This document shows positions 1 to 64,000 of a DNA stretch of 64,000 nt, piece after piece. Location of the stretch: contig NZ_CP110678.1 in NCBI RefSeq assembly GCF_026167545.1, positions 2,841,501-2,905,500 of the forward strand, read 5' to 3'. The notes beneath the pieces were generated by a model. The model made no database searches and had not been told where the DNA came from. It was given only the letters and a program-made list of their open reading frames with translations. Position 1 is the stretch's first letter; every line of letters starts with the position of its first letter. This DNA is from Sphingomonas sp. S1-29 (GTDB taxonomy: Bacteria > Pseudomonadota > Alphaproteobacteria > Sphingomonadales > Sphingomonadaceae). The translations under genes and the position numbers were made by a program.

Positions 1-212
1 CGGCGCGCCGCCGGGATGAAGGCATCGCGAAGATAGGCGTCGAGGCGCGCCTTCATCCCGCCGTGAACCAGGCGGTAGGTCCGAAGCTCGTAGACCTCGG
101 GGGTCACCGCCGCGGCGCGGCGCTGCGCCCGGGCGCCGGTGCTCGCGAGCGTTACACCACCGGCGGCAGCCCCTGCGAGCACCGAACGTCGATCAATTGG
201 GTACGCCATCAT
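1..212 (-). CDS. NIPSNAP family protein, N-terminal part (cut by window edge)
   Basis: Only the first 70 residues are in the window. The N-terminus (MMAYPIDRRSVLAGAAAGG) is a Tat-like signal with the RR pair at residues 8-9 and an alanine/glycine-rich core. The mature start reads YELRTYRLVHGGMKARL, the opening of a NIPSNAP domain, an alpha/beta-barrel-like dimeric fold of uncertain biochemical role. Two adjacent in-frame ATGs exist (212 and 209), with a GAGG upstream. It is divergent from the sugar-oxidation genes that follow. In environmental bacteria NIPSNAP proteins often lie near GMC oxidoreductases, so a shared regulon is plausible but not shown. The gene is missing its C-terminus only because the window ends. 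Confidence 0.75.
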   Translation of the reverse strand, partial: MMAYPIDRRSVLAGAAAGGVTLASTGARAQRRAAAVTPEVYELRTYRLVHGGMKARLDAYLRDAFIPAAR

Positions 213-400
213 GTCCTCGCAAAGCCGTTTGTCGCGGTACGAAGCCGATGTCGCGGGCGTCGTCAATCCACAAGGGTTCGACCACCGCGCCGCCTGCTTG
301 AGATGCGGCAGGGCGCTCGGCGGTTGAAAACCAATCGATTGGCTGCGATCTGCCGACAACAGTGCACGACGCCCGCGCGCGGGAAGATCGGGAGAGGTCG

Positions 401-1153
401 ATGTTCAAGCTCAAGCGATCCGTTATGGCCTGCCTCCTCCTCGTAGCGGGCGGCATGGCGGCGGATGCGCAGGTGCCGGCGGCCAACAGGCTGACCGCGG
501 CCGAGCGCGCGGCGGGCTGGACGCTCCTCGTCGACGGTCGCGACCTGTCGGGATGGCGGTCCTTTGCCGGCGGCGACGCGCCGCCGACCTGGCGCGTGCA
601 GGATGGCGCGATCGTGCTGGTCAAGGACGACGGCCAGATGAGCGGGACCGACCTCGTCACCGCCAAAAGCTTCGGCGCGTTCGAACTCACGCTCGATTGG
701 AAGGTGGCGAAAGGCGGCAATAGCGGCGTCCTCTATCTGGCGCGCAACATCCCGCAAACGCGGCAGGTGTATGAAACCGGGCTCGAGATGCAGGTGCTCG
801 ACGATGCGGGGCATGCCGATGGCAAGATCCCCTCGCACCGGGCGGGCGCGCTCTACGACATGACCGTGCCGCCCCCCGGCACCGCGCGCCCGGCAGGCAG
901 CTGGAACCGGGCGCGGCTGCTCGTCGAGCCGGGACGCATCCGGCAATGGCTCAACGGCGTGATGACCGCCGATGTCTCCTACGGCGACGATGCCTGGCGG
1001 CGGCGCGTGGCGGGCTCGAAATTCGCGAAAATGCCCTATTTCGGCACCTTCGCCAGCGGCGTCATCGCGCTGCAGGATCATGGCGAGCCGGTCGCGTTCA
1101 GGAACATCAAGCTGCGCCCGATCGCCGCGAGCGCCGTGGCGGACAAACCGTGA
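401..1153 (+). CDS. DUF1080 family secreted 3-keto-glycoside hydrolase-like protein
   Basis: This 250-residue protein starts at MFKLKRSVMACLLLVAGG, a lipophilic Sec signal ending near ADAQ, so it is probably periplasmic. The rest is one DUF1080 (3-keto-disaccharide hydrolase) domain, a concanavalin-like jelly roll. Family landmarks visible are GWTLLVDGRDLSGW, the GNSGVLYLAR segment, ETGLEMQVLDD and the late FRNIKLRPI strand. Characterised members cleave glycosides already oxidised at C3. The stop overlaps the GTG start of the GMC dehydrogenase (GTGA), so they are translationally coupled, which fits successive steps. An in-frame ATG 39 bases upstream is possible, but it would put charged residues ahead of the signal. 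The substrate cannot be told from sequence. Confidence 0.85.
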   Translation: MFKLKRSVMACLLLVAGGMAADAQVPAANRLTAAERAAGWTLLVDGRDLSGWRSFAGGDAPPTWRVQDGAIVLVKDDGQMSGTDLVTAKSFGAFELTLDWKVAKGGNSGVLYLARNIPQTRQVYETGLEMQVLDDAGHADGKIPSHRAGALYDMTVPPPGTARPAGSWNRARLLVEPGRIRQWLNGVMTADVSYGDDAWRRRVAGSKFAKMPYFGTFASGVIALQDHGEPVAFRNIKLRPIAASAVADKP

Positions 1154-2850
1154 GCCGCGGTCCAGCGACCGCCCCCGCAGACGTCATCATCGTCGGCTCG
1201 GGCGCTGCCGGCGGCATGGCGGCGTACAGCCTCACCAAGGCCGGGCTGCGCTGCCTGATGCTCGAGGCGGGGCGCGACTATGACCCGCAGCAGGAGGTCA
1301 ACATGCTCGCGCCCGAAAGCGACGCGCCGCTCCGGGGCAGCGCGACCCCCGACAAGCCGTTCGGCTATTTCGACGCGACCGTCGACGGCGGCTGGGAGGT
1401 CGATGGCGAGCCCTATACCTCGACCGAGGGCAGCGGTTTTCGCTGGTGGCGGCCGCGAATGCTGGGCGGGCGCACCAATCACTGGGGTCGCCACGTGCCG
1501 CGCTGGGGTGCCTATGACTTCAAGCCGTTTTCGCGCGACGGGCTCGGCGTCGACTGGCCGATCGGCTATGACGATGTCGCCCCCTACTACGACCGGGTCG
1601 AGAAGATGATTGGCGTCAATGGCGGTCCGATCGGCCTCGAGAACCATCCCGATTCGCCCGCCGACTGCCTGATGCCGCCGCCCGCGCCGCGCGTGCCCGA
1701 GCTGCTGCTCAAGGCGACCGCCGAGAGCATGGGCATTCCCGTGCGGGCGGCGCATACCGCGGTGCTGACGCGCGACATGCCCGATCCCGTCGCGCCGCGA
1801 AGCGCCTGCTTCAACGCGACGCCGTGCAGCCGCGGCTGCACGATCGGCGCGATGTTCCAGACGACGACCTCGTTCCTGCCGATGGCGAAGGCGACGGGGC
1901 GGTTGACGGTGGTCACCGACGCGATGGTCGCGCGCGTGCTAACGAACCAGGCGGGCCGGGCCACGGGCGTCGAATATGTCGATCGCAAGACGGGCGTGCG
2001 GCATCGGGTCAGCGCGCGCGCCGTGGTGCTGGCGGCGGGCACGGGCGAGACGACACGCTTGCTCCTCAATTCGGGTGAGCCGGGCCGGGGGCTTGCCAAT
2101 GCGTCGGGCGAGCTCGGCCGCAACCTGACCGACTCCACCGGCGCGTCGTTCAGCGCCTTCATCCCCGGCCTTGCCGACCGGCCGCGCTATAACGAGGACG
2201 GCATCGGCGGGCAGCACGTCTACATCCCGTTCTGGCTGTACCAGGAGCAGCAGCGCGGCGAGCTCGACTTCGCGCGCGGCTATCATTTCGAGGTGTGGGG
2301 GCGCTTCGGCGTTCCCTCCCCCAACGTCCTGCCGCGGGTGTGGGGCGCGGACCTGAAAAAGGCGGTGCGTAGCGCGTCGGGGGCGACGATCGGGCTGTCG
2401 CTGCGCGGCGAGATGATCCCCAATAAGCAGACCTATTGCGAGATCGATCCGGGGGTGAAGGATCGCTTTGGCATCCCGGTGCTGCGCTTCGCCTTCCGCT
2501 TCTCGCGCCACGAGGTGAATCAGGTCGCGCATGGCCGCCGCATCGCGCACGCGTTGTTCGAACGCATGAACGGCCGGATCCTCGACGACCCGAGCCTGCC
2601 GCCCGAGAAGATCATGGCTGCGGGCGGCGAGATCATCCACGAGCTCGGCACCGCGCGGATGGGCACCGATGCGCGAACGTCGGTGGTCGACAGCTATGGC
2701 CGCGCCTGGGACGTCGACAATCTCGTTCTGATGGACGGCGCGATCTTCGCCTCGGGCGCGCACAAGAACCCCACGCTCACCATCCTGGCGCTCGCGCTGC
2801 GCGCCTCGGAGCAACTGGCCGCGCGCTTCAAGTCGGGAGCCTTCGCATGA
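1150..2850 (+). CDS. GMC family FAD-dependent sugar/glycoside dehydrogenase
   Basis: The 566-residue flavoprotein begins at a GTG overlapping the preceding stop. The FAD-binding Rossmann motif VIIVGSGAAGGMAAY lies near residues 11-25 and is followed by LEAGRDY. The C-terminal GMC signature is complete: HELGTARMG carries the likely catalytic histidine, and HKNPTLTILALALR carries the paired asparagine. A cysteine-rich stretch (FNATPCSRGCTIG) is seen in relatives of glucoside 3-dehydrogenase and gluconate 2-dehydrogenase large subunits. With the DUF1080 hydrolase before it and a subunit-3-like gene after it (ATGA overlap), the best inference is C3 oxidation of a glycoside in the periplasm. No cytochrome c subunit gene is adjacent, so the electron acceptor is unknown. 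There is no obvious signal peptide, so export may ride on the Tat signal of the partner. Confidence 0.9.
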   Translation: MSRGPATAPADVIIVGSGAAGGMAAYSLTKAGLRCLMLEAGRDYDPQQEVNMLAPESDAPLRGSATPDKPFGYFDATVDGGWEVDGEPYTSTEGSGFRWWRPRMLGGRTNHWGRHVPRWGAYDFKPFSRDGLGVDWPIGYDDVAPYYDRVEKMIGVNGGPIGLENHPDSPADCLMPPPAPRVPELLLKATAESMGIPVRAAHTAVLTRDMPDPVAPRSACFNATPCSRGCTIGAMFQTTTSFLPMAKATGRLTVVTDAMVARVLTNQAGRATGVEYVDRKTGVRHRVSARAVVLAAGTGETTRLLLNSGEPGRGLANASGELGRNLTDSTGASFSAFIPGLADRPRYNEDGIGGQHVYIPFWLYQEQQRGELDFARGYHFEVWGRFGVPSPNVLPRVWGADLKKAVRSASGATIGLSLRGEMIPNKQTYCEIDPGVKDRFGIPVLRFAFRFSRHEVNQVAHGRRIAHALFERMNGRILDDPSLPPEKIMAAGGEIIHELGTARMGTDARTSVVDSYGRAWDVDNLVLMDGAIFASGAHKNPTLTILALALRASEQLAARFKSGAFA

Positions 2851-3548
2851 CGCCCTCGCGCCGGACGACGCTGCAATGGATGATCGCCGCGGCGGCAACC
2901 CCGCTCGCGCGCTGGATGCCCCCCGCCTCCGCTGCGGAGGGGGCGAGTACGCCGTTGCTCGGCCCGATCGCCGACTGGCCGGGCGCGCCGCCGCTTCCTA
3001 CGACAAAGGGCTATGGTCGCGACCCGACGCTGATGGAGCCCAAGGTCGCTTGGCCGCTGACGCTGACCAGGGCGCAGCGCACGACCATCGACCTGCTCGG
3101 CGACATGATCCTTCCCGCAGACGATGTGTCGCCCGGCGCAGGGCAGCTCGGCGTCGGCGCGTTCATCGACGAATGGATCAGCGCGCCCTATCCGACGCAG
3201 CAGGGCGATCGCGCGACGGTCCTCGGCGGCCTCGACTGGCTCGACCGACAGAGCATCGCCCAGCACCGGAAGGCTTTCGCGGTGATTGGCGAGCCGATGC
3301 GGGGCACAATGCTCGATGCGCTGTGCGCCGCGGCGCCTGCCGGGAAACTAGAAATGCCCGTCAAGTTCATAGATCGGCTGCGCCATCTGTTCGTGCTGGG
3401 CTTCTACACCTTGCCCGAGGGAAAGAAGGACATGGGCTATGTCGGCGACCAGCCCACCGAAGGCCCGTATCCCGGCCCGTCGGTGGACGCGCGGACGCAC
3501 CTTGCTGCGCTGCTGGCGGAGCTGAAGCTCGGCGTGCGCACGACTTGA
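2847..3548 (+). CDS. Gluconate 2-dehydrogenase subunit 3 family protein
   Basis: The 233-residue product opens with a Tat-type leader (RRTTLQWMIAAAATPLA, RR at residues 5-6). A helical subunit-3 domain follows from about residue 70: LTRAQRTTIDLLGDMILPADD, then GVGAFIDEW and FVLGFYTLPEGKKDMGY. Proteins of this family are small subunits of membrane or periplasmic GMC dehydrogenases and serve in maturation and Tat export of the flavoprotein. The ATG overlaps the stop of the GMC gene (ATGA), giving a three-gene operon with tight coupling. Length and motifs are normal for the family and nothing suggests decay. Confidence 0.88.
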   Translation: MTPSRRTTLQWMIAAAATPLARWMPPASAAEGASTPLLGPIADWPGAPPLPTTKGYGRDPTLMEPKVAWPLTLTRAQRTTIDLLGDMILPADDVSPGAGQLGVGAFIDEWISAPYPTQQGDRATVLGGLDWLDRQSIAQHRKAFAVIGEPMRGTMLDALCAAAPAGKLEMPVKFIDRLRHLFVLGFYTLPEGKKDMGYVGDQPTEGPYPGPSVDARTHLAALLAELKLGVRTT

Positions 3549-4121
3549 AGGCTCGCCGCTCGTCGCGCGCCGGGGGCGCGGCAGGAGCGGAATAGACGTC
3601 GCGCCGGTTCGAGGGGCGCCGTAAAAGGTGCGTCAGCGGGGTCCACGAAGCCAAATGTTCATCGGCCGATCGCCGTACCGCGGACGATAACAGCTTCAGC
3701 CATTCGTCAACTCGGTCCAATGACCATTCCGATCCCGGCGGCAGTTTCTTTGCTAGAAGCGATTGAACCACGGGGGGCGGCCGCCGCGTTCGGCGCAACG
3801 GCTTCTGTGGGATCGGTTTCGCCAAGTTCATATATTTGTTCATCCCGTGGGGGTGATTCGTGCAATCCTATGACACCGGTTCGGTGTCACCGTCAGGCAA
3901 CCGCAACGATCTCATCACTATGCGCGGTGCTACTTCCAGCAGCGGCTCCTCACCGCCAGCACTCCGTAAGCGGGCTGCGTATCGGCCAAGGAAAATATGA
4001 GAGGTGAGCTGATCAGCGAAAGCCGTTATCAGGGCGGCATGATCACCCGAGCCTAGTTTCCTTTCTCGTCGAAAGCCCTGTGCGGTATCCGGCAACTTCG
4101 TATCGCTCGTAGGTGGCGCGT
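3549..4121. other. Intergenic region between convergent genes
   Basis: These 573 bases separate the end of the sugar-oxidation operon (plus) from the end of the response-regulator operon (minus). Short open frames exist on both strands, but none has a recognisable product, a good ribosome binding site or a conserved-looking composition. I see no RNA gene and no strong terminator hairpin. Confidence 0.5.
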
Positions 4122-4727
4122 TCAAAGCCAGCCATTGTCGCGAGCGATGCGACCGGCTTCGATGCGGTTCGATGCCCCGAGCTTGGCTGCTGCCTCCGAC
4201 AGGTAATTGCGTACCGTCCCCGGTGACAGCGTGAGCGAGCGCCCGATCTGCTTGTTCGAATGGCCTTCCTGCGCCAGCCGCAAGATTGCGCGTTCGCGAT
4301 CGGAAAGCGGGTCCGACGCGGCGAACGCCGCGGTGGCGGCGAGGTCGGGGTCGATCACGCGGCCGCCCGCCGCGACGCGACGGATCGCGTCGGCCAGTCG
4401 ATCGGCGGGGCTGTCCTTGAGCAGATAGCCCGACACGCCGGCGTCAATCGCGCGGCGAAGATAGCCCGCGCGGCCGAAGGTCGTCACGATTAGCACCCGC
4501 GTGGCCGAGCGTTCCTGCGCCAGCTGCGTCGCCACCTCGATTCCCGTCAGCCCGGGCATCTCGATGTCCGACAGCAGCAAGTGCGGCCCGAGCGATCGTG
4601 CCAGGTCGAGCGCCTTCACCCCGTCAGGGGCGCGTCCGACCACCTCGATGTCGGTCTCCAAGGCGAGCAGCGAAGCCAGCGCGCCGAGCACCATCGCCTG
4701 ATCCTCGGCGATCACGATACGGATCAT
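4122..4727 (-). CDS. NarL/DesR-type response regulator
   Basis: This is a 201-residue two-domain regulator. The receiver domain (about 1-120) has the acidic pair ED at 8-9, the phosphoacceptor D54 in LLSDIEMPG, the conserved T in IVTTFG and K in YLLKDSP. The C-terminal LuxR-type helix-turn-helix spans about 138-195 (LSDRERAILRLAQEG...GTVRNYLSEAAAKLGASNR). It overlaps the kinase upstream by four bases (ATGA), so the two are cognate. The closest layout I know is the Bacillus DesK/DesR or YvfTU type paired with an ABC-2 transporter. The target is probably the operon itself, but no operator could be identified. Confidence 0.93.
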   Translation of the reverse strand: MIRIVIAEDQAMVLGALASLLALETDIEVVGRAPDGVKALDLARSLGPHLLLSDIEMPGLTGIEVATQLAQERSATRVLIVTTFGRAGYLRRAIDAGVSGYLLKDSPADRLADAIRRVAAGGRVIDPDLAATAAFAASDPLSDRERAILRLAQEGHSNKQIGRSLTLSPGTVRNYLSEAAAKLGASNRIEAGRIARDNGWL

Positions 4728-5827
4728 GCCACAGCCGCCGGCACCGCGGCGGTGACCCGGGTGCCGCTACCACGCGCCTCGACGCGCAGCCGTCCGCCCG
4801 CGGCCGAAAGGCGGGCGCGCATGCCGCGCAGGCCCGAACCCTCGCGAAACTGGCCGCCTCGGCCATCGTCGGACACGATCAGCGCGACGGCGGTTCCGTC
4901 GTCCTGCAGCGCGATCGTGCAGCTCGTCGCGGCGGCGTGGCGGATCACGTTGGTGATCGACTCGCGCAGCGCCATCGCCAGCACCGCGCTATTGGCGGCG
5001 GAGGTCGCAAGCTCCTCGCCGATCACGGTGCAGGCGACGCCCGCGGTCCGCAACGCAGCGCGCGACGCCTCGATCTCGCGCGCCAGGCCGGTGTGGTGCA
5101 TGTCGGCGACCGTGGCGCGGACCTCGGCCAGCCCGCCGCGCGCAGCCTGGCCCACTTCGTCGATCTCGCGCTTGGCCGCGGCGGGATCGGTATCGGCAAG
5201 GCGCGCGGCCAGATCGGATTTGAGCGCGATCAACGTCAGCGTACGCCCCAGCAGGTCGTGCAGATCGCGCGCGATCCGCTCGCGCTCGGCCTCTCGCGCC
5301 AGCAGGCGAACTTCCTCCTGCGCGCGAAGCAGCGCGCCGTGCTTCTCGCCAAGCGCGAGCCCCGCCATCTTGCCGTACACGACCATGGCTTCGAACAGCG
5401 GCACCATCACCGCGACATACCAGGGCAGGCCCGCGCCGATCACTGCGATGATCGACACCAGCATCAGCCCGGCGACGAGGCGCACTGCATGGCGCGCGGG
5501 CCGCAGCTCTGCCGCCGTTGAACACGCATACACCGCAAGCACCGCCCAATTGCCCCCGAACGGGATCATCGCAATCGCCAGCGCCATCATCAGGATCGCC
5601 GATGCGATGATCCGGCGGCCCGAAACGCGTGCGGCGTAGATGTAGAGCGCGAGAAACAGCGCCAGCCCGGCGGCGGACGCGACCAGGTCGAGCGTGTTCG
5701 GCGGATTGCCAAGCCAAGGCACCCCGAACAGCGGCAGATAGACCAGCCAGATCCATGGGCCACGAACGTCGACCAGGCGCTGGTACCAGCGCTGGCCGCC
5801 AACCCCTGGAGTCGCGTTCGGTTGCAT
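4724..5827 (-). CDS. DesK-like sensor histidine kinase (HisKA_3 family)
   Basis: The 367-residue membrane kinase has about four to five hydrophobic segments between residues 25 and 150 with almost no periplasmic loops. The HisKA_3 dimerisation box ERERIARDLHDLLGRTL follows (phosphoacceptor H190). The HATPase domain has the N-box ALRESITNVIRHAAA and the G-box DDGRGG...GSGLRGM. The start is placed at ATG 5827 (MQPNATPG); longer in-frame starts would run into the permease gene. It lies 32 bases downstream of the permease and overlaps its regulator by 4 bases. Loop-poor sensors of this class usually sense the membrane or the partner transporter, which is inference here. Confidence 0.9.
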   Translation of the reverse strand: MQPNATPGVGGQRWYQRLVDVRGPWIWLVYLPLFGVPWLGNPPNTLDLVASAAGLALFLALYIYAARVSGRRIIASAILMMALAIAMIPFGGNWAVLAVYACSTAAELRPARHAVRLVAGLMLVSIIAVIGAGLPWYVAVMVPLFEAMVVYGKMAGLALGEKHGALLRAQEEVRLLAREAERERIARDLHDLLGRTLTLIALKSDLAARLADTDPAAAKREIDEVGQAARGGLAEVRATVADMHHTGLAREIEASRAALRTAGVACTVIGEELATSAANSAVLAMALRESITNVIRHAAATSCTIALQDDGTAVALIVSDDGRGGQFREGSGLRGMRARLSAAGGRLRVEARGSGTRVTAAVPAAVA

Positions 5828-5859
5828 ATGGGCGATGGTCGCTGGCGGTTGGCCGGCGG

Positions 5860-6612
5860 TCAAGCCGGGCTTCGCCGCCAGCCACCCACCGCGAACCACG
5901 CGGCCGCGGCCGAAATCGCGACCAGTGTGAGCAAGTGCAGCCATATCGCGCCCTGCGGTGGAACGCCGATCGTCGCGAGCGCGAGCTGCCCAAGATGGAA
6001 CGACGGCGTCGCCCACGCGATCTGTTGCATCCAGCCGGGCAGGATCGTGACCGGCATCCACAGGCCGCCGAGGATAGAGAACCCGAGATACAGCGCGTTC
6101 GACGCGGCGATCGCGCCCTTTGAGCCGAGTCGCATCCCGGCCGCGAAGCCCAGTAAGGCGAACGGCACGACCGACAGCAGATGCACCGCCACCAGCAAGC
6201 TCCATTGCTGGGGACGCAGGCTGACCCCGCCGAGCAACGCGAGGCCGTAGATCAACCCCAGCGCCATCGCCGCCATCGCTCCGGCCGCCACCAGCTTGGC
6301 GAAGACATAGGCGCCCGCAGGAAGCGGCGACACCCGCTTCAATTCGATCAGCCCGTTTTCGCGTTCGATCGCGACACCTGCGCCAAAGCCGAACAGGGCA
6401 GGGCCGGTGGCGGCGAACACCCCGAAGGTCGCGAGCGAATATGCCGCGGCGTCGGGGCCGGCCTTGTTGAGCGCGACCGCGAACAAGCCGTAGAAGGCCG
6501 CGGGGGTAATGATCGTCGGCAGGGTGAATTGGGGCAGGCGAAGGCTCTTGCGCAGTTCGGCGACGCTTTCGCGCCCGAAGACGCCGAGCGGATCGGCAAT
6601 GGCGGTGTCCAT
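5860..6612 (-). CDS. ABC-2 type transporter permease
   Basis: The 250-residue integral membrane protein shows six hydrophobic helices, starting after an N-terminal cytoplasmic stretch of about 30 residues (ELRKSLRLPQFTLPTIITPAAFYGLF). A typical ABC-2 core follows: an ERENG(L)IELKR loop, then GFAAGMRLGSKGAIAASNALYLGFSILGGLWMP. The start ATG shares one base with the ATPase stop (TGATG). With the ATPase it would form an exporter of the drug/lipid type; the substrate is unknown. Being in one transcription unit with a DesK/DesR pair resembles the Bacillus yvfRS-yvfTU arrangement. Confidence 0.9.
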   Translation of the reverse strand: MDTAIADPLGVFGRESVAELRKSLRLPQFTLPTIITPAAFYGLFAVALNKAGPDAAAYSLATFGVFAATGPALFGFGAGVAIERENGLIELKRVSPLPAGAYVFAKLVAAGAMAAMALGLIYGLALLGGVSLRPQQWSLLVAVHLLSVVPFALLGFAAGMRLGSKGAIAASNALYLGFSILGGLWMPVTILPGWMQQIAWATPSFHLGQLALATIGVPPQGAIWLHLLTLVAISAAAAWFAVGGWRRSPA

Positions 6613-7517
6613 CACGCTGCCCTTTTCATGCTGGAGAGATGGCTGAGGGCGTCCTCGAGCGAGGCGGCGGTGATCGTGAGGTCGCAGATCGTGGGATCGG
6701 TGCCGAGCAGCGCGCGCGCCGTCGCCGCGCCGTCGGCGACCATGAGCGTGGCAGCAGCGCCGTTCCGGTCGATCGAGCGCACGCCGGGGAGCGCCGCGAG
6801 CTGGTGCTTCGAAAGCGCGGTGCGGCAGCGGATCGTCGAACCCGCGACTCGCGCCTTGATCGCGGCGGGGGCATCGTCGGCGATGATCCGCCCCTCGTCG
6901 ATCACGATGATCCGGTCGGCCAGCGCATCGGCCTCTTCGAGATAATGGGTGGTCAGTAGTACCGCCGCGCCGCCATCGGCCTCGTCGCGCACCGTCGTCC
7001 AAAGCTGCCGCCGCGCTTCGTGATCGAGGCCGGTGGTCGGCTCGTCTAGCACGAGCAGGTCGGGGCGGCCGCAGATCGCCAGCGCGTAATGCAGCCGGCG
7101 TTGCTGCCCGCCCGAAAGCTTGCCAGCGGGGCGCGCTTCGAGCCCCTCGAGCCCCGCCAGCGCGATGGTGGCCGTCACCTCGCGCGGGTATCGGTAATAA
7201 CCCGACTGCAGCGTGATGAGCTCGAGTACCGTCAGCACGTCGGGAAGACCGCCGCTCTGGAGCATCACCCCCATGCGCGCGCGCGCCGCCGGCCGGGCGG
7301 GATCGAGCCCGAAGAGCTCGACCTGGCCGCTGGCGGGCGCCAGCCTGCCGGTCAGGATGCCGACGCAGGTCGTCTTGCCCGCGCCATTCGGCCCCAGCAG
7401 CGCGGTGACTTCGCCCGCGCGGACCTCGAGCGCGATGTCGTCCAGCACCAGATGGTTCTCGAAGCGCTTGGATATGCCGTCGAGCCGCGCGACCACGGCC
7501 ATGGTGTCTGTGCCCAT
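6612..7517 (-). CDS. ABC transporter ATP-binding protein (ABC-2 exporter)
   Basis: The 301-residue ATPase has the Walker A GPNGAGKTT, Q-loop (MGVMLQSGG), signature LSGGQQRRL, Walker B LLVLDEPTTGLD and switch histidine in LLTTHYLEEAD. About 85 residues after the ATPase core (AAIKARVAGSTIR...) form the C-terminal regulatory extension common in exporter ATPases. The start is ATG 7517 (MGTDTMAVV), preceded by AAGGGAG at good spacing; an ATG nine codons upstream lacks one. It is first in the operon ATPase-permease-kinase-regulator, all on the minus strand with overlaps or short gaps, so the promoter should lie in 7518-7798. Confidence 0.92.
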   Translation of the reverse strand: MGTDTMAVVARLDGISKRFENHLVLDDIALEVRAGEVTALLGPNGAGKTTCVGILTGRLAPASGQVELFGLDPARPAARARMGVMLQSGGLPDVLTVLELITLQSGYYRYPREVTATIALAGLEGLEARPAGKLSGGQQRRLHYALAICGRPDLLVLDEPTTGLDHEARRQLWTTVRDEADGGAAVLLTTHYLEEADALADRIIVIDEGRIIADDAPAAIKARVAGSTIRCRTALSKHQLAALPGVRSIDRNGAAATLMVADGAATARALLGTDPTICDLTITAASLEDALSHLSSMKRAA

Positions 7518-7798
7518 TGCTTGCTCCCTTGCAGGTGCAATCATCGACGGAGATCGGTCTTGGACCAGTGCGACTTGTCAGGTTGGAGGGGTGACAGTTG
7601 TCACTAAGCCTAACCGCGCTTGAACTGCTTGGATATCGCTTCGTGCTCGTTGTACGTCTTCAGTCCGACGTTAACCGCAGCGTCCGATATGGTCCCTGCA
7701 CCAATTCTCCACTTCCGCTGCGACGATCATCCTTCGTCGCCGGACCATGCCTGCGCGCGCGGCTGATATGCGGTCCTCGCAAATGAAGCGAGGGGCCG

Positions 7799-8686
7799 AT
7801 GTCCTATCGTTTTCCAAAATGCCGAGTGGGCGATCGCGATCGCGAACGCGGCCGACGTCCAGAACGAAGCGCGCTTCACCTTGGCGATGCCCGAAGGCGC
7901 GGTAGCGTCGCGCCCGCGCGGGTTGTTCGTCGGGCGGTATCAGACCGCGGCAAGATTGCGCTCGGCGTCCTGGCGATCTTCACTACGCTCGTCGTGCTCG
8001 CTGGCCTGCTGTCGCGCGGCATTGCGCGTCCGATCCGCGCGCTCGCCGCCGCAAGCCAGGACGTAGCCCGGGGCGGCCCGCGCATGCCGGAAGCGCCCGC
8101 GACCGCAGCGATCAAGATCCGCGAACTGTACGCGAACTCGCGGTGATGGCCGAGCGCATCGACCAGCGGACGCGCTACCTGCGCGACTTCGCCACAGCGA
8201 TGAGCCCTGAGTTCAAGACGCCGCTTACCGGCATCCGTGGCGCGATCGAGTTGCCGCGCGACCACGATGCCGACATGCCATCCGATGAGCGTCGCCACTT
8301 CCTCGACAACGCCAACGGCGACGCCGAGCGGCTGTCCTGGCTGGTGCAGCGCCTGCTCGATTTTGCGCGCCAACCTGTCGAGCTTCGACGAGGACGCGCG
8401 GTGTGACATCGTGGCGGTGGTGTGCCGGCTGGCGAAGTAGGTCGATCACTCACGCGTCCAGCTGTCGACTGGCGCCTATGCGATCTTCGCACATATCGCG
8501 GACGAGACGCGGATGACAGTCCTGTCGACGATGTTCGAAAACAGCCGGCAGGCAGGCGCGAGCGAAGTCACGGTCGACAGCACCCCACGCGCGGCATGAG
8601 CGAACATTCAAATTCGCGACGACGGATCGGGCATCGCTGAGGCTGATTGCGCGCGGGTGTTCGAGATTATCGTTCCGCTGGCTTGA
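7799..8686 (+). pseudogene. Decayed sensor histidine kinase (HAMP-HisKA-HATPase remnant)
   Basis: Pieces of one kinase can be read across several frames. A membrane helix and HAMP linker (KIALGVLAIFTTLVVLAG...RGIARPIRALAAAS) cover about 7949-8100. After a frameshift near 8140 comes the HisKA box AERIDQRTRYLRDFATAMSPEFKTPLTGIRGAIE (8149-8255), where the phosphoacceptor histidine of the usual SHEFKTPLTGI is a proline (codon CCT). A second shift near 8375 leads into a single frame with in-frame stops TAG 8438-8440 and TGA 8597-8599. That frame still carries an N-box-like MFENSRQAGASEVTV and a G-box IRDDGSGIAEAD, ending at 8684-8686. No intact product is possible. The identity as a CreC/ChvG-like kinase is a family-level guess. 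Confidence 0.8.
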
Positions 8687-9230
8687 GGCCAAAACCTTAG
8701 GTGGGCTGTCACCTAGATGCCGGGAACTATGCGGGCCAAGCCGCGGTGTAGAGGGGCGTTTTGTCGTCACCACCACGCAAGTAATCGCAGCGCCTTTACG
8801 GTGGCCGGCCGCGACGCCGTCATGCAAGGCGCCTGACCGGGCGGGCAACCACCCTTGAGATGCCGCTAAATATTCGCTTCGCGCCGTATGAACAGATGTC
8901 CGCAGTCGCGGCTAAAATGCGTCCCGGAACGGCGGCTTCTGGGTCAAGCCGATCCGATCAAATTCTGTTCGCTTTGACAGTTCCAGAGTATCTTCGAAAT
9001 CGAGGCCCAGATAGCGGACGGGGCTCTCGATCTTGGTATGGCTAGCGGGATTTGACCGTGCAAAGATTTCCCGTTGCTTGTAGATGATCGACGCCTTGGT
9101 CCGCCGACGGGATTGGGTACCGTATGGGAAAAGTACACTGGGCCGTTCGCATCTCTGGTCTTCACTATATCGGTGAATGAACGGTCGAGATCGAGAACGC
9201 CGGATCGCTAGCCGGATGTCTGAAAGTGGG
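8687..9230. other. Gene-poor decayed region around the integrase remnant
   Basis: Apart from the recombinase relic at 8912-9120, this stretch holds no intact gene. Around 8730-8840 on the minus strand two frames give ankyrin-like snippets (ALHDGVAAGHR and DKTPLYTAAWPA), but they are out of frame with each other and too short to call. No RNA gene or terminator was recognised. Confidence 0.45.
8912..9120 (-). pseudogene. C-terminal remnant of a tyrosine recombinase/integrase
   Basis: Reading the minus strand in one frame from about 9110 to the TAG at 8914-8912 gives RRTKASIIYKQ, then a degenerate stretch, then SHTKIESPVRYLGLDFEDTL. This resembles the catalytic end of phage-type integrases (RRTKxxLIY...LLGHTKxESTVRYLGxxxDDAL). 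It keeps the Arg, the His and the nucleophile-position Tyr, but the GH is changed to SH and the helix between is scrambled. No N-terminal domain or start is present. It marks an old mobile-element insertion between the kinase relic and the nitrate locus. Confidence 0.6.
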
Positions 9231-10046
9231 TCATCTTGGCAATGACGTACGCGCTTTTTGCATCAGCGCTGGACTGACGGCACCCCGGGCTTCGGCGGTA
9301 GCTGACACGATAGCGGGAGCGCCGACCGTTTCGCCGATCAACAGCAGCGACGGATCATCGCCGCTGATCGTTTCGACCAGGAACGCCAGCGCCGATAGCG
9401 GCCCGCGCAGGATGCGTTCGTCGGGCAGCGATACGTTGACCGCGACCAGCACCGGGGTGTCGGGTGCGCGCCCCGCCGCGATCAGCCGGCGCGCTACTTC
9501 GCCGGCGGCGGCAGCGCCCATATACACCGCAAGCGTCGCTTCGGGGGCGGCGAGTGCCTTCCAGTCGAGGTCGAGCGGTTCGCCTGCGCGGGCGTGGGCG
9601 GTGACGAAGGTCAGTTTGCGTGCCATCCCCCGCAGCGTCAGCGATATGCCCGCCGATGCGGCGGCGGCGCTGGCGGTGGTGATGCCGGGGCAGATCCGCA
9701 CCGTGACGCCGCGTTCGGCGAGATGGTGGATCTCTTCGGTCGAACGCCCGAAGATCGACGGGTCGCCGCCCTTCAGCCGCACCACGCGCTTGCCCGCGAG
9801 CGCGGCGGCGGCGAGCAGGTCGTTGATCGATTGCTGGTCCTTCGAATGACGGCCCGATCGCTTGCCGACATATACGCGCGCGGTCGCGGGTGGAATCAGC
9901 GCGAGCACGCCGGGGCCGACCAGCGCGTCGTGGAAGACGATGTCGGCAGCCGCGATCAGCCGTTCGGCCTTGCGCGTCAGCAGTTCGGGATCGCCGGGGC
10001 CGGCACCGACCAGCCAGACCGATCCGGGGGCGAAATCATGCGGCAT
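9231..10046 (-). CDS. cobA: Uroporphyrinogen-III C-methyltransferase
   Basis: This 271-residue SUMT makes precorrin-2 from uroporphyrinogen III with two SAM-dependent methylations, the entry to siroheme. Motifs in order are VWLVGAGPGDPELLT at about 10-24, the VRLKGGDPSIFGR loop, the PGITTASAAAASAGISLT segment, and a final LLIGETVG. The start ATG 10046 overlaps the end of nasC by 11 bases. Its place at the end of the nitrate operon makes sense because NirB needs siroheme. It is a stand-alone methyltransferase, not a CysG fusion, so the ferrochelatase/dehydrogenase step must be encoded elsewhere. Confidence 0.95.
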   Translation of the reverse strand: MPHDFAPGSVWLVGAGPGDPELLTRKAERLIAAADIVFHDALVGPGVLALIPPATARVYVGKRSGRHSKDQQSINDLLAAAALAGKRVVRLKGGDPSIFGRSTEEIHHLAERGVTVRICPGITTASAAAASAGISLTLRGMARKLTFVTAHARAGEPLDLDWKALAAPEATLAVYMGAAAAGEVARRLIAAGRAPDTPVLVAVNVSLPDERILRGPLSALAFLVETISGDDPSLLLIGETVGAPAIVSATAEARGAVSPALMQKARTSLPR

Positions 10047-12627
10047 GGTGCGATCCTTCCGAAGCCAGAAGGCGGGCAAGCGCCGGGCGGCACGACCCGC
10101 AATTGGTGCCCGCGCCCAGTGCCGCGCCGATCGCGGCGACATCGACCAGCCGCGCCTGTGCGATCGCGTGCAGGATCGTCTGCAGCCCGACATCGTAACA
10201 GGCGCAGACGATCGGCCCGCGATCGATTTGCTCGCCCGGCGCGCGGCCCGCGAGCAGGTGCGGCGCGACGACCGCCTCGCGCAGTTGATCGACCAGCCAA
10301 TCGCGCGGGGGCAGGGTGCCGTCGCGGGTGATGAACAACGCGGCTGCCAGCCGACCGTCGTTCAGGATGGCGATCCGCCGCGATCCCTTGGCGGCATCGG
10401 CGGCTTCGATCCGCTGGCCATGCGGCAACAGCCGGTCGAGCGCGGCGGCGTCGCCGTCGCCCGCCAGATCCCAGGCGGTGCCGCTGGGGACCGCGATCCG
10501 CGTTGCCCATAGGCAGTCGGGGCGCGCGGCGAGTTCGTCGCGGACGATCAGGAAACCGCGCCAGGCGCAGGCCACCGCCTCGATCCGCGCGGGGGTCGAT
10601 TTGAACCCCGGCTGGCCCGAAAACGGATCGGCGAGCGCGCGTGCCAGCAGCCCGGTGCGCCCGCCGCTTGCCTGCTGATCGGTCCAGTGGATCGGCACGA
10701 AGACTTCGCCCGCGCGCTGGGTGGCGACGATGCTGGCGCGGTACAGGCTGTCGCCTTGCGGTGTCGCTACCCGGACCAGGCCGCCCTCGGCGATGCCAGC
10801 GCCGCGCGCGTCGTCGGGGTGGATCTCGGCCATCGGCTGTTCGCGGTGGCGCGCGAGCTTCGGGCTGAGCCCGGTGCGAGTCATCGTATGCCATTGGTCG
10901 CGGTAGCGGCCGGTGTTGAGCGTCAGCGGCCAATCGGCCAGCGGCGCGGCGATCGGCTTTTGCACGACCGGCACCAGCCGCGCGCGCCGGTCTGGGGTCG
11001 AGAAGCGGCCGTCGGCAAACGGCGTGCCGCCCCAGCGAAACGGCGTCATCGCGTCATATTCGGCATTGCCGCCCCCCGATCGGCCGGGCAGCGCGAACAG
11101 CCGTTCGCTGTCATTTTCATAGGTCGACAGCCGGCAATGCTCGCGCCAGATGTCGGCCGGGCGATCATAGGCGAAGGCGGTGCGCCACCCCATCCGCCGC
11201 GCGACCTGGGTGACGATCCACCAATCGGGCCTGGCGTCGCCTGGCGCGGGCAGGAAGGCGCGCTGGCGGCTGATCGTCCGGTCCGAATTGGTGACGGTGC
11301 CGTCCTTTTCGCCCCAGGCGGTGGCGGGCAGGCGGACATGCGCGTGGCGCGAGGTATCGGTCTGCGCGACCACGTCGGAGACGACGACGAACGGGCACGC
11401 CGCCAGCGCCGCGCGCACCCGGCCGGCGTCGGGCATCGACACCGCGGGGTTGGTCGCCATCACCCACAGCGCCTTGATCCGTCCTTCGCCCACCGCCCGG
11501 AACAGATCGACCGCCTTCAGCCCCGGCTTGGTCGCCATATTGGGCGCGGCCCAGAACCGTCCGACGCGCGCGACGTTTTCGGGGGCGAAATCCATATGCG
11601 CGGCGAGGCTGGAGGCCAGCCCGCCGACCTCGCGCCCGCCCATCGCATTGGGCTGGCCGGTGATCGAGAAAGGCGCGGCGCCGGGCTTGCCGATGCGCCC
11701 GGTGGCGAGGTGAAGGTTGGTGATCGCGTTGACCTGATCGGTGCCCGACAGCGACTGGTTCACCCCCTGGCTGAACATCGTCACGGTGCGCGGCGTCGCG
11801 GCGAACCATTCAAAAAAGCGCCTGAGGTCTTGCGGCGGCACATCGCAGATGCGCGCCACCGACCACAGGTCGCTTCCCTCTCCAACTCGGTCCCAGAAAT
11901 CCTTGGGCGTCGCGACATGCGCCGCCAGATACGCGTCGTCGACTACGCCCGCCTCGCGGCACCACGCGAGCAGCCCGTTCATCAGCGCGACGTCGGTGCC
12001 CGGACGGATCGCCAGATGCAGATCGGCTTCGCCTGCGGTTTCGGTGCGGCGCGGATCGATCACCACGAGCTTGGCCCCCGCCTCGCAGCGCGCGCGGATG
12101 CGCTGGTAGACGATCGGGTGGCACCAGGCGGTGTTCGATCCGACCAGCACGATCAGGTCGGTGGCGTCGAGATCGGCATAGCTTGCGGGTACGACATCCT
12201 CGCCGAAAGCGCGCATGTGGCCCGCGACCGCGCTGGCCATGCACAGCCGCGAATTGGTGTCGATATTGGCCGAGCCGATAAAGCCCTTCATCAGCTTGTT
12301 GGCGACGTAATAATCCTCGGTCAGCAACTGACCCGAGACGTAGAAGGCCACGCTGCCCGCCCCATGCTGCGCGATCGTGTCGCGGAAGCGTTTGGCGACC
12401 AGGTCGAGCGCCTTGTCCCAGGTCGCGCGGCGCTTGCCGATCCTCGGGTGGAGCAGCCGCCCTTCAAGCCCGATCGTCTCGCCCAGATGCGTGCCCTTGG
12501 AGCAGAGCCTGCCGGCATTGGCGGGATGATCGGGATCGCCCGCGATCGTCGCGCTGCGCTCGCCGGTCGGGGTGGCGAGGATGCCGCAGCCGACGCCGCA
12601 ATAGGCGCAGGTGGTGCGGATGCTCAA
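10036..12627 (-). CDS. nasC: Assimilatory nitrate reductase catalytic subunit (NasC/NasA type)
   Basis: The 863-residue cytoplasmic molybdoenzyme reduces nitrate to nitrite. The N-terminus carries the [4Fe-4S] cysteines C7, C10, C14 and C42 (CAYCGVGC...LCSKG). The bis-MGD molybdopterin domains follow (GSNTAWCHPIVYQR, GQPNAMGGREVG, NSDRTISRQR). The dinucleotide-binding C-terminal domain includes TGRYRDQWHTMTRTG. The last 60 residues form a BFD-like [2Fe-2S] module (CACYDVG...GTNCGSCRPAL), as in Klebsiella NasA-type enzymes, which supplies an extra electron relay. The start appears to be TTG 12627, since no ATG or GTG fits the cluster spacing, so translation may be weak. It overlaps cobA downstream. 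Confidence 0.95.
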   Translation of the reverse strand: MSIRTTCAYCGVGCGILATPTGERSATIAGDPDHPANAGRLCSKGTHLGETIGLEGRLLHPRIGKRRATWDKALDLVAKRFRDTIAQHGAGSVAFYVSGQLLTEDYYVANKLMKGFIGSANIDTNSRLCMASAVAGHMRAFGEDVVPASYADLDATDLIVLVGSNTAWCHPIVYQRIRARCEAGAKLVVIDPRRTETAGEADLHLAIRPGTDVALMNGLLAWCREAGVVDDAYLAAHVATPKDFWDRVGEGSDLWSVARICDVPPQDLRRFFEWFAATPRTVTMFSQGVNQSLSGTDQVNAITNLHLATGRIGKPGAAPFSITGQPNAMGGREVGGLASSLAAHMDFAPENVARVGRFWAAPNMATKPGLKAVDLFRAVGEGRIKALWVMATNPAVSMPDAGRVRAALAACPFVVVSDVVAQTDTSRHAHVRLPATAWGEKDGTVTNSDRTISRQRAFLPAPGDARPDWWIVTQVARRMGWRTAFAYDRPADIWREHCRLSTYENDSERLFALPGRSGGGNAEYDAMTPFRWGGTPFADGRFSTPDRRARLVPVVQKPIAAPLADWPLTLNTGRYRDQWHTMTRTGLSPKLARHREQPMAEIHPDDARGAGIAEGGLVRVATPQGDSLYRASIVATQRAGEVFVPIHWTDQQASGGRTGLLARALADPFSGQPGFKSTPARIEAVACAWRGFLIVRDELAARPDCLWATRIAVPSGTAWDLAGDGDAAALDRLLPHGQRIEAADAAKGSRRIAILNDGRLAAALFITRDGTLPPRDWLVDQLREAVVAPHLLAGRAPGEQIDRGPIVCACYDVGLQTILHAIAQARLVDVAAIGAALGAGTNCGSCRPALARLLASEGSHHAA

Positions 12628-12629
12628 AG

Positions 12630-12713
12630 CCCTCTCCCCTCCGGGGAGAGGGTTGGGAGAGGGGCAGTGCGGAGGCGCCGCGGCTCCAGCCCCTCTCCCG
12701 GGAGGGGAGAGGG
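12630..12713. repeat. Palindromic intergenic repeat (CCCTCTCCC family) between nasC and nirD
   Basis: The spacer is built from inverted blocks: CCTCTCCCCTCCGGGGAGAGG on the left and CCCCTCTCCCGGGAGGGGAG on the right, with a GGAGGCGCCGCGGCTCC-like core between. Each arm folds on itself and the arms can pair with each other. Repeats of this look occur in other spacers here (63192-63215). As RNA it could slow decay or partly terminate between nirD and nasC; that is inference. Confidence 0.75.
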
Positions 12714-12730
12714 AGAAGACGAACGCGCCC

Positions 12731-13072
12731 TCACGCCGCCGCCTGCATCGTGCTTGCCCGGCAGATCAGCACCCGCCCGCCGCTCAGCTTCACCGGGATC
12801 ACCGGTGTACACCCCTTGTCCTCACCCAGCGCTTCGCCGGTCGCCAGCGCGATCCGCCAATTGTGGAGCGGGCAGGCGACCGCGCCGCCATGGACGATCC
12901 CCTGGCTCAGCCGCCCGCCCTTGTGCGGGCAGCGATCGGCCAGCGCGAAGACGCGGCCGTCGCCGGTGCGAAAGACCGCGATGTCGTCGCCGCCTTCGAC
13001 CTGCACCGTGCGGCTGCCGCGCACGGGGATTTCATCGGCCCAGCCGATGTCGAGCCATTCACCGGTCAACAT
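12731..13072 (-). CDS. nirD: Nitrite reductase (NADH) small subunit, Rieske type
   Basis: The 113-residue protein is a NirD-like Rieske fold. Unlike enterobacterial NirD, which lacks cluster ligands, it has all four canonical ligands: C48 and H50 in RCPHKGG, C67 and H70 in CPLHNW. It therefore probably binds a [2Fe-2S] cluster and passes electrons within the NirBD complex. It is followed by nasC and preceded by nirB in the same direction, with a repeat in each spacer. The ATG at 13072 has GAGGATC just upstream. Confidence 0.93.
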   Translation of the reverse strand: MLTGEWLDIGWADEIPVRGSRTVQVEGGDDIAVFRTGDGRVFALADRCPHKGGRLSQGIVHGGAVACPLHNWRIALATGEALGEDKGCTPVIPVKLSGGRVLICRASTMQAAA

Positions 13073-13089
13073 GGTCGATCCTCCTGAAA

Positions 13090-13172
13090 TCCGTTCGCTT
13101 CGAGCGAAGTCGAGAAGCGCTGGCGGGGTGGTGGCGGCTCAAAGCGTGTCTCGACTTCGCTCGACACGAACG
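13090..13172. repeat. Inverted repeat between nirB and nirD
   Basis: The left arm CGTTCGCTTCGAGCGAAGTC and the right arm GACTTCGCTCGACACGAACG are nearly complementary over about 25 bases and flank a loop of roughly 25 bases. The sequence belongs to the CGTTCG-type sphingomonad repeats, also seen at 57640-57723. It sits inside the nitrate operon, so it would be transcribed. Confidence 0.75.
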
Positions 13173-13184
13173 GGGGAGCGGCGG

Positions 13185-15698
13185 TCATGCCGGCACCGCA
13201 TGCGGGGTGAAGCGCGCCATCGGCGCATGCTGTTCGCGTTCGGCCCCCGCCGCGCGCGCTGCCCAGGGGTCGTCCTGCAAGAACTGCTGCGCGACGTGGA
13301 ACCGCCCCGCCAGTGCATCACGTCCCTCGGCGTCGTCGGCGATCCGCGCGCGGATATAGTCGACGCCGACGCGCTCGATCCACGGCGCGGTGCGCTCGAG
13401 ATAGCGCGCTTCCTCGCGGTATAATTGGATGAAGGCCGCGCAATAATGCATCGCCTCAGCCTCGGTCGCCACCTTGCACAGGAAATCGGTGGCGCGCACC
13501 TTGATCCCGCCATTGCCGCCGACCGACAGCTCATAGCCGCTGTCGACGCACACCACGCCGAAATCCTTGATCGTCGCCTCGGCGCAATTGCGCGGGCAGC
13601 CCGACACCGCGATCTTGAACTTGTGCGGCATCCACGAGCCCCAGGTCATCCGCTCGATCTTGACGCCAAGCCCGGTCGAATCCTGCGTGCCGAAGCGGCA
13701 CCATTCGGACCCGACACAGGTCTTCACCGTGCGCAGCGACTTGCCATAGGCATGGCCGCTGACCATTCCGGCGGCGTTGAGATCGGCCCAGACCGCGGGC
13801 AGATCCTCCTTCTTGATCCCGAATATATCGAGCCGCTGACCGCCGGTCACCTTGACCATCGGCGCATCATATTTCTCGACGACATCGGCGATCGCGCGCA
13901 ACTCGCGCGGGGTGGTCAGCCCGCCCCACATGCGCGGGACGACCGAATAGGTGCCGTCCTTCTGGATGTTGGCGTGCATCCGTTCGTTGACGAAGCGGCT
14001 CTGCTGGTCGTCGACATATTCGCCCGGCAGCGCGCACAGCAGATAATAATTGAGCGCTGGGCGACACGACGAACAGCCATCGGGGGTCGCCCAGTGCAGC
14101 TTCTGCATCACCTCGGGGATCGAGCGCATCTGCTGGGCGACGATTTCGCGGCGGACATCGTCATGGCCGAAGCTGGTGCAGTTGCACATCGTCCTGGGGC
14201 CGGCTTCGACCGCGTCGCCCAGCGTGATCGCCAGCAGCGTCTCGACGATGCCGGTGCACGATCCGCACGATGCCGATGCCTTGCACCCCGCGCGCACCGC
14301 ATCCAGGCTGTGCCCGCCGGCGTCGATACACGCGACGACCTGTCCCTTGGTCACGCCGTTGCAGCCGCAAATCTCCGCGGTATCGGAAAGCGCTGCAACG
14401 GCGGCCTTAGGGTCCGCGACGCCCCCTCCCGAGGCGAAGGCCTGGCCGAAAATCAGCATGTCGCGGATCGCGCCGATATCCTCGCCGCGCTTGAGCAGGT
14501 CGAAATACCAGCCGCCATCGCCGGTGTCGCCATATAGCACCGCGCCGACGATGCGGTCGTCCTTCACCACCACGCGCTTGTAGATGCCGCGTGAGGCGTC
14601 GCGCAGCACGATGTCTTCGGCACCGTCGGTGCCCGAGAAATCGCCTGCCGAGAAGACGTCGAGCCCGGCGACCTTGAGCTTGGTCGAGGTCACCGATCCG
14701 CGATAGCCGCTATGGCTGCCGACCAGCCCGTCGGCGAGCGCGCGGCACATGTCCCACAAAGGCGCGACCAGCCCATAGACCTGGCCGTCATGCTCGACGC
14801 ATTCGCCCACCGCGAGGATCGCGGGGTCGCTGGTGACCATATGATCGTCGACCTGGATGCCGCGCCCCACCGCCAGCCCGGCGTCGCGCGCGAGTGCCAC
14901 CGAGGGGCGGATGCCGACCGCCATCACCACCAGGCTGGCGGGAATCAGCGTGCCGTCCTTCAGCCGCACCCCCTCGACCGCTTCGGTGCCGACGATCTCG
15001 GCGGTGTTGGCCTGGGTCAGGATCGTCTGGCCGCGCGCTTCGAGCGCCGATTTGAGCAGCCAGCCCGCCGCCTCGTCGAGCTGGCGCTCCATCAGCGTCG
15101 GCATCAGATGGATCACCGTCACCTTCATGCCGCGCAATGTCAGCCCATGCGCCGCCTCTAGCCCAAGCAGTCCGCCGCCGATCACCACCGCATCGCCGCC
15201 CTTGCCTGCGGCGGCGAGCATATGATCGACATCGGCCATGTCGCGAAAGGTGATGACGCCGGGCAGGTCCTTGCCGGGGACGGGGATGATGAACGGGTCC
15301 GATCCGGTGGCGATCAACAGCCGGTCATAGCCGACCGTGCGCCCCGATTGTGCAGTCACGGTCCTCGCGGTGCGATCGATCGCCAGCACCGGATCGCTGG
15401 TGACCAGCTCGATCCCGTTGGCGGCGTACCATTGGCGATCGTTGATCACGATCTCGTCGAAGCTCTTTTCGCCCGCGAGCACCGGCGACAGCATGATGCG
15501 GTTGTAGTTCACATGCGGCTCGGCACCGAAGATCGTCACGCGGTAGCGGCTGGGATCGCGCGCGATCAGCTCCTCGATCGCACGGCAGCCCGCCATGCCG
15601 TTGCCGATCACGACCAGATGTTCGCGCTCAAGGGCGGCGGCGGGGTGCGACTGGTGGTGCATCGGATCGTCCAGCGGGAGGGGTAGGGGCGGGCGCAT
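13185..15698 (-). CDS. nirB: Nitrite reductase (NADH) large subunit
   Basis: The 837-residue siroheme enzyme reduces nitrite to ammonium in the cytosol. Domains in order are FAD/NAD-binding (VVIGNGMAGCRAIEEL near 28; a second GGGLLGLEAAHGL), two BFD-type [2Fe-2S] segments (CGCNGVTKGQV...CGSC; then CNCTSFGHDDV...GCSSCRPALNYY), and the sulfite/nitrite reductase half with the 4Fe-4S/siroheme cysteines in TCVGSEWC and SGCPRNC. The start ATG 15698 shares a base with the transporter stop (TGATG); an alternative ATG 12 codons later (15662) would drop only a proline-rich leader. The C-terminal 60 residues are a helical NirB-type tail. It requires the siroheme made through the cobA product. Confidence 0.96.
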   Translation of the reverse strand: MRPPLPLPLDDPMHHQSHPAAALEREHLVVIGNGMAGCRAIEELIARDPSRYRVTIFGAEPHVNYNRIMLSPVLAGEKSFDEIVINDRQWYAANGIELVTSDPVLAIDRTARTVTAQSGRTVGYDRLLIATGSDPFIIPVPGKDLPGVITFRDMADVDHMLAAAGKGGDAVVIGGGLLGLEAAHGLTLRGMKVTVIHLMPTLMERQLDEAAGWLLKSALEARGQTILTQANTAEIVGTEAVEGVRLKDGTLIPASLVVMAVGIRPSVALARDAGLAVGRGIQVDDHMVTSDPAILAVGECVEHDGQVYGLVAPLWDMCRALADGLVGSHSGYRGSVTSTKLKVAGLDVFSAGDFSGTDGAEDIVLRDASRGIYKRVVVKDDRIVGAVLYGDTGDGGWYFDLLKRGEDIGAIRDMLIFGQAFASGGGVADPKAAVAALSDTAEICGCNGVTKGQVVACIDAGGHSLDAVRAGCKASASCGSCTGIVETLLAITLGDAVEAGPRTMCNCTSFGHDDVRREIVAQQMRSIPEVMQKLHWATPDGCSSCRPALNYYLLCALPGEYVDDQQSRFVNERMHANIQKDGTYSVVPRMWGGLTTPRELRAIADVVEKYDAPMVKVTGGQRLDIFGIKKEDLPAVWADLNAAGMVSGHAYGKSLRTVKTCVGSEWCRFGTQDSTGLGVKIERMTWGSWMPHKFKIAVSGCPRNCAEATIKDFGVVCVDSGYELSVGGNGGIKVRATDFLCKVATEAEAMHYCAAFIQLYREEARYLERTAPWIERVGVDYIRARIADDAEGRDALAGRFHVAQQFLQDDPWAARAAGAEREQHAPMARFTPHAVPA

Positions 15699-16936
15699 CA
15701 GATCCGCACCCCGGCAACGGTGGTCCAGCGCGCACGCCAGCGCGGCTTGACCAGCGTCAGTCCGGCAAGCGCGATCAGCGACAGCGCGGCGAAGATCAGG
15801 AAGCCCGGCTGGAAGCTGCCGGTCCATTGCTTGGCAAGGCCCAGCGACGAAGCGAGGTAGAAGCCGCCGACCCCGCCCGCCATGCCGACCAGCCCGGTCA
15901 TCACCCCAATCTCGGCAGCGAAACGCTGCGGCACCAGCTGGAACACCGCGCCGTTGCCTGCGCCCAGTGCGAGCATCGCCAGCACGAACAACGCCAGCGC
16001 GGCATCGACCCGGCTGGCCGCGCCGACTCCCGCCAGCGCTACCGCGGCGACCGCGAACACCACCGACAGCGTCTTGACCCCGCCGATCCGGTCGGCGAGC
16101 GCGCCGCCCATCGGCCGCACCATCGATCCGGCGAACACGCAGCCCGCGGTGCAATAGCCCGCCAGCACGGTATCGAGCCCGAACCGGTCGGTGAAATAGA
16201 TCGGCAGCGACGCCGCCAGCCCGACGAACCCGCCGAAGGTGACCGCGTAAAACCCCATCAGCGACCAGGCATCGGCTTGCTTGAGCGGTTCGAGATATTC
16301 GGACAGGCGCTTGGGGGCAGGGGCACCCGGCGCGTCCTTGGCCAGCGCCAGATAGACGATCAGCACCAGCGTCAGCGGGATGCAGGCGAGCCCGAGCACC
16401 GCGTTCCAGCCGAACATCTTGGCCAGCGTCGGCGCGAACAGGGCGGCGAGCACCGTCCCCGAATTGCCCATTCCGGCAAGCCCCATCGCTTTGCCCTGAT
16501 GTTCGGGCGGGTACCAGCGGCTGGCGAGCGGCAGCGCGATCGCGAAGCTCGCCCCGGCAAAGCCCAGGATCACCCCGAGCGCCAGTGTGCCGGCAAAGCT
16601 GTTCACCCCCAGTGCCCAGGCGCTGAACAACCCGCCGATGACGATGATCTGGCCGATCGCCCCCGACCGCTTCGGCCCGATCCGGTCGACCAGCAGCCCG
16701 TTGACGACGCGGAGCGCCGCGCCGGCGAGCGTCGGCACCGCGACCATGAGCCCCTTTTGCGCGGGCGTCAGCGCCAGCGCCAGGGCGATGTCGGGGGCGA
16801 GCGGGCCGAGCAGCACCCACACCATGAACGCGAAATCGAAATACAGGAACGCTGCGATCAGCGTCGGCTTGTGGCCGCTGTCCCAAAAGCCGCGAGTCGG
16901 TTCGCTCGGTTCGTCATGCCAGAAGGTCGTTGCCAT
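15698..16936 (-). CDS. MFS nitrate/nitrite transporter (NarK/NasA family)
   Basis: This 412-residue, twelve-helix major-facilitator protein has the nitrate-porter signatures: FDFAFMVWVLLGPL in helix 1, the loop RIGPKRSGAIGQ, GFAGASFAIALPLASRWYP, GLAGMGNSGT (nitrate signature of helix 5), and GMAGGVGGFYL (second signature, helix 11). The start is ATG 16936 (MATTFW), with GGGGG upstream; a TTG nine codons earlier is less likely. It is the first gene after the regulated leader, so uptake, nitrite reduction and nitrate reduction are switched together. There is no domain fusion. Confidence 0.93.
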   Translation of the reverse strand: MATTFWHDEPSEPTRGFWDSGHKPTLIAAFLYFDFAFMVWVLLGPLAPDIALALALTPAQKGLMVAVPTLAGAALRVVNGLLVDRIGPKRSGAIGQIIVIGGLFSAWALGVNSFAGTLALGVILGFAGASFAIALPLASRWYPPEHQGKAMGLAGMGNSGTVLAALFAPTLAKMFGWNAVLGLACIPLTLVLIVYLALAKDAPGAPAPKRLSEYLEPLKQADAWSLMGFYAVTFGGFVGLAASLPIYFTDRFGLDTVLAGYCTAGCVFAGSMVRPMGGALADRIGGVKTLSVVFAVAAVALAGVGAASRVDAALALFVLAMLALGAGNGAVFQLVPQRFAAEIGVMTGLVGMAGGVGGFYLASSLGLAKQWTGSFQPGFLIFAALSLIALAGLTLVKPRWRARWTTVAGVRI

Positions 16937-16960
16937 GGTCGTGCCCCCATCTGCGATGGA

Positions 16961-17009
16961 CAAAGAAAAAGCCGCCCCGACGGCGACCTTGCGGGCGCAT
17001 CGGGGCGGC
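16961..17009 (-). terminator. Intrinsic terminator (attenuator) in the nitrate operon leader
   Basis: On the minus strand GCCGCCCCGA (17009-17000) pairs perfectly over 10 bases with TCGGGGCGGC (16980-16971), with a 19-base loop, followed at once by TTTTTCTTT. It lies 25 bases before the transporter start and inside the untranslated leader, where it would abort transcription unless bypassed. Together with the two-hairpin element upstream it forms a classic attenuation site. Confidence 0.88.
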
Positions 17010-17051
17010 TTCGTTGCCTGTGGACGACCATCCGGCCATCCGACGCGGTTC

Positions 17052-17104
17052 GGTCCCCTCGTTGGAACCTTGCGCGGTTATCTCGTGCCGGACTTCCTTG
17101 TCCG
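17052..17104 (-). promoter_or_regulatory. Two-hairpin ANTAR (NasT) RNA target in the nitrate leader
   Basis: Hairpin P1 (17104-17089) is CGGAC, hexaloop AAGGAA, GTCCG. Hairpin P2 (17069-17052) is GGTTCC, hexaloop AACGAG, GGGACC, with one U-G pair. Both loops have A at position 1 and G at position 4, the known recognition rule for ANTAR regulators such as NasT. They are 19 bases apart and end 42 bases before the attenuator. NasT released from NasS in the presence of nitrate would bind here and let polymerase pass. The spacing to the terminator is longer than in many examples, so the exact antitermination geometry is uncertain. Confidence 0.85.
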
Positions 17105-17166
17105 ACGCGGGGAAGATGACCGATTCGCAGGCGCGACGCAAGCGTCGTTTCGCAATCGCAGCATGA

Positions 17167-18381
17167 TCAGGGCAATGCCTTCAGATAGCCCGGAATATCG
17201 TCGGGATCGAAGGCGCGGTGATCGAAGAACGGGTCGCGCCCCAGGATCAGCCGCCCCTGCGTCGACCCCGCCGCGACTCCGGTGCCGCCGATCGCGCCTT
17301 CGATCTTCGAGCTGGCCCCGGGCAGCGGTGCGCCCGATCCGGCGAGCGCGGCGCGATAGACATCGGGCCGGAACACGCCTTGCGCGGTCTCCGCCTCCGC
17401 CGCCGAAAACGGCGTGCCGTCCCATCGGGTCATTTGCGAATAGAGCCACGCCGCCTGGCTGCGCCACGGGAAGTTCGCCGCCTCGCGATATTGGAACATG
17501 AAATCGGGGACGTGGACCGGCTCGGCCCCCTGCACCAGTCGAACCCGATCGCCGATCGCGCGCGCGATCGGGTCGACCGGCGCTGCGAGATATTCGGGGC
17601 GCGCAAGGATCGCGGCGCTTTCGGCCTGGCTGTCGGCATCGACGAAGTGCGCGGCGGCGGCGTGCAGCGCGCGGATCAGCCGCGCGACGGTGTCGCCGCG
17701 CTGCGCCAGCGTGTCGGCGGTCATCGCTAGCACCTTCTCCACCCCGCGCCGCCAGATCTGCGCGGTGACCAGCGCGATCCGCCCGACTCCCCGATCGACC
17801 GCCACGCTGTTCCACGGTTCGCCGACACAGATGCCGTCGATCTCGCCCGCCGCCAGTGCGTCGGCGGCGAAGCTGGGGCTGATCGTCACGATCTCGATAT
17901 CGACATCGGGCCGGATACCGACCGCCGCGAGCCAATAGCGCAGCATATAATTATGGCTCGAATAGCGATGCACCACGCCGAAGCGCAGCCGCTCGCCCGC
18001 AGCGGCGCGCGCCAGCGCGAGCGTCTTGAGCCGCGCGCCGAGCACCACCGGATCGCCGAGCGAATCCCCATCGAGCACTTGGTCGGCGAGCGGCAGCGCC
18101 AGCGTGATCGCATTGCCGTTGAGCCCCAACACGAACGGCACCGCCATCGCCACCGCCGGCCGCCCGCGCCCCAGCGCGGTCGCCAGCGCAAGCGGCGCGA
18201 CCATGTGCGCGGCATCGGTATGCCCGTACAGCAGCCGGTCGCGTACCGTCGCCCAACTCATGTCGCGCACCAGCTCGATCTCGATCCCCTCGGCCTTGGC
18301 GAACCCTTGCTCGCGCGCGAGGATCGGCAGCGCGGCATCGACCAGTGGCAGGAAGCCGATTCGAACCCGGTCGAGCGCCAT
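17167..18381 (-). CDS. nasS: Nitrate/nitrite sensor protein NasS (NrtA/CmpA-like, cytoplasmic)
   Basis: The 404-residue protein is a periplasmic-binding-protein fold of the NrtA/CmpA family without a signal peptide, as expected for NasS. It shows RIGFLPLVDAALPILAREQGF at the N-terminus, MSWATVRDRLLYGHTDAAHMVAPL, and the ligand-lobe segment GEIDGICVGEPWNSVAV. In Azotobacter and Paracoccus, NasS binds nitrate or nitrite and holds the antiterminator NasT inactive until then. The ATG shares a base with the nasT stop (TGATG); a GTG directly before it (18384) could also serve. It is co-transcribed with nasT and lies just upstream of the regulated leader. Confidence 0.92.
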   Translation of the reverse strand: MALDRVRIGFLPLVDAALPILAREQGFAKAEGIEIELVRDMSWATVRDRLLYGHTDAAHMVAPLALATALGRGRPAVAMAVPFVLGLNGNAITLALPLADQVLDGDSLGDPVVLGARLKTLALARAAAGERLRFGVVHRYSSHNYMLRYWLAAVGIRPDVDIEIVTISPSFAADALAAGEIDGICVGEPWNSVAVDRGVGRIALVTAQIWRRGVEKVLAMTADTLAQRGDTVARLIRALHAAAAHFVDADSQAESAAILARPEYLAAPVDPIARAIGDRVRLVQGAEPVHVPDFMFQYREAANFPWRSQAAWLYSQMTRWDGTPFSAAEAETAQGVFRPDVYRAALAGSGAPLPGASSKIEGAIGGTGVAAGSTQGRLILGRDPFFDHRAFDPDDIPGYLKALP

Positions 18382-18959
18382 CACATATCCCCCATCAACG
18401 CGTCGCTGGTGATGATCGCGTCGGCGATCTCGGCGATCCGGCGGTTCGATCGCATCGCCTGCGCGCGCAGCAAGCCATAGGCCGCGGGCTCGTCGATGCC
18501 GCGCCGTTTCATCAGGATCGCCTTGGCACGATCGATCGTGGTGCGATCGGCGAGCGCGCTCCTGGCTTCGTGCAACTCGGCCTGGAGCCGCGCAAATGCC
18601 TGGAAGCGACGGATCGCCAGGTCGAGCACGGGCTTGATCCGCTGCTTGGCCAGCCCGTCGACGATATAGGCCGACACCCCGGCATCGACCGCGGCGGCGG
18701 TCGATTCGGCATCGCTTTGATCGACGAACATCGCGATCGGCCGGTCTAGCGCGCGCGACACCGCGAAAAATTCCTCGAGCACGTCGCGGCTAGGGTTTTC
18801 GAGGTTGATCAACACCACTTCGGGCGCCGCCGCCTCGAGCTGCGCCACCAGCCGCCCGCCGCTGTCGATGATCACCAGATCGTCGAGCCCCGCCTCGCGC
18901 AGGCCATCCGAGATGATCGCGGCGCGCGTGGTGCTGGTGTCGATGATCGCGATCCGCAT
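18381..18959 (-). CDS. nasT: ANTAR-domain antiterminator NasT
   Basis: The 192-residue regulator has an N-terminal receiver-like domain (1-115) and a C-terminal ANTAR RNA-binding domain (about 130-192: ADRTTIDRAKAILMKRRGIDEPAAYGLLRAQAMRSNRRIAEIADAII). The receiver is atypical: where related NasT proteins have VVLID, this one has VVLIN, so the expected phosphoacceptor is asparagine (N52). That agrees with control by NasS binding rather than phosphorylation. Its RNA target can be seen 1.3 kb downstream, before the transporter gene. It is first of the nasT-nasS pair; the promoter should lie just above 18959. Confidence 0.93.
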   Translation of the reverse strand: MRIAIIDTSTTRAAIISDGLREAGLDDLVIIDSGGRLVAQLEAAAPEVVLINLENPSRDVLEEFFAVSRALDRPIAMFVDQSDAESTAAAVDAGVSAYIVDGLAKQRIKPVLDLAIRRFQAFARLQAELHEARSALADRTTIDRAKAILMKRRGIDEPAAYGLLRAQAMRSNRRIAEIADAIITSDALMGDM

Positions 18960-19466
18960 CGGTCCATTATGCGGGGTTAGGCGGGGATGCCAACGGCTTC
19001 GTAGGGAGGAGGCAATCGGGTCGTTCCGGAAGTCTCCCCTAAAGCTGTACCAAGGCGGGCGCCGTGACCGCCATGCCCGACAAAGATTGGGCTTTGCGGA
19101 CCGTCCGCGACGATCCTGGATATAATTCTTTCAGCCTGATTGATCGGCTTCGGCGGGAAACCCTGTCGTGGCGCCGAATAAGTAGCCCGGCAGCGCGCGA
19201 GCGGGCAATCACCGTGGCGGAAATCAATATGCCTGCCCGTTCGCGAACGGCCAGATTACCAGGACCATGAACCTGTGGGCGGCCTAGGGAGGCTGCGATG
19301 GCATCGTGAAGGTCGGTATATGGCTCGGCACGGACACGCGTCGTCGGGAAAGGCTGTCTGCCTGAGTTGAAGCCAAACCCATCATCGAGTTGACCTTGGG
19401 CATGCTGCGCGTCGGCCGGCGACTCCGAACATGTGCTTGGCCGTACTGGCATGCTACAGCACCGAT
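18960..19466. other. Intergenic region upstream of nasT and of a conserved hypothetical
   Basis: These 507 bases lie between divergent genes. A short plus-strand frame from 19070 (MPDKDWALRTVRDDPGY) has no recognised family and no good ribosome binding site, so it is not called. The nasTS promoter presumably lies in the first 100 bases; I could not pick a confident -35/-10 pair. Confidence 0.45.
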
Positions 19467-19787
19467 ATGGCAAACTTCCGAAGCAATGCCGGCATCGTCG
19501 ATGTCGATGGCGTCCCATATGACTGGCGTCTTCAGCGCGAACCGTATCCGTTGGATGACGGGGGTTGGAAGGGAATGACGGTTTCGCTTTTCCAGCAAGA
19601 TGCCAAGCGCGAAGCATTGCTGGAATTCCCGCCGCCCAAGCGGTTATTGAAGGGGTTGCCGCGCGGTAGACTCCAGCTTGATGACGCAACGATTTCACGG
19701 TGCGTGCGCGCCGCTTTGTCAGCCGGCTGGGAGCCGATGTCGCGCGGCAAGCCGGTGGTGTTCACGGTGGACGCCGAAGGTAATTGA
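19467..19787 (+). CDS. Conserved hypothetical protein (106 aa)
   Basis: The product (MANFRSNAGIVDVDGVPYDW at its start) is soluble, with no signal peptide or membrane helix. It looks like a genuine protein: beta-rich N-terminal half, a basic patch PPPKRLLKGLPRGRL near the middle, and a WEP...GKPVVFTVD strand at the end. I recall similar short proteins in sphingomonads but know of no assigned function. The ATG at 19467 is chosen because conserved-looking sequence starts there; an upstream in-frame ATG (19431) adds an unlikely cysteine-rich leader. It stands alone between the nitrate locus and a CE2 esterase. Confidence 0.6.
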   Translation: MANFRSNAGIVDVDGVPYDWRLQREPYPLDDGGWKGMTVSLFQQDAKREALLEFPPPKRLLKGLPRGRLQLDDATISRCVRAALSAGWEPMSRGKPVVFTVDAEGN

Positions 19788-20003
19788 TGCCCTGATGCGG
19801 ACCGCCATCGACGTCGGCACCGCTACGCTGAAGGCTGACTGCAGACCACACGGCCCAAGTCGAGAAGCGGCCCTGCGCCCTTTGAGCGCGCGCTGCCGGG
19901 CTATTTGGGTGATTGCGCGATCGACTAGGTGGAAAGCCAGCTGAAGGCTTGTCGGCTTGTGGAAAGCGCAGCTATTTCGAATGGCGCGAGGGGGGATCGG
20001 CCA

Positions 20004-21173
20004 ATGTGGACGCTGGCTTTAGCAAATCTGGCGATGTTAGCGGCTCCCGCACAATCGGCAGTGACTATCACCAAGGACGTCACCAACCGCAGCATAAAAA
20101 GCGATGCTCGCCCACTGCCGGTCCACATCGGCGGTCGCGTTGCTATGGCGCCGTTGGCGGCGCCCGCGCCGAAAGGCGCACGCGCCTATGTTCACCAATG
20201 GCCGGCAGTATATTGGGAAGCGGCCTTCATTGGCGACCGGCTGATCTTGAAATTTGACGACGACAAGAACGAGTACCGGCTCACGATTGATCATGTGGCA
20301 GCCATACCCATACCGCAACCGGGCCGGGCTGCGGTGGTGGTTACCGGACTGCGGCCGGGTCGGCACAGAGCGCGTCTCGACAAGGTAACGGAGAGCGTCG
20401 AGGTCGCACGCGCCTTCAACGGCTTTTTCGTTCCGCGGGGTGAAGCGGTGTTGCCGGCGCCTCGGGCGCGATCACGACAGATCGAGTTTATCGGAGACTC
20501 GGGCATGACCGGCTACGGCATCCGCTCCGATACGCCTACCTGTACCAAGGAGGAGGTGCGGCTGCGCACGGACAGTGGGGCGGCCTGGCCCTCGCTGGTC
20601 GCTCATTCGATCAACGCAGATTATCAGATCAACGCCGTCTCTGGGATCGGTCTCGTGCGCAATTACGGTGGTACCGCACCAGAGCGCGTAATGTCCGCCC
20701 TCTACCCGCGAACGCTGCCCGACGGGACTGCGGTGTGGCAGAACCAATCGTGGCAACCACAAGTGGTGGTTGTGCTGCTGTTCAATGATTTCACCACGCC
20801 AATTCAGCCGGGCGAACGCTGGCTGGATCAAACCGCGCTCGCCGACGACTACGTGCGCGCGTACCAGCAATTTATTGCCACAATCCACGAGAGGTCACCT
20901 GGTGCAGCGCTCTTGCTGCCGTGGCCCAACCTGGCCAAGGGCAACGATCCGGCTATGCAGCGGTTCAGCTCTACGGCTCAGGCTGCTATTCGTGCTGCGG
21001 CCGTCAAGGCAGGCGTTCCCCGTATCGAGTTCCCCTCGCTGCCCGATTTCACGCCGGAGAACAGCGCGTGCGACTACCATGGCAGCCGTAGCGACCATCA
21101 GAACCTGGCGGGTTGGATGATTGCGTGGATCAAGGCGCAGCCTGAATTGTGGAGCGGGCGCCGGAACGGCTGA
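20004..21173 (+). CDS. Secreted CE2-type SGNH esterase (acetyl-xylan/sugar esterase-like)
   Basis: The 389-residue protein has a short Sec signal (MWTLALANLAMLAAPAQS), a beta-sandwich N-terminal domain (about 30-145: VYWEAAFIGDRLILKFDD) and a GDSL/SGNH hydrolase domain. The nucleophile block is FIGDSGMTGYG (S166), block III is LLFNDFTTP (N in ND), and the Asp/His block is SDHQNLAGW (D364, H365). This two-domain order is that of carbohydrate esterase family 2, which deacetylates plant or exopolysaccharide sugars. No polysaccharide-degradation genes are adjacent, so the substrate is open. The start at 20004 is set by the signal peptide. Confidence 0.85.
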   Translation: MWTLALANLAMLAAPAQSAVTITKDVTNRSIKSDARPLPVHIGGRVAMAPLAAPAPKGARAYVHQWPAVYWEAAFIGDRLILKFDDDKNEYRLTIDHVAAIPIPQPGRAAVVVTGLRPGRHRARLDKVTESVEVARAFNGFFVPRGEAVLPAPRARSRQIEFIGDSGMTGYGIRSDTPTCTKEEVRLRTDSGAAWPSLVAHSINADYQINAVSGIGLVRNYGGTAPERVMSALYPRTLPDGTAVWQNQSWQPQVVVVLLFNDFTTPIQPGERWLDQTALADDYVRAYQQFIATIHERSPGAALLLPWPNLAKGNDPAMQRFSSTAQAAIRAAAVKAGVPRIEFPSLPDFTPENSACDYHGSRSDHQNLAGWMIAWIKAQPELWSGRRNG

Positions 21174-21712
21174 TGACGCTTGCCGCAAACGCAGCTCGCT
21201 CGCTCCTGCACCTGAGCAGCCCTTCACTCCTCGCGCCAAATTCTCGTTTCAGAATCCTTCCTTAGGAAAGCGGAGAGCGCACATCGCGATCGCAACGCGC
21301 GGTGGCGATGCCGCATGGGAACACACGGCTGAGAATGCTCCGCATCCGGGGGGCGTTTTCGCATCGACCTTTCGCCTCGGCACGGCAGTTGCCGGGCTTT
21401 CAGGGAAAATCGACCGCAAAGCTCTTTCTTCGCACAAGCACTCAAGCGGCAAACTTCTGATCTACAGTAAAACTACTATACCGTACTAATACTAGATCAA
21501 TTACGGCGAGCGAGATTATGAAAGGTCGCAGTGTTCAACAATTAACTTGAGATTATTCATCGCGAGACACAATGCATAAACTTAAATGATCCATAAGTGG
21601 CAAGCCAGCAAAAGGAGGCTATCTGTTTCGGATGCCAGCTTGAACGTGGCAATAAGTGACGATGCTTCGACTAGTTCGTCTGTTGCGTCTGTCTAGTCAA
21701 AAGGATCGCAAA
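21174..21712. other. Long AT-richer intergenic region upstream of the pilus operon
   Basis: About 540 bases without a supportable gene. The second half is noticeably richer in A and T than the surroundings (for example around 21460-21600), as expected for a promoter/regulatory region of a surface-structure operon. No clear sigma-factor motif or terminator could be assigned. Confidence 0.5.
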
Positions 21713-22228
21713 GTGAATATTGTAAAACTTATCAACCTGCGCACCGCGGGGGCGACTGCCCTGGCCGGCGCAGCGATCTTCGCACAACCGGCGATGGCGC
21801 AGACCGCTGGCTCGAACCTCGGTGCTTCGGCCGAAGTAACCGCCAATTGCGCGGTCACCTCGACGGCTATCGACTTCGGCAATGTCGACGTAACCACCGG
21901 CGCGGCGGTGCTCGGAACGGGTGGTATATCGGTCGTCTGCACCAACGGTACTGCGTGGGCGGCGTCGGCCGATGTCGGTACCGGCGCGGCCGCTACGCTT
22001 GCGGTCCGTCAACTGTCCGATGGCGCCAACACGTTGAACTATGCGCTCTTCACCGAGGCAACCCGTACCACGATCTGGGGAGATGGCACCACCACGACGT
22101 CGACGATCGACGACATCGGCACCGGAGTCGCGCAGGACAAGATTATTTATGGCAGCATCGCCGCAGCGCAAACCGGAGCCGTGGCAGGTAGCTATGCCGA
22201 CACGGTCGCCGTGACCGTCACGTATTGA
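21713..22228 (+). CDS. Spore coat protein U domain pilin subunit (Csu-type)
   Basis: The 171-residue secreted protein has a signal peptide (LRTAGATALAGAAIFAQPAMAQ) and one SCPU domain with two cysteines (NCAVTSTAI and VVCTNGTAW), ending in the family's typical YADTVAVTVTY. Such proteins are the major subunits of archaic chaperone-usher pili (CsuA/B of Acinetobacter). The start is GTG 21713 with AAAGGA upstream; an earlier ATG (21656) would add a basic leader. It is followed directly by chaperone, usher and a second SCPU gene, so it is the first gene of a four-gene operon. Confidence 0.9.
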   Translation: MNIVKLINLRTAGATALAGAAIFAQPAMAQTAGSNLGASAEVTANCAVTSTAIDFGNVDVTTGAAVLGTGGISVVCTNGTAWAASADVGTGAAATLAVRQLSDGANTLNYALFTEATRTTIWGDGTTTTSTIDDIGTGVAQDKIIYGSIAAAQTGAVAGSYADTVAVTVTY

Positions 22229-22968
22229 TTTCCAAGCCGGTGATAGCACGAAGTGTACATCAAGGGACTGGTCGCCGCTTGGCGGCCAGTCTGTTGGCGG
22301 TCTCGATCGTCGTTCCGGCGGTGGCCGGTTCGTTCCAAGTCAATCCAGTTCAGATCGTTCTTCAGCCGGGTAAGACGATCACATCGGTGACGATCCGCAA
22401 TTCGGAGCGTGAGAAGGTTGCGGTGCAGGTGCTCACGTACCGCTGGACGCAGGTGGGGGGCGATGACGTTTACACGCCTACGGAAGACCTGATCGTTTCG
22501 CCGCCAATCTTCGCGATTCCGGCGAGCGGCAAGCAGCTGGTTCGCGTGGGGTTGCGGCGTCGCATGCCGGGCGCCGCCTATCGCGTGATCTTCGAGGAAA
22601 TCCCGCGTCCGGCGAAAGAGAACGTCATTCAGGTCGCGCTACGGCTGAACCTACCTTTGTATGTGTTGGCGGCACGGGAGGGGGTACCGATTTTACGCTG
22701 GAGCGCGACGCGGGACGCTGCGGGGGACCTCATCCTCGAAGCGCGCAACGACGGTACCCGTCATGCCCAGATCACAGCCATCGCGCTGGTCGATCCCGCG
22801 GGGCGCAAGACCATGCTTACGACAGCCATGGGCGTGGTCCTGCCCGCCAGCATGCGTCGTTGGAAGATCGGCCGGCATCCAGAGCTGGCGGCGGGGGCCG
22901 ATCTTCAACTCAGTGTTCGGAGTTCAAGTGGCGAAGATAGGATCATGGCCAAACTGGCGAATCGCTAG
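22225..22968 (+). CDS. Periplasmic pilus assembly chaperone (FimC/CsuC family)
   Basis: The product (up to 247 residues) has a signal peptide ending near VVPAVAG and two immunoglobulin-like domains. The N-terminal domain shows FQVNPVQIVLQPGKTITSVTIRNSE and the subunit-binding G1 segment IVSPPIFAIPASGKQLVRVGLRR; the C-terminal domain follows NLPLYVLAAREG. It donates a strand to SCPU subunits and delivers them to the usher. The start overlaps the subunit stop as TTGA; a GTG at 22240 is an alternative. The usher start lies inside its 3' end (41-base overlap). Confidence 0.9.
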   Translation: MISKPVIARSVHQGTGRRLAASLLAVSIVVPAVAGSFQVNPVQIVLQPGKTITSVTIRNSEREKVAVQVLTYRWTQVGGDDVYTPTEDLIVSPPIFAIPASGKQLVRVGLRRRMPGAAYRVIFEEIPRPAKENVIQVALRLNLPLYVLAAREGVPILRWSATRDAAGDLILEARNDGTRHAQITAIALVDPAGRKTMLTTAMGVVLPASMRRWKIGRHPELAAGADLQLSVRSSSGEDRIMAKLANR

Positions 22969-25276
22969 CCTGGCGGTGGCCGGATTTTGGTCGGTCAGCG
23001 GTGCCGGTGCTGCCGCCGTCACCACTGCCGTATTGCCGACCGGGGAGACGATTGTTGCCAGCCAACTCGAACTCTTTGGCGTGACGCTGAACGGTATCGA
23101 TCAGGGCGAGCCCTTGTGGGTCCTGCGCAATGCCGCCGGGGAGATATTTCTGCCGCAATCGGCTTTCGAAGCATGGCGGCTAAACCCGGCTACGGCGGCC
23201 ACGGTACAGTTCGAAGGCGGGGTCTATCGCGCGATCAACGAGGTACCGGGGGTAACGGTCGAGGTCAAAGCGGGCGACCAGACGCTCCACTTGACGGTGG
23301 CCGCCACCAGCTTCGATGCAGCGCGTATCGGGCTGTCGGCCAATGATCCGGGGCCGATGACGGCAAGCGGCTTCGGTGGGTTTTTGAACTATGAGCTGGT
23401 GGGCCAAATTGCCGACGGCCGCACCGACGCCAACGGCCTGTTCGAACTCGGCATATTTTCGGCTTCAGGGACAGGCTCGACCACCGTGATCGGTCGCGCC
23501 GAGGGCAGGCCGAACTTCGTTCGGCTCGAGAGCAATTGGACCATCGACGATCCTGAAAACCGGCGCTCGCTGCGTTTCGGCGACAGCATAAGTCACGGCG
23601 GGGTAGGGGCGTCACCCTTGCGCTTTGGCGGCTTCCAACTCGCCACCAATTTCTCGACGCAACCAGGCTTCGTCTCGATGGCGCTGCCAACCATGAGCGG
23701 CAGTGCGGCCCTGCCTTCGATCGTCGACGTCTATGTCAACGACCTGTTGCAAACCAGCCGAGCAATCAGTCCCGGTCCGTTCGAATTTACCAGCATGCCC
23801 GTGATCGCGGGCAGTGGCGATATCCGTCTGGTCGTCCGCGACGCGCTTGGGCGCAACACCGTCATTACCCAGTCCTATTATGCGGCACCGCACCTGCTGG
23901 GGCAGGGTGTTCACGATTATTCCTATGAACTCGGCCTGCTTCGCGAAGGCTTCGCGGTCGAAAGCAACCATTATGGTTCGGCGATGCTTTCAGGCACGCA
24001 TCGCTATGGTGCCACCGACACGACAACGCTTCAGGCGCATGTCGAGGCCACGCAGCGTGTCCAGGCGGGCAGCGTCGGGGTCGACCTGCTATGGCCCGGT
24101 ATCGGTGTTTTCTCGGCAGCTGCGGCTGCAAGTCGGTCGAACGCCGCAACCGGCGGACTGCTTGCGATCGGGTTTGAACGGCGGACCCCCTTCATGTCGC
24201 TCGGCGCAACGGGCGAAATCACCACCTCGGGATACGCGCCGATCGGTGCGATCGCTGACCGGTCCCACGCTGGCGCCAACGCGCGGCTATTTGTTAGCGC
24301 CCCAACCGGCTTCGGATCGGTCGCTGCTTCCTTGTTGGCGCGCCGGCGCTCGGGCTTGCCCGATGTCGCGTTCCTAAACGCCAGCGCTTCGGTGCGACTG
24401 GCGAACCTTGGGTCGCTTAATCTCAGCGGGCGGCAAAGCTTAACGGCGCCGCGGGACATCGCGGTCCAGGCATTTCTCACGATCCCGCTTGGACAACGTA
24501 CGAGCGCGAGCGCGGCGATACAGCTGGCGCAGGGGGACATGGGCGCTACCGCGAACCTTCAACGCAACCTCCCCGCGGGCAACGGAATCGGCTATCAGCT
24601 GTCGGCCACCACCGGGGCGTTCGATCGCTTTAGCGGCGCGCTGATGCTGCAAAGCGATATCGGCAATCTCGACGGCGAGGTGACTTGGAGCGATCGTAGA
24701 ACGGGGGTGCGGCTGAGCCTATCCGGCTCGATCGCCGCGGTCGACGGCCAAGTTTTTGCATCGCGCAAAATCCGACAGAGCTTCGCCGCGGTTCACGTAG
24801 GAAAATATCCGGGCGTTCGTGTGTATGCCGATAACCAGTTGATTGGCCGGACCAACCGGGCAGGCGTCGTCATCGTGCCTCGGCTTCGTCCCTTCGAACC
24901 CAACCGTTTATCGATCAACGTCGAGGACCTTCCGCTCGACGCCATCGTGGCCGGGGGCGAGCAGCAGATCCGTCCCTTCGATCGCAGCGGAGTAACGGTG
25001 CGCTTTGCTGCAACAGAATCGCGAGGCGGGATGCTCCGCATCGTCCTCGATGATGGCGCGCCGCTTCCAGCAGGCACTCCGATCCGCCTGAACGGGGCGG
25101 CGGAGGAGTTCGTCAGTGCGGCGGGCGGCGACCTCTATCTCACGGGCCTTCAATTGAGTAACATAGCCGTGGCGGATCTGGGGGAGGCGCAATGTAGCTT
25201 CGCTTTCCGGTTCGCGGCCAGCACCGAGGCCATACCGCAGCTTGGGCAGTTCACGTGCAGCGCGGCCGCCTCGTGA
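22928..25276 (+). CDS. Outer-membrane usher protein (FimD/CsuD family)
   Basis: The 782-residue protein starts at GTG 22928 (GGAG six bases upstream) with a signal peptide ending near SGAGAAA. An N-terminal usher domain (TIVASQLELFGVTLNGIDQG) is followed by the barrel with its plug: YELVGQIADGRTDANGLFELGIFS, VDVYVNDLLQTSRAISPGPF, and IRLVVRDALGRNTVITQSYY, the signature between barrel strands. C-terminal domains include the VRVYADNQLIGRTNRAGVVIVPRL block. It forms the secretion pore and polymerisation platform for the pilus. Length is normal for archaic ushers. Confidence 0.92.
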   Translation: MAKIGSWPNWRIASLAVAGFWSVSGAGAAAVTTAVLPTGETIVASQLELFGVTLNGIDQGEPLWVLRNAAGEIFLPQSAFEAWRLNPATAATVQFEGGVYRAINEVPGVTVEVKAGDQTLHLTVAATSFDAARIGLSANDPGPMTASGFGGFLNYELVGQIADGRTDANGLFELGIFSASGTGSTTVIGRAEGRPNFVRLESNWTIDDPENRRSLRFGDSISHGGVGASPLRFGGFQLATNFSTQPGFVSMALPTMSGSAALPSIVDVYVNDLLQTSRAISPGPFEFTSMPVIAGSGDIRLVVRDALGRNTVITQSYYAAPHLLGQGVHDYSYELGLLREGFAVESNHYGSAMLSGTHRYGATDTTTLQAHVEATQRVQAGSVGVDLLWPGIGVFSAAAAASRSNAATGGLLAIGFERRTPFMSLGATGEITTSGYAPIGAIADRSHAGANARLFVSAPTGFGSVAASLLARRRSGLPDVAFLNASASVRLANLGSLNLSGRQSLTAPRDIAVQAFLTIPLGQRTSASAAIQLAQGDMGATANLQRNLPAGNGIGYQLSATTGAFDRFSGALMLQSDIGNLDGEVTWSDRRTGVRLSLSGSIAAVDGQVFASRKIRQSFAAVHVGKYPGVRVYADNQLIGRTNRAGVVIVPRLRPFEPNRLSINVEDLPLDAIVAGGEQQIRPFDRSGVTVRFAATESRGGMLRIVLDDGAPLPAGTPIRLNGAAEEFVSAAGGDLYLTGLQLSNIAVADLGEAQCSFAFRFAASTEAIPQLGQFTCSAAAS

Positions 25277-25728
25277 TGATCGCTCGTTCCAACCGGCATG
25301 GGTGGCTCGCCTTGCTCACCCTATGGGGTGCGACGCTAATGCCGTTGCCAGCCTTGGCGGCGAATTGCTCGGTAAGCAGCGAGAGCCTGAATTTCGGGCA
25401 ATACGACCCCTTCAGCAGCGCTCCGTCCGACGCCGCTTCGACGATCACGGTCAGCTGCGACGCGGAAACAGCCTTTGAGATTGCAGTCACGCCCGGCGCC
25501 GGTTCCTATGCCGCGCGGACGATGACCCATGGGGACGACGTAATGGCCTATAATCTTTACATCGATCCCCAGCGCACCGCGGTTTGGGGGGATGGCACGG
25601 GCAGCACCAGTGCCGTCAGCGCGATCGCGTCCCGCGGCGATTTCACGATTTACGGCCGCGCGCCCGCGGGGCAGAATTTGCGGCCGGGGCTCTATACCGA
25701 CACGCTTTCAATTACGGTGACCTATTAG
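25276..25728 (+). CDS. Spore coat protein U domain protein, second pilus subunit
   Basis: This 150-residue SCPU protein has a signal peptide (WLALLTLWGATLMPLPALAANC) and the conserved cysteines in ANCSVSSESLNFG and VSCDAETAF. The middle matches the first subunit in layout (NLYIDPQRTAVWGDGTGST) and the end is again YTDTLSITVTY. The ATG shares one base with the usher stop. In Csu systems the gene after the usher encodes the tip adhesin, which is longer with two domains; here only one SCPU domain is present, so whether it is the tip or a second minor subunit is unclear. Confidence 0.87.
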   Translation: MIARSNRHGWLALLTLWGATLMPLPALAANCSVSSESLNFGQYDPFSSAPSDAASTITVSCDAETAFEIAVTPGAGSYAARTMTHGDDVMAYNLYIDPQRTAVWGDGTGSTSAVSAIASRGDFTIYGRAPAGQNLRPGLYTDTLSITVTY

Positions 25729-25736
25729 GCATTCGT

Positions 25737-26192
25737 TCACGGCAGGTCCGAAGCCTTTGCCGGCGAAGCATCGGGCGGCACCGGTTCCGCGCAAAAAGCG
25801 TCCATCATGCGCAGTAGCGCTTCAATGCTCCGCGGCGAGCCACGAAGATTTCGCGCCAACTGCGCTACGATGGCGTTTTTGACGAAGCTGGAGGGGCCCG
25901 CATACCCCAAGGACCATGCACTGAAACGACGCTGGGGCACCATTTTTTGTTCGAGAATGCCGATGTCCGTGTGGCGGACGTCACGGCAAATACTTGCCAT
26001 GATGTCTTCCACCCTGTGCTGCTCGCCCTCTAAAACCTGGGCGAACCTGCCCCCGGCCAGGATCAGGCAGCCGGTCACACCAACGTTGCGATTTCGGATG
26101 CGGCTGACATCGACAATCGCTTCGATCACCCCCTCGGCTTGCTCGGGGGCAATGACCGATCGGCTGGCATAGATAAGCCTAAATGTCGGCAT
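25737..26192 (-). CDS. BLUF-domain blue-light photoreceptor, short type
   Basis: The 151-residue protein consists of an N-terminal BLUF domain (about 1-95) and a helical tail. The flavin-switch residues are present: the tyrosine in RLIYASRS, the asparagine in RNVGVTGCLI, the glutamine in GRFAQVLEG, and a tryptophan in FSAWSLGY. It should bind FAD non-covalently and respond to blue light by a hydrogen-bond shift. There is no output domain, so it must act on a partner. It ends the apparent operon kinase-regulator-BLUF; the gap to the regulator is 75 bases, or 33 if the upstream GTG (26234) is used. Confidence 0.9.
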   Translation of the reverse strand: MPTFRLIYASRSVIAPEQAEGVIEAIVDVSRIRNRNVGVTGCLILAGGRFAQVLEGEQHRVEDIMASICRDVRHTDIGILEQKMVPQRRFSAWSLGYAGPSSFVKNAIVAQLARNLRGSPRSIEALLRMMDAFCAEPVPPDASPAKASDLP

Positions 26193-26267
26193 CGCGCGCC
26201 CAAACTTGCGAACCGCTGCATCGGATATGTTCACGGCGAGTTGCTATCGCCATGCGGTGAGTGTTGG

Positions 26268-26948
26268 TCACAACTTCGTAACCCCCGCCAAGATCGCTAG
26301 GCGGACGACTTCGGCGACCGACCCCGCCCCGAGGCGCTTCATCAGGTTGCCGCGATGCATTTCGACCGTGCGGACGCTGATGCCGAGTTGTTCGGCGACG
26401 CTCTTATTTGAAAGGCCGCCTGCGAGCCCTTGCAACAGCTCTCGCTCCCGCGGCGTCAGCCCGGCTACCCGCACTAGCGCGTTTTCACGCTCGGCGAGGT
26501 CCGACATGCGCGCGGCGAGGGCGGCAGATAACAAGTCGAGCGTTTCCATCAGCGCTGCATCGGTGAAGGGCTTTTCGAGGAAGTCGCTGGCGCCCCGCTT
26601 CATCGCCTTCACCGCGACTTCCAAGTCGCCATGGCCGCTGATCACTGCGACCGGAAAGCGATGGACGCGGTCCCCCAGCGCCTCGATCACTGCAATCCCG
26701 TCCATGCCGGGCATTCTCAGGTCGAGCAAAACGCATCCGGAGGTGAGGCCGTCGACCCGATCGAGAAAATCGCGGCCCGAAGCGAAGCTCAGCGTGTCGA
26801 ATCCCGATGCCTTGAGCGCGAAGCCGAGCGCACGACGAACCATCTGATCATCGTCGACGATATACGCTGTCCGCAGCAGCGCGGTTTGGCGGGCGACGGC
26901 GGCGCCCCCCTCTTGCCCAGGCGGCGGTGCACGGCGGTCAATTTCCAT
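26268..26948 (-). CDS. FixJ-family response regulator
   Basis: The 226-residue regulator has a receiver domain with DDD at 32-34, phosphoacceptor D76 (VLLDLRMPGMDG), ISGHGDLEVAVKAMKRGA and FLEKPF, which is the FixJ/TtrR pattern. A C-terminal LuxR helix-turn-helix (LTPRERELLQGLAGGLSNKSVAEQLGISVRTVEMHR) covers about 160-220. It overlaps the kinase gene by 11 bases (start ATG 26948), so the kinase is its cognate partner. The first 25 residues form an unusual proline/glycine-rich leader. Targets are unknown; the BLUF gene lies directly downstream. Confidence 0.92.
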   Translation of the reverse strand: MEIDRRAPPPGQEGGAAVARQTALLRTAYIVDDDQMVRRALGFALKASGFDTLSFASGRDFLDRVDGLTSGCVLLDLRMPGMDGIAVIEALGDRVHRFPVAVISGHGDLEVAVKAMKRGASDFLEKPFTDAALMETLDLLSAALAARMSDLAERENALVRVAGLTPRERELLQGLAGGLSNKSVAEQLGISVRTVEMHRGNLMKRLGAGSVAEVVRLAILAGVTKL

Positions 26949-28500
26949 ATGCGCCGCCGGATACGTGGCTTGCAGCCGGGACGGTGAAGCAAAATTCCGA
27001 ACCCGACTGGTCGCTGCGCTCAAGCCAGATCCGACCGCTTTGCGCTTCGATCATCGTCCGCGAAATCGCGAGGCCCAGCCCGGTGCCCCCGTCCTTTGAC
27101 GAATCCATCCAGTGGAAGATGTTCTCGGCTGCCTCTAGCGATAGTCCGTGGCCCGTATCGGTGACGTGGATTTCAACATCGACCTGCTTGCGGGTCGCAT
27201 CGACGGTGACGACGCCGCCTGCCGTTCCGGCAATCGCGTCGCAGGCATTGCGCAACAAATTGATAGCGACTTGCTGAATTTGGAGACGATCGGCGAAGAC
27301 CATCAAATCCTCCGGGGTTCGATCCTCGATAATGGCCGCGGGGCAGCCGCTGGCGCGAACCAGCTTCACGCATTCCGCGATAGCAGCTTTGAGGTTGAAC
27401 CGGACTTTGGGTGTTTCGCCTCGCTTCGTCAGTTCCCGCACGTTTCGGATAATGTGACCCGCGCGCTGAGCCGCCTCTTCAATACCACGCAAAGCCTCCA
27501 TCAGCGCGTCGCGCCCTGGCTGGGTGGGGTCGACCAGATGGGCACTCGCGCCGGCATAGTTCGCGATGGCCGCGAGCGGTTGGTTGAGTTCGTGTGCCAG
27601 TGTGGCCGCCATCATGCCCATCGCGTTCACTCGCGAGGCGTGCGCCACCTCTCCCTGTAGCAGGGACAATCGATTAGCGGCCAGGCGCTCGGCGGTGACG
27701 TCATAGCCTTCGACGAAAACCCCGGTGATGGTGCCGTCGGGTCCCCGCACCGGCTGATACATGAAATTCAGATATTTCGTGTCGGGGGTGGCGGCAGACG
27801 GTGTCGATAATTGTATCGGCACGCCATAGCCTAAAAACGGTTCGCCGGTCTCCAACACCCTATCTAGCAGCGCGATAAAGCCTTGCGTGGCAACCTCTGG
27901 CAACACGTCGCAGAGCCTGTGCCCAACCAGATCCCCGCGCCCCACCAAACGCTTGTACGAAGCATTGGCGAACGTGATCCGATGATCTCTCCCCTCAAGC
28001 GATACCACAAAGCCTGGGGCCAAGTCGTAGAGAGCATTGATCTGGCGACGTTGTTCGGCCAGTCGGTCGATCTGGTCATTGAGTTCGACGAACCCTAGGA
28101 AATGCTGCCGGACCTTGCCCTGCTCGTCTACCAGCGGGCTAAGAAAAATTCTCGCCAGATACCCGTCGTCGTTGGCGCGTCGACACCGACACTCCCAGGT
28201 GCCGGCGAGGCTGCTGTCCAACGCATCCTCGATCATCGAGATGGCGTGTGGATCGGTTACTGGTTCAAGCAGGACGGCAACCCCCCTGCCAATGATTTCG
28301 GCACGGCTGAAACCCGTAAGCGATAAAAAACTGTCGTTAGCTAGCAGGACCGGGTGGCCATCGATTTGCGCATCGACGATGACCATGGGCATCGGCGTGC
28401 TCGCGGCCGCTACGAAAAAGGGGCCCAGCTCTGTCTGGAACTGATCAACACAGGCTTCGACGGCGGATCGTGCAGCGCTAACGCCGGTCGGTCGGACCAT
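26938..28500 (-). CDS. Soluble PAS/PAS histidine kinase with cysteine-less LOV-like domain
   Basis: The 520-residue kinase has no membrane helices. PAS1 (about 25-140) follows LOV domains closely (LANDSFLSLTGFSRAEIIGR, TDP motif, GTWECRCRRANDDGYLARIFLSPLVDE), but the photoactive GRNC motif is GRGV (residues 71-74), so no flavin-cysteinyl adduct can form. PAS2 (about 155-270) ends in VFVEGYDVTAER. Then come a FixL-like HisKA with LAHELNQPLAAIANY (H303), N-box NLLRNACDAI and G-boxes DTGHGL and GGTGLGLAISRTMI. It pairs with the FixJ-type regulator and a BLUF gene. The input may still be redox or light through a flavin radical, or another ligand; sequence cannot decide. Confidence 0.9.
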   Translation of the reverse strand: MVRPTGVSAARSAVEACVDQFQTELGPFFVAAASTPMPMVIVDAQIDGHPVLLANDSFLSLTGFSRAEIIGRGVAVLLEPVTDPHAISMIEDALDSSLAGTWECRCRRANDDGYLARIFLSPLVDEQGKVRQHFLGFVELNDQIDRLAEQRRQINALYDLAPGFVVSLEGRDHRITFANASYKRLVGRGDLVGHRLCDVLPEVATQGFIALLDRVLETGEPFLGYGVPIQLSTPSAATPDTKYLNFMYQPVRGPDGTITGVFVEGYDVTAERLAANRLSLLQGEVAHASRVNAMGMMAATLAHELNQPLAAIANYAGASAHLVDPTQPGRDALMEALRGIEEAAQRAGHIIRNVRELTKRGETPKVRFNLKAAIAECVKLVRASGCPAAIIEDRTPEDLMVFADRLQIQQVAINLLRNACDAIAGTAGGVVTVDATRKQVDVEIHVTDTGHGLSLEAAENIFHWMDSSKDGGTGLGLAISRTMIEAQSGRIWLERSDQSGSEFCFTVPAASHVSGGAYGN

Positions 28501-28886
28501 TATTCCACCATTCCGATTGCCGATGGATATGCCGTCCGTCGCGCATACCTCCGCTGTTTCCCTAGACGCTTTCGTTCAAAACCGAAAGGTCGTCATTGCG
28601 CCGGAGTTAACGCCGACGGCCGGAACACAGGCGGCGCGAAACGTTGAAGGAAGCAGGCGCTCCGGCGCCACGGCGTACCAAAAGCGATCCCCACCAAAGA
28701 CCTGCGCGGCAGCCATGGTGCAGCCCAACCGCAAACATGAATTGCATAACCTCGACCGCGCCCGCCGGGCCATTTTGTTATCCCAAAGTGATGAGCGAAG
28801 CGCTGGGCGCCGCCGCCAGGATCACCGTAATACTGCTGTCGCTAAAGACCGGCAGTTCGCGTTACTTGTCATTCCGAAGGGTCGTT
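28501..28886. other. Divergent promoter region between the kinase and the PHP gene
   Basis: These 386 bases separate the divergent starts of the sensor kinase operon and the PHP gene. Open frames crossing it show no recognisable protein. It should hold both promoters, but I found no convincing -35/-10 or EcfG-type pair. Confidence 0.45.
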
Positions 28887-30302
28887 ATGCATCGTCAGGC
28901 AGTATTTTTCTTTACGGCGTTAGCGGCCTGTGCAGTCCCGGCAGCGGGGCAGGAGGTGCCGCAGCGGCGCTGGCTGGCGGGCGATCATCATGTCCACAGC
29001 ATCTATAGCGCCAGATATACCCCGGACCCGGCACGACCCGATCAGCCGCCTCCGCCGATCGTCGGCGGCGATTCATCGCATACGATCGAGATGAACGCCC
29101 AGATGGCACGGCGGCACGGGCTGAACTGGATGGTGTCGACCGACCATGGCGGGCCGAACCATGCCGAGCTCAACCATGCCCGCGCCTGGCCCGATGTGGT
29201 CGCGGCGCGGCGTGCGGTGCCGGGGCTGGTGCTGTTCTACGGCATGGAGTTCGACGTGCCCGGCGGTGAACATGCCAGCCTGATCCTGCCGATCGGCGCC
29301 GCCGAGCGAGACGCGCTTCGCGGCATCGAGCGCGGCTATGGCAAGCGCGAGCTCTTTCCCGCCGATCCGGCGCGCAACACCAAGCCGCGGATGATCGAGG
29401 CGCTGCGCTATATGGCGGGGCTCGCCGATCCGCCGGTGGTGATCGGCAACCACCCCTCGCGCACGGCCAAGGGGCTTGGCATCTGGGGCCAGCACGCGCC
29501 CGAAGAATATCGCGCCTGGCACGCCGCCGCGCCGCGCGTCACGATCGGCATGGAGGGGGCGCCGGGGCATCAGGCGGCGCGGCCCAAGCCTGGGCTCGAC
29601 ACCGCGCACGGGTCGCGCGGGCTATATGGCGGCTATCCGACGATGGGCGGGTTCGACCAGATGGTCGCGACGCTTGGCGGTGGCTGGGACGCGCTGCTGG
29701 GACAGGGATTGCACTGGACAATCACCGCCACGTCGGACTCGCACGGCCATTGGCGCGAGGGCGGGGCCGATTTCTGGCCGGGCGAATATGCCAAGACCTG
29801 GGTGTTCGCCGCGCCGACTTCGCCCGACATTCTGGACGGGCTGCGCGCGGGCCGCGTGTTCGTCGCGACCGGCGGGCTGATCGAGCAACTCGACGTGACC
29901 GCCGCCGCCTCCGGTCGCAAGGCTGCAATGGGCGACACGCTGGCGGTGAAGCAGGGCGACGAAATGATCGTGACCATCCGCTTCCGGCCCGCCGGCAGCG
30001 CCAATGCGGCGGGCGCGGTGCCCAGGGTCGACCATGTCGATCTGATCGCGGGCGATGTCACCCTTGGCGTGGGCGACCGCAACCCCAGCGCGAAAATGGT
30101 TCGCCGCTTCACTGCGCGCGACTGGCGGCGCGACGGCAAGGATCTGGTGGTCGAGCATCGGATGCCCGCCTCGGCAGCGGGCGGCTATCTGCGGGTGCGT
30201 GGCACCAGCACGCCCGAGGGGGAGCCCGTCCCCGATGTCGCCGGCGAGGACCCGTGGCAGGACCTGTGGTTCTATTCGAACCCGGTCTATTGGAACGGCT
30301 GA
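28887..30302 (+). CDS. Secreted PHP-domain metal-dependent phosphoesterase-like protein
   Basis: The 471-residue protein begins with a signal peptide (FFFTALAACAVPAAGQE). The PHP metal-binding motif is GDHHVHS at about 32-38, with further ligands expected in STDHGGPNH, YGMEFDVPGGEHAS, GNHPSR and ATSDSHGHW, all in the right order. The C-terminal 130 residues are a beta-rich domain (IVTIRFRPAGSANAAG...VDHVDLIAGDV) often attached to secreted PHP proteins. The activity is probably a phosphatase or phosphodiesterase on an extracytoplasmic substrate. The start has GAAGG upstream. It lies 68 bases before an ECF sigma gene in the same direction. Confidence 0.87.
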   Translation: MHRQAVFFFTALAACAVPAAGQEVPQRRWLAGDHHVHSIYSARYTPDPARPDQPPPPIVGGDSSHTIEMNAQMARRHGLNWMVSTDHGGPNHAELNHARAWPDVVAARRAVPGLVLFYGMEFDVPGGEHASLILPIGAAERDALRGIERGYGKRELFPADPARNTKPRMIEALRYMAGLADPPVVIGNHPSRTAKGLGIWGQHAPEEYRAWHAAAPRVTIGMEGAPGHQAARPKPGLDTAHGSRGLYGGYPTMGGFDQMVATLGGGWDALLGQGLHWTITATSDSHGHWREGGADFWPGEYAKTWVFAAPTSPDILDGLRAGRVFVATGGLIEQLDVTAAASGRKAAMGDTLAVKQGDEMIVTIRFRPAGSANAAGAVPRVDHVDLIAGDVTLGVGDRNPSAKMVRRFTARDWRRDGKDLVVEHRMPASAAGGYLRVRGTSTPEGEPVPDVAGEDPWQDLWFYSNPVYWNG

Positions 30303-30370
30303 ACGCAAGCGTCATCGCGCGGCAATCGAAACGTCACGAAAGCGTATCGATCGGTCCCTAACCGCGGCGC

Positions 30371-30871
30371 ATGGGTGCAAGCGACGCTTCGATTCAGGGC
30401 GGCATGTTGCTGTCGGGCTGGGGGCGGCTGCGCGACCAGATCGCGCGGATGACCCGGCGCGACGATGCCGAGGATCTGTTGCACGATGCCTGGATCGGTC
30501 TGGCCGAGCGGCAGGTGGTGGCCGACAATCCGGGCGCGCTGCTGGCACGCGCCGCGGCCAATCGCGCGCACGACGCCTATCGGCGCGAGCGGCGGGCCGG
30601 GACCGCGGTGTCGATCGAGCTTGCCGCCGAGACGCTGGCCGATCGCAATCCGCTGCAGGACGAGGCGCTGATCGCGCGGCATCGGCTCGAGCGGGTGCGG
30701 ATCGGCGTCGAGCAGCTCAGCCCGCGCACCCGGCAGATTTTCTTGATGCACCGGCTGGGTGGGCGTAAGTATCGTGAGATTGCGGACGAACTTGGCATCA
30801 GCCAGAGCGCCGTCGAAAAGCACATCGCACGCGCGATGGTCTATCTGACCGATTGGATGGAGAGTTGGTGA
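30371..30871 (+). CDS. ECF sigma factor, FecI type
   Basis: The 166-residue sigma factor has region 2 (DQIARMTRRDDAEDLLHDAWIGLAE, with ANRAHDAYRRERR for region 2.4) and region 4 (LSPRTRQIFLMHRLGGRKYREIADELGISQSAVEKHIARAM). The FecR gene starts one base after its stop, followed by a TonB-dependent receptor, which is the standard cell-surface-signalling cassette. The sigma factor would direct transcription of the receptor when FecR relays ligand binding. It is short at the N-terminus but within family range. Confidence 0.93.
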   Translation: MGASDASIQGGMLLSGWGRLRDQIARMTRRDDAEDLLHDAWIGLAERQVVADNPGALLARAAANRAHDAYRRERRAGTAVSIELAAETLADRNPLQDEALIARHRLERVRIGVEQLSPRTRQIFLMHRLGGRKYREIADELGISQSAVEKHIARAMVYLTDWMESW

Positions 30872-30872
30872 C

Positions 30873-31802
30873 GTGATCCGCGGCGAGCCGGCAGCACCCA
30901 ACCGGCAGGCAGCGGATTGGCTGGCACGACTGCACGCGGACGACCGCACCGACGCCGACCATGCCGCTTTCCGCGCCTGGCTGGGGGCCGACCCGCGCCA
31001 TGCCGATGCCTTCGAACGCGCGTCGGAGATATGGGATAGCGTCGGTGGCCTGCCGCCGGTCGCGCCGCAGCCCGTGCCAGCGGTGCGCGAGCCGATGCTG
31101 TCTCGGCGCGCGGTGATGGCGGGCGGGAGCGCGCTGCTGGTTGCGGGCGGATCGCTGCTCGGCTGGCGCGAGGCGACCGCGGGGGTGTATCGCACCGGGG
31201 TGGGCGAGCAGAAGCGGCTGGTGCTCGACGACGGCACGCGGGTGATGCTCGACACTGACACGCGGATCCGCTTCGCCGCGCGATCGGACCTGCGGCTGCT
31301 GTCGCTGGCAACCGGGCGGGTCGACCTGCAGATCGCTTCCGATCCGCGCCCCTTCGCGATCCGCGCGGGCGAGCGGCGCGCGCTGGCACGCAGCGGACGG
31401 CTCGACATACGCTTCGACGGCGAGCGCGCGGCGCTGACTGCGATCGAAGGGGTCGCGCGCGTCGAAGCAACCGGCGCCGCGCTGGCGCTGGCCCCCGGGG
31501 AGCGCGTCGCGATGGCCGATGGCCGCCCTGACCGCATCGACCGCCCCGAACTCGAAGAGCTGATCGCCTGGCAGAGCGGCCGGCTGGCGTTTCGCGACGA
31601 GACGCTGGCGCAGGCAGCCGCCGAGATGAACCGCTATACCCAGCGCCCGCTGGTGGTCGCCGATCCGCAGGCGGCGGCGATGCGCTTCACCGGCATGTAC
31701 CGTGTCGGCGATCCCGAGGCGTTCGCGCGCTCGCTGGCGGTGCTGCTGCCGGTGCGCGTCGAGGCCGATGCCGACGCCATCCGGATATCCTCGGCCACCT
31801 GA
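30873..31802 (+). CDS. FecR-family anti-sigma/transmembrane regulator
   Basis: The 309-residue protein starts at GTG 30873. It has an N-terminal cytoplasmic DUF4880 domain (RQAADWLARLHADDRTDADHAAFRAWLGADPRHADAFERA), one membrane helix around 75-95 (AVMAGGSALLVAGGSLLGW) and a periplasmic FecR domain (TGVGEQKRLVLDDGTRVMLDTDTRIRF...GRVDLQI). The C-terminus (AEMNRYTQRPLVVADP) is the STN-like part that contacts the receptor's N-terminal domain. It controls the sigma factor encoded immediately upstream. Confidence 0.92.
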   Translation: MIRGEPAAPNRQAADWLARLHADDRTDADHAAFRAWLGADPRHADAFERASEIWDSVGGLPPVAPQPVPAVREPMLSRRAVMAGGSALLVAGGSLLGWREATAGVYRTGVGEQKRLVLDDGTRVMLDTDTRIRFAARSDLRLLSLATGRVDLQIASDPRPFAIRAGERRALARSGRLDIRFDGERAALTAIEGVARVEATGAALALAPGERVAMADGRPDRIDRPELEELIAWQSGRLAFRDETLAQAAAEMNRYTQRPLVVADPQAAAMRFTGMYRVGDPEAFARSLAVLLPVRVEADADAIRISSAT

Positions 31803-31904
31803 ATTCCCCGCGCGAATTTTTTTCGGCACGCCGGGGTGGGGTAAAATCGTCGCGGATCGTCAGGGGGGTGGGCGCTCGCTGGGAGCGCGAGACGGGGGTT
31901 TCCT

Positions 31905-34900
31905 ATGACGATCTTGAAGCGGCGGCTTTGCCGTTCGGCGGCGCTTGCGCTCGCGCTTTCGGCGGTTGTGACGGCGGGGGCCGCGCAGGCGCAGACCCAA
32001 CAGCGCCGCGTGCGCTTCAACATTGCCGCGCAGCCGATGGACCGGGCACTCGAACAGCTCGCGCGCCAGAGCGGCAGCGATATCCTGTTCACGCGCGCGA
32101 CGGTCGCGCGGCTCAACGCACCCGCGCTAAGCGGCGAATTCGCCGCCGAAGCCGCAGTGCGCCGGCTGATCGCGGGCCAGCCGCTGAGCGTCACCCGCGA
32201 CGCGGCGGGGGCGCTGATCGTCCGCCCTCAGCCGGCGGCGGCCCGGCAAACGCCCGCGGTGGCGCCGACGCCGGTCGCAAGCGACCAAGCCGCCGATGAG
32301 CAAGACATCGTCATCACCGCCAAGTTTTCCGCGGGCGTCGAACGCTCGCTCGACGTGAAGCGCAACGCCGATTCGATCTCCGACGCGATCGTCGCCGCCG
32401 ATATCGGCAAGCTGCCCGCGTTCAACATCGCCGAGGCGCTGCAACGCGTTCCCGGCGTCACGATCGTCCGCGAAGCCGGCGAGGGCCAGTTCATCAGCGT
32501 CCGCGGGCTGGGCCCCAACTTCCAGGCGGTGACGTTCGACGGGATGCCGCTGGCGTATAACGAGAATATCCGCAATTCGGGCCAGTCGGGCCGCCAGTTC
32601 CGGCTGCAGGTGCTGCCCGCGACGCTGATCGACAGCATCGTCGTCATCAAATCGCCGACCGCCGACCTGGTCGAGAACGGCATCGGGTCGACCGTCGACA
32701 TCCGCTTGCTCAACCCGCTCGATCGCGACCCGTTCGTCGCCGCCAATTTCTTCGGCGGCTATGAGGAGCGGACCGACACGCTCAATCCCAATGGCAGCCT
32801 GTCGGCGGGCTGGCACAATGCCGACAACAGCTTCGGGGTGCTTGGCGGCATTTCCTATTCGAAGCGCGAGGTCCAGTTCGACCGGCTCCGCGTGGGCTGG
32901 CAGGATCTCGAAGTGCCGGGCTATGGCGAGATCCGTGCGCCGGGCGACGCGCAGCCCTATCTCGAGCTCGAGGATCGCGAGCGGATCAGCGCGGTTGCGG
33001 GTATCCAGTGGCGCCCCACCCCCAATCTCGAATTCGACATCGACGGCCTCTATTCGCAGTTCAACAACGAGACGATCGAACGGCGGCTGACCTATTACAT
33101 CCCCAGCCAGATCGCCCGGCTCGACCCGGCGACCGCGGTGGTCGAGGATGGCCGGCTGGTGGCGGGGACGATCCGCGGTGCGCGCATCCGCAACTATGCC
33201 GAATATCTCGACCAGTCGCACCGGAACCTGCAGCTCAATGCGACGATGCGGCTCGACCTCGACGGCTGGCGGTTCGAACCGCGCTTCAGCTATGCGCAGG
33301 CCAAGAGCGACCTCGATACCCCGATCCAGCGCGTGCAATATCGCACCGCTAACAATCGCGGCGGCGACCTGACCTTCGATTTTAGCGGCGACGTGCTCGA
33401 TCGCGCGAAGATCAATTCGCTCTTCACGACCCTCGACCTCACCGATCCGTCGCTGATGCCGTTCGAAAGCTTCGCGGTGCGGCCGATCAATTCGCGCGAC
33501 GAAGACAAAACGTTGGTGCTGAACGTGTCGCGCGACACCGCGTTCGATCTTGGTGGCCTGCAGATCACGCGGATCGCCTATGGCGGGCAATATTCGGATC
33601 GCTATCGCGATTATCAGCGGCGCGATCGCAGCACGACCGCGCTGCGCGACGGCGTTACGCGAACCGGCGATTTCCTCGGCGCGCCGGTCCCCTCGAACGC
33701 CTTCGATCAGTCGATCGGCACCTTCCAGCCCTGGACCAATGTCGACTGGGGGCTGTTCAACCAGTCCTATGTGCTGCGGGGCGAGTTTGATGGGGTGAAT
33801 CCCAGCGCCTACGACCTCGAACCCAATGCCGCCGATCGGCAGAACAGCTATCGCATCGACGAGGAGATCGTCGCTGGCTATGGCCGGATCGACTTCGCGT
33901 CGGACGCGGGTGCGGTGCCGGTGCGCGGCAATGTCGGCCTGCGCTATGTCCGCACCGCCACCGATGTCGATGGGACGATCGTATCCCCGGTACGCACCCC
34001 CGCGGGCGGCGTGACGACCGAGGTGACGCCGATCACCACGACCGCGAGCTACGAGGAATGGCTCCCGAGCGCGAATGCGAACTTCAGCGTCGCCGACAAC
34101 ATCCAGCTGCGGCTGGGTGCCGCCAGGACGATGACCCGGCCGTCGCTGTCCGAACTGCGCAATTCGATCAACACCAACAGCGTGACCGTCACCAACATCT
34201 TCAATCTGGGCGCCGCCGCGCTTGCGGATGAGACGATCAATCTGAACGCATCGGCGGGCAATCCGAACCTTCGGCCCTATACGTCGTGGAACCTCGATCT
34301 GTCGTTCGAATGGTATTTCGACAAGTTCGGCGCGTTCACCGCAGCGGCTTTCTATAAGGACGTGAGCGATTACATCGCGGCGGATTTCGAAACCCGTACG
34401 CTGGCCTTCGCGGTCAATGACGGATCGACCCTGCCCGTCGACGTGCTGGTATCCACCCCGACCAATGTCGGCGACGCGACGATTTCGGGCATCGAGTTCG
34501 GCTATACCAATCGGCTGTCCTTCGGCCTGGGCGTCACCGCGACCGCGACCTTCGCGACGTCAAAGCTCGAGCTCGACCTGGCCGGCGTCGGCGTCCAGTC
34601 GGCGGGGGTGCAGGGCGTGTCCGACGTCAGCTACTCGATCACCCCGTTCTTCGAGAGCGGACCGTTCGAGCTCAACCTCAGCTACACCTATCGCAGCCAA
34701 TATATGACCGACGCGGGCGCGCTGGTGACGTCGCTGCCCACCGCGGACGACGTCGTCGCCTTCTACCAGGACGGGTTCGGCATCCTCGACCTGGGCGGCA
34801 GCTACCAGATCCGCCCCAATGTCGAGGCCTTCGTCCAGGCGACGAACGTGCTCGACAGCCGCCAGGTGTCGTTCGCGGGCAGCCGCGACGAATTCACCGA

Positions 34901-34952
34901 AATCCACACCTTCGGGCGGACGGTGAATTTCGGGGTGCGCGCGAAGTTTTGA
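31905..34952 (+). CDS. TonB-dependent receptor with N-terminal signalling (STN) domain
   Basis: The 1015-residue outer-membrane receptor has a signal peptide ending at AQAQ. An STN signalling domain (about 35-110: FNIAAQPMDRALEQLARQSGSDILF) is followed by a TonB-box-like DIVITAKF, the plug (LPAFNIAEALQRVPGVTIVREAGEGQFISVRGLGPNFQAVTFDGMP) and a 22-strand barrel ending in FGVRAKF. The STN domain links it to the FecI/FecR pair. This plug type is common in sphingomonad and Caulobacter receptors that take up oligosaccharides as well as siderophores, so the ligand should not be assumed to be iron. Confidence 0.93.
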   Translation: MTILKRRLCRSAALALALSAVVTAGAAQAQTQQRRVRFNIAAQPMDRALEQLARQSGSDILFTRATVARLNAPALSGEFAAEAAVRRLIAGQPLSVTRDAAGALIVRPQPAAARQTPAVAPTPVASDQAADEQDIVITAKFSAGVERSLDVKRNADSISDAIVAADIGKLPAFNIAEALQRVPGVTIVREAGEGQFISVRGLGPNFQAVTFDGMPLAYNENIRNSGQSGRQFRLQVLPATLIDSIVVIKSPTADLVENGIGSTVDIRLLNPLDRDPFVAANFFGGYEERTDTLNPNGSLSAGWHNADNSFGVLGGISYSKREVQFDRLRVGWQDLEVPGYGEIRAPGDAQPYLELEDRERISAVAGIQWRPTPNLEFDIDGLYSQFNNETIERRLTYYIPSQIARLDPATAVVEDGRLVAGTIRGARIRNYAEYLDQSHRNLQLNATMRLDLDGWRFEPRFSYAQAKSDLDTPIQRVQYRTANNRGGDLTFDFSGDVLDRAKINSLFTTLDLTDPSLMPFESFAVRPINSRDEDKTLVLNVSRDTAFDLGGLQITRIAYGGQYSDRYRDYQRRDRSTTALRDGVTRTGDFLGAPVPSNAFDQSIGTFQPWTNVDWGLFNQSYVLRGEFDGVNPSAYDLEPNAADRQNSYRIDEEIVAGYGRIDFASDAGAVPVRGNVGLRYVRTATDVDGTIVSPVRTPAGGVTTEVTPITTTASYEEWLPSANANFSVADNIQLRLGAARTMTRPSLSELRNSINTNSVTVTNIFNLGAAALADETINLNASAGNPNLRPYTSWNLDLSFEWYFDKFGAFTAAAFYKDVSDYIAADFETRTLAFAVNDGSTLPVDVLVSTPTNVGDATISGIEFGYTNRLSFGLGVTATATFATSKLELDLAGVGVQSAGVQGVSDVSYSITPFFESGPFELNLSYTYRSQYMTDAGALVTSLPTADDVVAFYQDGFGILDLGGSYQIRPNVEAFVQATNVLDSRQVSFAGSRDEFTEIHTFGRTVNFGVRAKF

Positions 34953-35288
34953 CCGGTGTCGTGGGGTGGTCTGAACAAAGGGCCGCCCCCGATGCGAGCC
35001 GGAAACGAATTATGCTTTGCGACGGTCGCCGCCAGACCCCAGTTGGCCATCGAGAGTGCATGTTGGCACCTGTCTCGGCTTGTGAGGTCCCCCGGATGCC
35101 CATCCACGTCGAGACTGAATATCCGGCGTTCATTTTGCGGCGATCTCGCCGCGGCAGCAGCATATTCGATCGGCGAAGCTGTAGTGATACTCGTATCTGT
35201 GTCTGGGGCGCGACCTAACGCGCCATTCGAACAACTGGCTTAGGCTAGGGCGGCGACTATTGTTGTCGCCTGTCTTTACTGCAATGCT
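34953..35288. other. Intergenic region between convergent receptor and tspO genes
   Basis: These 336 bases hold no supportable gene on either strand. I see no strong terminator hairpin with a T-run, although one would be expected between convergent genes. Confidence 0.45.
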
Positions 35289-35810
35289 TCATGTTGCAGG
35301 CGTATCGTTCCGACGCCAGACCTCTTCAGCGAGCAAGGTCGCAAAGCCGACCCACGCTGCCAAAGGTAATCCCGCGACGGCGGCGCGGGTGTCCACTTGG
35401 CGGGCGGCAGCTACATGACCAACAGCGCTGCCGCCCAAGGCGGCGGAGCCTATCGCTGCCCACCCTGGTGCCCTAAAACCGAAAAACACCTCGGACCAGC
35501 CTGCGACACCGATCTGGTTCGCCCCCCAAAAGACCAGCGCTGTTGTGCGCTCTGGCGAAGACGGTGCTCGGAGCAATGTATACCCGCTGTATGCCTGTGC
35601 GGCCTGGATGGTTGGCCATGCCAGAGCAAACACAGGCGCGGGTGGTGTGAAGCCAGGCTTACGCAGCCGATCATACCAGCGCTTCGTGCGGGGATTGTTA
35701 GGAGAAGGGCTGGCGCGACCGCCTAGTAGCAGAGCGGCAGTAACAGTGCCGATAGCCAATCCGGCCGCCAAACGCGGTGCCATCCTGGTTTTCTCAATCG
35801 CAGCTGCCAT
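35289..35810 (-). CDS. tspO: TspO/MBR family tryptophan-rich sensory protein
   Basis: The 173-residue membrane protein has five predicted helices. The TspO core reads RWYDRLRKPGFTPPAPVFALAWPTIQAAQAYSGYTLL, then NQIGVAGWSEVFFGFRAPGWA and a final AGLPLAAWVGFATLLAEEVWRRN. TspO binds porphyrins such as protoporphyrin IX and in Rhodobacter modulates photosynthesis-gene expression and stress responses. The start is ATG 35810 (GGAG six bases upstream); a longer frame would add a cysteine-rich leader. A GGAAC-N17-GTC element lies just upstream. It is divergent from a cobalamin-binding regulator of the AerR/PpaA type, which also belongs to tetrapyrrole/light control. Confidence 0.88.
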   Translation of the reverse strand: MAAAIEKTRMAPRLAAGLAIGTVTAALLLGGRASPSPNNPRTKRWYDRLRKPGFTPPAPVFALAWPTIQAAQAYSGYTLLRAPSSPERTTALVFWGANQIGVAGWSEVFFGFRAPGWAAIGSAALGGSAVGHVAAARQVDTRAAVAGLPLAAWVGFATLLAEEVWRRNDTPAT

Positions 35811-35830
35811 TTCCGTCTCCTCGTTGCTTA

Positions 35831-35855
35831 GACAAGTGACAGGGAAACGAGTTCC
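35831..35855 (-). promoter_or_regulatory. Candidate EcfG (general stress) promoter of tspO
   Basis: On the minus strand GGAAC (35855-35851) is followed after 17 bases by GTC (35833-35831), 20 bases before the tspO start codon. The alphaproteobacterial EcfG consensus is GGAAC-N16/17-GTT, so the -10 has one mismatch. The position is unusually close to the start codon but still allows a short leader. Confidence 0.4.
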
Positions 35856-36067
35856 CACGAACCAAGCAAAGCAACATGTTTGAAGCTGGATCAACGCCAA
35901 TCAGCGGGCTCGGCCAAGAATCTTCCTCGTTCCCGCAGCGTTTCTCGCAACGGTATTCGCGCCCGATCGCGTTCGAAGGGTAAAGATGCGGTATCGACAT
36001 CGCCGGTGGGATGTGGTGCGTTTCGAGCACGCACTCGACACAGTAGCGAGGCGTCGGGAGAGGTTTG

Positions 36068-36961
36068 ATGGGGCAGACGGCCAGAGCACTGGCGATACCG
36101 ACGATCGATCGCCAAGGCCTTCATCGGCTCGAAACGCTGTTTATCGTGCCGGATATATACCGGCGCGACGATGTCGCTGAGCGTCAGGCCAAGTTGGCGC
36201 GCATCGTGTCAAACGAGATAGTCCCGCGGCTATTGAAGCTCCATGCCGAAGTCGTGCCAGCCGCGCCGCCAATCAAGGTAGTTATCGAAGCCTTGGTGCC
36301 TACCAGCGCCGATATCACCGGCCTTGCCCACATCGTGCTTGGTAGCGATCTCGAGGCCGCCGCCGCCTATGTGCTGATGATGCGCGAGCGCGGGCTTTCG
36401 ATGGAGACGTTGTTCGTCGAGCTGCTCGAGCCGGCCGCGCGTTTGCTTGGTGAGATGTGGGATCGCGATGATTGCGACTTCATCGACGTGACGCTGGGGG
36501 TGGCTCGCCTGCAAAAGCTGCTTGCGATCTTCAACGAGACCCATGTTCTCCCAGGGCTGGATACCCATCGTACCGTATTGATGGCGATGACGCCGGGGGA
36601 CCAGCACTTCTTCGGCATCACGATGGTCGAGCGGTTTTTGACAGCTGCCGGATGGCAGGTACGTACCGAGCTTGAAGGCACTTACGAGGACATCGCAAAT
36701 GTCGCGAAGCAAAACTGGTTCGCCGTCGTCGGCTTGACTGCGGGATCGGAACGCCAGCTCGAAAGCATGCGCACAACGATTGCGCAGATACGACGGGAGT
36801 CCCGCAACCAAGCGATCGGCGTCATGGTGGGCGGGCCGATGTTTACCGCAAACCCTGAACTGGCTCGCGACGTAGGCGCAGACGACACCGCACCCAACGC
36901 ACCTGCAGCCGTGTTGGTAGCCCAGAAACTGTTCGATCTGGGGCATCGGCAACGGGCCTAA
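36068..36961 (+). CDS. AerR/PpaA-type cobalamin-binding (SCHIC) regulator
   Basis: This 297-residue soluble protein has a helical B12-binding cap (about 85-160: ELLEPAARLLGEMWDRDDCDFIDVTLGVARLQKLL, the CDFxDVTxG pattern of PpaA/AerR) and a Rossmann-like B12/SCHIC domain. The latter has the base-off motif D178-x-H180-x-x-G183 in PGDQHFFG, then VVGLTAGSERQLESM and VMVGGPMF. AerR in Rhodobacter capsulatus is a cobalamin-dependent antirepressor of CrtJ/PpsR; AppA carries the same domain fused to BLUF. There is no DNA-binding domain, so it must act on another protein. The start ATG 36068 follows GGGAGAGG. tspO is divergent and a BLUF gene follows 750 bases downstream. Confidence 0.82.
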   Translation: MGQTARALAIPTIDRQGLHRLETLFIVPDIYRRDDVAERQAKLARIVSNEIVPRLLKLHAEVVPAAPPIKVVIEALVPTSADITGLAHIVLGSDLEAAAAYVLMMRERGLSMETLFVELLEPAARLLGEMWDRDDCDFIDVTLGVARLQKLLAIFNETHVLPGLDTHRTVLMAMTPGDQHFFGITMVERFLTAAGWQVRTELEGTYEDIANVAKQNWFAVVGLTAGSERQLESMRTTIAQIRRESRNQAIGVMVGGPMFTANPELARDVGADDTAPNAPAAVLVAQKLFDLGHRQRA

Positions 36962-37113
36962 TTGGTGCATGCCCACGTCGATGGACGCACGACGTTCGGA
37001 AGCCTTTTTAGAGGGCTGTGAGCGCTTGTGACAGGATGACCATTACTGGCGGGCCATGGCACGGCCATCTCGAGAGCCCGCAACCACCCCGCTAGCAGTC
37101 GGGATTTAGTCGG

Positions 37114-37374
37114 CTACAGTCGGGCCTCGGTGCCGGCGACGCTGTTGGCCCAGCGCCAGATGCGGTCACGCTGCGGCTTCGCCAGGACGATGCAGGCGTT
37201 CAATAACAAGGCAGGCAGTCCGAAAATGGCGAACCACGACGCCTGGCCGCTGACGAATGCGACGAGGATCAGAACGGCGAAAGCCGGCACGAACAACAGG
37301 GTGAGAAAGGCAAATACCCGTGTCGCGATCAGAATCGTTTTCAATGAGACCTCGTAAACCACAGAATTGGACAT
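37114..37374 (-). CDS. Small two-helix membrane protein (hypothetical, 86 aa)
   Basis: The product starts MSNSVVYEVSLKTILIATRV and has two strong hydrophobic segments (ILIATRVFAFLTLLFVPAFAVLILVAF and WFAIFGLPALLLNACIVL) with a basic end (KPQRDRIWRW). I do not recognise a family. The ribosome binding site is weak. An in-frame ATG 20 codons upstream would add a hydrophilic leader. It lies between the AerR-like gene and the second BLUF gene on the opposite strand. Confidence 0.45.
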   Translation of the reverse strand: MSNSVVYEVSLKTILIATRVFAFLTLLFVPAFAVLILVAFVSGQASWFAIFGLPALLLNACIVLAKPQRDRIWRWANSVAGTEARL

Positions 37375-37710
37375 CGAAAAGAGCGCGCGGTCCGCGCCTT
37401 GCTGCCCGGCCAACGTGCACCATGCCGACGACATGGCAATATCGCCCTAGGGACCTGTAGCGTTTGGGTATCCCCGACACCGGGCCGCATCGCGGCGGAG
37501 CGCTTTCCGCAGGCGTTCGGGCTAATGATTCAGATCAGGCATTGGAGGCGCCGACCCCGGTGCCGGCCTGCTCGGCTTCAGGGGGCGGACATCCTGCTCA
37601 TCAAGAGTTTGATTGTAAGATGTTTCCTTACGCAAGCCGTACAGATGCGCTAACCTGAATTATCCTTCGGGTGGTACGGCCTACCCGCCACAGAAAAGGC
37701 GAGCGAACCT
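37375..37710. other. Divergent upstream region of the second BLUF gene
   Basis: These 336 bases contain no supportable gene. They should hold the BLUF promoter. The last 90 bases are AT-richer (TTGTAAGATGTTTCC near 37613), but no consensus pair could be fixed. Confidence 0.4.
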
Positions 37711-38199
37711 ATGTTCGACGAATATGGTTTTCCAGGCGACGCTGACTTCGATTACGCCGCGCCTACGCTTTATACCTTTGTATACTGCAGTCGTGCCGCC
37801 GAAGGCGTCGATGATATGGAGGTCGATCGCATCATCGAATCGGCGCAGCGCTACAATCTCGCCAAAGGCATCACCGGAGTGCTGGTTTTCGGCAGCGGCG
37901 TCTTTTTCCAATGGATCGAGGGACCGCCCGCCGAAGTGCAAAAGCTGATAGCAAACCTGCATGGCGATCCGCGCCATTACGACATCGTCCCGCTGGATCG
38001 GAGTGAAGAAAAGCGCGAGCGCTTGTATCCAAATTGGGAGATGGAACGGGTCGAAGCCGACGACATCCGCACGGTGTTGCAGGACGCACTTGAAAGCGCA
38101 GAGGACGAGAACAACGTTGCGGCGCTAAGACGTATTCTCGAACATCTCGGTTCCGGTTCGCTCGATTCGCTGGGAAGGTCGTTAGGTCCTCGGTCCTGA
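37711..38199 (+). CDS. BLUF-domain blue-light photoreceptor, second copy
   Basis: The 162-residue protein has a BLUF domain at about 18-112 preceded by an acidic 17-residue leader and followed by a helical tail (ESAEDENNVAALRRILEHL). Switch residues are the tyrosine in TFVYCSRA, the asparagine in QRYNLAKGITGVLVF, the glutamine in VFFQWIEGP and the tryptophan in YPNWEME. It differs greatly from the first BLUF protein (25737-26192), so the two are not a recent duplication. There is no output domain. The nearest genes are an AerR/PpaA-like regulator and tspO, making it a candidate light input to a tetrapyrrole-related pathway. Confidence 0.9.
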   Translation: MFDEYGFPGDADFDYAAPTLYTFVYCSRAAEGVDDMEVDRIIESAQRYNLAKGITGVLVFGSGVFFQWIEGPPAEVQKLIANLHGDPRHYDIVPLDRSEEKRERLYPNWEMERVEADDIRTVLQDALESAEDENNVAALRRILEHLGSGSLDSLGRSLGPRS

Positions 38200-38352
38200 C
38201 CATAGGATGCAGCAGGGCTTTTTCAGATCAAGGTGCAAAGTGCCGGATGAACAGGCGTCCGCCTTTTAGCGCGCATGAGGCCGCGAATGTCTGCATTCGG
38301 ATCTTGTTGCCGCGGAGGAGCACCGGTGCTTCGAACACCGATCACAAGCAGC

Positions 38353-39500
38353 TCACACGAGGCCGTCCACAATGTGGCCGGCTCGCGCCATGGGGAACAG
38401 CGCGCGCCGGGTGCGGCCGGGGTCAAGCGCGAAGTGCGCGGCAACCGCCCCGGCGATGAAACTATCAAGGTCGGTGGTGGGCCGCAGATCGCGCGCCTCG
38501 TACAGCGATGCAGTGGCAAGGCCCGGCCAGTCGGCGATCACGCGCCCGCCCTTGACTGCGCCGCCCATCAGCATCGCGCTTGCCGCGGTGCCATGGTCGG
38601 TGCCGCCGGTGCCGTTGACCGCCACGGTGCGTCCGAACTCGGTTGCGACCAGCACCATCGTATTGGCCCACTCTGCACCAAGACCCGTTCGGATCGCGCC
38701 GATCATCGCATCGAGCCCGCGCAATTGCCCGGCCAGTCTTGGCTTCTGCCCGGCATGCGTGTCCCAGCCGCCGGTTTCGATCATCGCGACGCGCGCGCCA
38801 TTCGCCGGCGCTACCAGCCGCGCGCATAATTCACCCGTCGCGGCGGCGTTGCGGCCATTATCTGCCAACAGGTCGCCCGTCAGTAGCCGTGTCGCCAGCG
38901 CCTGGTCCCACAGCCCATGCAGCTGCACATCGCCTTGATATAGCATCGACACGCGCTCGATCAGATCGTCTGAAGCCTGGGGTAGGTTCGAGGGGGCATA
39001 GCTCGCCACATCGCGCGATCCGCGCAGTGCCAGCGGGATCGTGGCGGCTATCGCCATCGCGCGAGCATCGCCCTTGGGCAGCAGCGACAGCAGCCGGTTC
39101 AGCCACCCGTCCTTGAGCGCATAGGGGCCGCTGCCGCCGCTTTCGAGGACATTTTGCCCGTCGAAATGCGAACGCTCACGATAGGGTGAGGCGATTGCAT
39201 GGGCGAACAACGCCTGGCGCTCGCCGTATAACGCGCCGATCTGCGCCAGCGCAGGATGCAGCGTGAAGGTCGAATCGAGCTTGGCACCCCCCTGCGCCAC
39301 GTCGCCGAGCATCCCGCGCTGCCCAGCAAAGGCCGGATCGCCGACGGGCACGACGATGCCAAGGCCATCGGCGGCGCCGCGCTGGATGATGAAGATGAAA
39401 CGCTTGTCGGTGGGGCTGCTGCGAAGGCGATCCGTGGGGTGAATAACGTCGCTGCGCCGAGTAGCCCGCCGTGCAGGAGGTTCCGTCGATCAATCATCAT
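38353..39500 (-). pseudogene. DUF1501 family protein, frameshifted in this sequence
   Basis: The coding sequence starts at 39500 (MMIDRRNLLHGGLLGAATLF, a Tat-type leader) but loses frame in a four-C run (39412-39415, read as GGGG on the plus strand). Past it, the neighbouring frame continues TDKRFIFIIQRGAADGLGIVVP and runs to 38353 with normal DUF1501 motifs (VAMIETGGWDTHAGQ, VLVATEFGRT, GTDHGTAASAMLMGGAVKGG). One extra C would restore a protein of about 382 residues. DUF1501 proteins are secreted sulfatase/phosphatase-like enzymes almost always paired with DUF1800, as here. Because everything else is intact, a sequencing or homopolymer error is as likely as a real mutation. Confidence 0.85.
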
Positions 39501-40949
39501 CTATCTCCGCATGAAATCGGGGGAAACCAGCAGCAGCGCCAGCCCCTGCGCCGGGCTTTCGGCACGCGCGATCGCCGTCGCCGTCGGTGGCGAGAGCGAA
39601 CTGCCGAACAGCGTGGCCGCAACCGCGCGCGCGTCACCGGCACCCTGCGCACGGGCCGCCACCCGTTCGGCCGCCTCGACTCGTCGCATCAGCGCATCGG
39701 GGCCTGCCCAGCTCGCGGCGACATCGTCGAACCCGGCGGGCGATCCCGGTCGCCACACCGGCTGCCCCAACTGCGTAACGTAGCCCAGCACATTGGGGGT
39801 GGGGAAGGTTTCGGCTCCGATCGCTCGCATCGCTGACACCGACCATTCCCACGGCGTCTTGAACTTCGCAGCTTCGGGTGCCCACGCCTCGGGCGCTTCG
39901 ACCAGCGCGCGATAGACCGTGGGCAGATCACCCCCCGATTGCAGGAAGGCGCGTTCCAGGCGCGCCACCAGCGCAGGTGGAGGGGTGTCGGCAACGAAAT
40001 GGCGCGCCAGCTTCGTCGCAAGGTGGCGCGCGGTTGCAGGATGCGTCGCCAGCATGTCGAGCACCGCCTGCGCCTGTCCCTCGCCCGCCTGCGCGAAGCT
40101 GCGCCCCAGCACGGTGCGCGGACCCGGTTCGTGCAGCACAGGTGCGAACATGAAATCCCCGGGCGACGCGGTCGCCAGCCGGCTCCCAGGACCGCCCGCG
40201 ATCCCCCCCACGGTCCACCCCGTCAGCGCCCGCGCCAAATCGGTGACGTCGGCCTGGCCATAGCCGGTGCGGGCTCCCAAGGTGTGGAGCTCGAGGATTT
40301 CGCGCGCCAGATTTTCGTTCAGCCCGCGCTTGCGTCCGTTGGCGGCGGCGCGCTGTCCCGCGATGCTGCCCGGCCCGACCGACTGCGCTTGGTCCAAATA
40401 GGTCAGCATCGCCGGATGCCGCTCGACCGCGCGCAGCATCGCGGCAAAGCTGCCCAGCACGTGCGGCCGGATCGCGTCGAATTCGAAGCTGCCGGCCATC
40501 GCGATGACCGGAGGCTTCTCGGCCGAAATCGCAAAATGGTTCGCCCAGAAATGGACCAGCCGTTCAACGAAGGGGGTCGGGGTAGTCAGCGCAGCGGTCG
40601 CCCGGGCAGCAACCGAGTCGACATACAGCGCGCGAAGCTTCGACCGCTCGATCTGCCGTGATTGCACGGCGGCGCCGGGGATCGGCGAGTCAACTGCGCC
40701 CGCGGTTGCTGCCGTACCGGCCGTCGCCTCGCCAGCCCGCAGCTGCATCCGCCCCGCGCGGGCCGCTCGATAGAAATCGACCAGCGCCGCTGCCGCCTCG
40801 GCGCGCGAGGGCGCGGCGGCGATCGCTTGTGGACGCGCGATATAGCTGTCGAGCTGGGCAAGCAGCCAGCCGCGTGCGTCTTTCGGCAACTCGGTTCCTA
40901 ATCGGGCACCAAGACCGAAACGGTTAGTCGCAATCGCAGGTGGACGCAT
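39501..40949 (-). CDS. DUF1800 family protein
   Basis: The 482-residue protein shows the DUF1800 hallmarks: NRFGLGAR near the N-terminus, ERLVHFWANHFAIS, MLRAVERHPAMLTYLDQAQSVG, LNENLAREILELHTLG, and the RALTGWTVGG segment. It ends three bases before the DUF1501 start, so both are one operon. The function of the family is not established; with DUF1501 it is predicted to act outside the cytoplasm. No clear signal peptide is visible at the chosen start, so export could be non-classical or the start could be further upstream. Confidence 0.88.
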   Translation of the reverse strand: MRPPAIATNRFGLGARLGTELPKDARGWLLAQLDSYIARPQAIAAAPSRAEAAAALVDFYRAARAGRMQLRAGEATAGTAATAGAVDSPIPGAAVQSRQIERSKLRALYVDSVAARATAALTTPTPFVERLVHFWANHFAISAEKPPVIAMAGSFEFDAIRPHVLGSFAAMLRAVERHPAMLTYLDQAQSVGPGSIAGQRAAANGRKRGLNENLAREILELHTLGARTGYGQADVTDLARALTGWTVGGIAGGPGSRLATASPGDFMFAPVLHEPGPRTVLGRSFAQAGEGQAQAVLDMLATHPATARHLATKLARHFVADTPPPALVARLERAFLQSGGDLPTVYRALVEAPEAWAPEAAKFKTPWEWSVSAMRAIGAETFPTPNVLGYVTQLGQPVWRPGSPAGFDDVAASWAGPDALMRRVEAAERVAARAQGAGDARAVAATLFGSSLSPPTATAIARAESPAQGLALLLVSPDFMRR

Positions 40950-41602
40950 ACACTCGCTCCTATTCGCGGCGCAGCCTGGGGCTTAACTGTATCAGGACTT
41001 TGTCAGCTGGAAGCTTCTGTCGTGGGCTTGCGACAGTTCGTCGCAACACGCGCCGCAGCCAGTCTGCCGGCGCACAGAAACAGGTGCTGAAATAGCATCC
41101 TTTTTGGGAAAGCCGGCGTGCCGTTGGGCAAGAGGACGCCTACGACTCCTCTCCCCCTCGGACATGAATGAATGGCCGAAGCCGAGTAGCCGAAACCAAG
41201 CCGCGAATGGCCGAGTGTGGGCCGTAGTGCTACCGATCGGCCAACCACTCGACGGCGCTGGCGCCGCTCCGGCTCTTATCTGACAGCGGATATCGCTGTT
41301 CCAGCGATGCCGGCGGCGTGTCCCCGGACGAATTTGTGCCAGAACTTAGTGTCGGCAAGATTGTACGGCTTCGCTCTGGGCTTGGCGGAGGTAATCTTGC
41401 GTTGTGTCAACATCGTCGTGATCCCGGATTACTCCGGATCCACCCAGCAGACACAAAATGAGACTGTTTTTGTGTCTCTTTTGCTGAATTCCACTGGATC
41501 AACCCGGACGGTTGCCAGCGATCGTCGATGAAATTCCGCTTTGAAACCAGCCGCTTGCTGGACGCCGCTGGACGTTCCTGAACGGAACGAAAAGCGAAAA
41601 TA
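40950..41602. other. Intergenic region with an inverted repeat, downstream of tRNA-Leu
   Basis: About 650 bases without a supportable gene. At 41450-41476 GACACAAAA and TTTTGTGTC form a perfect 9-base stem with a 9-base loop, and the imperfect pairing extends outward on both sides (GATCCA/TGGATC). It could be a transcription stop or the trace of a small mobile element next to the tRNA gene. The DUF1800 promoter would lie at the left end. Confidence 0.45.
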
Positions 41603-41689
41603 TGGTGCCCAGAAGAGGACTCGAACCTCCACGCCCTTGCGAGCGCCAGCACCTGAAGCTGGTGCGTCTACCAATTCCGCCATCTGGGC
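41603..41689 (-). tRNA. tRNA-Leu (anticodon CAG)
   Basis: The 87-base gene folds as a class II tRNA: acceptor GCCCAGA pairs with TCTGGGC, then discriminator A and an encoded CCA (41605-41603). The D-arm contains GCGGAATTGGTAGACGC, the anticodon stem CCAGC/GCTGG encloses the loop TTCAGGT with anticodon CAG, a long variable arm follows, and the T-loop is GGTTCGAGTCC. It reads CUG, the most used leucine codon at this GC content. Confidence 0.96.
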
Positions 41690-41844
41690 ACGGGGTAGGG
41701 AGCGGCCTTTAGGGTCGGGGTCGGGGGGTTGTCAACTGGCGATCGCCGATGGTCGCTCCTCGCTTGCCGTTTGGCGCGCGGCGGGGCATTTGGCGGGTTC
41801 GAAGGCGGCAGACACGCGCAGTGGCGCATGAGAAGGTGTGGGCG

Positions 41845-42777
41845 ATGAAGGACAAGCTGGTAACGCTGGTCGGCGGCGGCGGATTTTTGGGGCGCTATGT
41901 CGCGCAGGAACTGCTGGCGGCGGGCGCGCGCGTCCGGATCGCGCAGCGCGATCCGCGCAGCGCCTTTTTCCTGCGGCCCTTGGGTGGGTTGGGGCAGACC
42001 CAGTTCGTCGCCGCCGACATCGCCAAGCCCGACAGCATCGCGCGGGCTGTTGCCGGCTCGGATGCCGTGGTGAATTTGGTGGGGACCTTCACCGACTATC
42101 GCCGCGTCAATGTCGATGGCGCGCGGACGATCGCCGAGGCCGCGGCGGGGGCGGGGGCGGCGGCGTTCGTCCAGATCTCGGCGATCGGCGCCGATGCGCA
42201 GTCGCCCTCGCTATACGGGCGCACCAAGGCCGAGGGCGAGCAGGCGGTGCTGGCGGCGTTTCCGCGCGCGACGATCCTTCGCCCCTCGGTGGTGTTCGGC
42301 CGCGAGGACCAGTTCATCAACCGCTTCGCCGCGATGATCGCGAGCCTGCCCGTGGTGCCGGTGCTCAAGGGCGATGCCAGGTTCCAGCCGGTCTATGTCG
42401 GCGACGTCGCCAAGGCGGTGACCGCGGCGCTGTCCGATCCCGGCGCGCATGGCGGGCAGACCTATGAGCTCGGCGGCCCCGACGTGCTGACGATGGCCGA
42501 GCTGCATCGCTGGATCGGCGAGCAGATCGGCCGCACCCCGCCGATGCCCGCGCTCCCCGACGCGGTGGGGTCGATGATGGCGAGCCTTGGCTTCCTGCCC
42601 GGCGCGCCGATCACCAAGGACCAGTGGCTGATGCTCCAGCGCGACAATGTCGTCGCGCAGGGCGCCAAGGGGCTTGCCGCGCTGGGCGTCACCGCGACGC
42701 CGATCGGCGCGATGGCGCTCGGTTGGCTGGTACAGTATCGGCGCAACGGACGGTTCGGCGGCAAGATCGCCGCCTGA
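41845..42777 (+). CDS. NAD(P)-binding protein of the NDUFA9/complex I-associated SDR family
   Basis: The 310-residue atypical SDR has the N-terminal Rossmann motif VTLVGGGGFLGRYVAQEL, the NLVGTF segment, ISAIGADAQSPSLYGRTKAEGE (Y-x3-K), and FQPVYVGDVAKAVTAAL. This matches the bacterial homologues of mitochondrial NDUFA9, annotated as complex I NDUFA9 subunit family. No nuo genes are nearby. The start ATG 41845 is set by the Rossmann fold beginning three residues later. uppP follows 52 bases downstream in the same direction and may be co-transcribed. Confidence 0.88.
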   Translation: MKDKLVTLVGGGGFLGRYVAQELLAAGARVRIAQRDPRSAFFLRPLGGLGQTQFVAADIAKPDSIARAVAGSDAVVNLVGTFTDYRRVNVDGARTIAEAAAGAGAAAFVQISAIGADAQSPSLYGRTKAEGEQAVLAAFPRATILRPSVVFGREDQFINRFAAMIASLPVVPVLKGDARFQPVYVGDVAKAVTAALSDPGAHGGQTYELGGPDVLTMAELHRWIGEQIGRTPPMPALPDAVGSMMASLGFLPGAPITKDQWLMLQRDNVVAQGAKGLAALGVTATPIGAMALGWLVQYRRNGRFGGKIAA

Positions 42778-42829
42778 ATTCCACTAACGCCTGTGGCCGT
42801 CGGGCCGGGCAACCGGCCAGGGGGCTGCC

Positions 42830-43630
42830 ATGGAAGACTTGTTGACGATCATCCTGTTGGGATTGATCGAAGGTTTGACCGAATTCCTGCCGGTGTCGTC
42901 GACCGGGCATCTGATCCTCGCCAGCGAATTGCTGGGCTTCACCGAGGAAGGTTCGATCGCGTTCAAGATCGCGATCCAGCTCGGCGCGATCCTGGCGGTG
43001 CTGGTCGCCTATTGGCGGCGATTCTGGACGGTCGGCACCGGGATGCTGCGCGGCGAGGCCGAGCCCTGGCGCTTCGCGCGCAATATCCTGCTCGCCTTCG
43101 CCCCCGCGGTGGTGGTCGGCGTGATCGCCTATGAATCGATCCGCGCGGTGATGCAGCAGCCAATCGTCGTCGCCGTCGCGCTGATCGTCGGCGGGATCGC
43201 GATCCTTGTGATCGAGCGGATGGTGAAGGTCGCCAAATATGAAAGCGTCGAGGCCTTGCCCGCCACCACCGCAGGGGCGATCGGGCTGGTCCAGTGCCTG
43301 GCGATGCTGCCGGGCGTCAGCCGATCGGGGGCGACGATCATGGGGTCGCTGCTGATGGGGGTCGAGCGCAAGACTGCCGCCGAGTTCAGCTTCTTCCTCG
43401 CGGTGCCGACGATGATCGGCGCGACGGTCTATGCGCTGTACAAGGATCGCGCGCTGCTGAATGCCGACGACCTGCTGGCGATCGCGATCGGCTTCACCGT
43501 TGCGTTCATCGTCGCGCTGGCGGTGGTGAAGGCGTTCGTGAAGGTGGTTTCGCGCTTCGGCTTCGCGCCGTTCGCTTGGTATCGAATCATCGTGGGGAGC
43601 GCGGCACTAATCTGGCTGCTGGCGCGGTAG
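42830..43630 (+). CDS. uppP: Undecaprenyl-diphosphatase
   Basis: The 266-residue membrane enzyme recycles undecaprenyl diphosphate, the lipid carrier for peptidoglycan and other wall polymers, and gives bacitracin tolerance. Both signature motifs are intact: GLTEFLPVSSTGHLIL at 14-29 and LPGVSRSGATIMGSLLMG around 160. About eight hydrophobic helices are visible. Length is typical. It lies directly after the NDUFA9-like gene and 166 bases before gltD. Confidence 0.96.
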   Translation: MEDLLTIILLGLIEGLTEFLPVSSTGHLILASELLGFTEEGSIAFKIAIQLGAILAVLVAYWRRFWTVGTGMLRGEAEPWRFARNILLAFAPAVVVGVIAYESIRAVMQQPIVVAVALIVGGIAILVIERMVKVAKYESVEALPATTAGAIGLVQCLAMLPGVSRSGATIMGSLLMGVERKTAAEFSFFLAVPTMIGATVYALYKDRALLNADDLLAIAIGFTVAFIVALAVVKAFVKVVSRFGFAPFAWYRIIVGSAALIWLLAR

Positions 43631-43796
43631 GGCCGATCCGGGCGCTTTGTGGTGCGGCAGACCGGGATTGCTGGGTCCGGAATGGGGCTTGAGGCGAAAT
43701 AGGGCAGCATAAGTGTCCTATCGGTCTATTTGTGCGTGACAATCGCGGTTTGCGACTGTATAGGCGCCTCGTAAGGCAATCATACAGGAACTGCGC

Positions 43797-45245
43797 ATGG
43801 CCACCGGCTCGACGCTGAAGTTCGTCGGCATCGACCAGGCCTATCCGGCCAAGCGCGATGCCGATGCACGCAACAAGGACTTTCAGGAGATCGCCGATCG
43901 GTTCGCGGTCCCCAAGGCCGAGGAACAGGCGGGGCGCTGCTCGCAATGCGGCGTGCCCTATTGCTCGGTCCACTGCCCGCTCCACAACCACATCCCCGAC
44001 TGGCTTCGCCTGACCGCCGAGGGTCGGCTGCGCGAGGCGTATGAACTGTCGAACGCGACCTCGACGATGCCCGAGATCTGCGGCCGCATCTGCCCGCAGG
44101 ACCGGCTGTGCGAGGGCAATTGCGTCATCGAATTTTCAGGCCATGGCGCGGTCACGATCGGCTCGGTCGAGAAGTTCATCACCGACACCGCCTGGGAAGA
44201 AGGCTGGGTCGAGCCGCTGGTGCCGGGGCCGGCGCGTGGCCAGTCGGTCGGGGTGATCGGCGCGGGGCCGGCGGGGCTGTCGGCGGCCGAATATCTGCGC
44301 ACCTTCGGCTACGAGGTGCATGTCTATGACCGGCACGATCGCGCCGGCGGGCTGCTGACCTATGGCATCCCCGGCTTCAAGCTCGAAAAGCCCGTCGTCA
44401 TGCGCCGCGTCGAGCGGCTCAAGGCGGGCGGCATCGTGTTCCACGAAGGCTTCGAGGTCGGCCGCGACGCGACGATGGACGAATTGCGCTCGCGCCACGA
44501 CGCGCTGCTGGTTGCGACCGGGGTGTACAAGGCGCGCGCGATCAAGGCACCGGGGATCGGCAGCGAAGGCGTCGTCGAGGCGCTCGACTATCTGATCGCC
44601 TCGAACCGCAAGAGCTTCGGCGACGCGGTGCCTGCCTGGGACGATGGCAGCCTGAACGCGCAGGGCAAGCATGTCGTCGTCATCGGCGGCGGCGATACCG
44701 CGATGGATTGCGTGCGCACCGCGATCCGCCAGGGCGCGGCATCGGTGAAGTGCCTGTATCGCCGCGACCGCGCCAACATGCCCGGCAGCCAGCGCGAAGT
44801 CGCCAATGCCGAGGAAGAAGGCGCCGAATTCGTCTGGCTCTCGGCCCCCGAAGCCTTCGAGGCCGCGGTCGAGGGCCGCGTCTCGGGTGTCCGCGCGACG
44901 CGGATGCGGCTGGGCGCGCCCGATGCCTCGGGCCGGCGGACCCCCGAGCCCGATCCGGGCAACGAGATGGTGCTCCAGGCCGATCTGGTGGTGAAGGCGC
45001 TGGGCTTCGATCCCGAGGACCTGCCCGCGATGTTCGGCGCGCCCGAATTGGGCGTCAATCGCTGGGGCACGATCCGCGTCGACAACAAGACGATGATGAC
45101 CAGCCTCGAGGGCGTGTTCGCAGCGGGCGACATCGTGCGCGGCGCGAGCCTGGTGGTGTGGGCGATCCGCGACGGCCGCGACGTGAGCGACCGGATGCAT
45201 GCCTGGCTCAAGGCAAAGGCGGCGCGCGAGCGGGTGGCGGCGTGA
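43797..45245 (+). CDS. gltD: Glutamate synthase (NADPH) small subunit
   Basis: The 482-residue flavoprotein supplies electrons from NADPH to GltB. The N-terminal domain has the cysteines for two 4Fe-4S clusters (GRCSQCGVPYC...HCPLHNHIPDW and ICGRICPQDRLCEGNC). FAD binding follows at VGVIGAGPAGLSAAEYL and NADPH binding at HVVVIGGGDTAMDCVRTA, ending in GVFAAGDIVRGASLVVWAI. Its stop overlaps the GTG of a nucleotidyltransferase gene, so a toxin-antitoxin pair separates it from gltB, its obligate partner. The usual gltB-gltD order is reversed here. Confidence 0.96.
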   Translation: MATGSTLKFVGIDQAYPAKRDADARNKDFQEIADRFAVPKAEEQAGRCSQCGVPYCSVHCPLHNHIPDWLRLTAEGRLREAYELSNATSTMPEICGRICPQDRLCEGNCVIEFSGHGAVTIGSVEKFITDTAWEEGWVEPLVPGPARGQSVGVIGAGPAGLSAAEYLRTFGYEVHVYDRHDRAGGLLTYGIPGFKLEKPVVMRRVERLKAGGIVFHEGFEVGRDATMDELRSRHDALLVATGVYKARAIKAPGIGSEGVVEALDYLIASNRKSFGDAVPAWDDGSLNAQGKHVVVIGGGDTAMDCVRTAIRQGAASVKCLYRRDRANMPGSQREVANAEEEGAEFVWLSAPEAFEAAVEGRVSGVRATRMRLGAPDASGRRTPEPDPGNEMVLQADLVVKALGFDPEDLPAMFGAPELGVNRWGTIRVDNKTMMTSLEGVFAAGDIVRGASLVVWAIRDGRDVSDRMHAWLKAKAARERVAA

Positions 45246-45538
45246 GAATTGAGCCGGGCGAAGCAAAGGCGATTAAGGCCGCCGCCGCTTATGCGTTCGG
45301 CGCCGATGCGGTCGTGCGGCTGTTCGGCAGCCGTGTCGATGATGCTCGCAAGGGGGGTGATATCGACCTCCATGTCGAAGTCGCGCCCGAGATCGATGAG
45401 TGGAACGCCCGTTTGCGGTTCGAGGATAATTTGTTCGCCCGGATCGATGAACAGCGCGTCGATGTCACGGTTCACAAGCGCGGCAACCCGCTGCGGGGCA
45501 TCGATCTGGTCGCACGTCGTGACGGGATCGCGCTGTGA
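45242..45538 (+). CDS. mntA: MntA-like nucleotidyltransferase antitoxin
   Basis: The 98-residue protein starts at a GTG overlapping the gltD stop (GTGA). It is a minimal nucleotidyltransferase with FGSRVDDARKGGDIDLHVE: G29-S30 and the metal-binding D40-x-D42, spaced GSx9DxD, one residue shorter than the usual GSx10DxD. In HepT/MntA modules this enzyme AMPylates a tyrosine of the HEPN toxin and so neutralises it. The toxin-like gene follows with another four-base overlap. It has been captured inside the gltD-gltB transcription unit. Confidence 0.85.
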   Translation: MRIEPGEAKAIKAAAAYAFGADAVVRLFGSRVDDARKGGDIDLHVEVAPEIDEWNARLRFEDNLFARIDEQRVDVTVHKRGNPLRGIDLVARRDGIAL

Positions 45539-46026
45539 ACCGCGAGGGCGAAGCGCTGATCCTGCGCGAGCATCTGGAGACGGTCGACCATTTGGTGGGC
45601 AGCCTGGACCGGGTGCAGGGGCGCATCGCCTCGCTGGTGCCGTTTACCCCCGAGCGGACAAGAGCGCTTGCCGGCGACGATCACATCTATGTGCTGGCGT
45701 TCCTGAAGACCTTTGAACAGTTGGAAGAGGCGCTGGGTCGGACCCTGAAGACGGTCGTGATGCTGATGCACTTGGGTGAGGTGCTGCGCTTGACGCCGCG
45801 CGACGTGGCGTTTCGGGCAGCGTCGCTTGGGATCATTCCCGACGCAAAAGCATGGGCTGATGCGGTACGGGTTCGCAACGCGCTGGCGCATGAATATCCG
45901 CTCGATCCGGCAAAGCAGGCGGGCCAGGTCAATGCCGCCTGGCACATGCGCGAAACCCTGATCGAAACCGGTCGATCGATCCACGACTTTGTCGAGCGCG
46001 AACGGCTCTTGCACGGCGATCTCTAG
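45535..46026 (+). CDS. hepT: HepT-like HEPN-domain toxin
   Basis: The 163-residue helical protein starts with GTG overlapping the MntA-like stop. It carries the full HepT motif Rx4HxY: R114-NALA-H119-E-Y121. R and H form the RNase centre of HEPN toxins and Y121 is the residue expected to be AMPylated by the antitoxin. Known HepT toxins cleave RNA, some at the 3' end of tRNA. It ends 37 bases before the gltB start. It could also be read as an uncharacterised DUF86-type protein, but paired with the nucleotidyltransferase the toxin assignment is strong. Confidence 0.87.
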   Translation: MNREGEALILREHLETVDHLVGSLDRVQGRIASLVPFTPERTRALAGDDHIYVLAFLKTFEQLEEALGRTLKTVVMLMHLGEVLRLTPRDVAFRAASLGIIPDAKAWADAVRVRNALAHEYPLDPAKQAGQVNAAWHMRETLIETGRSIHDFVERERLLHGDL

Positions 46027-46063
46027 CACTCGGTTCGCGACTGCGACCGCCAAGGACATGCGA

Positions 46064-49000
46064 ATGATGACCAACGAAACCGAACGCCTCCGCCTGGCCG
46101 AACACGGTATGTATCGCCCCGAATATGAAGGCGATGCCTGCGGCGTCGGGCTCGTCGCCGCCACCGATGGCAAGCCATCGCGCCGCGTCGTCCAGTCGGC
46201 GATCGATGCGCTGAAAGCGGTGTGGCATCGCGGCGCGGTCGATGCCGATGGCATGACCGGCGATGGCGCGGGCGTGCATGTCGATCTGCCGCTGCGCTTC
46301 TTCGACGACGCCGTCGTCGCCTCGGGGCACAAGGTGCGGCCCAACCGGCTGGCGGTGGGCATGATCTTCCTGCCGCGCACCGATCTCGGTGCGCAGGAAA
46401 CCTGCCGCACGATCGTCGAGAGCGTCATCATCGATGCCGGCTACACCATCTATGGCTGGCGGCAGGTGCCCGTCGATGTGTCGGTGATCGGCATGAAGGC
46501 GCAGGCGACCCGGCCCGAGATCGAGCAGATCATGATCGCCGGCCCGATGCCCGACGAGGCTGACGCCGCCGAGTTTGAGAAGAACCTGTACCTGGTCCGC
46601 CGGCGGATCGAGCGGCAGGTGATCGCCGCGCAGATCAGCGGCTTCTACATCTGCTCGCTCAGCTGCCGCTCGATCATCTACAAGGGGCTGTTCCTCGCCG
46701 AGAGCCTGTCGCTCTTCTACCCCGACCTGCTCGACGAGCGCTTCGAGAGCCGGGTCGCAATCTTCCATCAGCGTTATTCGACCAACACCTTCCCGCAATG
46801 GTGGCTGGCGCAGCCCTTCCGCTGCCTGGCGCACAATGGCGAGATCAACACGATCCGCGGCAACAAGAACTGGATGCTCAGCCACGAGATCAAGATGGCG
46901 AGCATCGCGTTCGGCGAGCATTCGGAAGACATCAAGCCGGTGATCCCGGCGGGCGCGTCGGACACGGCCGCGCTCGACGCGACGTTCGAGGCGATCTGCC
47001 GCTCGGGCCGCGACGCGCCCACCGCCAAGCTGATGCTGGTGCCCGAGGCCTGGCAGGGCCGCAGCGACCTGCCAACCGCGCATGCCGATATGTATTCGTA
47101 TCTCGCGAGCGTGATGGAGCCGTGGGACGGCCCCGCTGCGCTGGCGATGACCGATGGACGCTGGGCGGTGGCGGGGCTCGACCGGAACGCACTGCGCCCG
47201 CTGCGCTACACGCGCACGTCGGACGGGTTGCTGATCGTCGGATCGGAGACGGGCATGGTGCCGGTGCCCGAATCCTCGGTGCTCGAAAAGGGCCGGCTTG
47301 GGCCGGGCGAGATGATCGCGGTCGACCTCGACGCCGGCGTGCTGTTCCACGATCGCGAGATCAAGGACCGGATCGCCGCCGAGCATGACTATGCCGAGAT
47401 GATCGGCGGCTATCTCTCGATCGAAGACCTGCCCGACGTTCCGGCCAGCACCTGCCGCTACGATCGCGCCGAACTGGCGCGGCGGCAGGTGGCGGCGGGC
47501 CAGACGCTCGAGGACATGGAGCTCATCCTCGCGCCGATGGTCGAGATGAGCAAGGAAGCGATCGGCTCGATGGGCGACGATACCCCGCTCGCGGTGATCA
47601 GCGACAAGCCGCGTCTGATCAGCCATTTCTTCCGCCAGAATTTCAGCCAGGTCACCAACCCGCCGATCGACCCGTTGCGCGAACGCTATGTGATGTCGCT
47701 CAAGACGCGGTTCGGCAATCTCGCCAACATCCTCGATGTCGAGGCGGCGCGCGGGCGCGTGCTGGTGCTCGAATCGCCGGTGCTCACCTGCGCCGAATGG
47801 GATCGGCTGAAGGCGCATTTCGGCGGGCTGTCGGCGACGATCGACTGCACCTTCTCGCCCGCCAGCGGCCCCGATTCGCTGCGCACCGCGATCGCCAGCA
47901 TCCGTGCGCAGGCCGAACAGGCGGTGCGCGAGGGCAAGACCGAATTGTTCCTGACCGACGAGGCGGTGTGCGAGGATCGCGTGGCGATCCCCGGCGTGCT
48001 CGCGACCGCGGCGGTGCATACGCATCTCGTCCGGCGGGGCTTGCGCTCCTATGCCAGCGTCAACGTCCGCGTCTCCGAATGCCTCGACACGCATTATTAT
48101 GCGGTGCTGATCGGTGTCGGCGCGACGACGGTGAACGCCTATCTCACCGAAGCCGCGATCGCCGACCGCCAGGCACGCGGGCTGTTCGGCGACCTGTCGC
48201 TCGACCAGTGCCTCGCGCGGCATCGCACCGCGATCGACGAGGGGCTGCTCAAGATCATGTCGAAGATGGGGATCGCGGTGATCTCCAGCTATCGCGGCGG
48301 CTATAATTTCGAAGCGGTGGGCTTGAGCCGCGCGCTGGTCGCCGATCTGTTCCCCGGCATGCCCGCCAAGATCTCGGGCGAGGGCTATGCCTCGCTCTAC
48401 GTCAACGCGACCGAGCGGCACGAAGCGGCGTTCGATCGCGCGGTGACGACGCTGCCGATCGGCGGCTTCTATCGCCAGCGCCATTCGGGCGAGACGCATG
48501 CCTATTCGGCGCAGCTGATGCACCTGCTGCAGACCGCGGTCGGCAACGACAGCTTCTCGACCTATATGCAGTTCTCGCGCGGGGTGCGCGATTTGCCGCC
48601 GGTGTATCTGCGCGACCTGCTCGAGTTCAACTTCCCGCGCGAGGGAATCGCGATCGAGCAGGTCGAGGCGATCACCGAGATCCGCAAGCGCTTCGTCACG
48701 CCGGGCATGTCGTTGGGCGCGCTCAGCCCCGAGGCGCACGAGACGCTGGCGATCGCGATGAACCGCATCGGTGCCAAGGCGGTGTCGGGCGAGGGCGGCG
48801 AGGACAAGCTGCGCTACACCCCCTATGCCAATGGCGACAACGCCAATTCGGGGGTCAAGCAGATCGCCAGCGGGCGCTTCGGCGTGACCGCCGAATATCT
48901 CAACGCCTGCGACGAGATCGAGATCAAGGTGGCGCAGGGTGCCAAGCCCGGCGAGGGCGGGCAATTGCCCGGCTTCAAGGTGACCGAGTTCATCGCCAAG

Positions 49001-50587
49001 CTTCGCCACGCGACGCCGGGGGTGACGCTGATCAGCCCGCCGCCGCACCACGACATTTATTCGATCGAGGATCTCGCGCAGCTCATTTACGACCTCAAGC
49101 AGATCAATCCGCGCGCGCGGGTGTGCGTGAAGCTGGTGTCGTCGGCGGGCATCGGCACCGTCGCGGCGGGCGTGGCCAAGGCGCATGCCGACGTCATCCT
49201 GATCGCCGGCCATGTCGGTGGCACCGGCGCGTCCCCGCAGACCAGCATCAAATATGCCGGCACGCCGTGGGAAATGGGCTTGAGCGAGGTCAACCAGACG
49301 CTGACGCTGAACAATCTGCGCGGGCGGGTGACGCTACGCACCGATGGCGGCCTGAAGACCGGGCGCGACATCGTGATCGCGGCGATCCTGGGCGCCGAGG
49401 AATTCGGCATCGGTACATTGAGCCTGGTAGCTATGGGCTGCATCATGGTGCGCCAGTGCCATTCGAACACCTGCCCGGTTGGCGTGTGCACGCAGGATGA
49501 GAAGATGCGCGCCAAGTTCACCGGCACGCCCGAAAAGGTCATCAACCTGATGACCTTTATTGCCGAGGAAGTGCGCGAAATCCTCGCGCGGCTGGGGGTC
49601 AAGACGCTCAACGATCTGGTCGGGCGCACCGAATTCCTGCGCCAGGTGAGCCGCGGGGCCGAGCATCTCGACGATCTCGACCTCAACCCGATCCTCGCCA
49701 AGGTCGACGCTACCGATGCGGAGCGGCGCTTCAGCCTCAGCACCTTCCGCAACGCGGTGCCCGACAGCCTTGATGCGCAGATGATCAAGGATGCGGCCGC
49801 AGTCTTCTCGCGCGGGGAGAAGATGCAGTTGACCTATTCGGTGCGCAACACGCACCGCGCGGTCGGCACCCGGCTGTCGAGCGAGATCACCCGCACCTTC
49901 GGCATGTCGAAGCTGGCCGATGGGCATGTCCATGTCCGGCTGCGCGGCAGCGCGGGCCAGTCGCTGGGCGCGTTCCTGTGCAAGGGCGTGACGCTCGAAG
50001 TGTTCGGCGACGCCAACGACTATGTCGGCAAGGGGCTGTCGGGCGGGCGCATCGTGGTGCGACCGATGGTGTCGTCGCCGCTTGCATCCCAAGACAACAC
50101 GATCCTCGGAAATACCGTGCTGTACGGCGCGACCAGCGGGCGGTTGCTGGCGGCGGGGCAGGCGGGCGAGCGGTTCGCGGTGCGCAATTCGGGGGCCGAA
50201 GTGGTAGTCGAAGGATGCGGCGCGAATGGCTGTGAATATATGACCGGCGGCATCGCCGTGGTGCTCGGCAAGGTCGGCCATAATTTCGGGGCGGGCATGA
50301 CCGGGGGAATGGCGTTCATCTACGACCCCGACGCCAGCTTCGCCGCGCGCGCGAACCCCGAGAGTATCGTGTGGAATCGCCTGTCATCGGCGCATTGGGA
50401 GGGCGTGCTGCGCGACCTGATCGCCGCGCATCACGATGCGACCGACAGCAAATGGTCGGGCGGGCTGCTCGACGATTGGGACCGGGTGCGCGGGCATTTC
50501 TGGCAAGTGGTGCCCAAGGAAATGCTCGAGCGGCTCGCAGTGCCGATCGACGACCGCAGCGCCCCCGAACTGGTGGCGGCGGAGTAG
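46064..50587 (+). CDS. gltB: Glutamate synthase (NADPH) large subunit
   Basis: The 1507-residue enzyme makes glutamate from glutamine and 2-oxoglutarate. A short propeptide ends before C26 (DACGVGLVA), the nucleophile of the class II glutamine amidotransferase domain (RYSTNTFPQWWLAQPFRCLAHNGEINT). Central and FMN domains follow (SGEGGEDKLRY, KPGEGGQLPG, GHVGGTGASPQTS). The 3Fe-4S cysteines lie in CIMVRQCHSNTCPVGVC, and the C-terminal beta-helix contains GGIAVVLGKVGHNFGAGMTGG. The start 46064 is favoured over the ATG at 46058 because AAGGA lies seven bases before it. It is the last gene of gltD-mntA-hepT-gltB. Confidence 0.96.
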   Translation: MMTNETERLRLAEHGMYRPEYEGDACGVGLVAATDGKPSRRVVQSAIDALKAVWHRGAVDADGMTGDGAGVHVDLPLRFFDDAVVASGHKVRPNRLAVGMIFLPRTDLGAQETCRTIVESVIIDAGYTIYGWRQVPVDVSVIGMKAQATRPEIEQIMIAGPMPDEADAAEFEKNLYLVRRRIERQVIAAQISGFYICSLSCRSIIYKGLFLAESLSLFYPDLLDERFESRVAIFHQRYSTNTFPQWWLAQPFRCLAHNGEINTIRGNKNWMLSHEIKMASIAFGEHSEDIKPVIPAGASDTAALDATFEAICRSGRDAPTAKLMLVPEAWQGRSDLPTAHADMYSYLASVMEPWDGPAALAMTDGRWAVAGLDRNALRPLRYTRTSDGLLIVGSETGMVPVPESSVLEKGRLGPGEMIAVDLDAGVLFHDREIKDRIAAEHDYAEMIGGYLSIEDLPDVPASTCRYDRAELARRQVAAGQTLEDMELILAPMVEMSKEAIGSMGDDTPLAVISDKPRLISHFFRQNFSQVTNPPIDPLRERYVMSLKTRFGNLANILDVEAARGRVLVLESPVLTCAEWDRLKAHFGGLSATIDCTFSPASGPDSLRTAIASIRAQAEQAVREGKTELFLTDEAVCEDRVAIPGVLATAAVHTHLVRRGLRSYASVNVRVSECLDTHYYAVLIGVGATTVNAYLTEAAIADRQARGLFGDLSLDQCLARHRTAIDEGLLKIMSKMGIAVISSYRGGYNFEAVGLSRALVADLFPGMPAKISGEGYASLYVNATERHEAAFDRAVTTLPIGGFYRQRHSGETHAYSAQLMHLLQTAVGNDSFSTYMQFSRGVRDLPPVYLRDLLEFNFPREGIAIEQVEAITEIRKRFVTPGMSLGALSPEAHETLAIAMNRIGAKAVSGEGGEDKLRYTPYANGDNANSGVKQIASGRFGVTAEYLNACDEIEIKVAQGAKPGEGGQLPGFKVTEFIAKLRHATPGVTLISPPPHHDIYSIEDLAQLIYDLKQINPRARVCVKLVSSAGIGTVAAGVAKAHADVILIAGHVGGTGASPQTSIKYAGTPWEMGLSEVNQTLTLNNLRGRVTLRTDGGLKTGRDIVIAAILGAEEFGIGTLSLVAMGCIMVRQCHSNTCPVGVCTQDEKMRAKFTGTPEKVINLMTFIAEEVREILARLGVKTLNDLVGRTEFLRQVSRGAEHLDDLDLNPILAKVDATDAERRFSLSTFRNAVPDSLDAQMIKDAAAVFSRGEKMQLTYSVRNTHRAVGTRLSSEITRTFGMSKLADGHVHVRLRGSAGQSLGAFLCKGVTLEVFGDANDYVGKGLSGGRIVVRPMVSSPLASQDNTILGNTVLYGATSGRLLAAGQAGERFAVRNSGAEVVVEGCGANGCEYMTGGIAVVLGKVGHNFGAGMTGGMAFIYDPDASFAARANPESIVWNRLSSAHWEGVLRDLIAAHHDATDSKWSGGLLDDWDRVRGHFWQVVPKEMLERLAVPIDDRSAPELVAAE

Positions 50588-50588
50588 T

Positions 50589-50981
50589 TCAGGCTACTCG
50601 GGCAATGTCGGTCAGACCGAAGTCGTTCCCTTTGAAAAGCAGGGGGCAATCCGCGATTTTCGCAATGGCATAGGATAGGCAGTCACCCATATTCAGCGAC
50701 GCAGGGTGCCTGCCTTTGCCGTATCGGTCGAACGCATCGAGCGCCACAAGATGATGCTCAGCCGTGAAGGCGATGGTTTCGATCGGTGCCGCAAGCGCCA
50801 GCGCATCTACTGCCGCCCTAACCGGTTCGGGAAACTTGCCCAGCGTCACCATGCGCAACTCGAATAAAGTCGGCGCACCGATAAATACCCGCCTATGCGC
50901 CTGTATGAGCGCGCCAAAGGTCTCGGCTTCCGGCTCGCGTAGAACAATGGCGAGGATCGCGGACGTATCGATCGCGATCAC
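50589..50981 (-). CDS. vapC: VapC-type PIN-domain toxin
   Basis: The 130-residue PIN ribonuclease has the four acidic catalytic residues in place: D5 (AIDTSAIL), E41 (LFELRM), D100 (MGDCLSYA) and D120 (KGNDFGLTD). Its stop lies one base from the gltB stop in the convergent direction. It overlaps the antitoxin gene by four bases, with vapB first, as is usual. Such toxins cleave tRNA or rRNA when the antitoxin is lost. Confidence 0.92.
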   Translation of the reverse strand: MIAIDTSAILAIVLREPEAETFGALIQAHRRVFIGAPTLFELRMVTLGKFPEPVRAAVDALALAAPIETIAFTAEHHLVALDAFDRYGKGRHPASLNMGDCLSYAIAKIADCPLLFKGNDFGLTDIARVA

Positions 50982-51232
50982 CCGGGCAAGCCGTGCTCAT
51001 CGTAGCCGATGATCTCGTCAGCGCTCCGACCATCCAAAATCGGGTGTGCGGCGACGAGGTCTTGAACTTTCCGCATTCGCTCAACGAAGCTTTCCTCATC
51101 GGGCAACGCGTTCTCGCGACGCAATGCGTCGGTCACGGCAACGCGGATAGCGCTTGTGTAGGTGAGCCCCTTCAGCTTTGCGTAGTGCCGAACCATGCGA
51201 TCGGTGGCTTCGTCCTTGATGCTGAGGGCCAC
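50978..51232 (-). CDS. vapB: VapB-type antitoxin
   Basis: The 84-residue protein begins at GTG 51232 (VALSIKDEATDRMVRHYAKLKG), with GAAGGA six bases upstream. This is the start of the VapB/Rv0623-like family, whose N-terminal ribbon-helix-helix type region binds DNA. The C-terminal part (ERMRKVQDLVAAHPILDGRSADEIIGYDEHGLP) would wrap around the toxin. It overlaps vapC by four bases and probably autoregulates the pair from a promoter in the 96 bases before the GST gene. Confidence 0.88.
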   Translation of the reverse strand: MALSIKDEATDRMVRHYAKLKGLTYTSAIRVAVTDALRRENALPDEESFVERMRKVQDLVAAHPILDGRSADEIIGYDEHGLPG

Positions 51233-51328
51233 GATCGTTCCTTCTAGATTTTCTGCCACCAATATAGATTGCCGTCGTCGTGGAAACAATCTTCCCCCCG
51301 TCGTGCGGCAAGCCTAACACTGCCGCGC

Positions 51329-52003
51329 ATGTGGCAACTCTACCAATTCCCCTTGTGTCCCTTTTCGCGCAAGGTGCGCCTCCTGCTCGCTGAGAAGGGC
51401 GTGGGCTATGATCCGGTGCGCGAATCGCCCTGGCTGCGGCGCGACGAGTTTCTCGACATGAACCCCGCCGGGCAGACCCCGGTGATGGTGCATAGCGACC
51501 GCCCGGGCCGGCCGATGATCGATTCGATGGCGATCTGCGAATATTTCGAAGAGACCGTCGAAAAGGCCGCGATGATCAACGGCACCGCCGCCGACCGCGC
51601 CGAAATCCGCCGGCTGGTGACCTGGTTCGACACCCAATTTTATCGCGACATCACCGCGCCCCTGCTCAAGGAGCGGATGGAAAAGCGGCTGGTACTGCGC
51701 GAATCGCCCGATGCCGGGCGGCTGCGTGAGGCGATGAAGGCCGCGGTCTCGCACCTCGATTATATCGATTACCTGCTCGACCATCGCAAATGGATCGCCG
51801 GGTCGACGATCAGCCTCGCCGACCTCGCGGCGGCGGCGCAGATTTCGATCGCCGATTATCTGGGCGGGATCGACTGGAAGAGCCACGAACAGACCAAGCG
51901 CTGGTATGTCGGCATGAAGAGCCGCCCGAGCTTTCGCCCGCTGCTCGCCGAGCGGATGGAAGTCGTGAGCCCGCACGCCGATTACGAGAAACTCGACCTG
52001 TAA
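51329..52003 (+). CDS. Glutathione S-transferase family protein
   Basis: The 224-residue protein has an N-terminal thioredoxin-like domain (MWQLYQFPLCPFSRKVRLLLAEKG, with NPAGQTPVMVH and the glutathione-gamma-glutamyl contact DSMAICEYFEE) and a helical C-terminal domain (HRKWIAGSTISLADLAAAAQIS). The CPFS motif puts a cysteine where beta/omega-type GSTs have one. It is followed 14 bases later by a PEBP-like gene with which it is probably co-transcribed. The substrate is unknown. Confidence 0.9.
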   Translation: MWQLYQFPLCPFSRKVRLLLAEKGVGYDPVRESPWLRRDEFLDMNPAGQTPVMVHSDRPGRPMIDSMAICEYFEETVEKAAMINGTAADRAEIRRLVTWFDTQFYRDITAPLLKERMEKRLVLRESPDAGRLREAMKAAVSHLDYIDYLLDHRKWIAGSTISLADLAAAAQISIADYLGGIDWKSHEQTKRWYVGMKSRPSFRPLLAERMEVVSPHADYEKLDL

Positions 52004-52017
52004 GGAGGGAAAGGGCG

Positions 52018-52644
52018 ATGCTCGAACATGTTCCCCGCTGGCTCGGCAAGGCGCTGAGCGGCCTGCGCGCGGGCCAGGACAAGCTGGCGATCGCGCAATC
52101 CGAACTCGGCAGCTTCGAATCGATCCGGCTGGCGAGCCCCGCCTTCGCCAATGGCGCGCGGCTGCCCGAGCGCTTCACCGCCGATGGCGAGGGCGTGTCG
52201 CCGCCGCTCTTCTGGACCGACGTGCCCGAGGGCGCGGTGCGGCTGGCACTGCTGGTCGAGGATGCCGACGCGCCGACCCCGTCGCCGCTGGTGCATGCGG
52301 TGGTGTGGGATCTGCCCGTCGGCGATGGCGAGCTCAAGGAAGGCGCGATCGTCGCCGACAAGCGCCGCGACGCCGCCGACGGCAGCGATGTCGGGCGCAA
52401 CAGCTATTTCGCCGAAGGCTGGCTGCCGCCCGACCCGCCGACCGGGCATGGCGTCCACCATTATGCCTTCCAGCTCTTCGCGCTGGCGGAGGGGCCTGAC
52501 CTCAAGGAAAACCCCAATCGGGGGGCGATGCTCAAGGCGATGCGCGGCCGGGTGCTCGCGGCGGGGCTGCTGACCGGCACCTATTCGCGCGGTGAGGCCC
52601 AGCCCACCGGCTTGGTGGGCAAGGCCGTCCCCGCCGCCGCATGA
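52018..52644 (+). CDS. YbhB/YbcL (PEBP-like) family protein
   Basis: The 208-residue protein contains a phosphatidylethanolamine-binding-protein-like fold from about residue 35: GARLPERFTADGEGVSPPLFWTDVPEG, ALLVEDADAPTP, HAVVWDLP, and GHGVHHYAFQLFAL. About 30 extra residues precede the domain (MLEHVPRWLGKALSGL) and there is no signal peptide. Bacterial members are often annotated as Raf kinase inhibitor-like, but no function is established. A strong GGAGG lies upstream of ATG 52018. Confidence 0.9.
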   Translation: MLEHVPRWLGKALSGLRAGQDKLAIAQSELGSFESIRLASPAFANGARLPERFTADGEGVSPPLFWTDVPEGAVRLALLVEDADAPTPSPLVHAVVWDLPVGDGELKEGAIVADKRRDAADGSDVGRNSYFAEGWLPPDPPTGHGVHHYAFQLFALAEGPDLKENPNRGAMLKAMRGRVLAAGLLTGTYSRGEAQPTGLVGKAVPAAA

Positions 52645-52653
52645 GGGCGCGGC

Positions 52654-53505
52654 TCAGCCGCCCACGATCATCCCGCCATTGGGGTGCAGCACCTGTCCCG
52701 ACATGTAGCTCGAATCCTCGCACGCCAGGAACAGGAAGCTCGGCGCGACTTCGTTGGGCTGGCCGGGGCGACCGATCGGGGTCTTCTCGCCGAAGGTCTT
52801 GAGCTTTTCGGGATCGGCGCCGCCGAACGGGTTGAGCGGGGTCCAGATCGGCCCCGGTGCCACCGCGTTGACGCGGATGCCATCGCCGATCAGATTCTCC
52901 GACAGGCTGCGCGTGAAGGCGGTGATCGCGCCCTTGGTCGCCGAATAGTCGAGCAGATTCTTGGCGCCATTGTACATCGTCACCGACGTGCAGTTCACGA
53001 TCGCCGCGCCCGCCTGCAGATGCGGGCGCGCTGCCTGCACCATGAAGAACATGCCGAAGATATTGGTCTGGAAGGTGCGGCGAAGCTGCTGCTCGGTGAT
53101 GTCGACGATATCCTTGTCGGGATGCTGCTCGCCGGCATTGTTCACCAGGATGTCGATGCGATCGAAGGTCGAGTAGACCCGCGCAACGGCTTCCTCGCAG
53201 AACGCCTTGTCGCCAACGTCCCCCGCGATCGTCAGCGCGCGGCGGCCCTCGTGGCGGACGATGCGCGCGGTTTCCTCGGCATCGTCATGCTCATTGAGAT
53301 ACAGGATCGCGATATCGGCGCCTTCGCGCGCATAGAGCGCGGCGACCGCGCGGCCGATGCCGCTATCCGCCCCGGTGATGATCGCAACCTTGCCCGAAAG
53401 CCGGCCCGATCCGGGGTAGCGCGGTTCCCATTGCGGCTTGGGGTCGAGCGCGCTTTCATGGCCTGGCAGCGCGTCTTCGTGGATCATCGGGATCGTGGCA
53501 CTCAT
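52654..53505 (-). CDS. SDR family oxidoreductase of the general-stress type
   Basis: The 283-residue enzyme has the NAD(P) motif AIITGADSGIGRAVAALYAREGADI, the NNAGEQHPDK loop, catalytic S in NCTSVTMY and Y-x3-K in DYSATKGAI. A 40-residue N-terminal extension (SALDPKPQWEPRYPGSGRLSGK) places it with YhdF/YdaD/YhxC-like dehydrogenases induced by stress. The start ATG 53505 has GAGGAG upstream. A textbook EcfG promoter lies 29 bases before the start, so control by the PhyR-NepR-EcfG general stress response is likely. The substrate is unknown. Confidence 0.9.
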   Translation of the reverse strand: MSATIPMIHEDALPGHESALDPKPQWEPRYPGSGRLSGKVAIITGADSGIGRAVAALYAREGADIAILYLNEHDDAEETARIVRHEGRRALTIAGDVGDKAFCEEAVARVYSTFDRIDILVNNAGEQHPDKDIVDITEQQLRRTFQTNIFGMFFMVQAARPHLQAGAAIVNCTSVTMYNGAKNLLDYSATKGAITAFTRSLSENLIGDGIRVNAVAPGPIWTPLNPFGGADPEKLKTFGEKTPIGRPGQPNEVAPSFLFLACEDSSYMSGQVLHPNGGMIVGG

Positions 53506-53533
53506 CGTCGAACTCCTCGGTTTCGAGGGGGTC

Positions 53534-53558
53534 AACCGGTGAGCGCGAGCGACGTTCC
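53534..53558 (-). promoter_or_regulatory. EcfG-type general stress promoter of the SDR gene
   Basis: On the minus strand GGAAC (53558-53554) and GTT (53536-53534) are separated by exactly 17 bases, matching the alphaproteobacterial EcfG consensus GGAAC-N16/17-GTT. The start codon of the SDR gene lies 29 bases after the -10. Confidence 0.7.
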
Positions 53559-53638
53559 TTGGGGCCTGCAGCGCCGGCGGCCCTGTTGAGCCTACCGGCG
53601 CGCGAAGCGATATTTGGGGCAGAAAGTTTCGGTCACGC

Positions 53639-53749
53639 TCAAACGATCGGGACCGAGGGTGCCGATGCTGCGACCAGCATCGCGGTGAACAGGACCGCGC
53701 CGACGAACGAGATGGCCGAGCGCTGGATGGTTTCGAAACGAAGCGACAT
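53639..53749 (-). CDS. Small single-helix membrane protein (36 aa)
   Basis: The product MSLRFETIQRSAISFVGAVL plus a hydrophobic remainder ending in APSVPIV has one membrane helix and an amphipathic start. GGGAG lies eight bases before the ATG, which supports translation. I recall short proteins with the pattern FExxQRSAISFxGA in other sphingomonads, so it is probably a conserved small protein that standard gene finders skip. The function is unknown. It sits upstream of the stress-type SDR gene on the same strand. Confidence 0.6.
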   Translation of the reverse strand: MSLRFETIQRSAISFVGAVLFTAMLVAASAPSVPIV

Positions 53750-53915
53750 GGTGAAAACTCCCTGATTTCGGCTTGTCCGGACCATCCGGCTGCCGATGCC
53801 AAGAGCTTTGCACGGCTCGTGCCAATTCACGCGAGTGGCAGAAAACTGCCGAAATCGGCGCGCCTCCGCGTTGAGTTGGGAATTGTCGACAATATTCGTC
53901 GGTGTAATTGGCCAA

Positions 53916-54965
53916 TCAGTCGCGAAGATTGCTATCCGTCAGCACCTGGTTCCGCCCGGCGTCTTTGGCGGCGTATAGCAAGCGATCGGCGCGCTGGAAT
54001 GCGTCGGCGGCGCGGTCGTCGCGCGTCAGCGGGGTTACCCCCACCGAGATCGTTATCTCGCCCAGTGGCGCGTCGGATTCGCGCAGGCGATAGCGCTTTC
54101 GCGCTACCTCGAGCCGAGCGGCATCGACCGTCGCGATCCCGTCGTCCAGCGGCCCGTAAATGAGCAACGCGAATTCCTCGCCGCCATAGCGCGCGACCAG
54201 ATGGCCGCTGCACGTCTGTTCGAGCGTCTGGCCGATCGCGCGCAGTACCCGGTCGCCGACGGCATGGCCGAAGCGATCATTGACCGCCTTGAAATGATCG
54301 ACGTCGCAGATCGCGATGCAGGCGCTGCGACCCTCGGCGAGCACCTGCGCGAACGCGGCTTCGAAGGCGCGGCGGTTGGGCAGCCCGGTCAGCGGATCGC
54401 GCAGCGCGTCGCCGCGCGCCTGTTCGAGCATCCGCCGCAACTCCTGCGTCTCCTTGTGCGCATGATCGAGCCGGCGTTCGGCGGCGTGGACGCGGCCGAT
54501 CATCGTCGCGGTGATCTGGTTCACATCGTCGAGGAACCCGATCGTCTCGCCGTCGGTCGATCGCCCGATCGCATCGACGCTGGCGGCCAGGTCGCGGCCG
54601 AAATCGCGGGTCTCGCACTGCACCGTCTCGACGATGTCGATGAACCCCGCGACCTGGTTTTCGGTTTGCGCCGCCAGCGCCGCGGAATCGTGGGTTCCTG
54701 CATGGGCCGGCGCGACCCGATCGGCGCTGATTTGGACCCCCAACGATTCGATGTCGCGTTGGGTCAGTCGCACTCCGCCATCGGTGAGCGACGCGACCGC
54801 GCCGGCAAGCACGCCCTGCGGATCGGTGACGACGTGATACGCGAAGGCGTAATTCAGCGGCGTCGGGTCGAGACGCTGATCGGACAGAAACGTCCCGACG
54901 CGGTCGAACACCTCGCGAGCAGCAGCCGATATCGCGTCGCTTCGTTGGGCGGATGCCGGCGGCAT
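53916..54965 (-). CDS. GGDEF-domain diguanylate cyclase
   Basis: The 349-residue protein has an N-terminal helical region (about 1-170, coiled-coil like: HAAERRLDHAHKETQELRRMLEQAR) and a C-terminal GGDEF domain (DPLTGLPNRRAFEAAFAQVL, DVDHFKAVNDRFGHAVGD, the active loop RYGGEEFALL, and GEITISVGVTPLTRDD). The GGEEF motif is intact, so it should make cyclic di-GMP. No transmembrane helix or known sensor domain is visible. It is a single gene with its own promoter region. Confidence 0.92.
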   Translation of the reverse strand: MPPASAQRSDAISAAAREVFDRVGTFLSDQRLDPTPLNYAFAYHVVTDPQGVLAGAVASLTDGGVRLTQRDIESLGVQISADRVAPAHAGTHDSAALAAQTENQVAGFIDIVETVQCETRDFGRDLAASVDAIGRSTDGETIGFLDDVNQITATMIGRVHAAERRLDHAHKETQELRRMLEQARGDALRDPLTGLPNRRAFEAAFAQVLAEGRSACIAICDVDHFKAVNDRFGHAVGDRVLRAIGQTLEQTCSGHLVARYGGEEFALLIYGPLDDGIATVDAARLEVARKRYRLRESDAPLGEITISVGVTPLTRDDRAADAFQRADRLLYAAKDAGRNQVLTDSNLRD

Positions 54966-55088
54966 GCGTTTGGGGTTCCTCGTCAGTCGGCCAGATGCCA
55001 GCGGTCTGTGACGACCGTTGGGTCATCGGGCGATACCGGCATTGTACTAATATTGCCTAAGCAACCCCCTGAACATAGGACAATATTC

Positions 55089-55625
55089 TCAGCGCGCGGC
55101 CTTGAGCTTGCGTACTGCAGCCAAAGTGGTGCGAACGTGATCGACCGGGCTCATGTCGCTGTGCGCAAAAGCAATTCGACCGTCTTGGCCGATGACATAG
55201 CTGGTGCGGTTGCTGATCGCCGCGCCGCCGGGGCGCTTGAGTTCGACGTCATAGCCCTTGAGCATCGCCGGGGTCGCGGTGGCGACCGCGAACTTGCCTG
55301 CGCACAACTCGGTCGAGAATTTCTGCAGCTGCGGGATGGCATCGGCCGACATGCCGATCACCGTCGCGCCCGCCGCCTTGAAATCGACGACCGCGTCGGC
55401 GAACGCCTTGGCCTCGGCATTGCAGCCCGAGGTGAAGGCCGCGGGGAAGAAATACAGCACCACCGGCCCGCGCTTGAGCTGTTGCGACAGCCGCAGGTTG
55501 AAGACCTTGCCCGCCATCGCGCCCTTGGTCGCGAAATCGGGCGCGCGGGCGCCGGGGGCGAGCGCGGCCGAGGCCGGCATGGCGAGCGTCAGGGCAAGGA
55601 CGGCAAGGATCGAGGCTGCGCGCAT
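55089..55625 (-). CDS. Exported peroxiredoxin (AhpC/TSA family)
   Basis: The 178-residue protein has a signal peptide (LAVLALTLAMPASA) and a peroxiredoxin domain of BCP/Prx-Q type. The peroxidatic motif PAAFTSGC holds P61, T65 and C68. A second cysteine in STELCAGKF (near 104) could be the resolving residue. It would reduce peroxides in the periplasm. It is a neighbour of outer-membrane phospholipase A on the same strand, 57 bases away, so co-transcription is possible. Confidence 0.9.
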   Translation of the reverse strand: MRAASILAVLALTLAMPASAALAPGARAPDFATKGAMAGKVFNLRLSQQLKRGPVVLYFFPAAFTSGCNAEAKAFADAVVDFKAAGATVIGMSADAIPQLQKFSTELCAGKFAVATATPAMLKGYDVELKRPGGAAISNRTSYVIGQDGRIAFAHSDMSPVDHVRTTLAAVRKLKAAR

Positions 55626-55681
55626 GATGGTTCTCCCGGGATGTCGTAACCGAGGCTAGCGCGCGCCGGCGCGCGAGTCGA

Positions 55682-56752
55682 TCAGCGGGTGAGCGCGATT
55701 CCGAGCCGGGCATGGGTGTCGCGCAGGCGATAGTCGTCGAGCGCTTCGCCAAAGCCGGTAAAGCCCTGTCCGAACAGATAGATGCCCAGGCCCCCGCCGA
55801 CGCGCGCCAGCGGATAGGAGGCGGATAATTCGGCGGCGCCCTTGCCGGTGCCGGGATTGCCGCGCGCGGTGAGCGCCAGTTTGACCCCGTCGACCTGGCC
55901 GATGCTGGCCCCCAGCGCGGTATAGCCCCAATAGCGGTCGAGATCGCGGCTCATCCCGCGCGCGCCGACATAGAACCATGCTTGCGGCGCGACTTCGGCA
56001 TACCAGCGGTCGCCAAGGTCGAAGCGGTGCGCGACGCGGGCATAGATGCGGTTGACGTCGATCGAGCCGACCGCGCCGCGCCCGTTCGAATCATGCGCAT
56101 AGCCGACCGCGGCGACCGTATCCTGTGCCAGCGGGACTTCGTAGAAGATTTCGGGGCTGTAGTTGGTCGATCGGAACGGGCCCGAGGGCAGGTCGATCCG
56201 CCAGAACATCGTCTGCGTCCAGGCGAGCCGGAGCCCGTTGAGCGCGCCATTGGTCTCGAACGGCTGGAACGCGAAGCTCAGCTGCAGCTTGGCGCCCGAA
56301 TCGCCGGCGCCGAACGCGCCATAGACCGGGCGATAGGGGGCGAAGCGGTCGAGGATCGCCGATCCGGTGCCCGTCGATCCGAGCGCGACGGTCTCGCGCG
56401 ACGCTTCGACCGCGTCCTGTCGCTCCGTCGTGACGGGCGCTGCCTCGGCAAGCTCGCGCGGCGCGGGGCGGTAGCGCAGCCGGGTGAAGCCCCCCGCCGC
56501 GACGAAGGGCACCGCGGCCTGGTCGCGCTGCAGCCGCAGCCGTGTGCCGTCGGCGGCGGTGACCTCGATCGTCTCGGGCGGTTGCGGATCGGCGGCGGCA
56601 TTGCCGTCGTTGACGAACAGGACATCGACCCCCGCCTGCGCGGCGTCGGCCGAGGTGGGTTGATCGGCGACGGGGCGGAGCTGCGCGGCGGCGGGAGCGG
56701 CGAGGCAGGACAGGGCTGCAGTAGCGAAAGCGAGGCGCATGGCGATTCTCAT
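55682..56752 (-). CDS. pldA: Outer membrane phospholipase A
   Basis: The 356-residue protein has a signal peptide ending at AAAQ, a roughly 120-residue N-terminal region with a beta-sandwich look (TIEVTAADGTRLRLQ), then a beta-barrel. The OMPLA catalytic residues can be placed with exactly the spacing known for E. coli (142/144/156): H220 and S222 in YAHDSNGRG and N234 in DVNRIYARV. It hydrolyses phospholipids that reach the outer leaflet. Two in-frame ATGs (56752, 56740) are possible; the longer gives the better signal peptide. The N-terminal extension is longer than in E. coli PldA. Confidence 0.88.
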   Translation of the reverse strand: MRIAMRLAFATAALSCLAAPAAAQLRPVADQPTSADAAQAGVDVLFVNDGNAAADPQPPETIEVTAADGTRLRLQRDQAAVPFVAAGGFTRLRYRPAPRELAEAAPVTTERQDAVEASRETVALGSTGTGSAILDRFAPYRPVYGAFGAGDSGAKLQLSFAFQPFETNGALNGLRLAWTQTMFWRIDLPSGPFRSTNYSPEIFYEVPLAQDTVAAVGYAHDSNGRGAVGSIDVNRIYARVAHRFDLGDRWYAEVAPQAWFYVGARGMSRDLDRYWGYTALGASIGQVDGVKLALTARGNPGTGKGAAELSASYPLARVGGGLGIYLFGQGFTGFGEALDDYRLRDTHARLGIALTR

Positions 56753-56833
56753 GGCATCGCGATGTGACAGGCGCGAGTCCGAATTATGCGCGATCGGCTG
56801 GCCTTGGCCGGGTGCGCGCACTAGGGGGAGGCG

Positions 56834-57631
56834 ATGCCAATATCCCCCCCAGTATCCCAAGCCGATATCGATCTCGCCGGCCGCCTCGCCGATGCCGCAG
56901 GCGCGGCGATCCGCCCCTTTTATCGCGCCGCGTACGGCCTTGAGGTCAAGGACGACGCCTCGCCGGTGACGCTCGCCGACAAGGCCGCCGAGGCGGCGAT
57001 GCGTCGGTTGATCATCGCCGAGCAGCCGATGGACGCGATCGTCGGCGAGGAGGAAGCGGCCCGCGCGGGCAGCAGCAACCGGACCTGGGTGCTCGATCCG
57101 ATCGACGGGACGCGCGCGTTCATCTCGGGCCGGCCGATCTTCGGGACGCTGATCGCCTTGCTGGTCGACGATTGGCCGGTGCTCGGCGTGATCGACCAGC
57201 CGATCATCCACGAGCGCTGGGTCGGCGTCGTCGGGCGCGGCACGACGCTCAACGGCGTGCCCGCCAAGACGCGGATATGCCGCGAGCTCGGCCAGGCATT
57301 GCTGGCAACGACCTCGCCCGCGCTGTTCGACGACGGCCAGTTGCACGCCTTCGAGCATCTCGAGGCCGAGACGCAGAGCACGGTGCTCGGCGGCGACTGC
57401 TATAATTATGGCTGCCTGGCCTCGGGGCATCTCGACGTGGTGGTCGAGGCGGGGCTGAAGCTGCACGACTTCGCCGCCTTGGTGCCGGTGGTCGAGGGTG
57501 CGGGCGGGCGGATGTGCGATTGGGCGGGCGATCCGCTGCACAAGGGGTCGGTCGGCGAAGTGATCGCGGCGGGCGATCCGGCACGGATCGACGACATTCT
57601 CGACGCGCTGGGGTGCCGCGGAAACCACTGA
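56834..57631 (+). CDS. hisN: Histidinol-phosphatase (inositol monophosphatase family)
   Basis: The 265-residue enzyme has the metal sites of the IMPase fold: GEEEAARAG (near 75), DPIDGTRAFISGRP (near 95-108) and KLHDFAALVPVVEGAGG. The RPIFGTLIALL continuation is typical for the HisN histidinol-phosphatases of alphaproteobacteria and actinobacteria rather than SuhB. It removes phosphate from histidinol phosphate in histidine biosynthesis. No other his genes are near. It is followed by a palindromic repeat and the rpmI-rplT operon. Confidence 0.9.
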   Translation: MPISPPVSQADIDLAGRLADAAGAAIRPFYRAAYGLEVKDDASPVTLADKAAEAAMRRLIIAEQPMDAIVGEEEAARAGSSNRTWVLDPIDGTRAFISGRPIFGTLIALLVDDWPVLGVIDQPIIHERWVGVVGRGTTLNGVPAKTRICRELGQALLATTSPALFDDGQLHAFEHLEAETQSTVLGGDCYNYGCLASGHLDVVVEAGLKLHDFAALVPVVEGAGGRMCDWAGDPLHKGSVGEVIAAGDPARIDDILDALGCRGNH

Positions 57632-57639
57632 CCTTTCCC

Positions 57640-57723
57640 CGTTCGTGCTGAGCCTGTCGAAGCACCGTTCTTCTTGCTGCAGTTCGAAGGAAGGACGGCA
57701 CTTCGACAAGCTCAGTGCGAACG
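57640..57723. repeat. Inverted repeat (CGTTCG...CGAACG family) between hisN and rpmI
   Basis: The left arm starts CGTTCGTGCTGAGCCTGTCG and the right arm ends CGACAAGCTCAGTGCGAACG; the arms match over about 33 bases with a few mismatches and an 18-base loop. This is the widespread sphingomonad repeat whose arms read TGCTGAGCTTGTCGAAGCAC. It could serve as a terminator-like hairpin for hisN. Confidence 0.8.
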
Positions 57724-57853
57724 GCAGCGGTGGCCGTTGCATTCTTCCCGGCCATCGGCTAACCGCTCGCGCTTCCGCGATCATTTCGAAGGAACCGCCT
57801 GGCCAGTGTGGGCTGCCATGGCGATTCGCGATCGTCGACCCAAGGAGACGAAA

Positions 57854-58057
57854 ATGCCCAAGATGAAGACCAAGAGCGGTGTGAAGAAGCGCTTCAAGTT
57901 CACCGCTACCGGCAAGATCAAGCACGGCGTCGCTGGCAAGCGTCACCGTCTGATGAGCCACAATTCCAAATATATTCGCCAGAATCGCGGGACCTCGGTC
58001 GTCTCTGATTCGGATGCCGGTCACGTGCGCCTGTGGGCGCCGTACGGCCTGAAGTAA
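57854..58057 (+). CDS. rpmI: 50S ribosomal protein L35
   Basis: The 67-residue basic protein MPKMKTKSGVKKRFKFTATG, with HRLMSHNSKYIRQNRG, is a standard L35. A strong AAGGAG lies eight bases before the ATG. rplT follows 13 bases downstream, as in most bacteria; infC is not adjacent upstream, where hisN and a repeat lie instead. Confidence 0.97.
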   Translation: MPKMKTKSGVKKRFKFTATGKIKHGVAGKRHRLMSHNSKYIRQNRGTSVVSDSDAGHVRLWAPYGLK

Positions 58058-58070
58058 GGGAGCCCGATAG

Positions 58071-58436
58071 ATGGCAAGAGTAAAGCGCGGGGTTACCACC
58101 CGCTCGAAGCACAAGCGGATTCTCGATCAGGCGAAGGGCTATTATGGCCGTCGCAAGAACACGATCCGCATCGCCCGCCAGGCAGTCGAAAAGGCCGGCC
58201 AGTACGCGTATCGCGACCGCAAGGTTAAGAAGCGCACGTTCCGCGGCCTGTGGATCCAGCGTATCAACGCCGGCGTCCGCGCCGAGGGCCTGACCTATTC
58301 GCAGTTCATGCACGGGCTGAAGCTCGCGGGCGTCGAACTCGACCGGAAGGTCCTGGCCGACATCGCGATGCACGAGCAAGCAGCGTTTAGCGCGATCATC
58401 GCGCAGGCGAAGGCGGCACTGCCCCAGGCCGCCTAA
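58071..58436 (+). CDS. rplT: 50S ribosomal protein L20
   Basis: The 121-residue protein begins [20 protein letters not shown] and contains [20 protein letters not shown] and RLWIQ-like [14 protein letters not shown], the standard L20 pattern. It is needed early in 50S assembly and, in other bacteria, represses its own operon by binding the leader mRNA; no pseudoknot was looked for here. A strong terminator follows. Confidence 0.97.
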
Positions 58437-58461
58437 AGCGGTTTGCAGCAGTACATGATTT

Positions 58462-58498
58462 GGGGCGTCGGTGGTTTGCCACCGGCGCCCCTTTTCAT
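58462..58498 (+). terminator. Intrinsic terminator of the rpmI-rplT operon
   Basis: GGGGCGTCGGTGG (58462-58474) pairs with CCACCGGCGCCCC (58479-58491) over 13 bases, with one G-U pair and loop TTTG, followed by TTTTCATTT. It lies 25 bases after the rplT stop. Confidence 0.92.
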
Positions 58499-58504
58499 TT
58501 GCGA

Positions 58505-58628
58505 TCCTCCCCCGCCAGGGGGAGGTGGCACGCGAAGCGTGACGGAGGGGGAGGTATCACCGACGCGGGTTGGTCGCTTACCTCCCCCTCCGACGCCTTC
58601 GGCGCCACCTCCCCCTGGCGGGGGAGGA
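58505..58628. repeat. Large palindromic repeat (CCTCCCCC family) before the LysE gene
   Basis: The 124-base element starts TCCTCCCCCGCCAGGGGGAG and ends CTCCCCCTGGCGGGGGAGGA. Inner blocks GACGGAGGGGGAGGTA and TACCTCCCCCTCCG also pair. Each half contains its own small hairpin (ACGCGAAGCGT; ACGCCTTCGGCG). The structure suggests a short non-autonomous element with a conserved two-fold symmetry. It sits between the rplT terminator and the next gene. Confidence 0.85.
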
Positions 58629-58669
58629 TAGGGCGAGTACCTGACTCAAACCGAGGCGGAGGCAAGCAG

Positions 58670-59293
58670 ATGGCACTTCACACCTGGTGGCTCTACGTCA
58701 CCGCGGTCTTCGTGATCTCGGCGACGCCGGGGCCCAACATGCTCCACGTCATGGTCCAGAGCATCCAGCACGGCCCGCGCCGCGCGCTGGCGTCGATGGC
58801 GGGGCTGATGACCGCGAACCTGATCTACCTGGTCGCATCGGCGCTGGGGCTCGGCGCGCTGCTCAAGGCATCGCCGGGGCTGTACGATGCATTGCGCTAT
58901 GCCGGGGTCGCCTATCTGCTGTGGCTCGGCATCAAGGCGTGGCGTGCGCCGGTGGGCATGGGCGAGGGCGCGGCGGTGCCGGTGGCGCGCCGATCGCTGC
59001 GCGTGCTGTATGCCACCGGCCTGGGCACCGGGCTGTCGAACCCCAAGCTGATCGTCTTCGCCGCGGCGCTGCTGCCGCAATTCATCGATGTCGGCCGCCC
59101 GTTCGTGCCGCAGCTCGGTGTGCTGGTCGCGACCTTCATGGTGATCGAGGCCTTTTGGTTCGGCATCTACGCCACCGGCGGGCGTTCGCTGGCGCGCTGG
59201 CTGGCACCTGCCAACCGCCAGCGGCTGTTCAACCGCGTGACGGGGGCGCTGTTCATCGGCTTCGGCGCGGCGCTGCTCGGCAGCCGCATCTGA
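58670..59293 (+). CDS. LysE/RhtB family amino-acid exporter
   Basis: The 207-residue membrane protein has six hydrophobic helices. The family signature VFVISATPGPNMLHVMVQSIQHGPRRAL lies at about 10-37, followed by YLLWLGIKAWR and GLGTGLSNPKLIVFAAALLPQF. It probably exports amino acids or homoserine lactone-like compounds; the substrate cannot be told. ATG 58670 has GGAGG eight bases upstream. Confidence 0.9.
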   Translation: MALHTWWLYVTAVFVISATPGPNMLHVMVQSIQHGPRRALASMAGLMTANLIYLVASALGLGALLKASPGLYDALRYAGVAYLLWLGIKAWRAPVGMGEGAAVPVARRSLRVLYATGLGTGLSNPKLIVFAAALLPQFIDVGRPFVPQLGVLVATFMVIEAFWFGIYATGGRSLARWLAPANRQRLFNRVTGALFIGFGAALLGSRI

Positions 59294-59361
59294 TCGACGC
59301 AAATGCTTGACCTCAGCGCCCGTCTGCGGTTCGAGCCCATCAGCACAGTGAACGGAAAGCC

Positions 59362-60465
59362 ATGACCACCGACCTCGACCAACTGCGATCCGACCTGCTG
59401 GGCGCGATCGACGCCGCCGACACCCTCGATGCGATCGAGGGGGTGCGCGTCGCGGCGCTGGGAAAACAGGGCAATGTCACCGCCTTGCTCAAGACGCTGG
59501 GCGGCATGTCGCCCGACGAGCGCCAGACCGCAGGCCCCCGCATCCAGGCGCTGCGCGAAGCGGTGACGACCGCAATCGCCGATCGCAAGGCCGCGCTCGA
59601 ACGCGCCGCGCTCGATGCCCGGCTGGCGAGCGAGACGCTAGACATGACGCTGCCCGCCGGCGGCGTCGCGCCCGGCAGCGTGCATCCGGTCAGCCAGGTG
59701 ATGGACGAGCTCGCCGAAATCTTCGCCGACCTCGGCTTCGCGGTCGCGACCGGGCCTGAGATCGAGGACGATTGGCATAATTTCACCGCGCTCAACATCG
59801 CCGAGACGCATCCCGCACGCGCGATGCACGATACCTTCTATTTCCCCGACGATAACAGCGAGGGGGGCGTCCAGCGGATGCTGCTGCGGACGCACACCTC
59901 GCCGGTGCAGATCCGCACGATGCTACAGCAAAAGCCGCCGATCCGCATCATCGCGCCGGGCCGCGTCTATCGCAGCGACAGCGATGCCACGCACACCCCG
60001 ATGTTCCACCAGATCGAGGGGCTGGTGATCGATCGCGGCATCACGCTCGGCCATCTGAAATGGACGCTCGAGACCTTCCTCAAGGCGTTCTTCGAGCGCG
60101 ACGACATCGTGCTGCGGCTGCGCGCCAGCTATTTCCCCTTCACCGAACCCTCGGCCGAGGTCGATGTCGGCTACACGATCGAGAAGGGCAAGCGCGTGAT
60201 CGGCGGATCGGGCGACGCCGCCAATGGCGGCTGGATGGAAGTGCTGGGCAGCGGGATGGTGCATCCCAAGGTGATCGCCGCGTGCGGGCTCGATCCCGAC
60301 GAATGGCAGGGCTTTGCCTTCGGCACCGGGGTCGATCGGCTGGCGATGCTCAAATACGGCATGGATGACCTGCGCGCCTTCTTCGACGGCGATCTGCGCT
60401 GGCTGAAGCATTACGGGTTCGGCGCGCTCGACGTGCCCACGATTGCCGGGGGAGTCGGCGCATGA
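59362..60465 (+). CDS. pheS: Phenylalanine-tRNA ligase alpha subunit
   Basis: The 367-residue class II synthetase subunit has an N-terminal coiled coil (1-95) and the catalytic core: [19 protein letters not shown], motif 2 region ([14 protein letters not shown]...[25 protein letters not shown]), and motif 3 [22 protein letters not shown]. The stop overlaps the pheT start (ATGA), so both subunits of the heterotetramer are made together. Confidence 0.97.
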
Positions 60466-62867
60466 AGTTTACGCTTGGCTGGCTGCGCGAGCATCTCGAC
60501 ACCGACGCATCGCTCGACACGATCCTGGTCACGCTGACGCGGATCGGCCTCGAGGTCGAAGGCGTCGAGAATCCCGGCGAGGCGCTGGCGGCGTTCCGCA
60601 TCGCGCGCGTGCTCACCGCCGAGCGGCATCCGCAGGCCGACAAGTTGCAGGTGCTGTCGGTCGATACCGGCGACGGCGCGCCGCTGCAGGTGGTGTGCGG
60701 CGCCCCCAATGCGCGCGCCGGCATGATCGGCGTGCTCGGGCTGCCCGGCGCGGTGGTGCCGTCGAACGGGATGCAGCTCAAGGTGTCGGCGATCCGCGGG
60801 GTCGAATCGAACGGCATGATGTGTTCGTCGCGCGAGCTCGAGCTTGGCGACGACCATGACGGTATCATCGAACTGCCCGCCGATGCGCCGGTGGGCATGG
60901 CGTTCCCCGATTATGCCGGGATCGACGATCCGGTGATCGACGTGTCGATCACCCCCAATCGCCAGGATTGCATGGGCGTGCGCGGCATCGCGCGCGATCT
61001 GGCGGCGGCGGGGCTCGGGACGCTCAAGCCGTTCACGGTGCCCACGCCCGCGACCACCGGCGCTGGTCCCGATGTCCGCACCGACGATGCCGAGGGCTGC
61101 CCCGCCTTCTACGCGCAATCGGTGGCGGGCGTCGTCAACCGCGCCGCACCCGATTGGATGCAGCGCCGGCTCAAGGCGATCGGCCAGAAGCCGATCTCGG
61201 CGCTGGTCGACATCACCAATTATGTGATGATCGATCTCGGCCGTCCGCTGCACGTCTATGACCGCGCCAAGCTGTCGGGCGGGCTGGTCGCGCGGCGCGC
61301 GCAGGCTGGCGAGCAGGTGCTCGCGCTCAACGGCAAGACCTATGCGCTCGATGCGGGCATGACCGTCATCGCCGACGACGCGCAGGTGCACGACATCGGC
61401 GGCATCATGGGCGGCGAGGAGTCGGGCGTGTCCGACACCACCACCGACGTGCTGATCGAATGCGCCTATTTCACCCCCGAGGCCATCGCCCGCACCGGCC
61501 AGAAGCTCAACCTCACCTCGGACGCGCGCGGGCGGTTCGAGCGCGGTGTCGATCCGGCGTTCCTCGACGACGGGCTGGCGATTGCTTGCGCGATGGTGCT
61601 CGACCTGTGCGGCGGCACCGCCAGCGGTGTCACCCGTGCGGGCGAGCCACCGCTGGCGATGCCTAGCTTCGCCTATGATCCGGCGCTGGCGGAGCGGCTG
61701 GGCGGCCTGTCGGTCGCGCCCGAGCGCCAGCGCGACATTCTGGCGCGGCTGGGCTTCGCGGTCACCGACGATTGGCAGGTAACCCCGCCAAGCTGGCGGC
61801 GCGACATCGATGGCCCCGCCGATCTGGTCGAGGAAGTGGTGCGGATCGAAGGGATCGACAGCGTTCCCTCGGTGCCGCTGCCACGCCCCGACGGCGTCGC
61901 GCGCCCAACCGCTACCCCTGAGCAAAAGATCGAGCGCAAGGTCCGCCGCTCGGCGGCGGCGCGCGGGCTGCACGAGGCGGTGACGTGGAGCTTCATCCCC
62001 GAGCCCCAAGCGGCGGTGTTCGGCGGCGGCGCATGGACGCTCGCCAACCCGATCAGCGAGGATATGAAGGTCATGCGCCCCTCGCTGCTGCCCGGCCTGC
62101 TGTCGGCGGTGCAGCGCAACCTCAGCCGCGGCGCGAGCAGCGTCCGCTTGTTCGAGGTCGGGCGGCGCTACCTCGCCGACGCCGCAGGCGCACCCGACGA
62201 ACGCGCGACGCTGACGCTGGTGCTGGCGGGCGAGCGTACACCGCGCGGCTGGCAGGCGGGCAAGCCGCAGCGCTTCGACGCCTTCGATGCCAAGGCCGAG
62301 GCGCTGGCGTTGCTCGAGGCGGCAGGCGCGCCTGTGGCGAACCTGCAGGTGATGCCTGTCCTGAGCACGGTCGAAGGAGGTGAGGCGGGCGATGCCTGGC
62401 ACCCCGGCCAGTCGGCGACGCTGCGGCTCGGGCCGAAGACCGTGCTGGCGCGCTTCGGGATGCTGCATCCGGGCGTGCTCAAGGCGTTCGACATTGCCGG
62501 CGACGTCGCGGCGGTCGAGCTGTTCCTCGACGCGCTGCCGCCCAAGCGCGCGAGCGGCTTCATGCGCCCGGCGTTCGCGCCCCCCGCATTGCAGGCGGTG
62601 ACTCGCGACTTCGCCTTCACCGTGTCGCCGGCGCTGGCGGCGGGCGATCTGGTGCGCGCGATCCGGGGGTCCGACAAGGCGGCGATCGTCGATGCGCGGG
62701 TGTTCGACGTGTTCGAACGCGCGACCGACGAGGGCGTCGAACGCTCGATGGCGGTCGAGGTGACGTTGCAGCCTGGCGAGAAGAGCTTCACCGATGCCGA
62801 GCTGAAGGCGGTGGCGGACAAGGTGGTGGCGGCGGCGGCGAAGCTGGGGGCGGTGTTGCGGGGGTGA
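60462..62867 (+). CDS. pheT: Phenylalanine-tRNA ligase beta subunit
   Basis: The 801-residue subunit has an N-terminal tRNA-binding OB fold (about 38-150: [21 protein letters not shown]), B3/B4 editing domain ([59 protein letters not shown]), B5 ([21 protein letters not shown]) and a C-terminal anticodon-binding FDX domain (SVTRDFAF-like [12 protein letters not shown]). Near residues 632-641 the peptide [10 protein letters not shown] corresponds to a sphingomonad repeat half-arm in the DNA, an apparent in-frame insertion in a variable loop. Confidence 0.96.
62355..62378. repeat. Repeat half-arm within pheT
   Basis: CCTGTCCTGAGCACGGTCGA with the following AGGA matches one arm of the CGTTCG(T)CCTGAGC...GTCGAAGGA repeat family and is translated in frame as PVLSTVEGG. 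The second arm is missing, so it looks like a relic absorbed into the reading frame. Confidence 0.55.
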
Positions 62868-63223
62868 CCCGCGCGCTGTCCTACAAGGCCCCGGCTTGAT
62901 AGGGTCGCCGCATGAACCCGCTCCTACCTTCCACCGGAATCGCGTTTCATGCCGCGGAAGGGGCGAATCCGGGGGGTACGTAGTGTAGCTTTTGTAGCCT
63001 TCCGACCCGAATCGCTGATCCTTCTCCCGCTGGCGGGAGAAGGATACCGAAGCTTGGTCGCAAAGCGGCCTAGCGAAGGTTGGATGAGGGTGGTGCGGCG
63101 CTCTCGCGCCGCGCGGTCGCGAGTGCGACCGCTGCACCCTCACCCAGCTACGACTAGGCCTCGCTAAAGAAGCGAGACCAAGTCTGCGCAACCCTCTCCC
63201 GCTCGCGGGAGAGGGAGGATAGG
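62868..63223. other. Intergenic region filled by nested palindromic repeats
   Basis: No gene is supported here. From 63020 onward the spacer is nearly all repeat: CCTTCTCCCGCTGGCGGGAG (63020-63039) closing with AAGG; a long inverted block around 63085-63145 (TGAGGGTGGTGC...GCACCCTCA) with inner GCGGCGCTCTCGCGCCGC; and CCCTCTCCCGCTCGCGGGAG closing with AGGG (63192-63215). The last hairpin ends eight bases before the next start codon and includes its ribosome binding site. Confidence 0.75.
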
Positions 63224-64000
63224 ATGCCTCCGATGTTTACAATTGCCACCGATCAGCTCTCCGCAATCATCAACCCGCTTGGCGCCGAACTCACCCACCT
63301 GCGCGACCCCGCCGGTCGCGAGCTGATGACCGATGCCGATCCCGCCTTCTGGACCGGCCACGCCCCGATCCTCTTCCCGATCGTCGGCGCGCTGAACGGC
63401 GGCACCTACCGCCTCGGCGACCAGCACTACGCGCTGCCCCAGCACGGCCTTGCCCGAAAGCTGCCCTTCGAACTCGTGTCGCAGGACGCAGCAAGCGTCA
63501 CGCTACGGCTCACCGACACCAAAGCCACCCGCCAGGCCTATCCCTTCGCCTTCGCGCTCGACGTCACCCACGCAATCGCCGGTGCGACGCTGACGACCAC
63601 AGTGACGGTCACCAACCGCGGCGATGCCGACATGCCCGCGAGCATCGGCTTCCACCCCGCCTTCGCCTGGCCTTTGCCTTATGGCCATGCCCGCGCCGAT
63701 CACCGGATCGTCTTCGAGCGCGACGAGCCCGGCAGACTCAGCCGCATCGTAGCCGGCGGCCTGATCGGCCCCGCCGATCGCGACGCGCCGATCGAAGCGC
63801 GGACGCTGGCGCTCAACGACGACCTCTTCGCGGTCGATGCCTTGGTATGGGAATCGATCGAAAGCCAGTCGGTCCGCTATGGTGCCGCTAAAGGCCCGCA
63901 ACTGCGGATCGACTTCCCCGACACCCCGATGCTCGGCATCTGGAGCAGGCCCGGCGCCGCGTTCGTCTGTGTCGAGCCGTGGCACGGCATTGCCGACCCC
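63224..64000 (+). CDS. Aldose 1-epimerase family protein (3' end cut by window edge)
   Basis: The first 259 residues are present. The fold is the galactose mutarotase-like beta-sandwich (LSAIINPLGAELTHLRDPAGRELM, then FPIVGALNGGTYRL, HGLARKLPFEL, SIGFHPAFAWPL, and VCVEPWHGIADP at the edge). HGLAR and GFHPAF hold the two expected active-site histidines, and the glutamate is in CVEPW. This is the LacX/YihR-like group of epimerases acting on aldoses or their phosphates. ATG 63224 follows GGGAGG, which belongs to a repeat hairpin; an ATG three codons later is an alternative. Confidence 0.88.
   Translation, partial: MPPMFTIATDQLSAIINPLGAELTHLRDPAGRELMTDADPAFWTGHAPILFPIVGALNGGTYRLGDQHYALPQHGLARKLPFELVSQDAASVTLRLTDTKATRQAYPFAFALDVTHAIAGATLTTTVTVTNRGDADMPASIGFHPAFAWPLPYGHARADHRIVFERDEPGRLSRIVAGGLIGPADRDAPIEARTLALNDDLFAVDALVWESIESQSVRYGAAKGPQLRIDFPDTPMLGIWSRPGAAFVCVEPWHGIADP

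Follow-up and report, generated by a model that had tools for sequence, protein, structure and literature searches.

A BLUF photoreceptor gene beside a FixL/FixJ-type two-component pair in Sphingomonas: a candidate light input in trans

BLUF light sensors are found either fused within larger proteins or standing alone, and a handful of their partners have been proven; we know of no identified partner for most of the stand-alone proteins. PapB and PapA form a pair of a BLUF protein and a c-di-GMP enzyme. In the available text of PMC5899715, PixD acts on PixE, a response-regulator-like protein. FixL–FixJ systems combine a soluble PAS kinase with a FixJ-like regulator encoded by an overlapping gene, and LOV histidine kinases (Brucella LOV-HK, Erythrobacter EL346) carry a LOV-type fold at the kinase N terminus. 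Both features are found at a locus of Sphingomonas sp. S1-29 within the 64,000-nucleotide stretch analyzed here (the window), in which three minus-strand genes at 25737–28500 encode a soluble PAS-PAS histidine kinase, a FixJ-like regulator and a short BLUF protein, as follows.

26938..28500, minus strand: soluble sensor histidine kinase, PAS1-PAS2-HisKA-HATPase_c, 520 aa (ATG 28500, stop 26938; Pfam PAS_9/PAS, PAS_4, HisKA, HATPase_c)
28078..28416, minus strand: PAS1, residues 29–141, LOV-like fold without LOV flavin-site residues (AlphaFold, VIA-align, LOV-residue alignment)
28279..28290, minus strand: GRGV, residues 71–74, where the LOV motif G-x-N-C is expected (alignments)
27685..28053, minus strand: PAS2 (PAS_4), approximately residues 150–272 (Pfam)
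27418..27621, minus strand: HisKA, residues 294–361, phospho-acceptor His303 (Pfam and residue check)
26971..27291, minus strand: HATPase_c, residues 404–510 (Pfam)
26268..26948, minus strand: FixJ-like response regulator, 226 aa, receiver and LuxR-type HTH (ATG 26948, stop 26268; Pfam Response_reg and GerE/LuxR)
26193..26267, minus strand: regulator–BLUF gap, 75 nt, occupied in genome G770 by a PAS-GGDEF-EAL gene
25737..26192, minus strand: short BLUF photoreceptor, 151 aa, two C-terminal helices (ATG 26192, stop 25737; Pfam BLUF)

As the sequence-only reading had it, the kinase gene overlaps the regulator gene (by 11 nt), and the BLUF gene begins 75 nt beyond the stop codon of the regulator; an in-frame GTG at 26234, upstream of the BLUF ATG, would as a start codon shorten this gap to 33 nt. 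The same 11-nt overlap is present in the nearest relative (locus L235 in G770), the kinase of which is 61% identical to that of the window. Kinase and regulator have the components of a two-component pair, namely His303, the ATPase domain, receiver residue D76 and coupled genes (coupled also in L235), and the regulator in addition carries S104 and K126. Whereas the layout resembles that of FixL–FixJ, both proteins score below the curated equivalog cut-offs: the best NCBIfam model for the regulator is FixJ (207.8 bits, cut-off 255), and the kinase reaches 191.8 bits against FixL (cut-off 850). In the LOV-FixL fusion 4gcz, the FixL portion matches the kinase core with 163 bits. Scans of 25600–29000 gave one promoter-like site, on the plus strand, where 1.0 would be expected, and three terminator-like sites against an expected 3.4, with neither kind between the regulator and BLUF genes; as these numbers are no higher than in shuffles, the scans were dropped as evidence and do not prove co-transcription. 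In a comparison of the DNA 5′ of the kinase gene between the window and L235, the longest common stretch is 10 bases. The adjoining pilus genes were rejected as conserved companions, since a search with the four window proteins through 422 kb of linked or kinase loci (26 stretches) gave no match at 1e-3.

PAS1 was claimed by the sequence-only reading to resemble a LOV domain with GRGV at residues 71–74. The motif and the fold stand, but the chromophore site does not. Structure prediction, the check proposed there, gives a LOV-type fold (AlphaFold pLDDT 80), for which the best Foldseek matches are 9vf7, 6ph3 and 6ph2, and VIA-align scores are tied between an aureochrome LOV domain (Z 18.4) and an EAG PAS domain (Z 19.1). 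The EAG/ERG channel PAS domains (4llo, 5j7e) share this LOV-like PAS fold with an rmsd of 1.1–1.2 over 108 residues, a likeness of fold only, as these are domains of eukaryotic ion channels, unlike the window kinase. Channel PAS domains are thought to be protein-contact modules and, to our knowledge, those of EAG/ERG channels bind no flavin. Unlike LOV-HK and EL346, PAS1 has neither the adduct cysteine nor the flavin-contact residues. It retains two of 10 LOV-defining residues (10 positions checked, including the cysteine) and is devoid of the LOV cysteine and of the LOV-shared Asn, Arg, Phe, Gln, Asn, Asn and Gln. The flavin-contacting Asn94, Asn104 and Gln123 (YtvA numbering of PMC4682037) are replaced by Cys, Ala and Phe.

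The comparison extends to the loci of related genomes, where a PAS1 search gave 53 places, 30 of which had loci and were compared. The cysteine and the Asn/Asn/Gln set occur together in 27 of 28 LOV-type loci (from the window's and related genomes), whereas none of the 14 PAS1-bearing kinases of the window kinase's family has either the cysteine or this set. Because all 14 are alike in this respect, the cysteine was not recently lost beside a photoactive site, and its recent loss in the window kinase alone is ruled out. PAS1 is thus a LOV-like PAS domain rather than a LOV domain merely deprived of its cysteine, and at the sequence level it is shown not to be the photoreceptor, the flavin site being gone in the family members compared. 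The earlier suggestion of a flavin-binding PAS1 that, like cysteine-less LOV proteins, would signal through photoreduction or redox is therefore very unlikely, although its model is of LOV type and signaling by cysteine-less LOV domains is documented in the available text of PMC4682037. Natural cysteine-less LOV-like proteins (BAT-LOV; PMC4682037) share with PAS1 the absence of the adduct cysteine, but as set out in that portion of the source they had to retain at least nine of the other 10 conserved residues; PAS1, with two of 10 positions (cysteine counted), falls outside this definition. PAS1 was accordingly rejected as a photoactive or redox LOV domain.

The BLUF protein, in contrast to PAS1, retains its photochemical residues Tyr8, Asn34 and Gln52, as well as Trp93. 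It matches the BLUF domain model PF04940 with 89.4 bits (cut-off 25, E 1.7e-25) and has a structure model of pLDDT 90, and with the residues of flavin–Gln–Tyr photochemistry it is likely a light sensor. Since the kinase is devoid of flavin-holding parts and the pairing recurs in relatives, the separate BLUF sensor is likely the light input. The reading we prefer, with a probability of about 0.5, is that the operon combines a FixL/FixJ-type pair with a separate blue-light input, in which BLUF would act in trans on the FixJ pathway.

This reading depends on how regularly BLUF and FixJ genes are neighbors, linkage being defined as a FixJ gene within about 3 kb. Of 83 BLUF genes drawn from 29 genomes, nine are linked (0.41 expected), or 8/79 when the window's genome is left out (0.395 expected, P 1e-8); the 29 genomes were picked for a BLUF resembling that of the window (E ≤ 1e-15), so this rate is not genus-wide. 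A kinase lies within 4 kb in all nine linked cases. Linkage is seen again in further genera of this family, with FixJ and/or a kinase at 7 of 30 BLUF loci (1.5-kb flanks, window included); an eighth locus (L207) has both genes farther out. This family-wide search listed 48 places; loci were available for 30 of them, and wide flanks were fetched for 15 places. In L222, seen with 1.5-kb flanks, FixJ also adjoins BLUF; the 15 linked rows include neither this locus nor the plasmid loci described below. At class level, a FixJ match within 1.5 kb was absent from all 19 BLUF places in genomes other than that of the window; three of these places (two in G597, one in G365) belong to the same family. 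A contig scan with BLUF gave a single locus, in Methylobacterium, where a GGDEF/EAL-type ORF (family read by eye) lies upstream. As linkage to the pair is far above chance, light input in trans, as the sequence-only reading suggested, is a sound proposal.

Viewed from the kinase, the association is looser. Orthologues above 330 bits are 40–61% identical and were found in 9 of 295 genus genomes; five first-look candidates were scored per genome, so paralogues may be missed. A BLUF gene lies within 3 kb of 3 of the 10 orthologue copies in other genus genomes (0.04 expected), and none was found in the fetched stretches for 7 of 11 orthologues. The sparseness of the kinase family and the frequent absence of a nearby BLUF gene favor an accidental adjacency in the window's genome, which is nonetheless very improbable given the excess over expectation and the presence in G770 of the same operon plus one gene. 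Among the 14 PAS1 kinases, those of the window, G043, G214 and G770 have a BLUF gene nearby, whereas nine (G160 ×3, G084, G319, G320, G081, G858, G888) have none in the 16–20 kb fetched and that of G819 has none in the 8.7 kb up to the contig end; BLUF was not detected anywhere in the G084 genome (90% complete). Conversely, PAS1 is absent from the G243 kinase, which is BLUF-linked. The implied tie between the missing cysteine and a BLUF partner therefore fails, and PAS1 is ruled out as a necessary docking site for BLUF.

Gene order varies among linked loci: kinase–FixJ–BLUF in the window, kinase–FixJ–GGDEF/EAL–BLUF in L235, FixJ–kinase–BLUF in L248 (overlapping genes) and BLUF–kinase–FixJ in L044; in L046 and L242–L244 the FixJ and BLUF genes are encoded on opposite strands. 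The order in L235, where the PAS-GGDEF-EAL and BLUF genes overlap by 4 nt, suggests the chief alternative account, possible though not probable, in which BLUF partners a c-di-GMP enzyme, as in PapB–PapA: an ancestral operon of the L235 type would have lost the enzyme gene here, and BLUF would now act in trans on another GGDEF/EAL protein or be a leftover. GAF-GGDEF-EAL genes (L043, L047, L087) or a GAF-GGDEF gene (L046) adjoin linked BLUF genes elsewhere, PilZ genes occur in L045, L086 and L087, and a GGDEF-EAL probe matches within 1.5 kb of BLUF at 12 of the 30 family-wide loci, which makes a c-di-GMP enzyme a commoner BLUF neighbor there than FixJ. Searched at E ≤ 1e-20, the window's genome gives 14 matches with the L235 enzyme as query and 19 with the L087 probe, but a clear orthologue of the L235 enzyme was not found among them: the best two matches (41–42%) start at residue 186, past the PAS domain, and the third covers 109–619 at 31%. 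Moreover, L248 has no GGDEF/EAL gene, the probe detects none in L242–L244, and gain of the enzyme in G770 is as possible as its loss in the window's genome.

The varied order bears also on whether BLUF might be an output, with the pair regulating the BLUF gene or being merely co-transcribed with it. Linked BLUF genes lie variously downstream, upstream or divergent of the pair, and the core pair occurs without a nearby BLUF gene in L236, L237, L239 and L241, as an output role would allow. This is improbable, however, because the linked genes overlap or lie close on one strand in the window, L235 and L248, and because BLUF is tied to kinases of unlike sensor domains, suggesting more than a purely regulatory tie.

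For the light input in trans, BLUF would most likely bind FixJ or the HisKA/ATPase core of the kinase, by analogy with the action of PixD on its partners. These are favored over PAS1 by the varied sensor domains of linked kinases, by the G243 kinase, by L246, where FixJ is present with no kinase match in 14 kb, and by the Sphingobium plasmids pMSHV and pEP1, on which BLUF adjoins a regulator of FixJ type with changes in its acidic pocket and no kinase is annotated or matched within 4.5 kb. A search of plasmids for the window kinase gave no match at 1e-60. PAS1 and PAS2 may sense another signal or serve as protein contacts, in which case light would be one of two inputs. Against action in trans weigh the kinase orthologues with no BLUF gene in the fetched stretches, the commoner c-di-GMP-enzyme neighbors, the choice of the 29 genomes and the class-level result. 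Moreover, proximity of genes does not show contact, the linked set is defined by FixJ, which tilts the argument toward FixJ, and the BLUF protein carries Leu95 in place of the β5 methionine, at a position thought to relay the signal in PixD according to the available text of PMC5899715.

Loss of this methionine is common to a BLUF subgroup and extends to 12 of 15 linked BLUF proteins (Fisher P 1e-6, with five duplicate unlinked rows counted and relatives treated as independent). In a deduplicated tree of 99 rows, Leu, Ile or Ala occupies the position in 23 rows, of which 12 are linked; this label requires five changes (20.9 in shuffles), and the association of methionine loss with linkage is therefore mostly that of one lineage. 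A 16-row methionine-less group in this tree has support of 94/24, weak by one measure, and its bootstrap is unsettled, and in a tree of 88 rows nine linked rows fall within a 23-row branch (93/89) together with 14 unlinked rows. A more far-reaching reading, which is rather doubtful, is that a BLUF subgroup of the family (taken as Sphingomonadaceae) dropped the methionine and became devoted to FixJ-type regulators. BLUF would then bind the regulator directly, and a single sensor type would serve pairs with kinases of unrelated sensor domains and, on the Sphingobium plasmids, would drive the kinase-less regulator with the altered pocket; the flavin-less LOV-type domain of the window kinase would be a protein-contact module.

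The recurrent BLUF and FixL/FixJ neighborhood offers a definite partner that can be tested throughout a bacterial family, and linked BLUF proteins raise the question of how BLUF signals without the β5 methionine. If the proposal is true, a two-component system could gain light as a second input with its kinase unchanged, which would be of interest for the design of light-controlled gene expression. No printed account of a BLUF and FixL/FixJ-type system was found in the literature, in agreement with the sequence-only reading. The c-di-GMP-enzyme tie of the BLUF–EAL pairs, of which the available text of PMC4844311 names PapB and a BLUF–EAL complex, resembles the neighborhoods of L235, L240 and L250, whereas the window operon has no GGDEF/EAL gene. 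A rhodopsin–kinase operon of Sphingomonas AAP5 was proposed by its authors as a light sensor (PMC7762795, in its available part), but the sensor there is xanthorhodopsin and that of the window is BLUF. PixD–PixE of Synechocystis resembles the arrangement proposed here in that a stand-alone BLUF protein targets a response-regulator-like protein in trans; in the available text of PMC5899715, however, PixE is not described as a DNA-binding FixJ-type regulator with a kinase of its own, and PixD has Met93 where the window BLUF has leucine.

Gene calls on the minus strand bear out the trio proposed by the sequence-only reading, in which a kinase gene overlaps a regulator gene (by 11 nt) and a BLUF gene follows after at most 75 nt; the regulator stop and the BLUF ATG lie 75 nt apart. 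The genome is a single contig of 3.38 Mb.

Operon genes and residues present
Minus strand: histidine kinase, 520 aa; His303
Minus strand: FixJ-like regulator, 226 aa; D76
Minus strand: BLUF protein, 151 aa; Tyr8, Asn34, Gln52 and Trp93

The predicted structure of the BLUF protein is confident (pLDDT 90). The N-terminal PAS1 domain of the kinase had been read as LOV-like, and its fold sustains this: structure prediction gave a PAS fold in a model built from 14 aligned sequences (pLDDT 80), with LOV domains as the top Foldseek matches, and in a second structural comparison EAG/ERG channel PAS domains tied with LOV domains (Z 19.1 and 18.4). The flavin site does not: PAS1 retains two of ten LOV-marking positions (one Gly, one Leu), and the 14 PAS1 kinases compared (the window's, three from G160, and those of G043, G084, G319, G320, G081, G214, G770, G858, G888 and G819) retain 0 to 4. 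All 14 lack the cysteine and likewise the Asn/Asn/Gln set. Judged from these residues, the cysteine is one among many LOV residues lost, and PAS1 is unlikely to carry out a flavin-based reaction, which argues against the flavin photoreduction or redox earlier suggested for the kinase.

Two further PAS1-type domains, each keeping two of the ten LOV positions, lie beyond this kinase family: one belongs to an HWE kinase of G160 (Pfam), the other to a frame of G004 that looks HWE-like by eye. The former lies upstream of the window kinase's closest genus-level orthologue.

L079 (G160), 10637-12018: HWE kinase whose PAS1 is likewise of the flavin-less type; its gene overlaps a short ORF that looks like a receiver (by eye)

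A PAS1 search gave 53 places, of which 30 loci were compared. At least eight of ten LOV positions are retained in 28, with the adduct cysteine in 27, including one locus of the window's own genome (L169); the window and the G004 frame make up the remaining two. The exception among the 28, L168 (G101), has proline for the cysteine and keeps the other nine tested residues. In a study that looked for LOV proteins naturally lacking the cysteine, candidates are reported to have needed at least nine other conserved residues (PMC4682037); with two of ten, PAS1 falls short of that description, and L168 is, from its residues, the better candidate.

The BLUF protein, not PAS1, would then absorb light. 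In 29 genomes sampled for having a BLUF resembling the window's, a FixJ gene lies within 3 kb of 9/83 BLUF genes (0.41 expected from gene numbers and genome sizes), or of 8/79 with the window genome excluded (0.395 expected). Each of the nine linked loci (L006, L010, L043, L044, L045, L046, L047, L086, L087) has a kinase within 4 kb, and these kinases share HisKA and HATPase_c, not the sensor part. In other genera, FixJ, BLUF and kinase genes cluster in L242, L243 and L244 and overlap in L248; L246 has FixJ and BLUF, with no kinase match in the fetched stretch. Among 30 family-wide BLUF loci with 1.5-kb flanks, FixJ and/or a kinase occurs in seven (window included) and GGDEF-EAL probe matches in 12. 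At class level, FixJ is found in none of 19 BLUF places outside the window's genome; one of them, L182, has weak PAS-type matches to the window kinase.

Searches of 295 genus genomes gave 11 copies of the window kinase family in nine genomes above 340 bits (next match, 239), and 298 family genomes add six matches. A BLUF gene lies within 2 kb of four of the 11 copies (that of the window genome, G000, and those of G043, G214 and G243); with the window excluded, one lies within 3 kb of 3/10 (0.04 expected). Fetched stretches of G858, G888, G597 and G877 (L236, L237, L239, L241) hold the kinase and a nearby FixJ, with no BLUF; that of G819 is shortened by a contig end. Since the stretches of several family genomes show kinase and FixJ without BLUF, this pair is the core, to which BLUF has been added in some members of the family.

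Linked BLUF proteins also cluster on a deduplicated tree of 99, where the 15 linked sequences require 6 label changes (14.2 in shuffles). The beta-5 methionine is replaced in 12 of the 15, and a group of 16 (11 linked; support 94/24) lacks it entirely; linked BLUFs of G043, G214 and G161 retain it. Changing this methionine to alanine in PixD is described as abolishing the light-induced conformational signal while keeping the red shift, with cells behaving as though PixD were locked in its signalling state (PMC5899715).

The earlier proposal that BLUF delivers light input in trans is favored by linkage above expectation, and where contact is made can be suggested from gene order. Because linked loci share a FixJ-type regulator and mostly a FixL-type kinase core, with sensor domains variable or absent, BLUF would contact FixJ or the kinase core, in a linked set that is itself FixJ-defined. 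The leading alternative makes BLUF the partner of a c-di-GMP enzyme. In L235 of G770, the locus most closely related to the operon as a whole (kinase 61% and BLUF 59% identical), the order is kinase, FixJ, PAS-GGDEF-EAL, BLUF, with the same 11-nt kinase/FixJ overlap, and the GGDEF/EAL-type gene between FixJ and BLUF overlaps the BLUF gene by 4 nt. BLUF frequently has GGDEF/EAL genes (L043, L046, L047, L087, L240 and L250) or PilZ genes (L045, L086 and L087) close by. BLUF, FixJ and c-di-GMP may be joined in a single circuit.

Plasmids carry related arrangements. In four of five records opened (of 26 with a BLUF match), a FixJ-type regulator lies within about 2.3 kb of BLUF, and in two of the four it adjoins a PilZ-annotated gene.

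L255 and L256: Sphingobium plasmids pMSHV and pEP1, typed conjugative; BLUF beside a FixJ-like regulator with an altered pocket

The receiver acidic pocket of these two regulators reads VLKD, versus VDDD in the window; in pEP1 a PilZ gene separates BLUF and regulator. Within 4.5 kb, neither has an annotated kinase (in an incomplete gene table) or a window-kinase match.

Other genes of the window and related loci
21656-25728, plus strand: SCPU/PapD-type chaperone-usher pilus genes (PapD_N chaperone and SCPU subunit, Pfam; usher by eye)
37711-38199, plus strand: second short BLUF gene, of a different BLUF branch
4122-18959, minus strand: nitrate-assimilation-like region (by eye)
18384-18959, minus strand: ANTAR response regulator (Pfam)
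L087, 8053-13297, one strand: GAF-GGDEF-EAL, BLUF, KaiC-type ATPase and kinase genes in a row (Pfam)
L103, 7869-9378 (G197): three tandem BLUF genes
L122, 4402-5321 (G197): two tandem BLUF genes

The pilus genes are convergent with the BLUF operon and would be one natural target for it; this is not claimed, because SCPU/PapD-type pilus genes were not found in 26 related stretches. Upstream of the second BLUF gene, at a distance of 750 bp, is a gene for a B12-binding protein (36065-36961; Pfam PF02310), and an ORF resembling this gene (by eye) lies near FixJ and BLUF in L087. G197 has 11 BLUF matches in all.

The view that no BLUF-kinase-FixJ system of this form is known to be described agrees with the open-access literature searched, in which no account of a BLUF-FixJ pair was found. 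BLUF sensors are reviewed as occurring also within histidine kinases (PMC6798134), and short BLUF proteins are surveyed as the majority class, at 64% (PMC4844311). The operon is accordingly a new combination of familiar elements, in which a FixL/FixJ-like pair and a LOV-shaped domain with no flavin site stand together with a BLUF protein that would act in trans.
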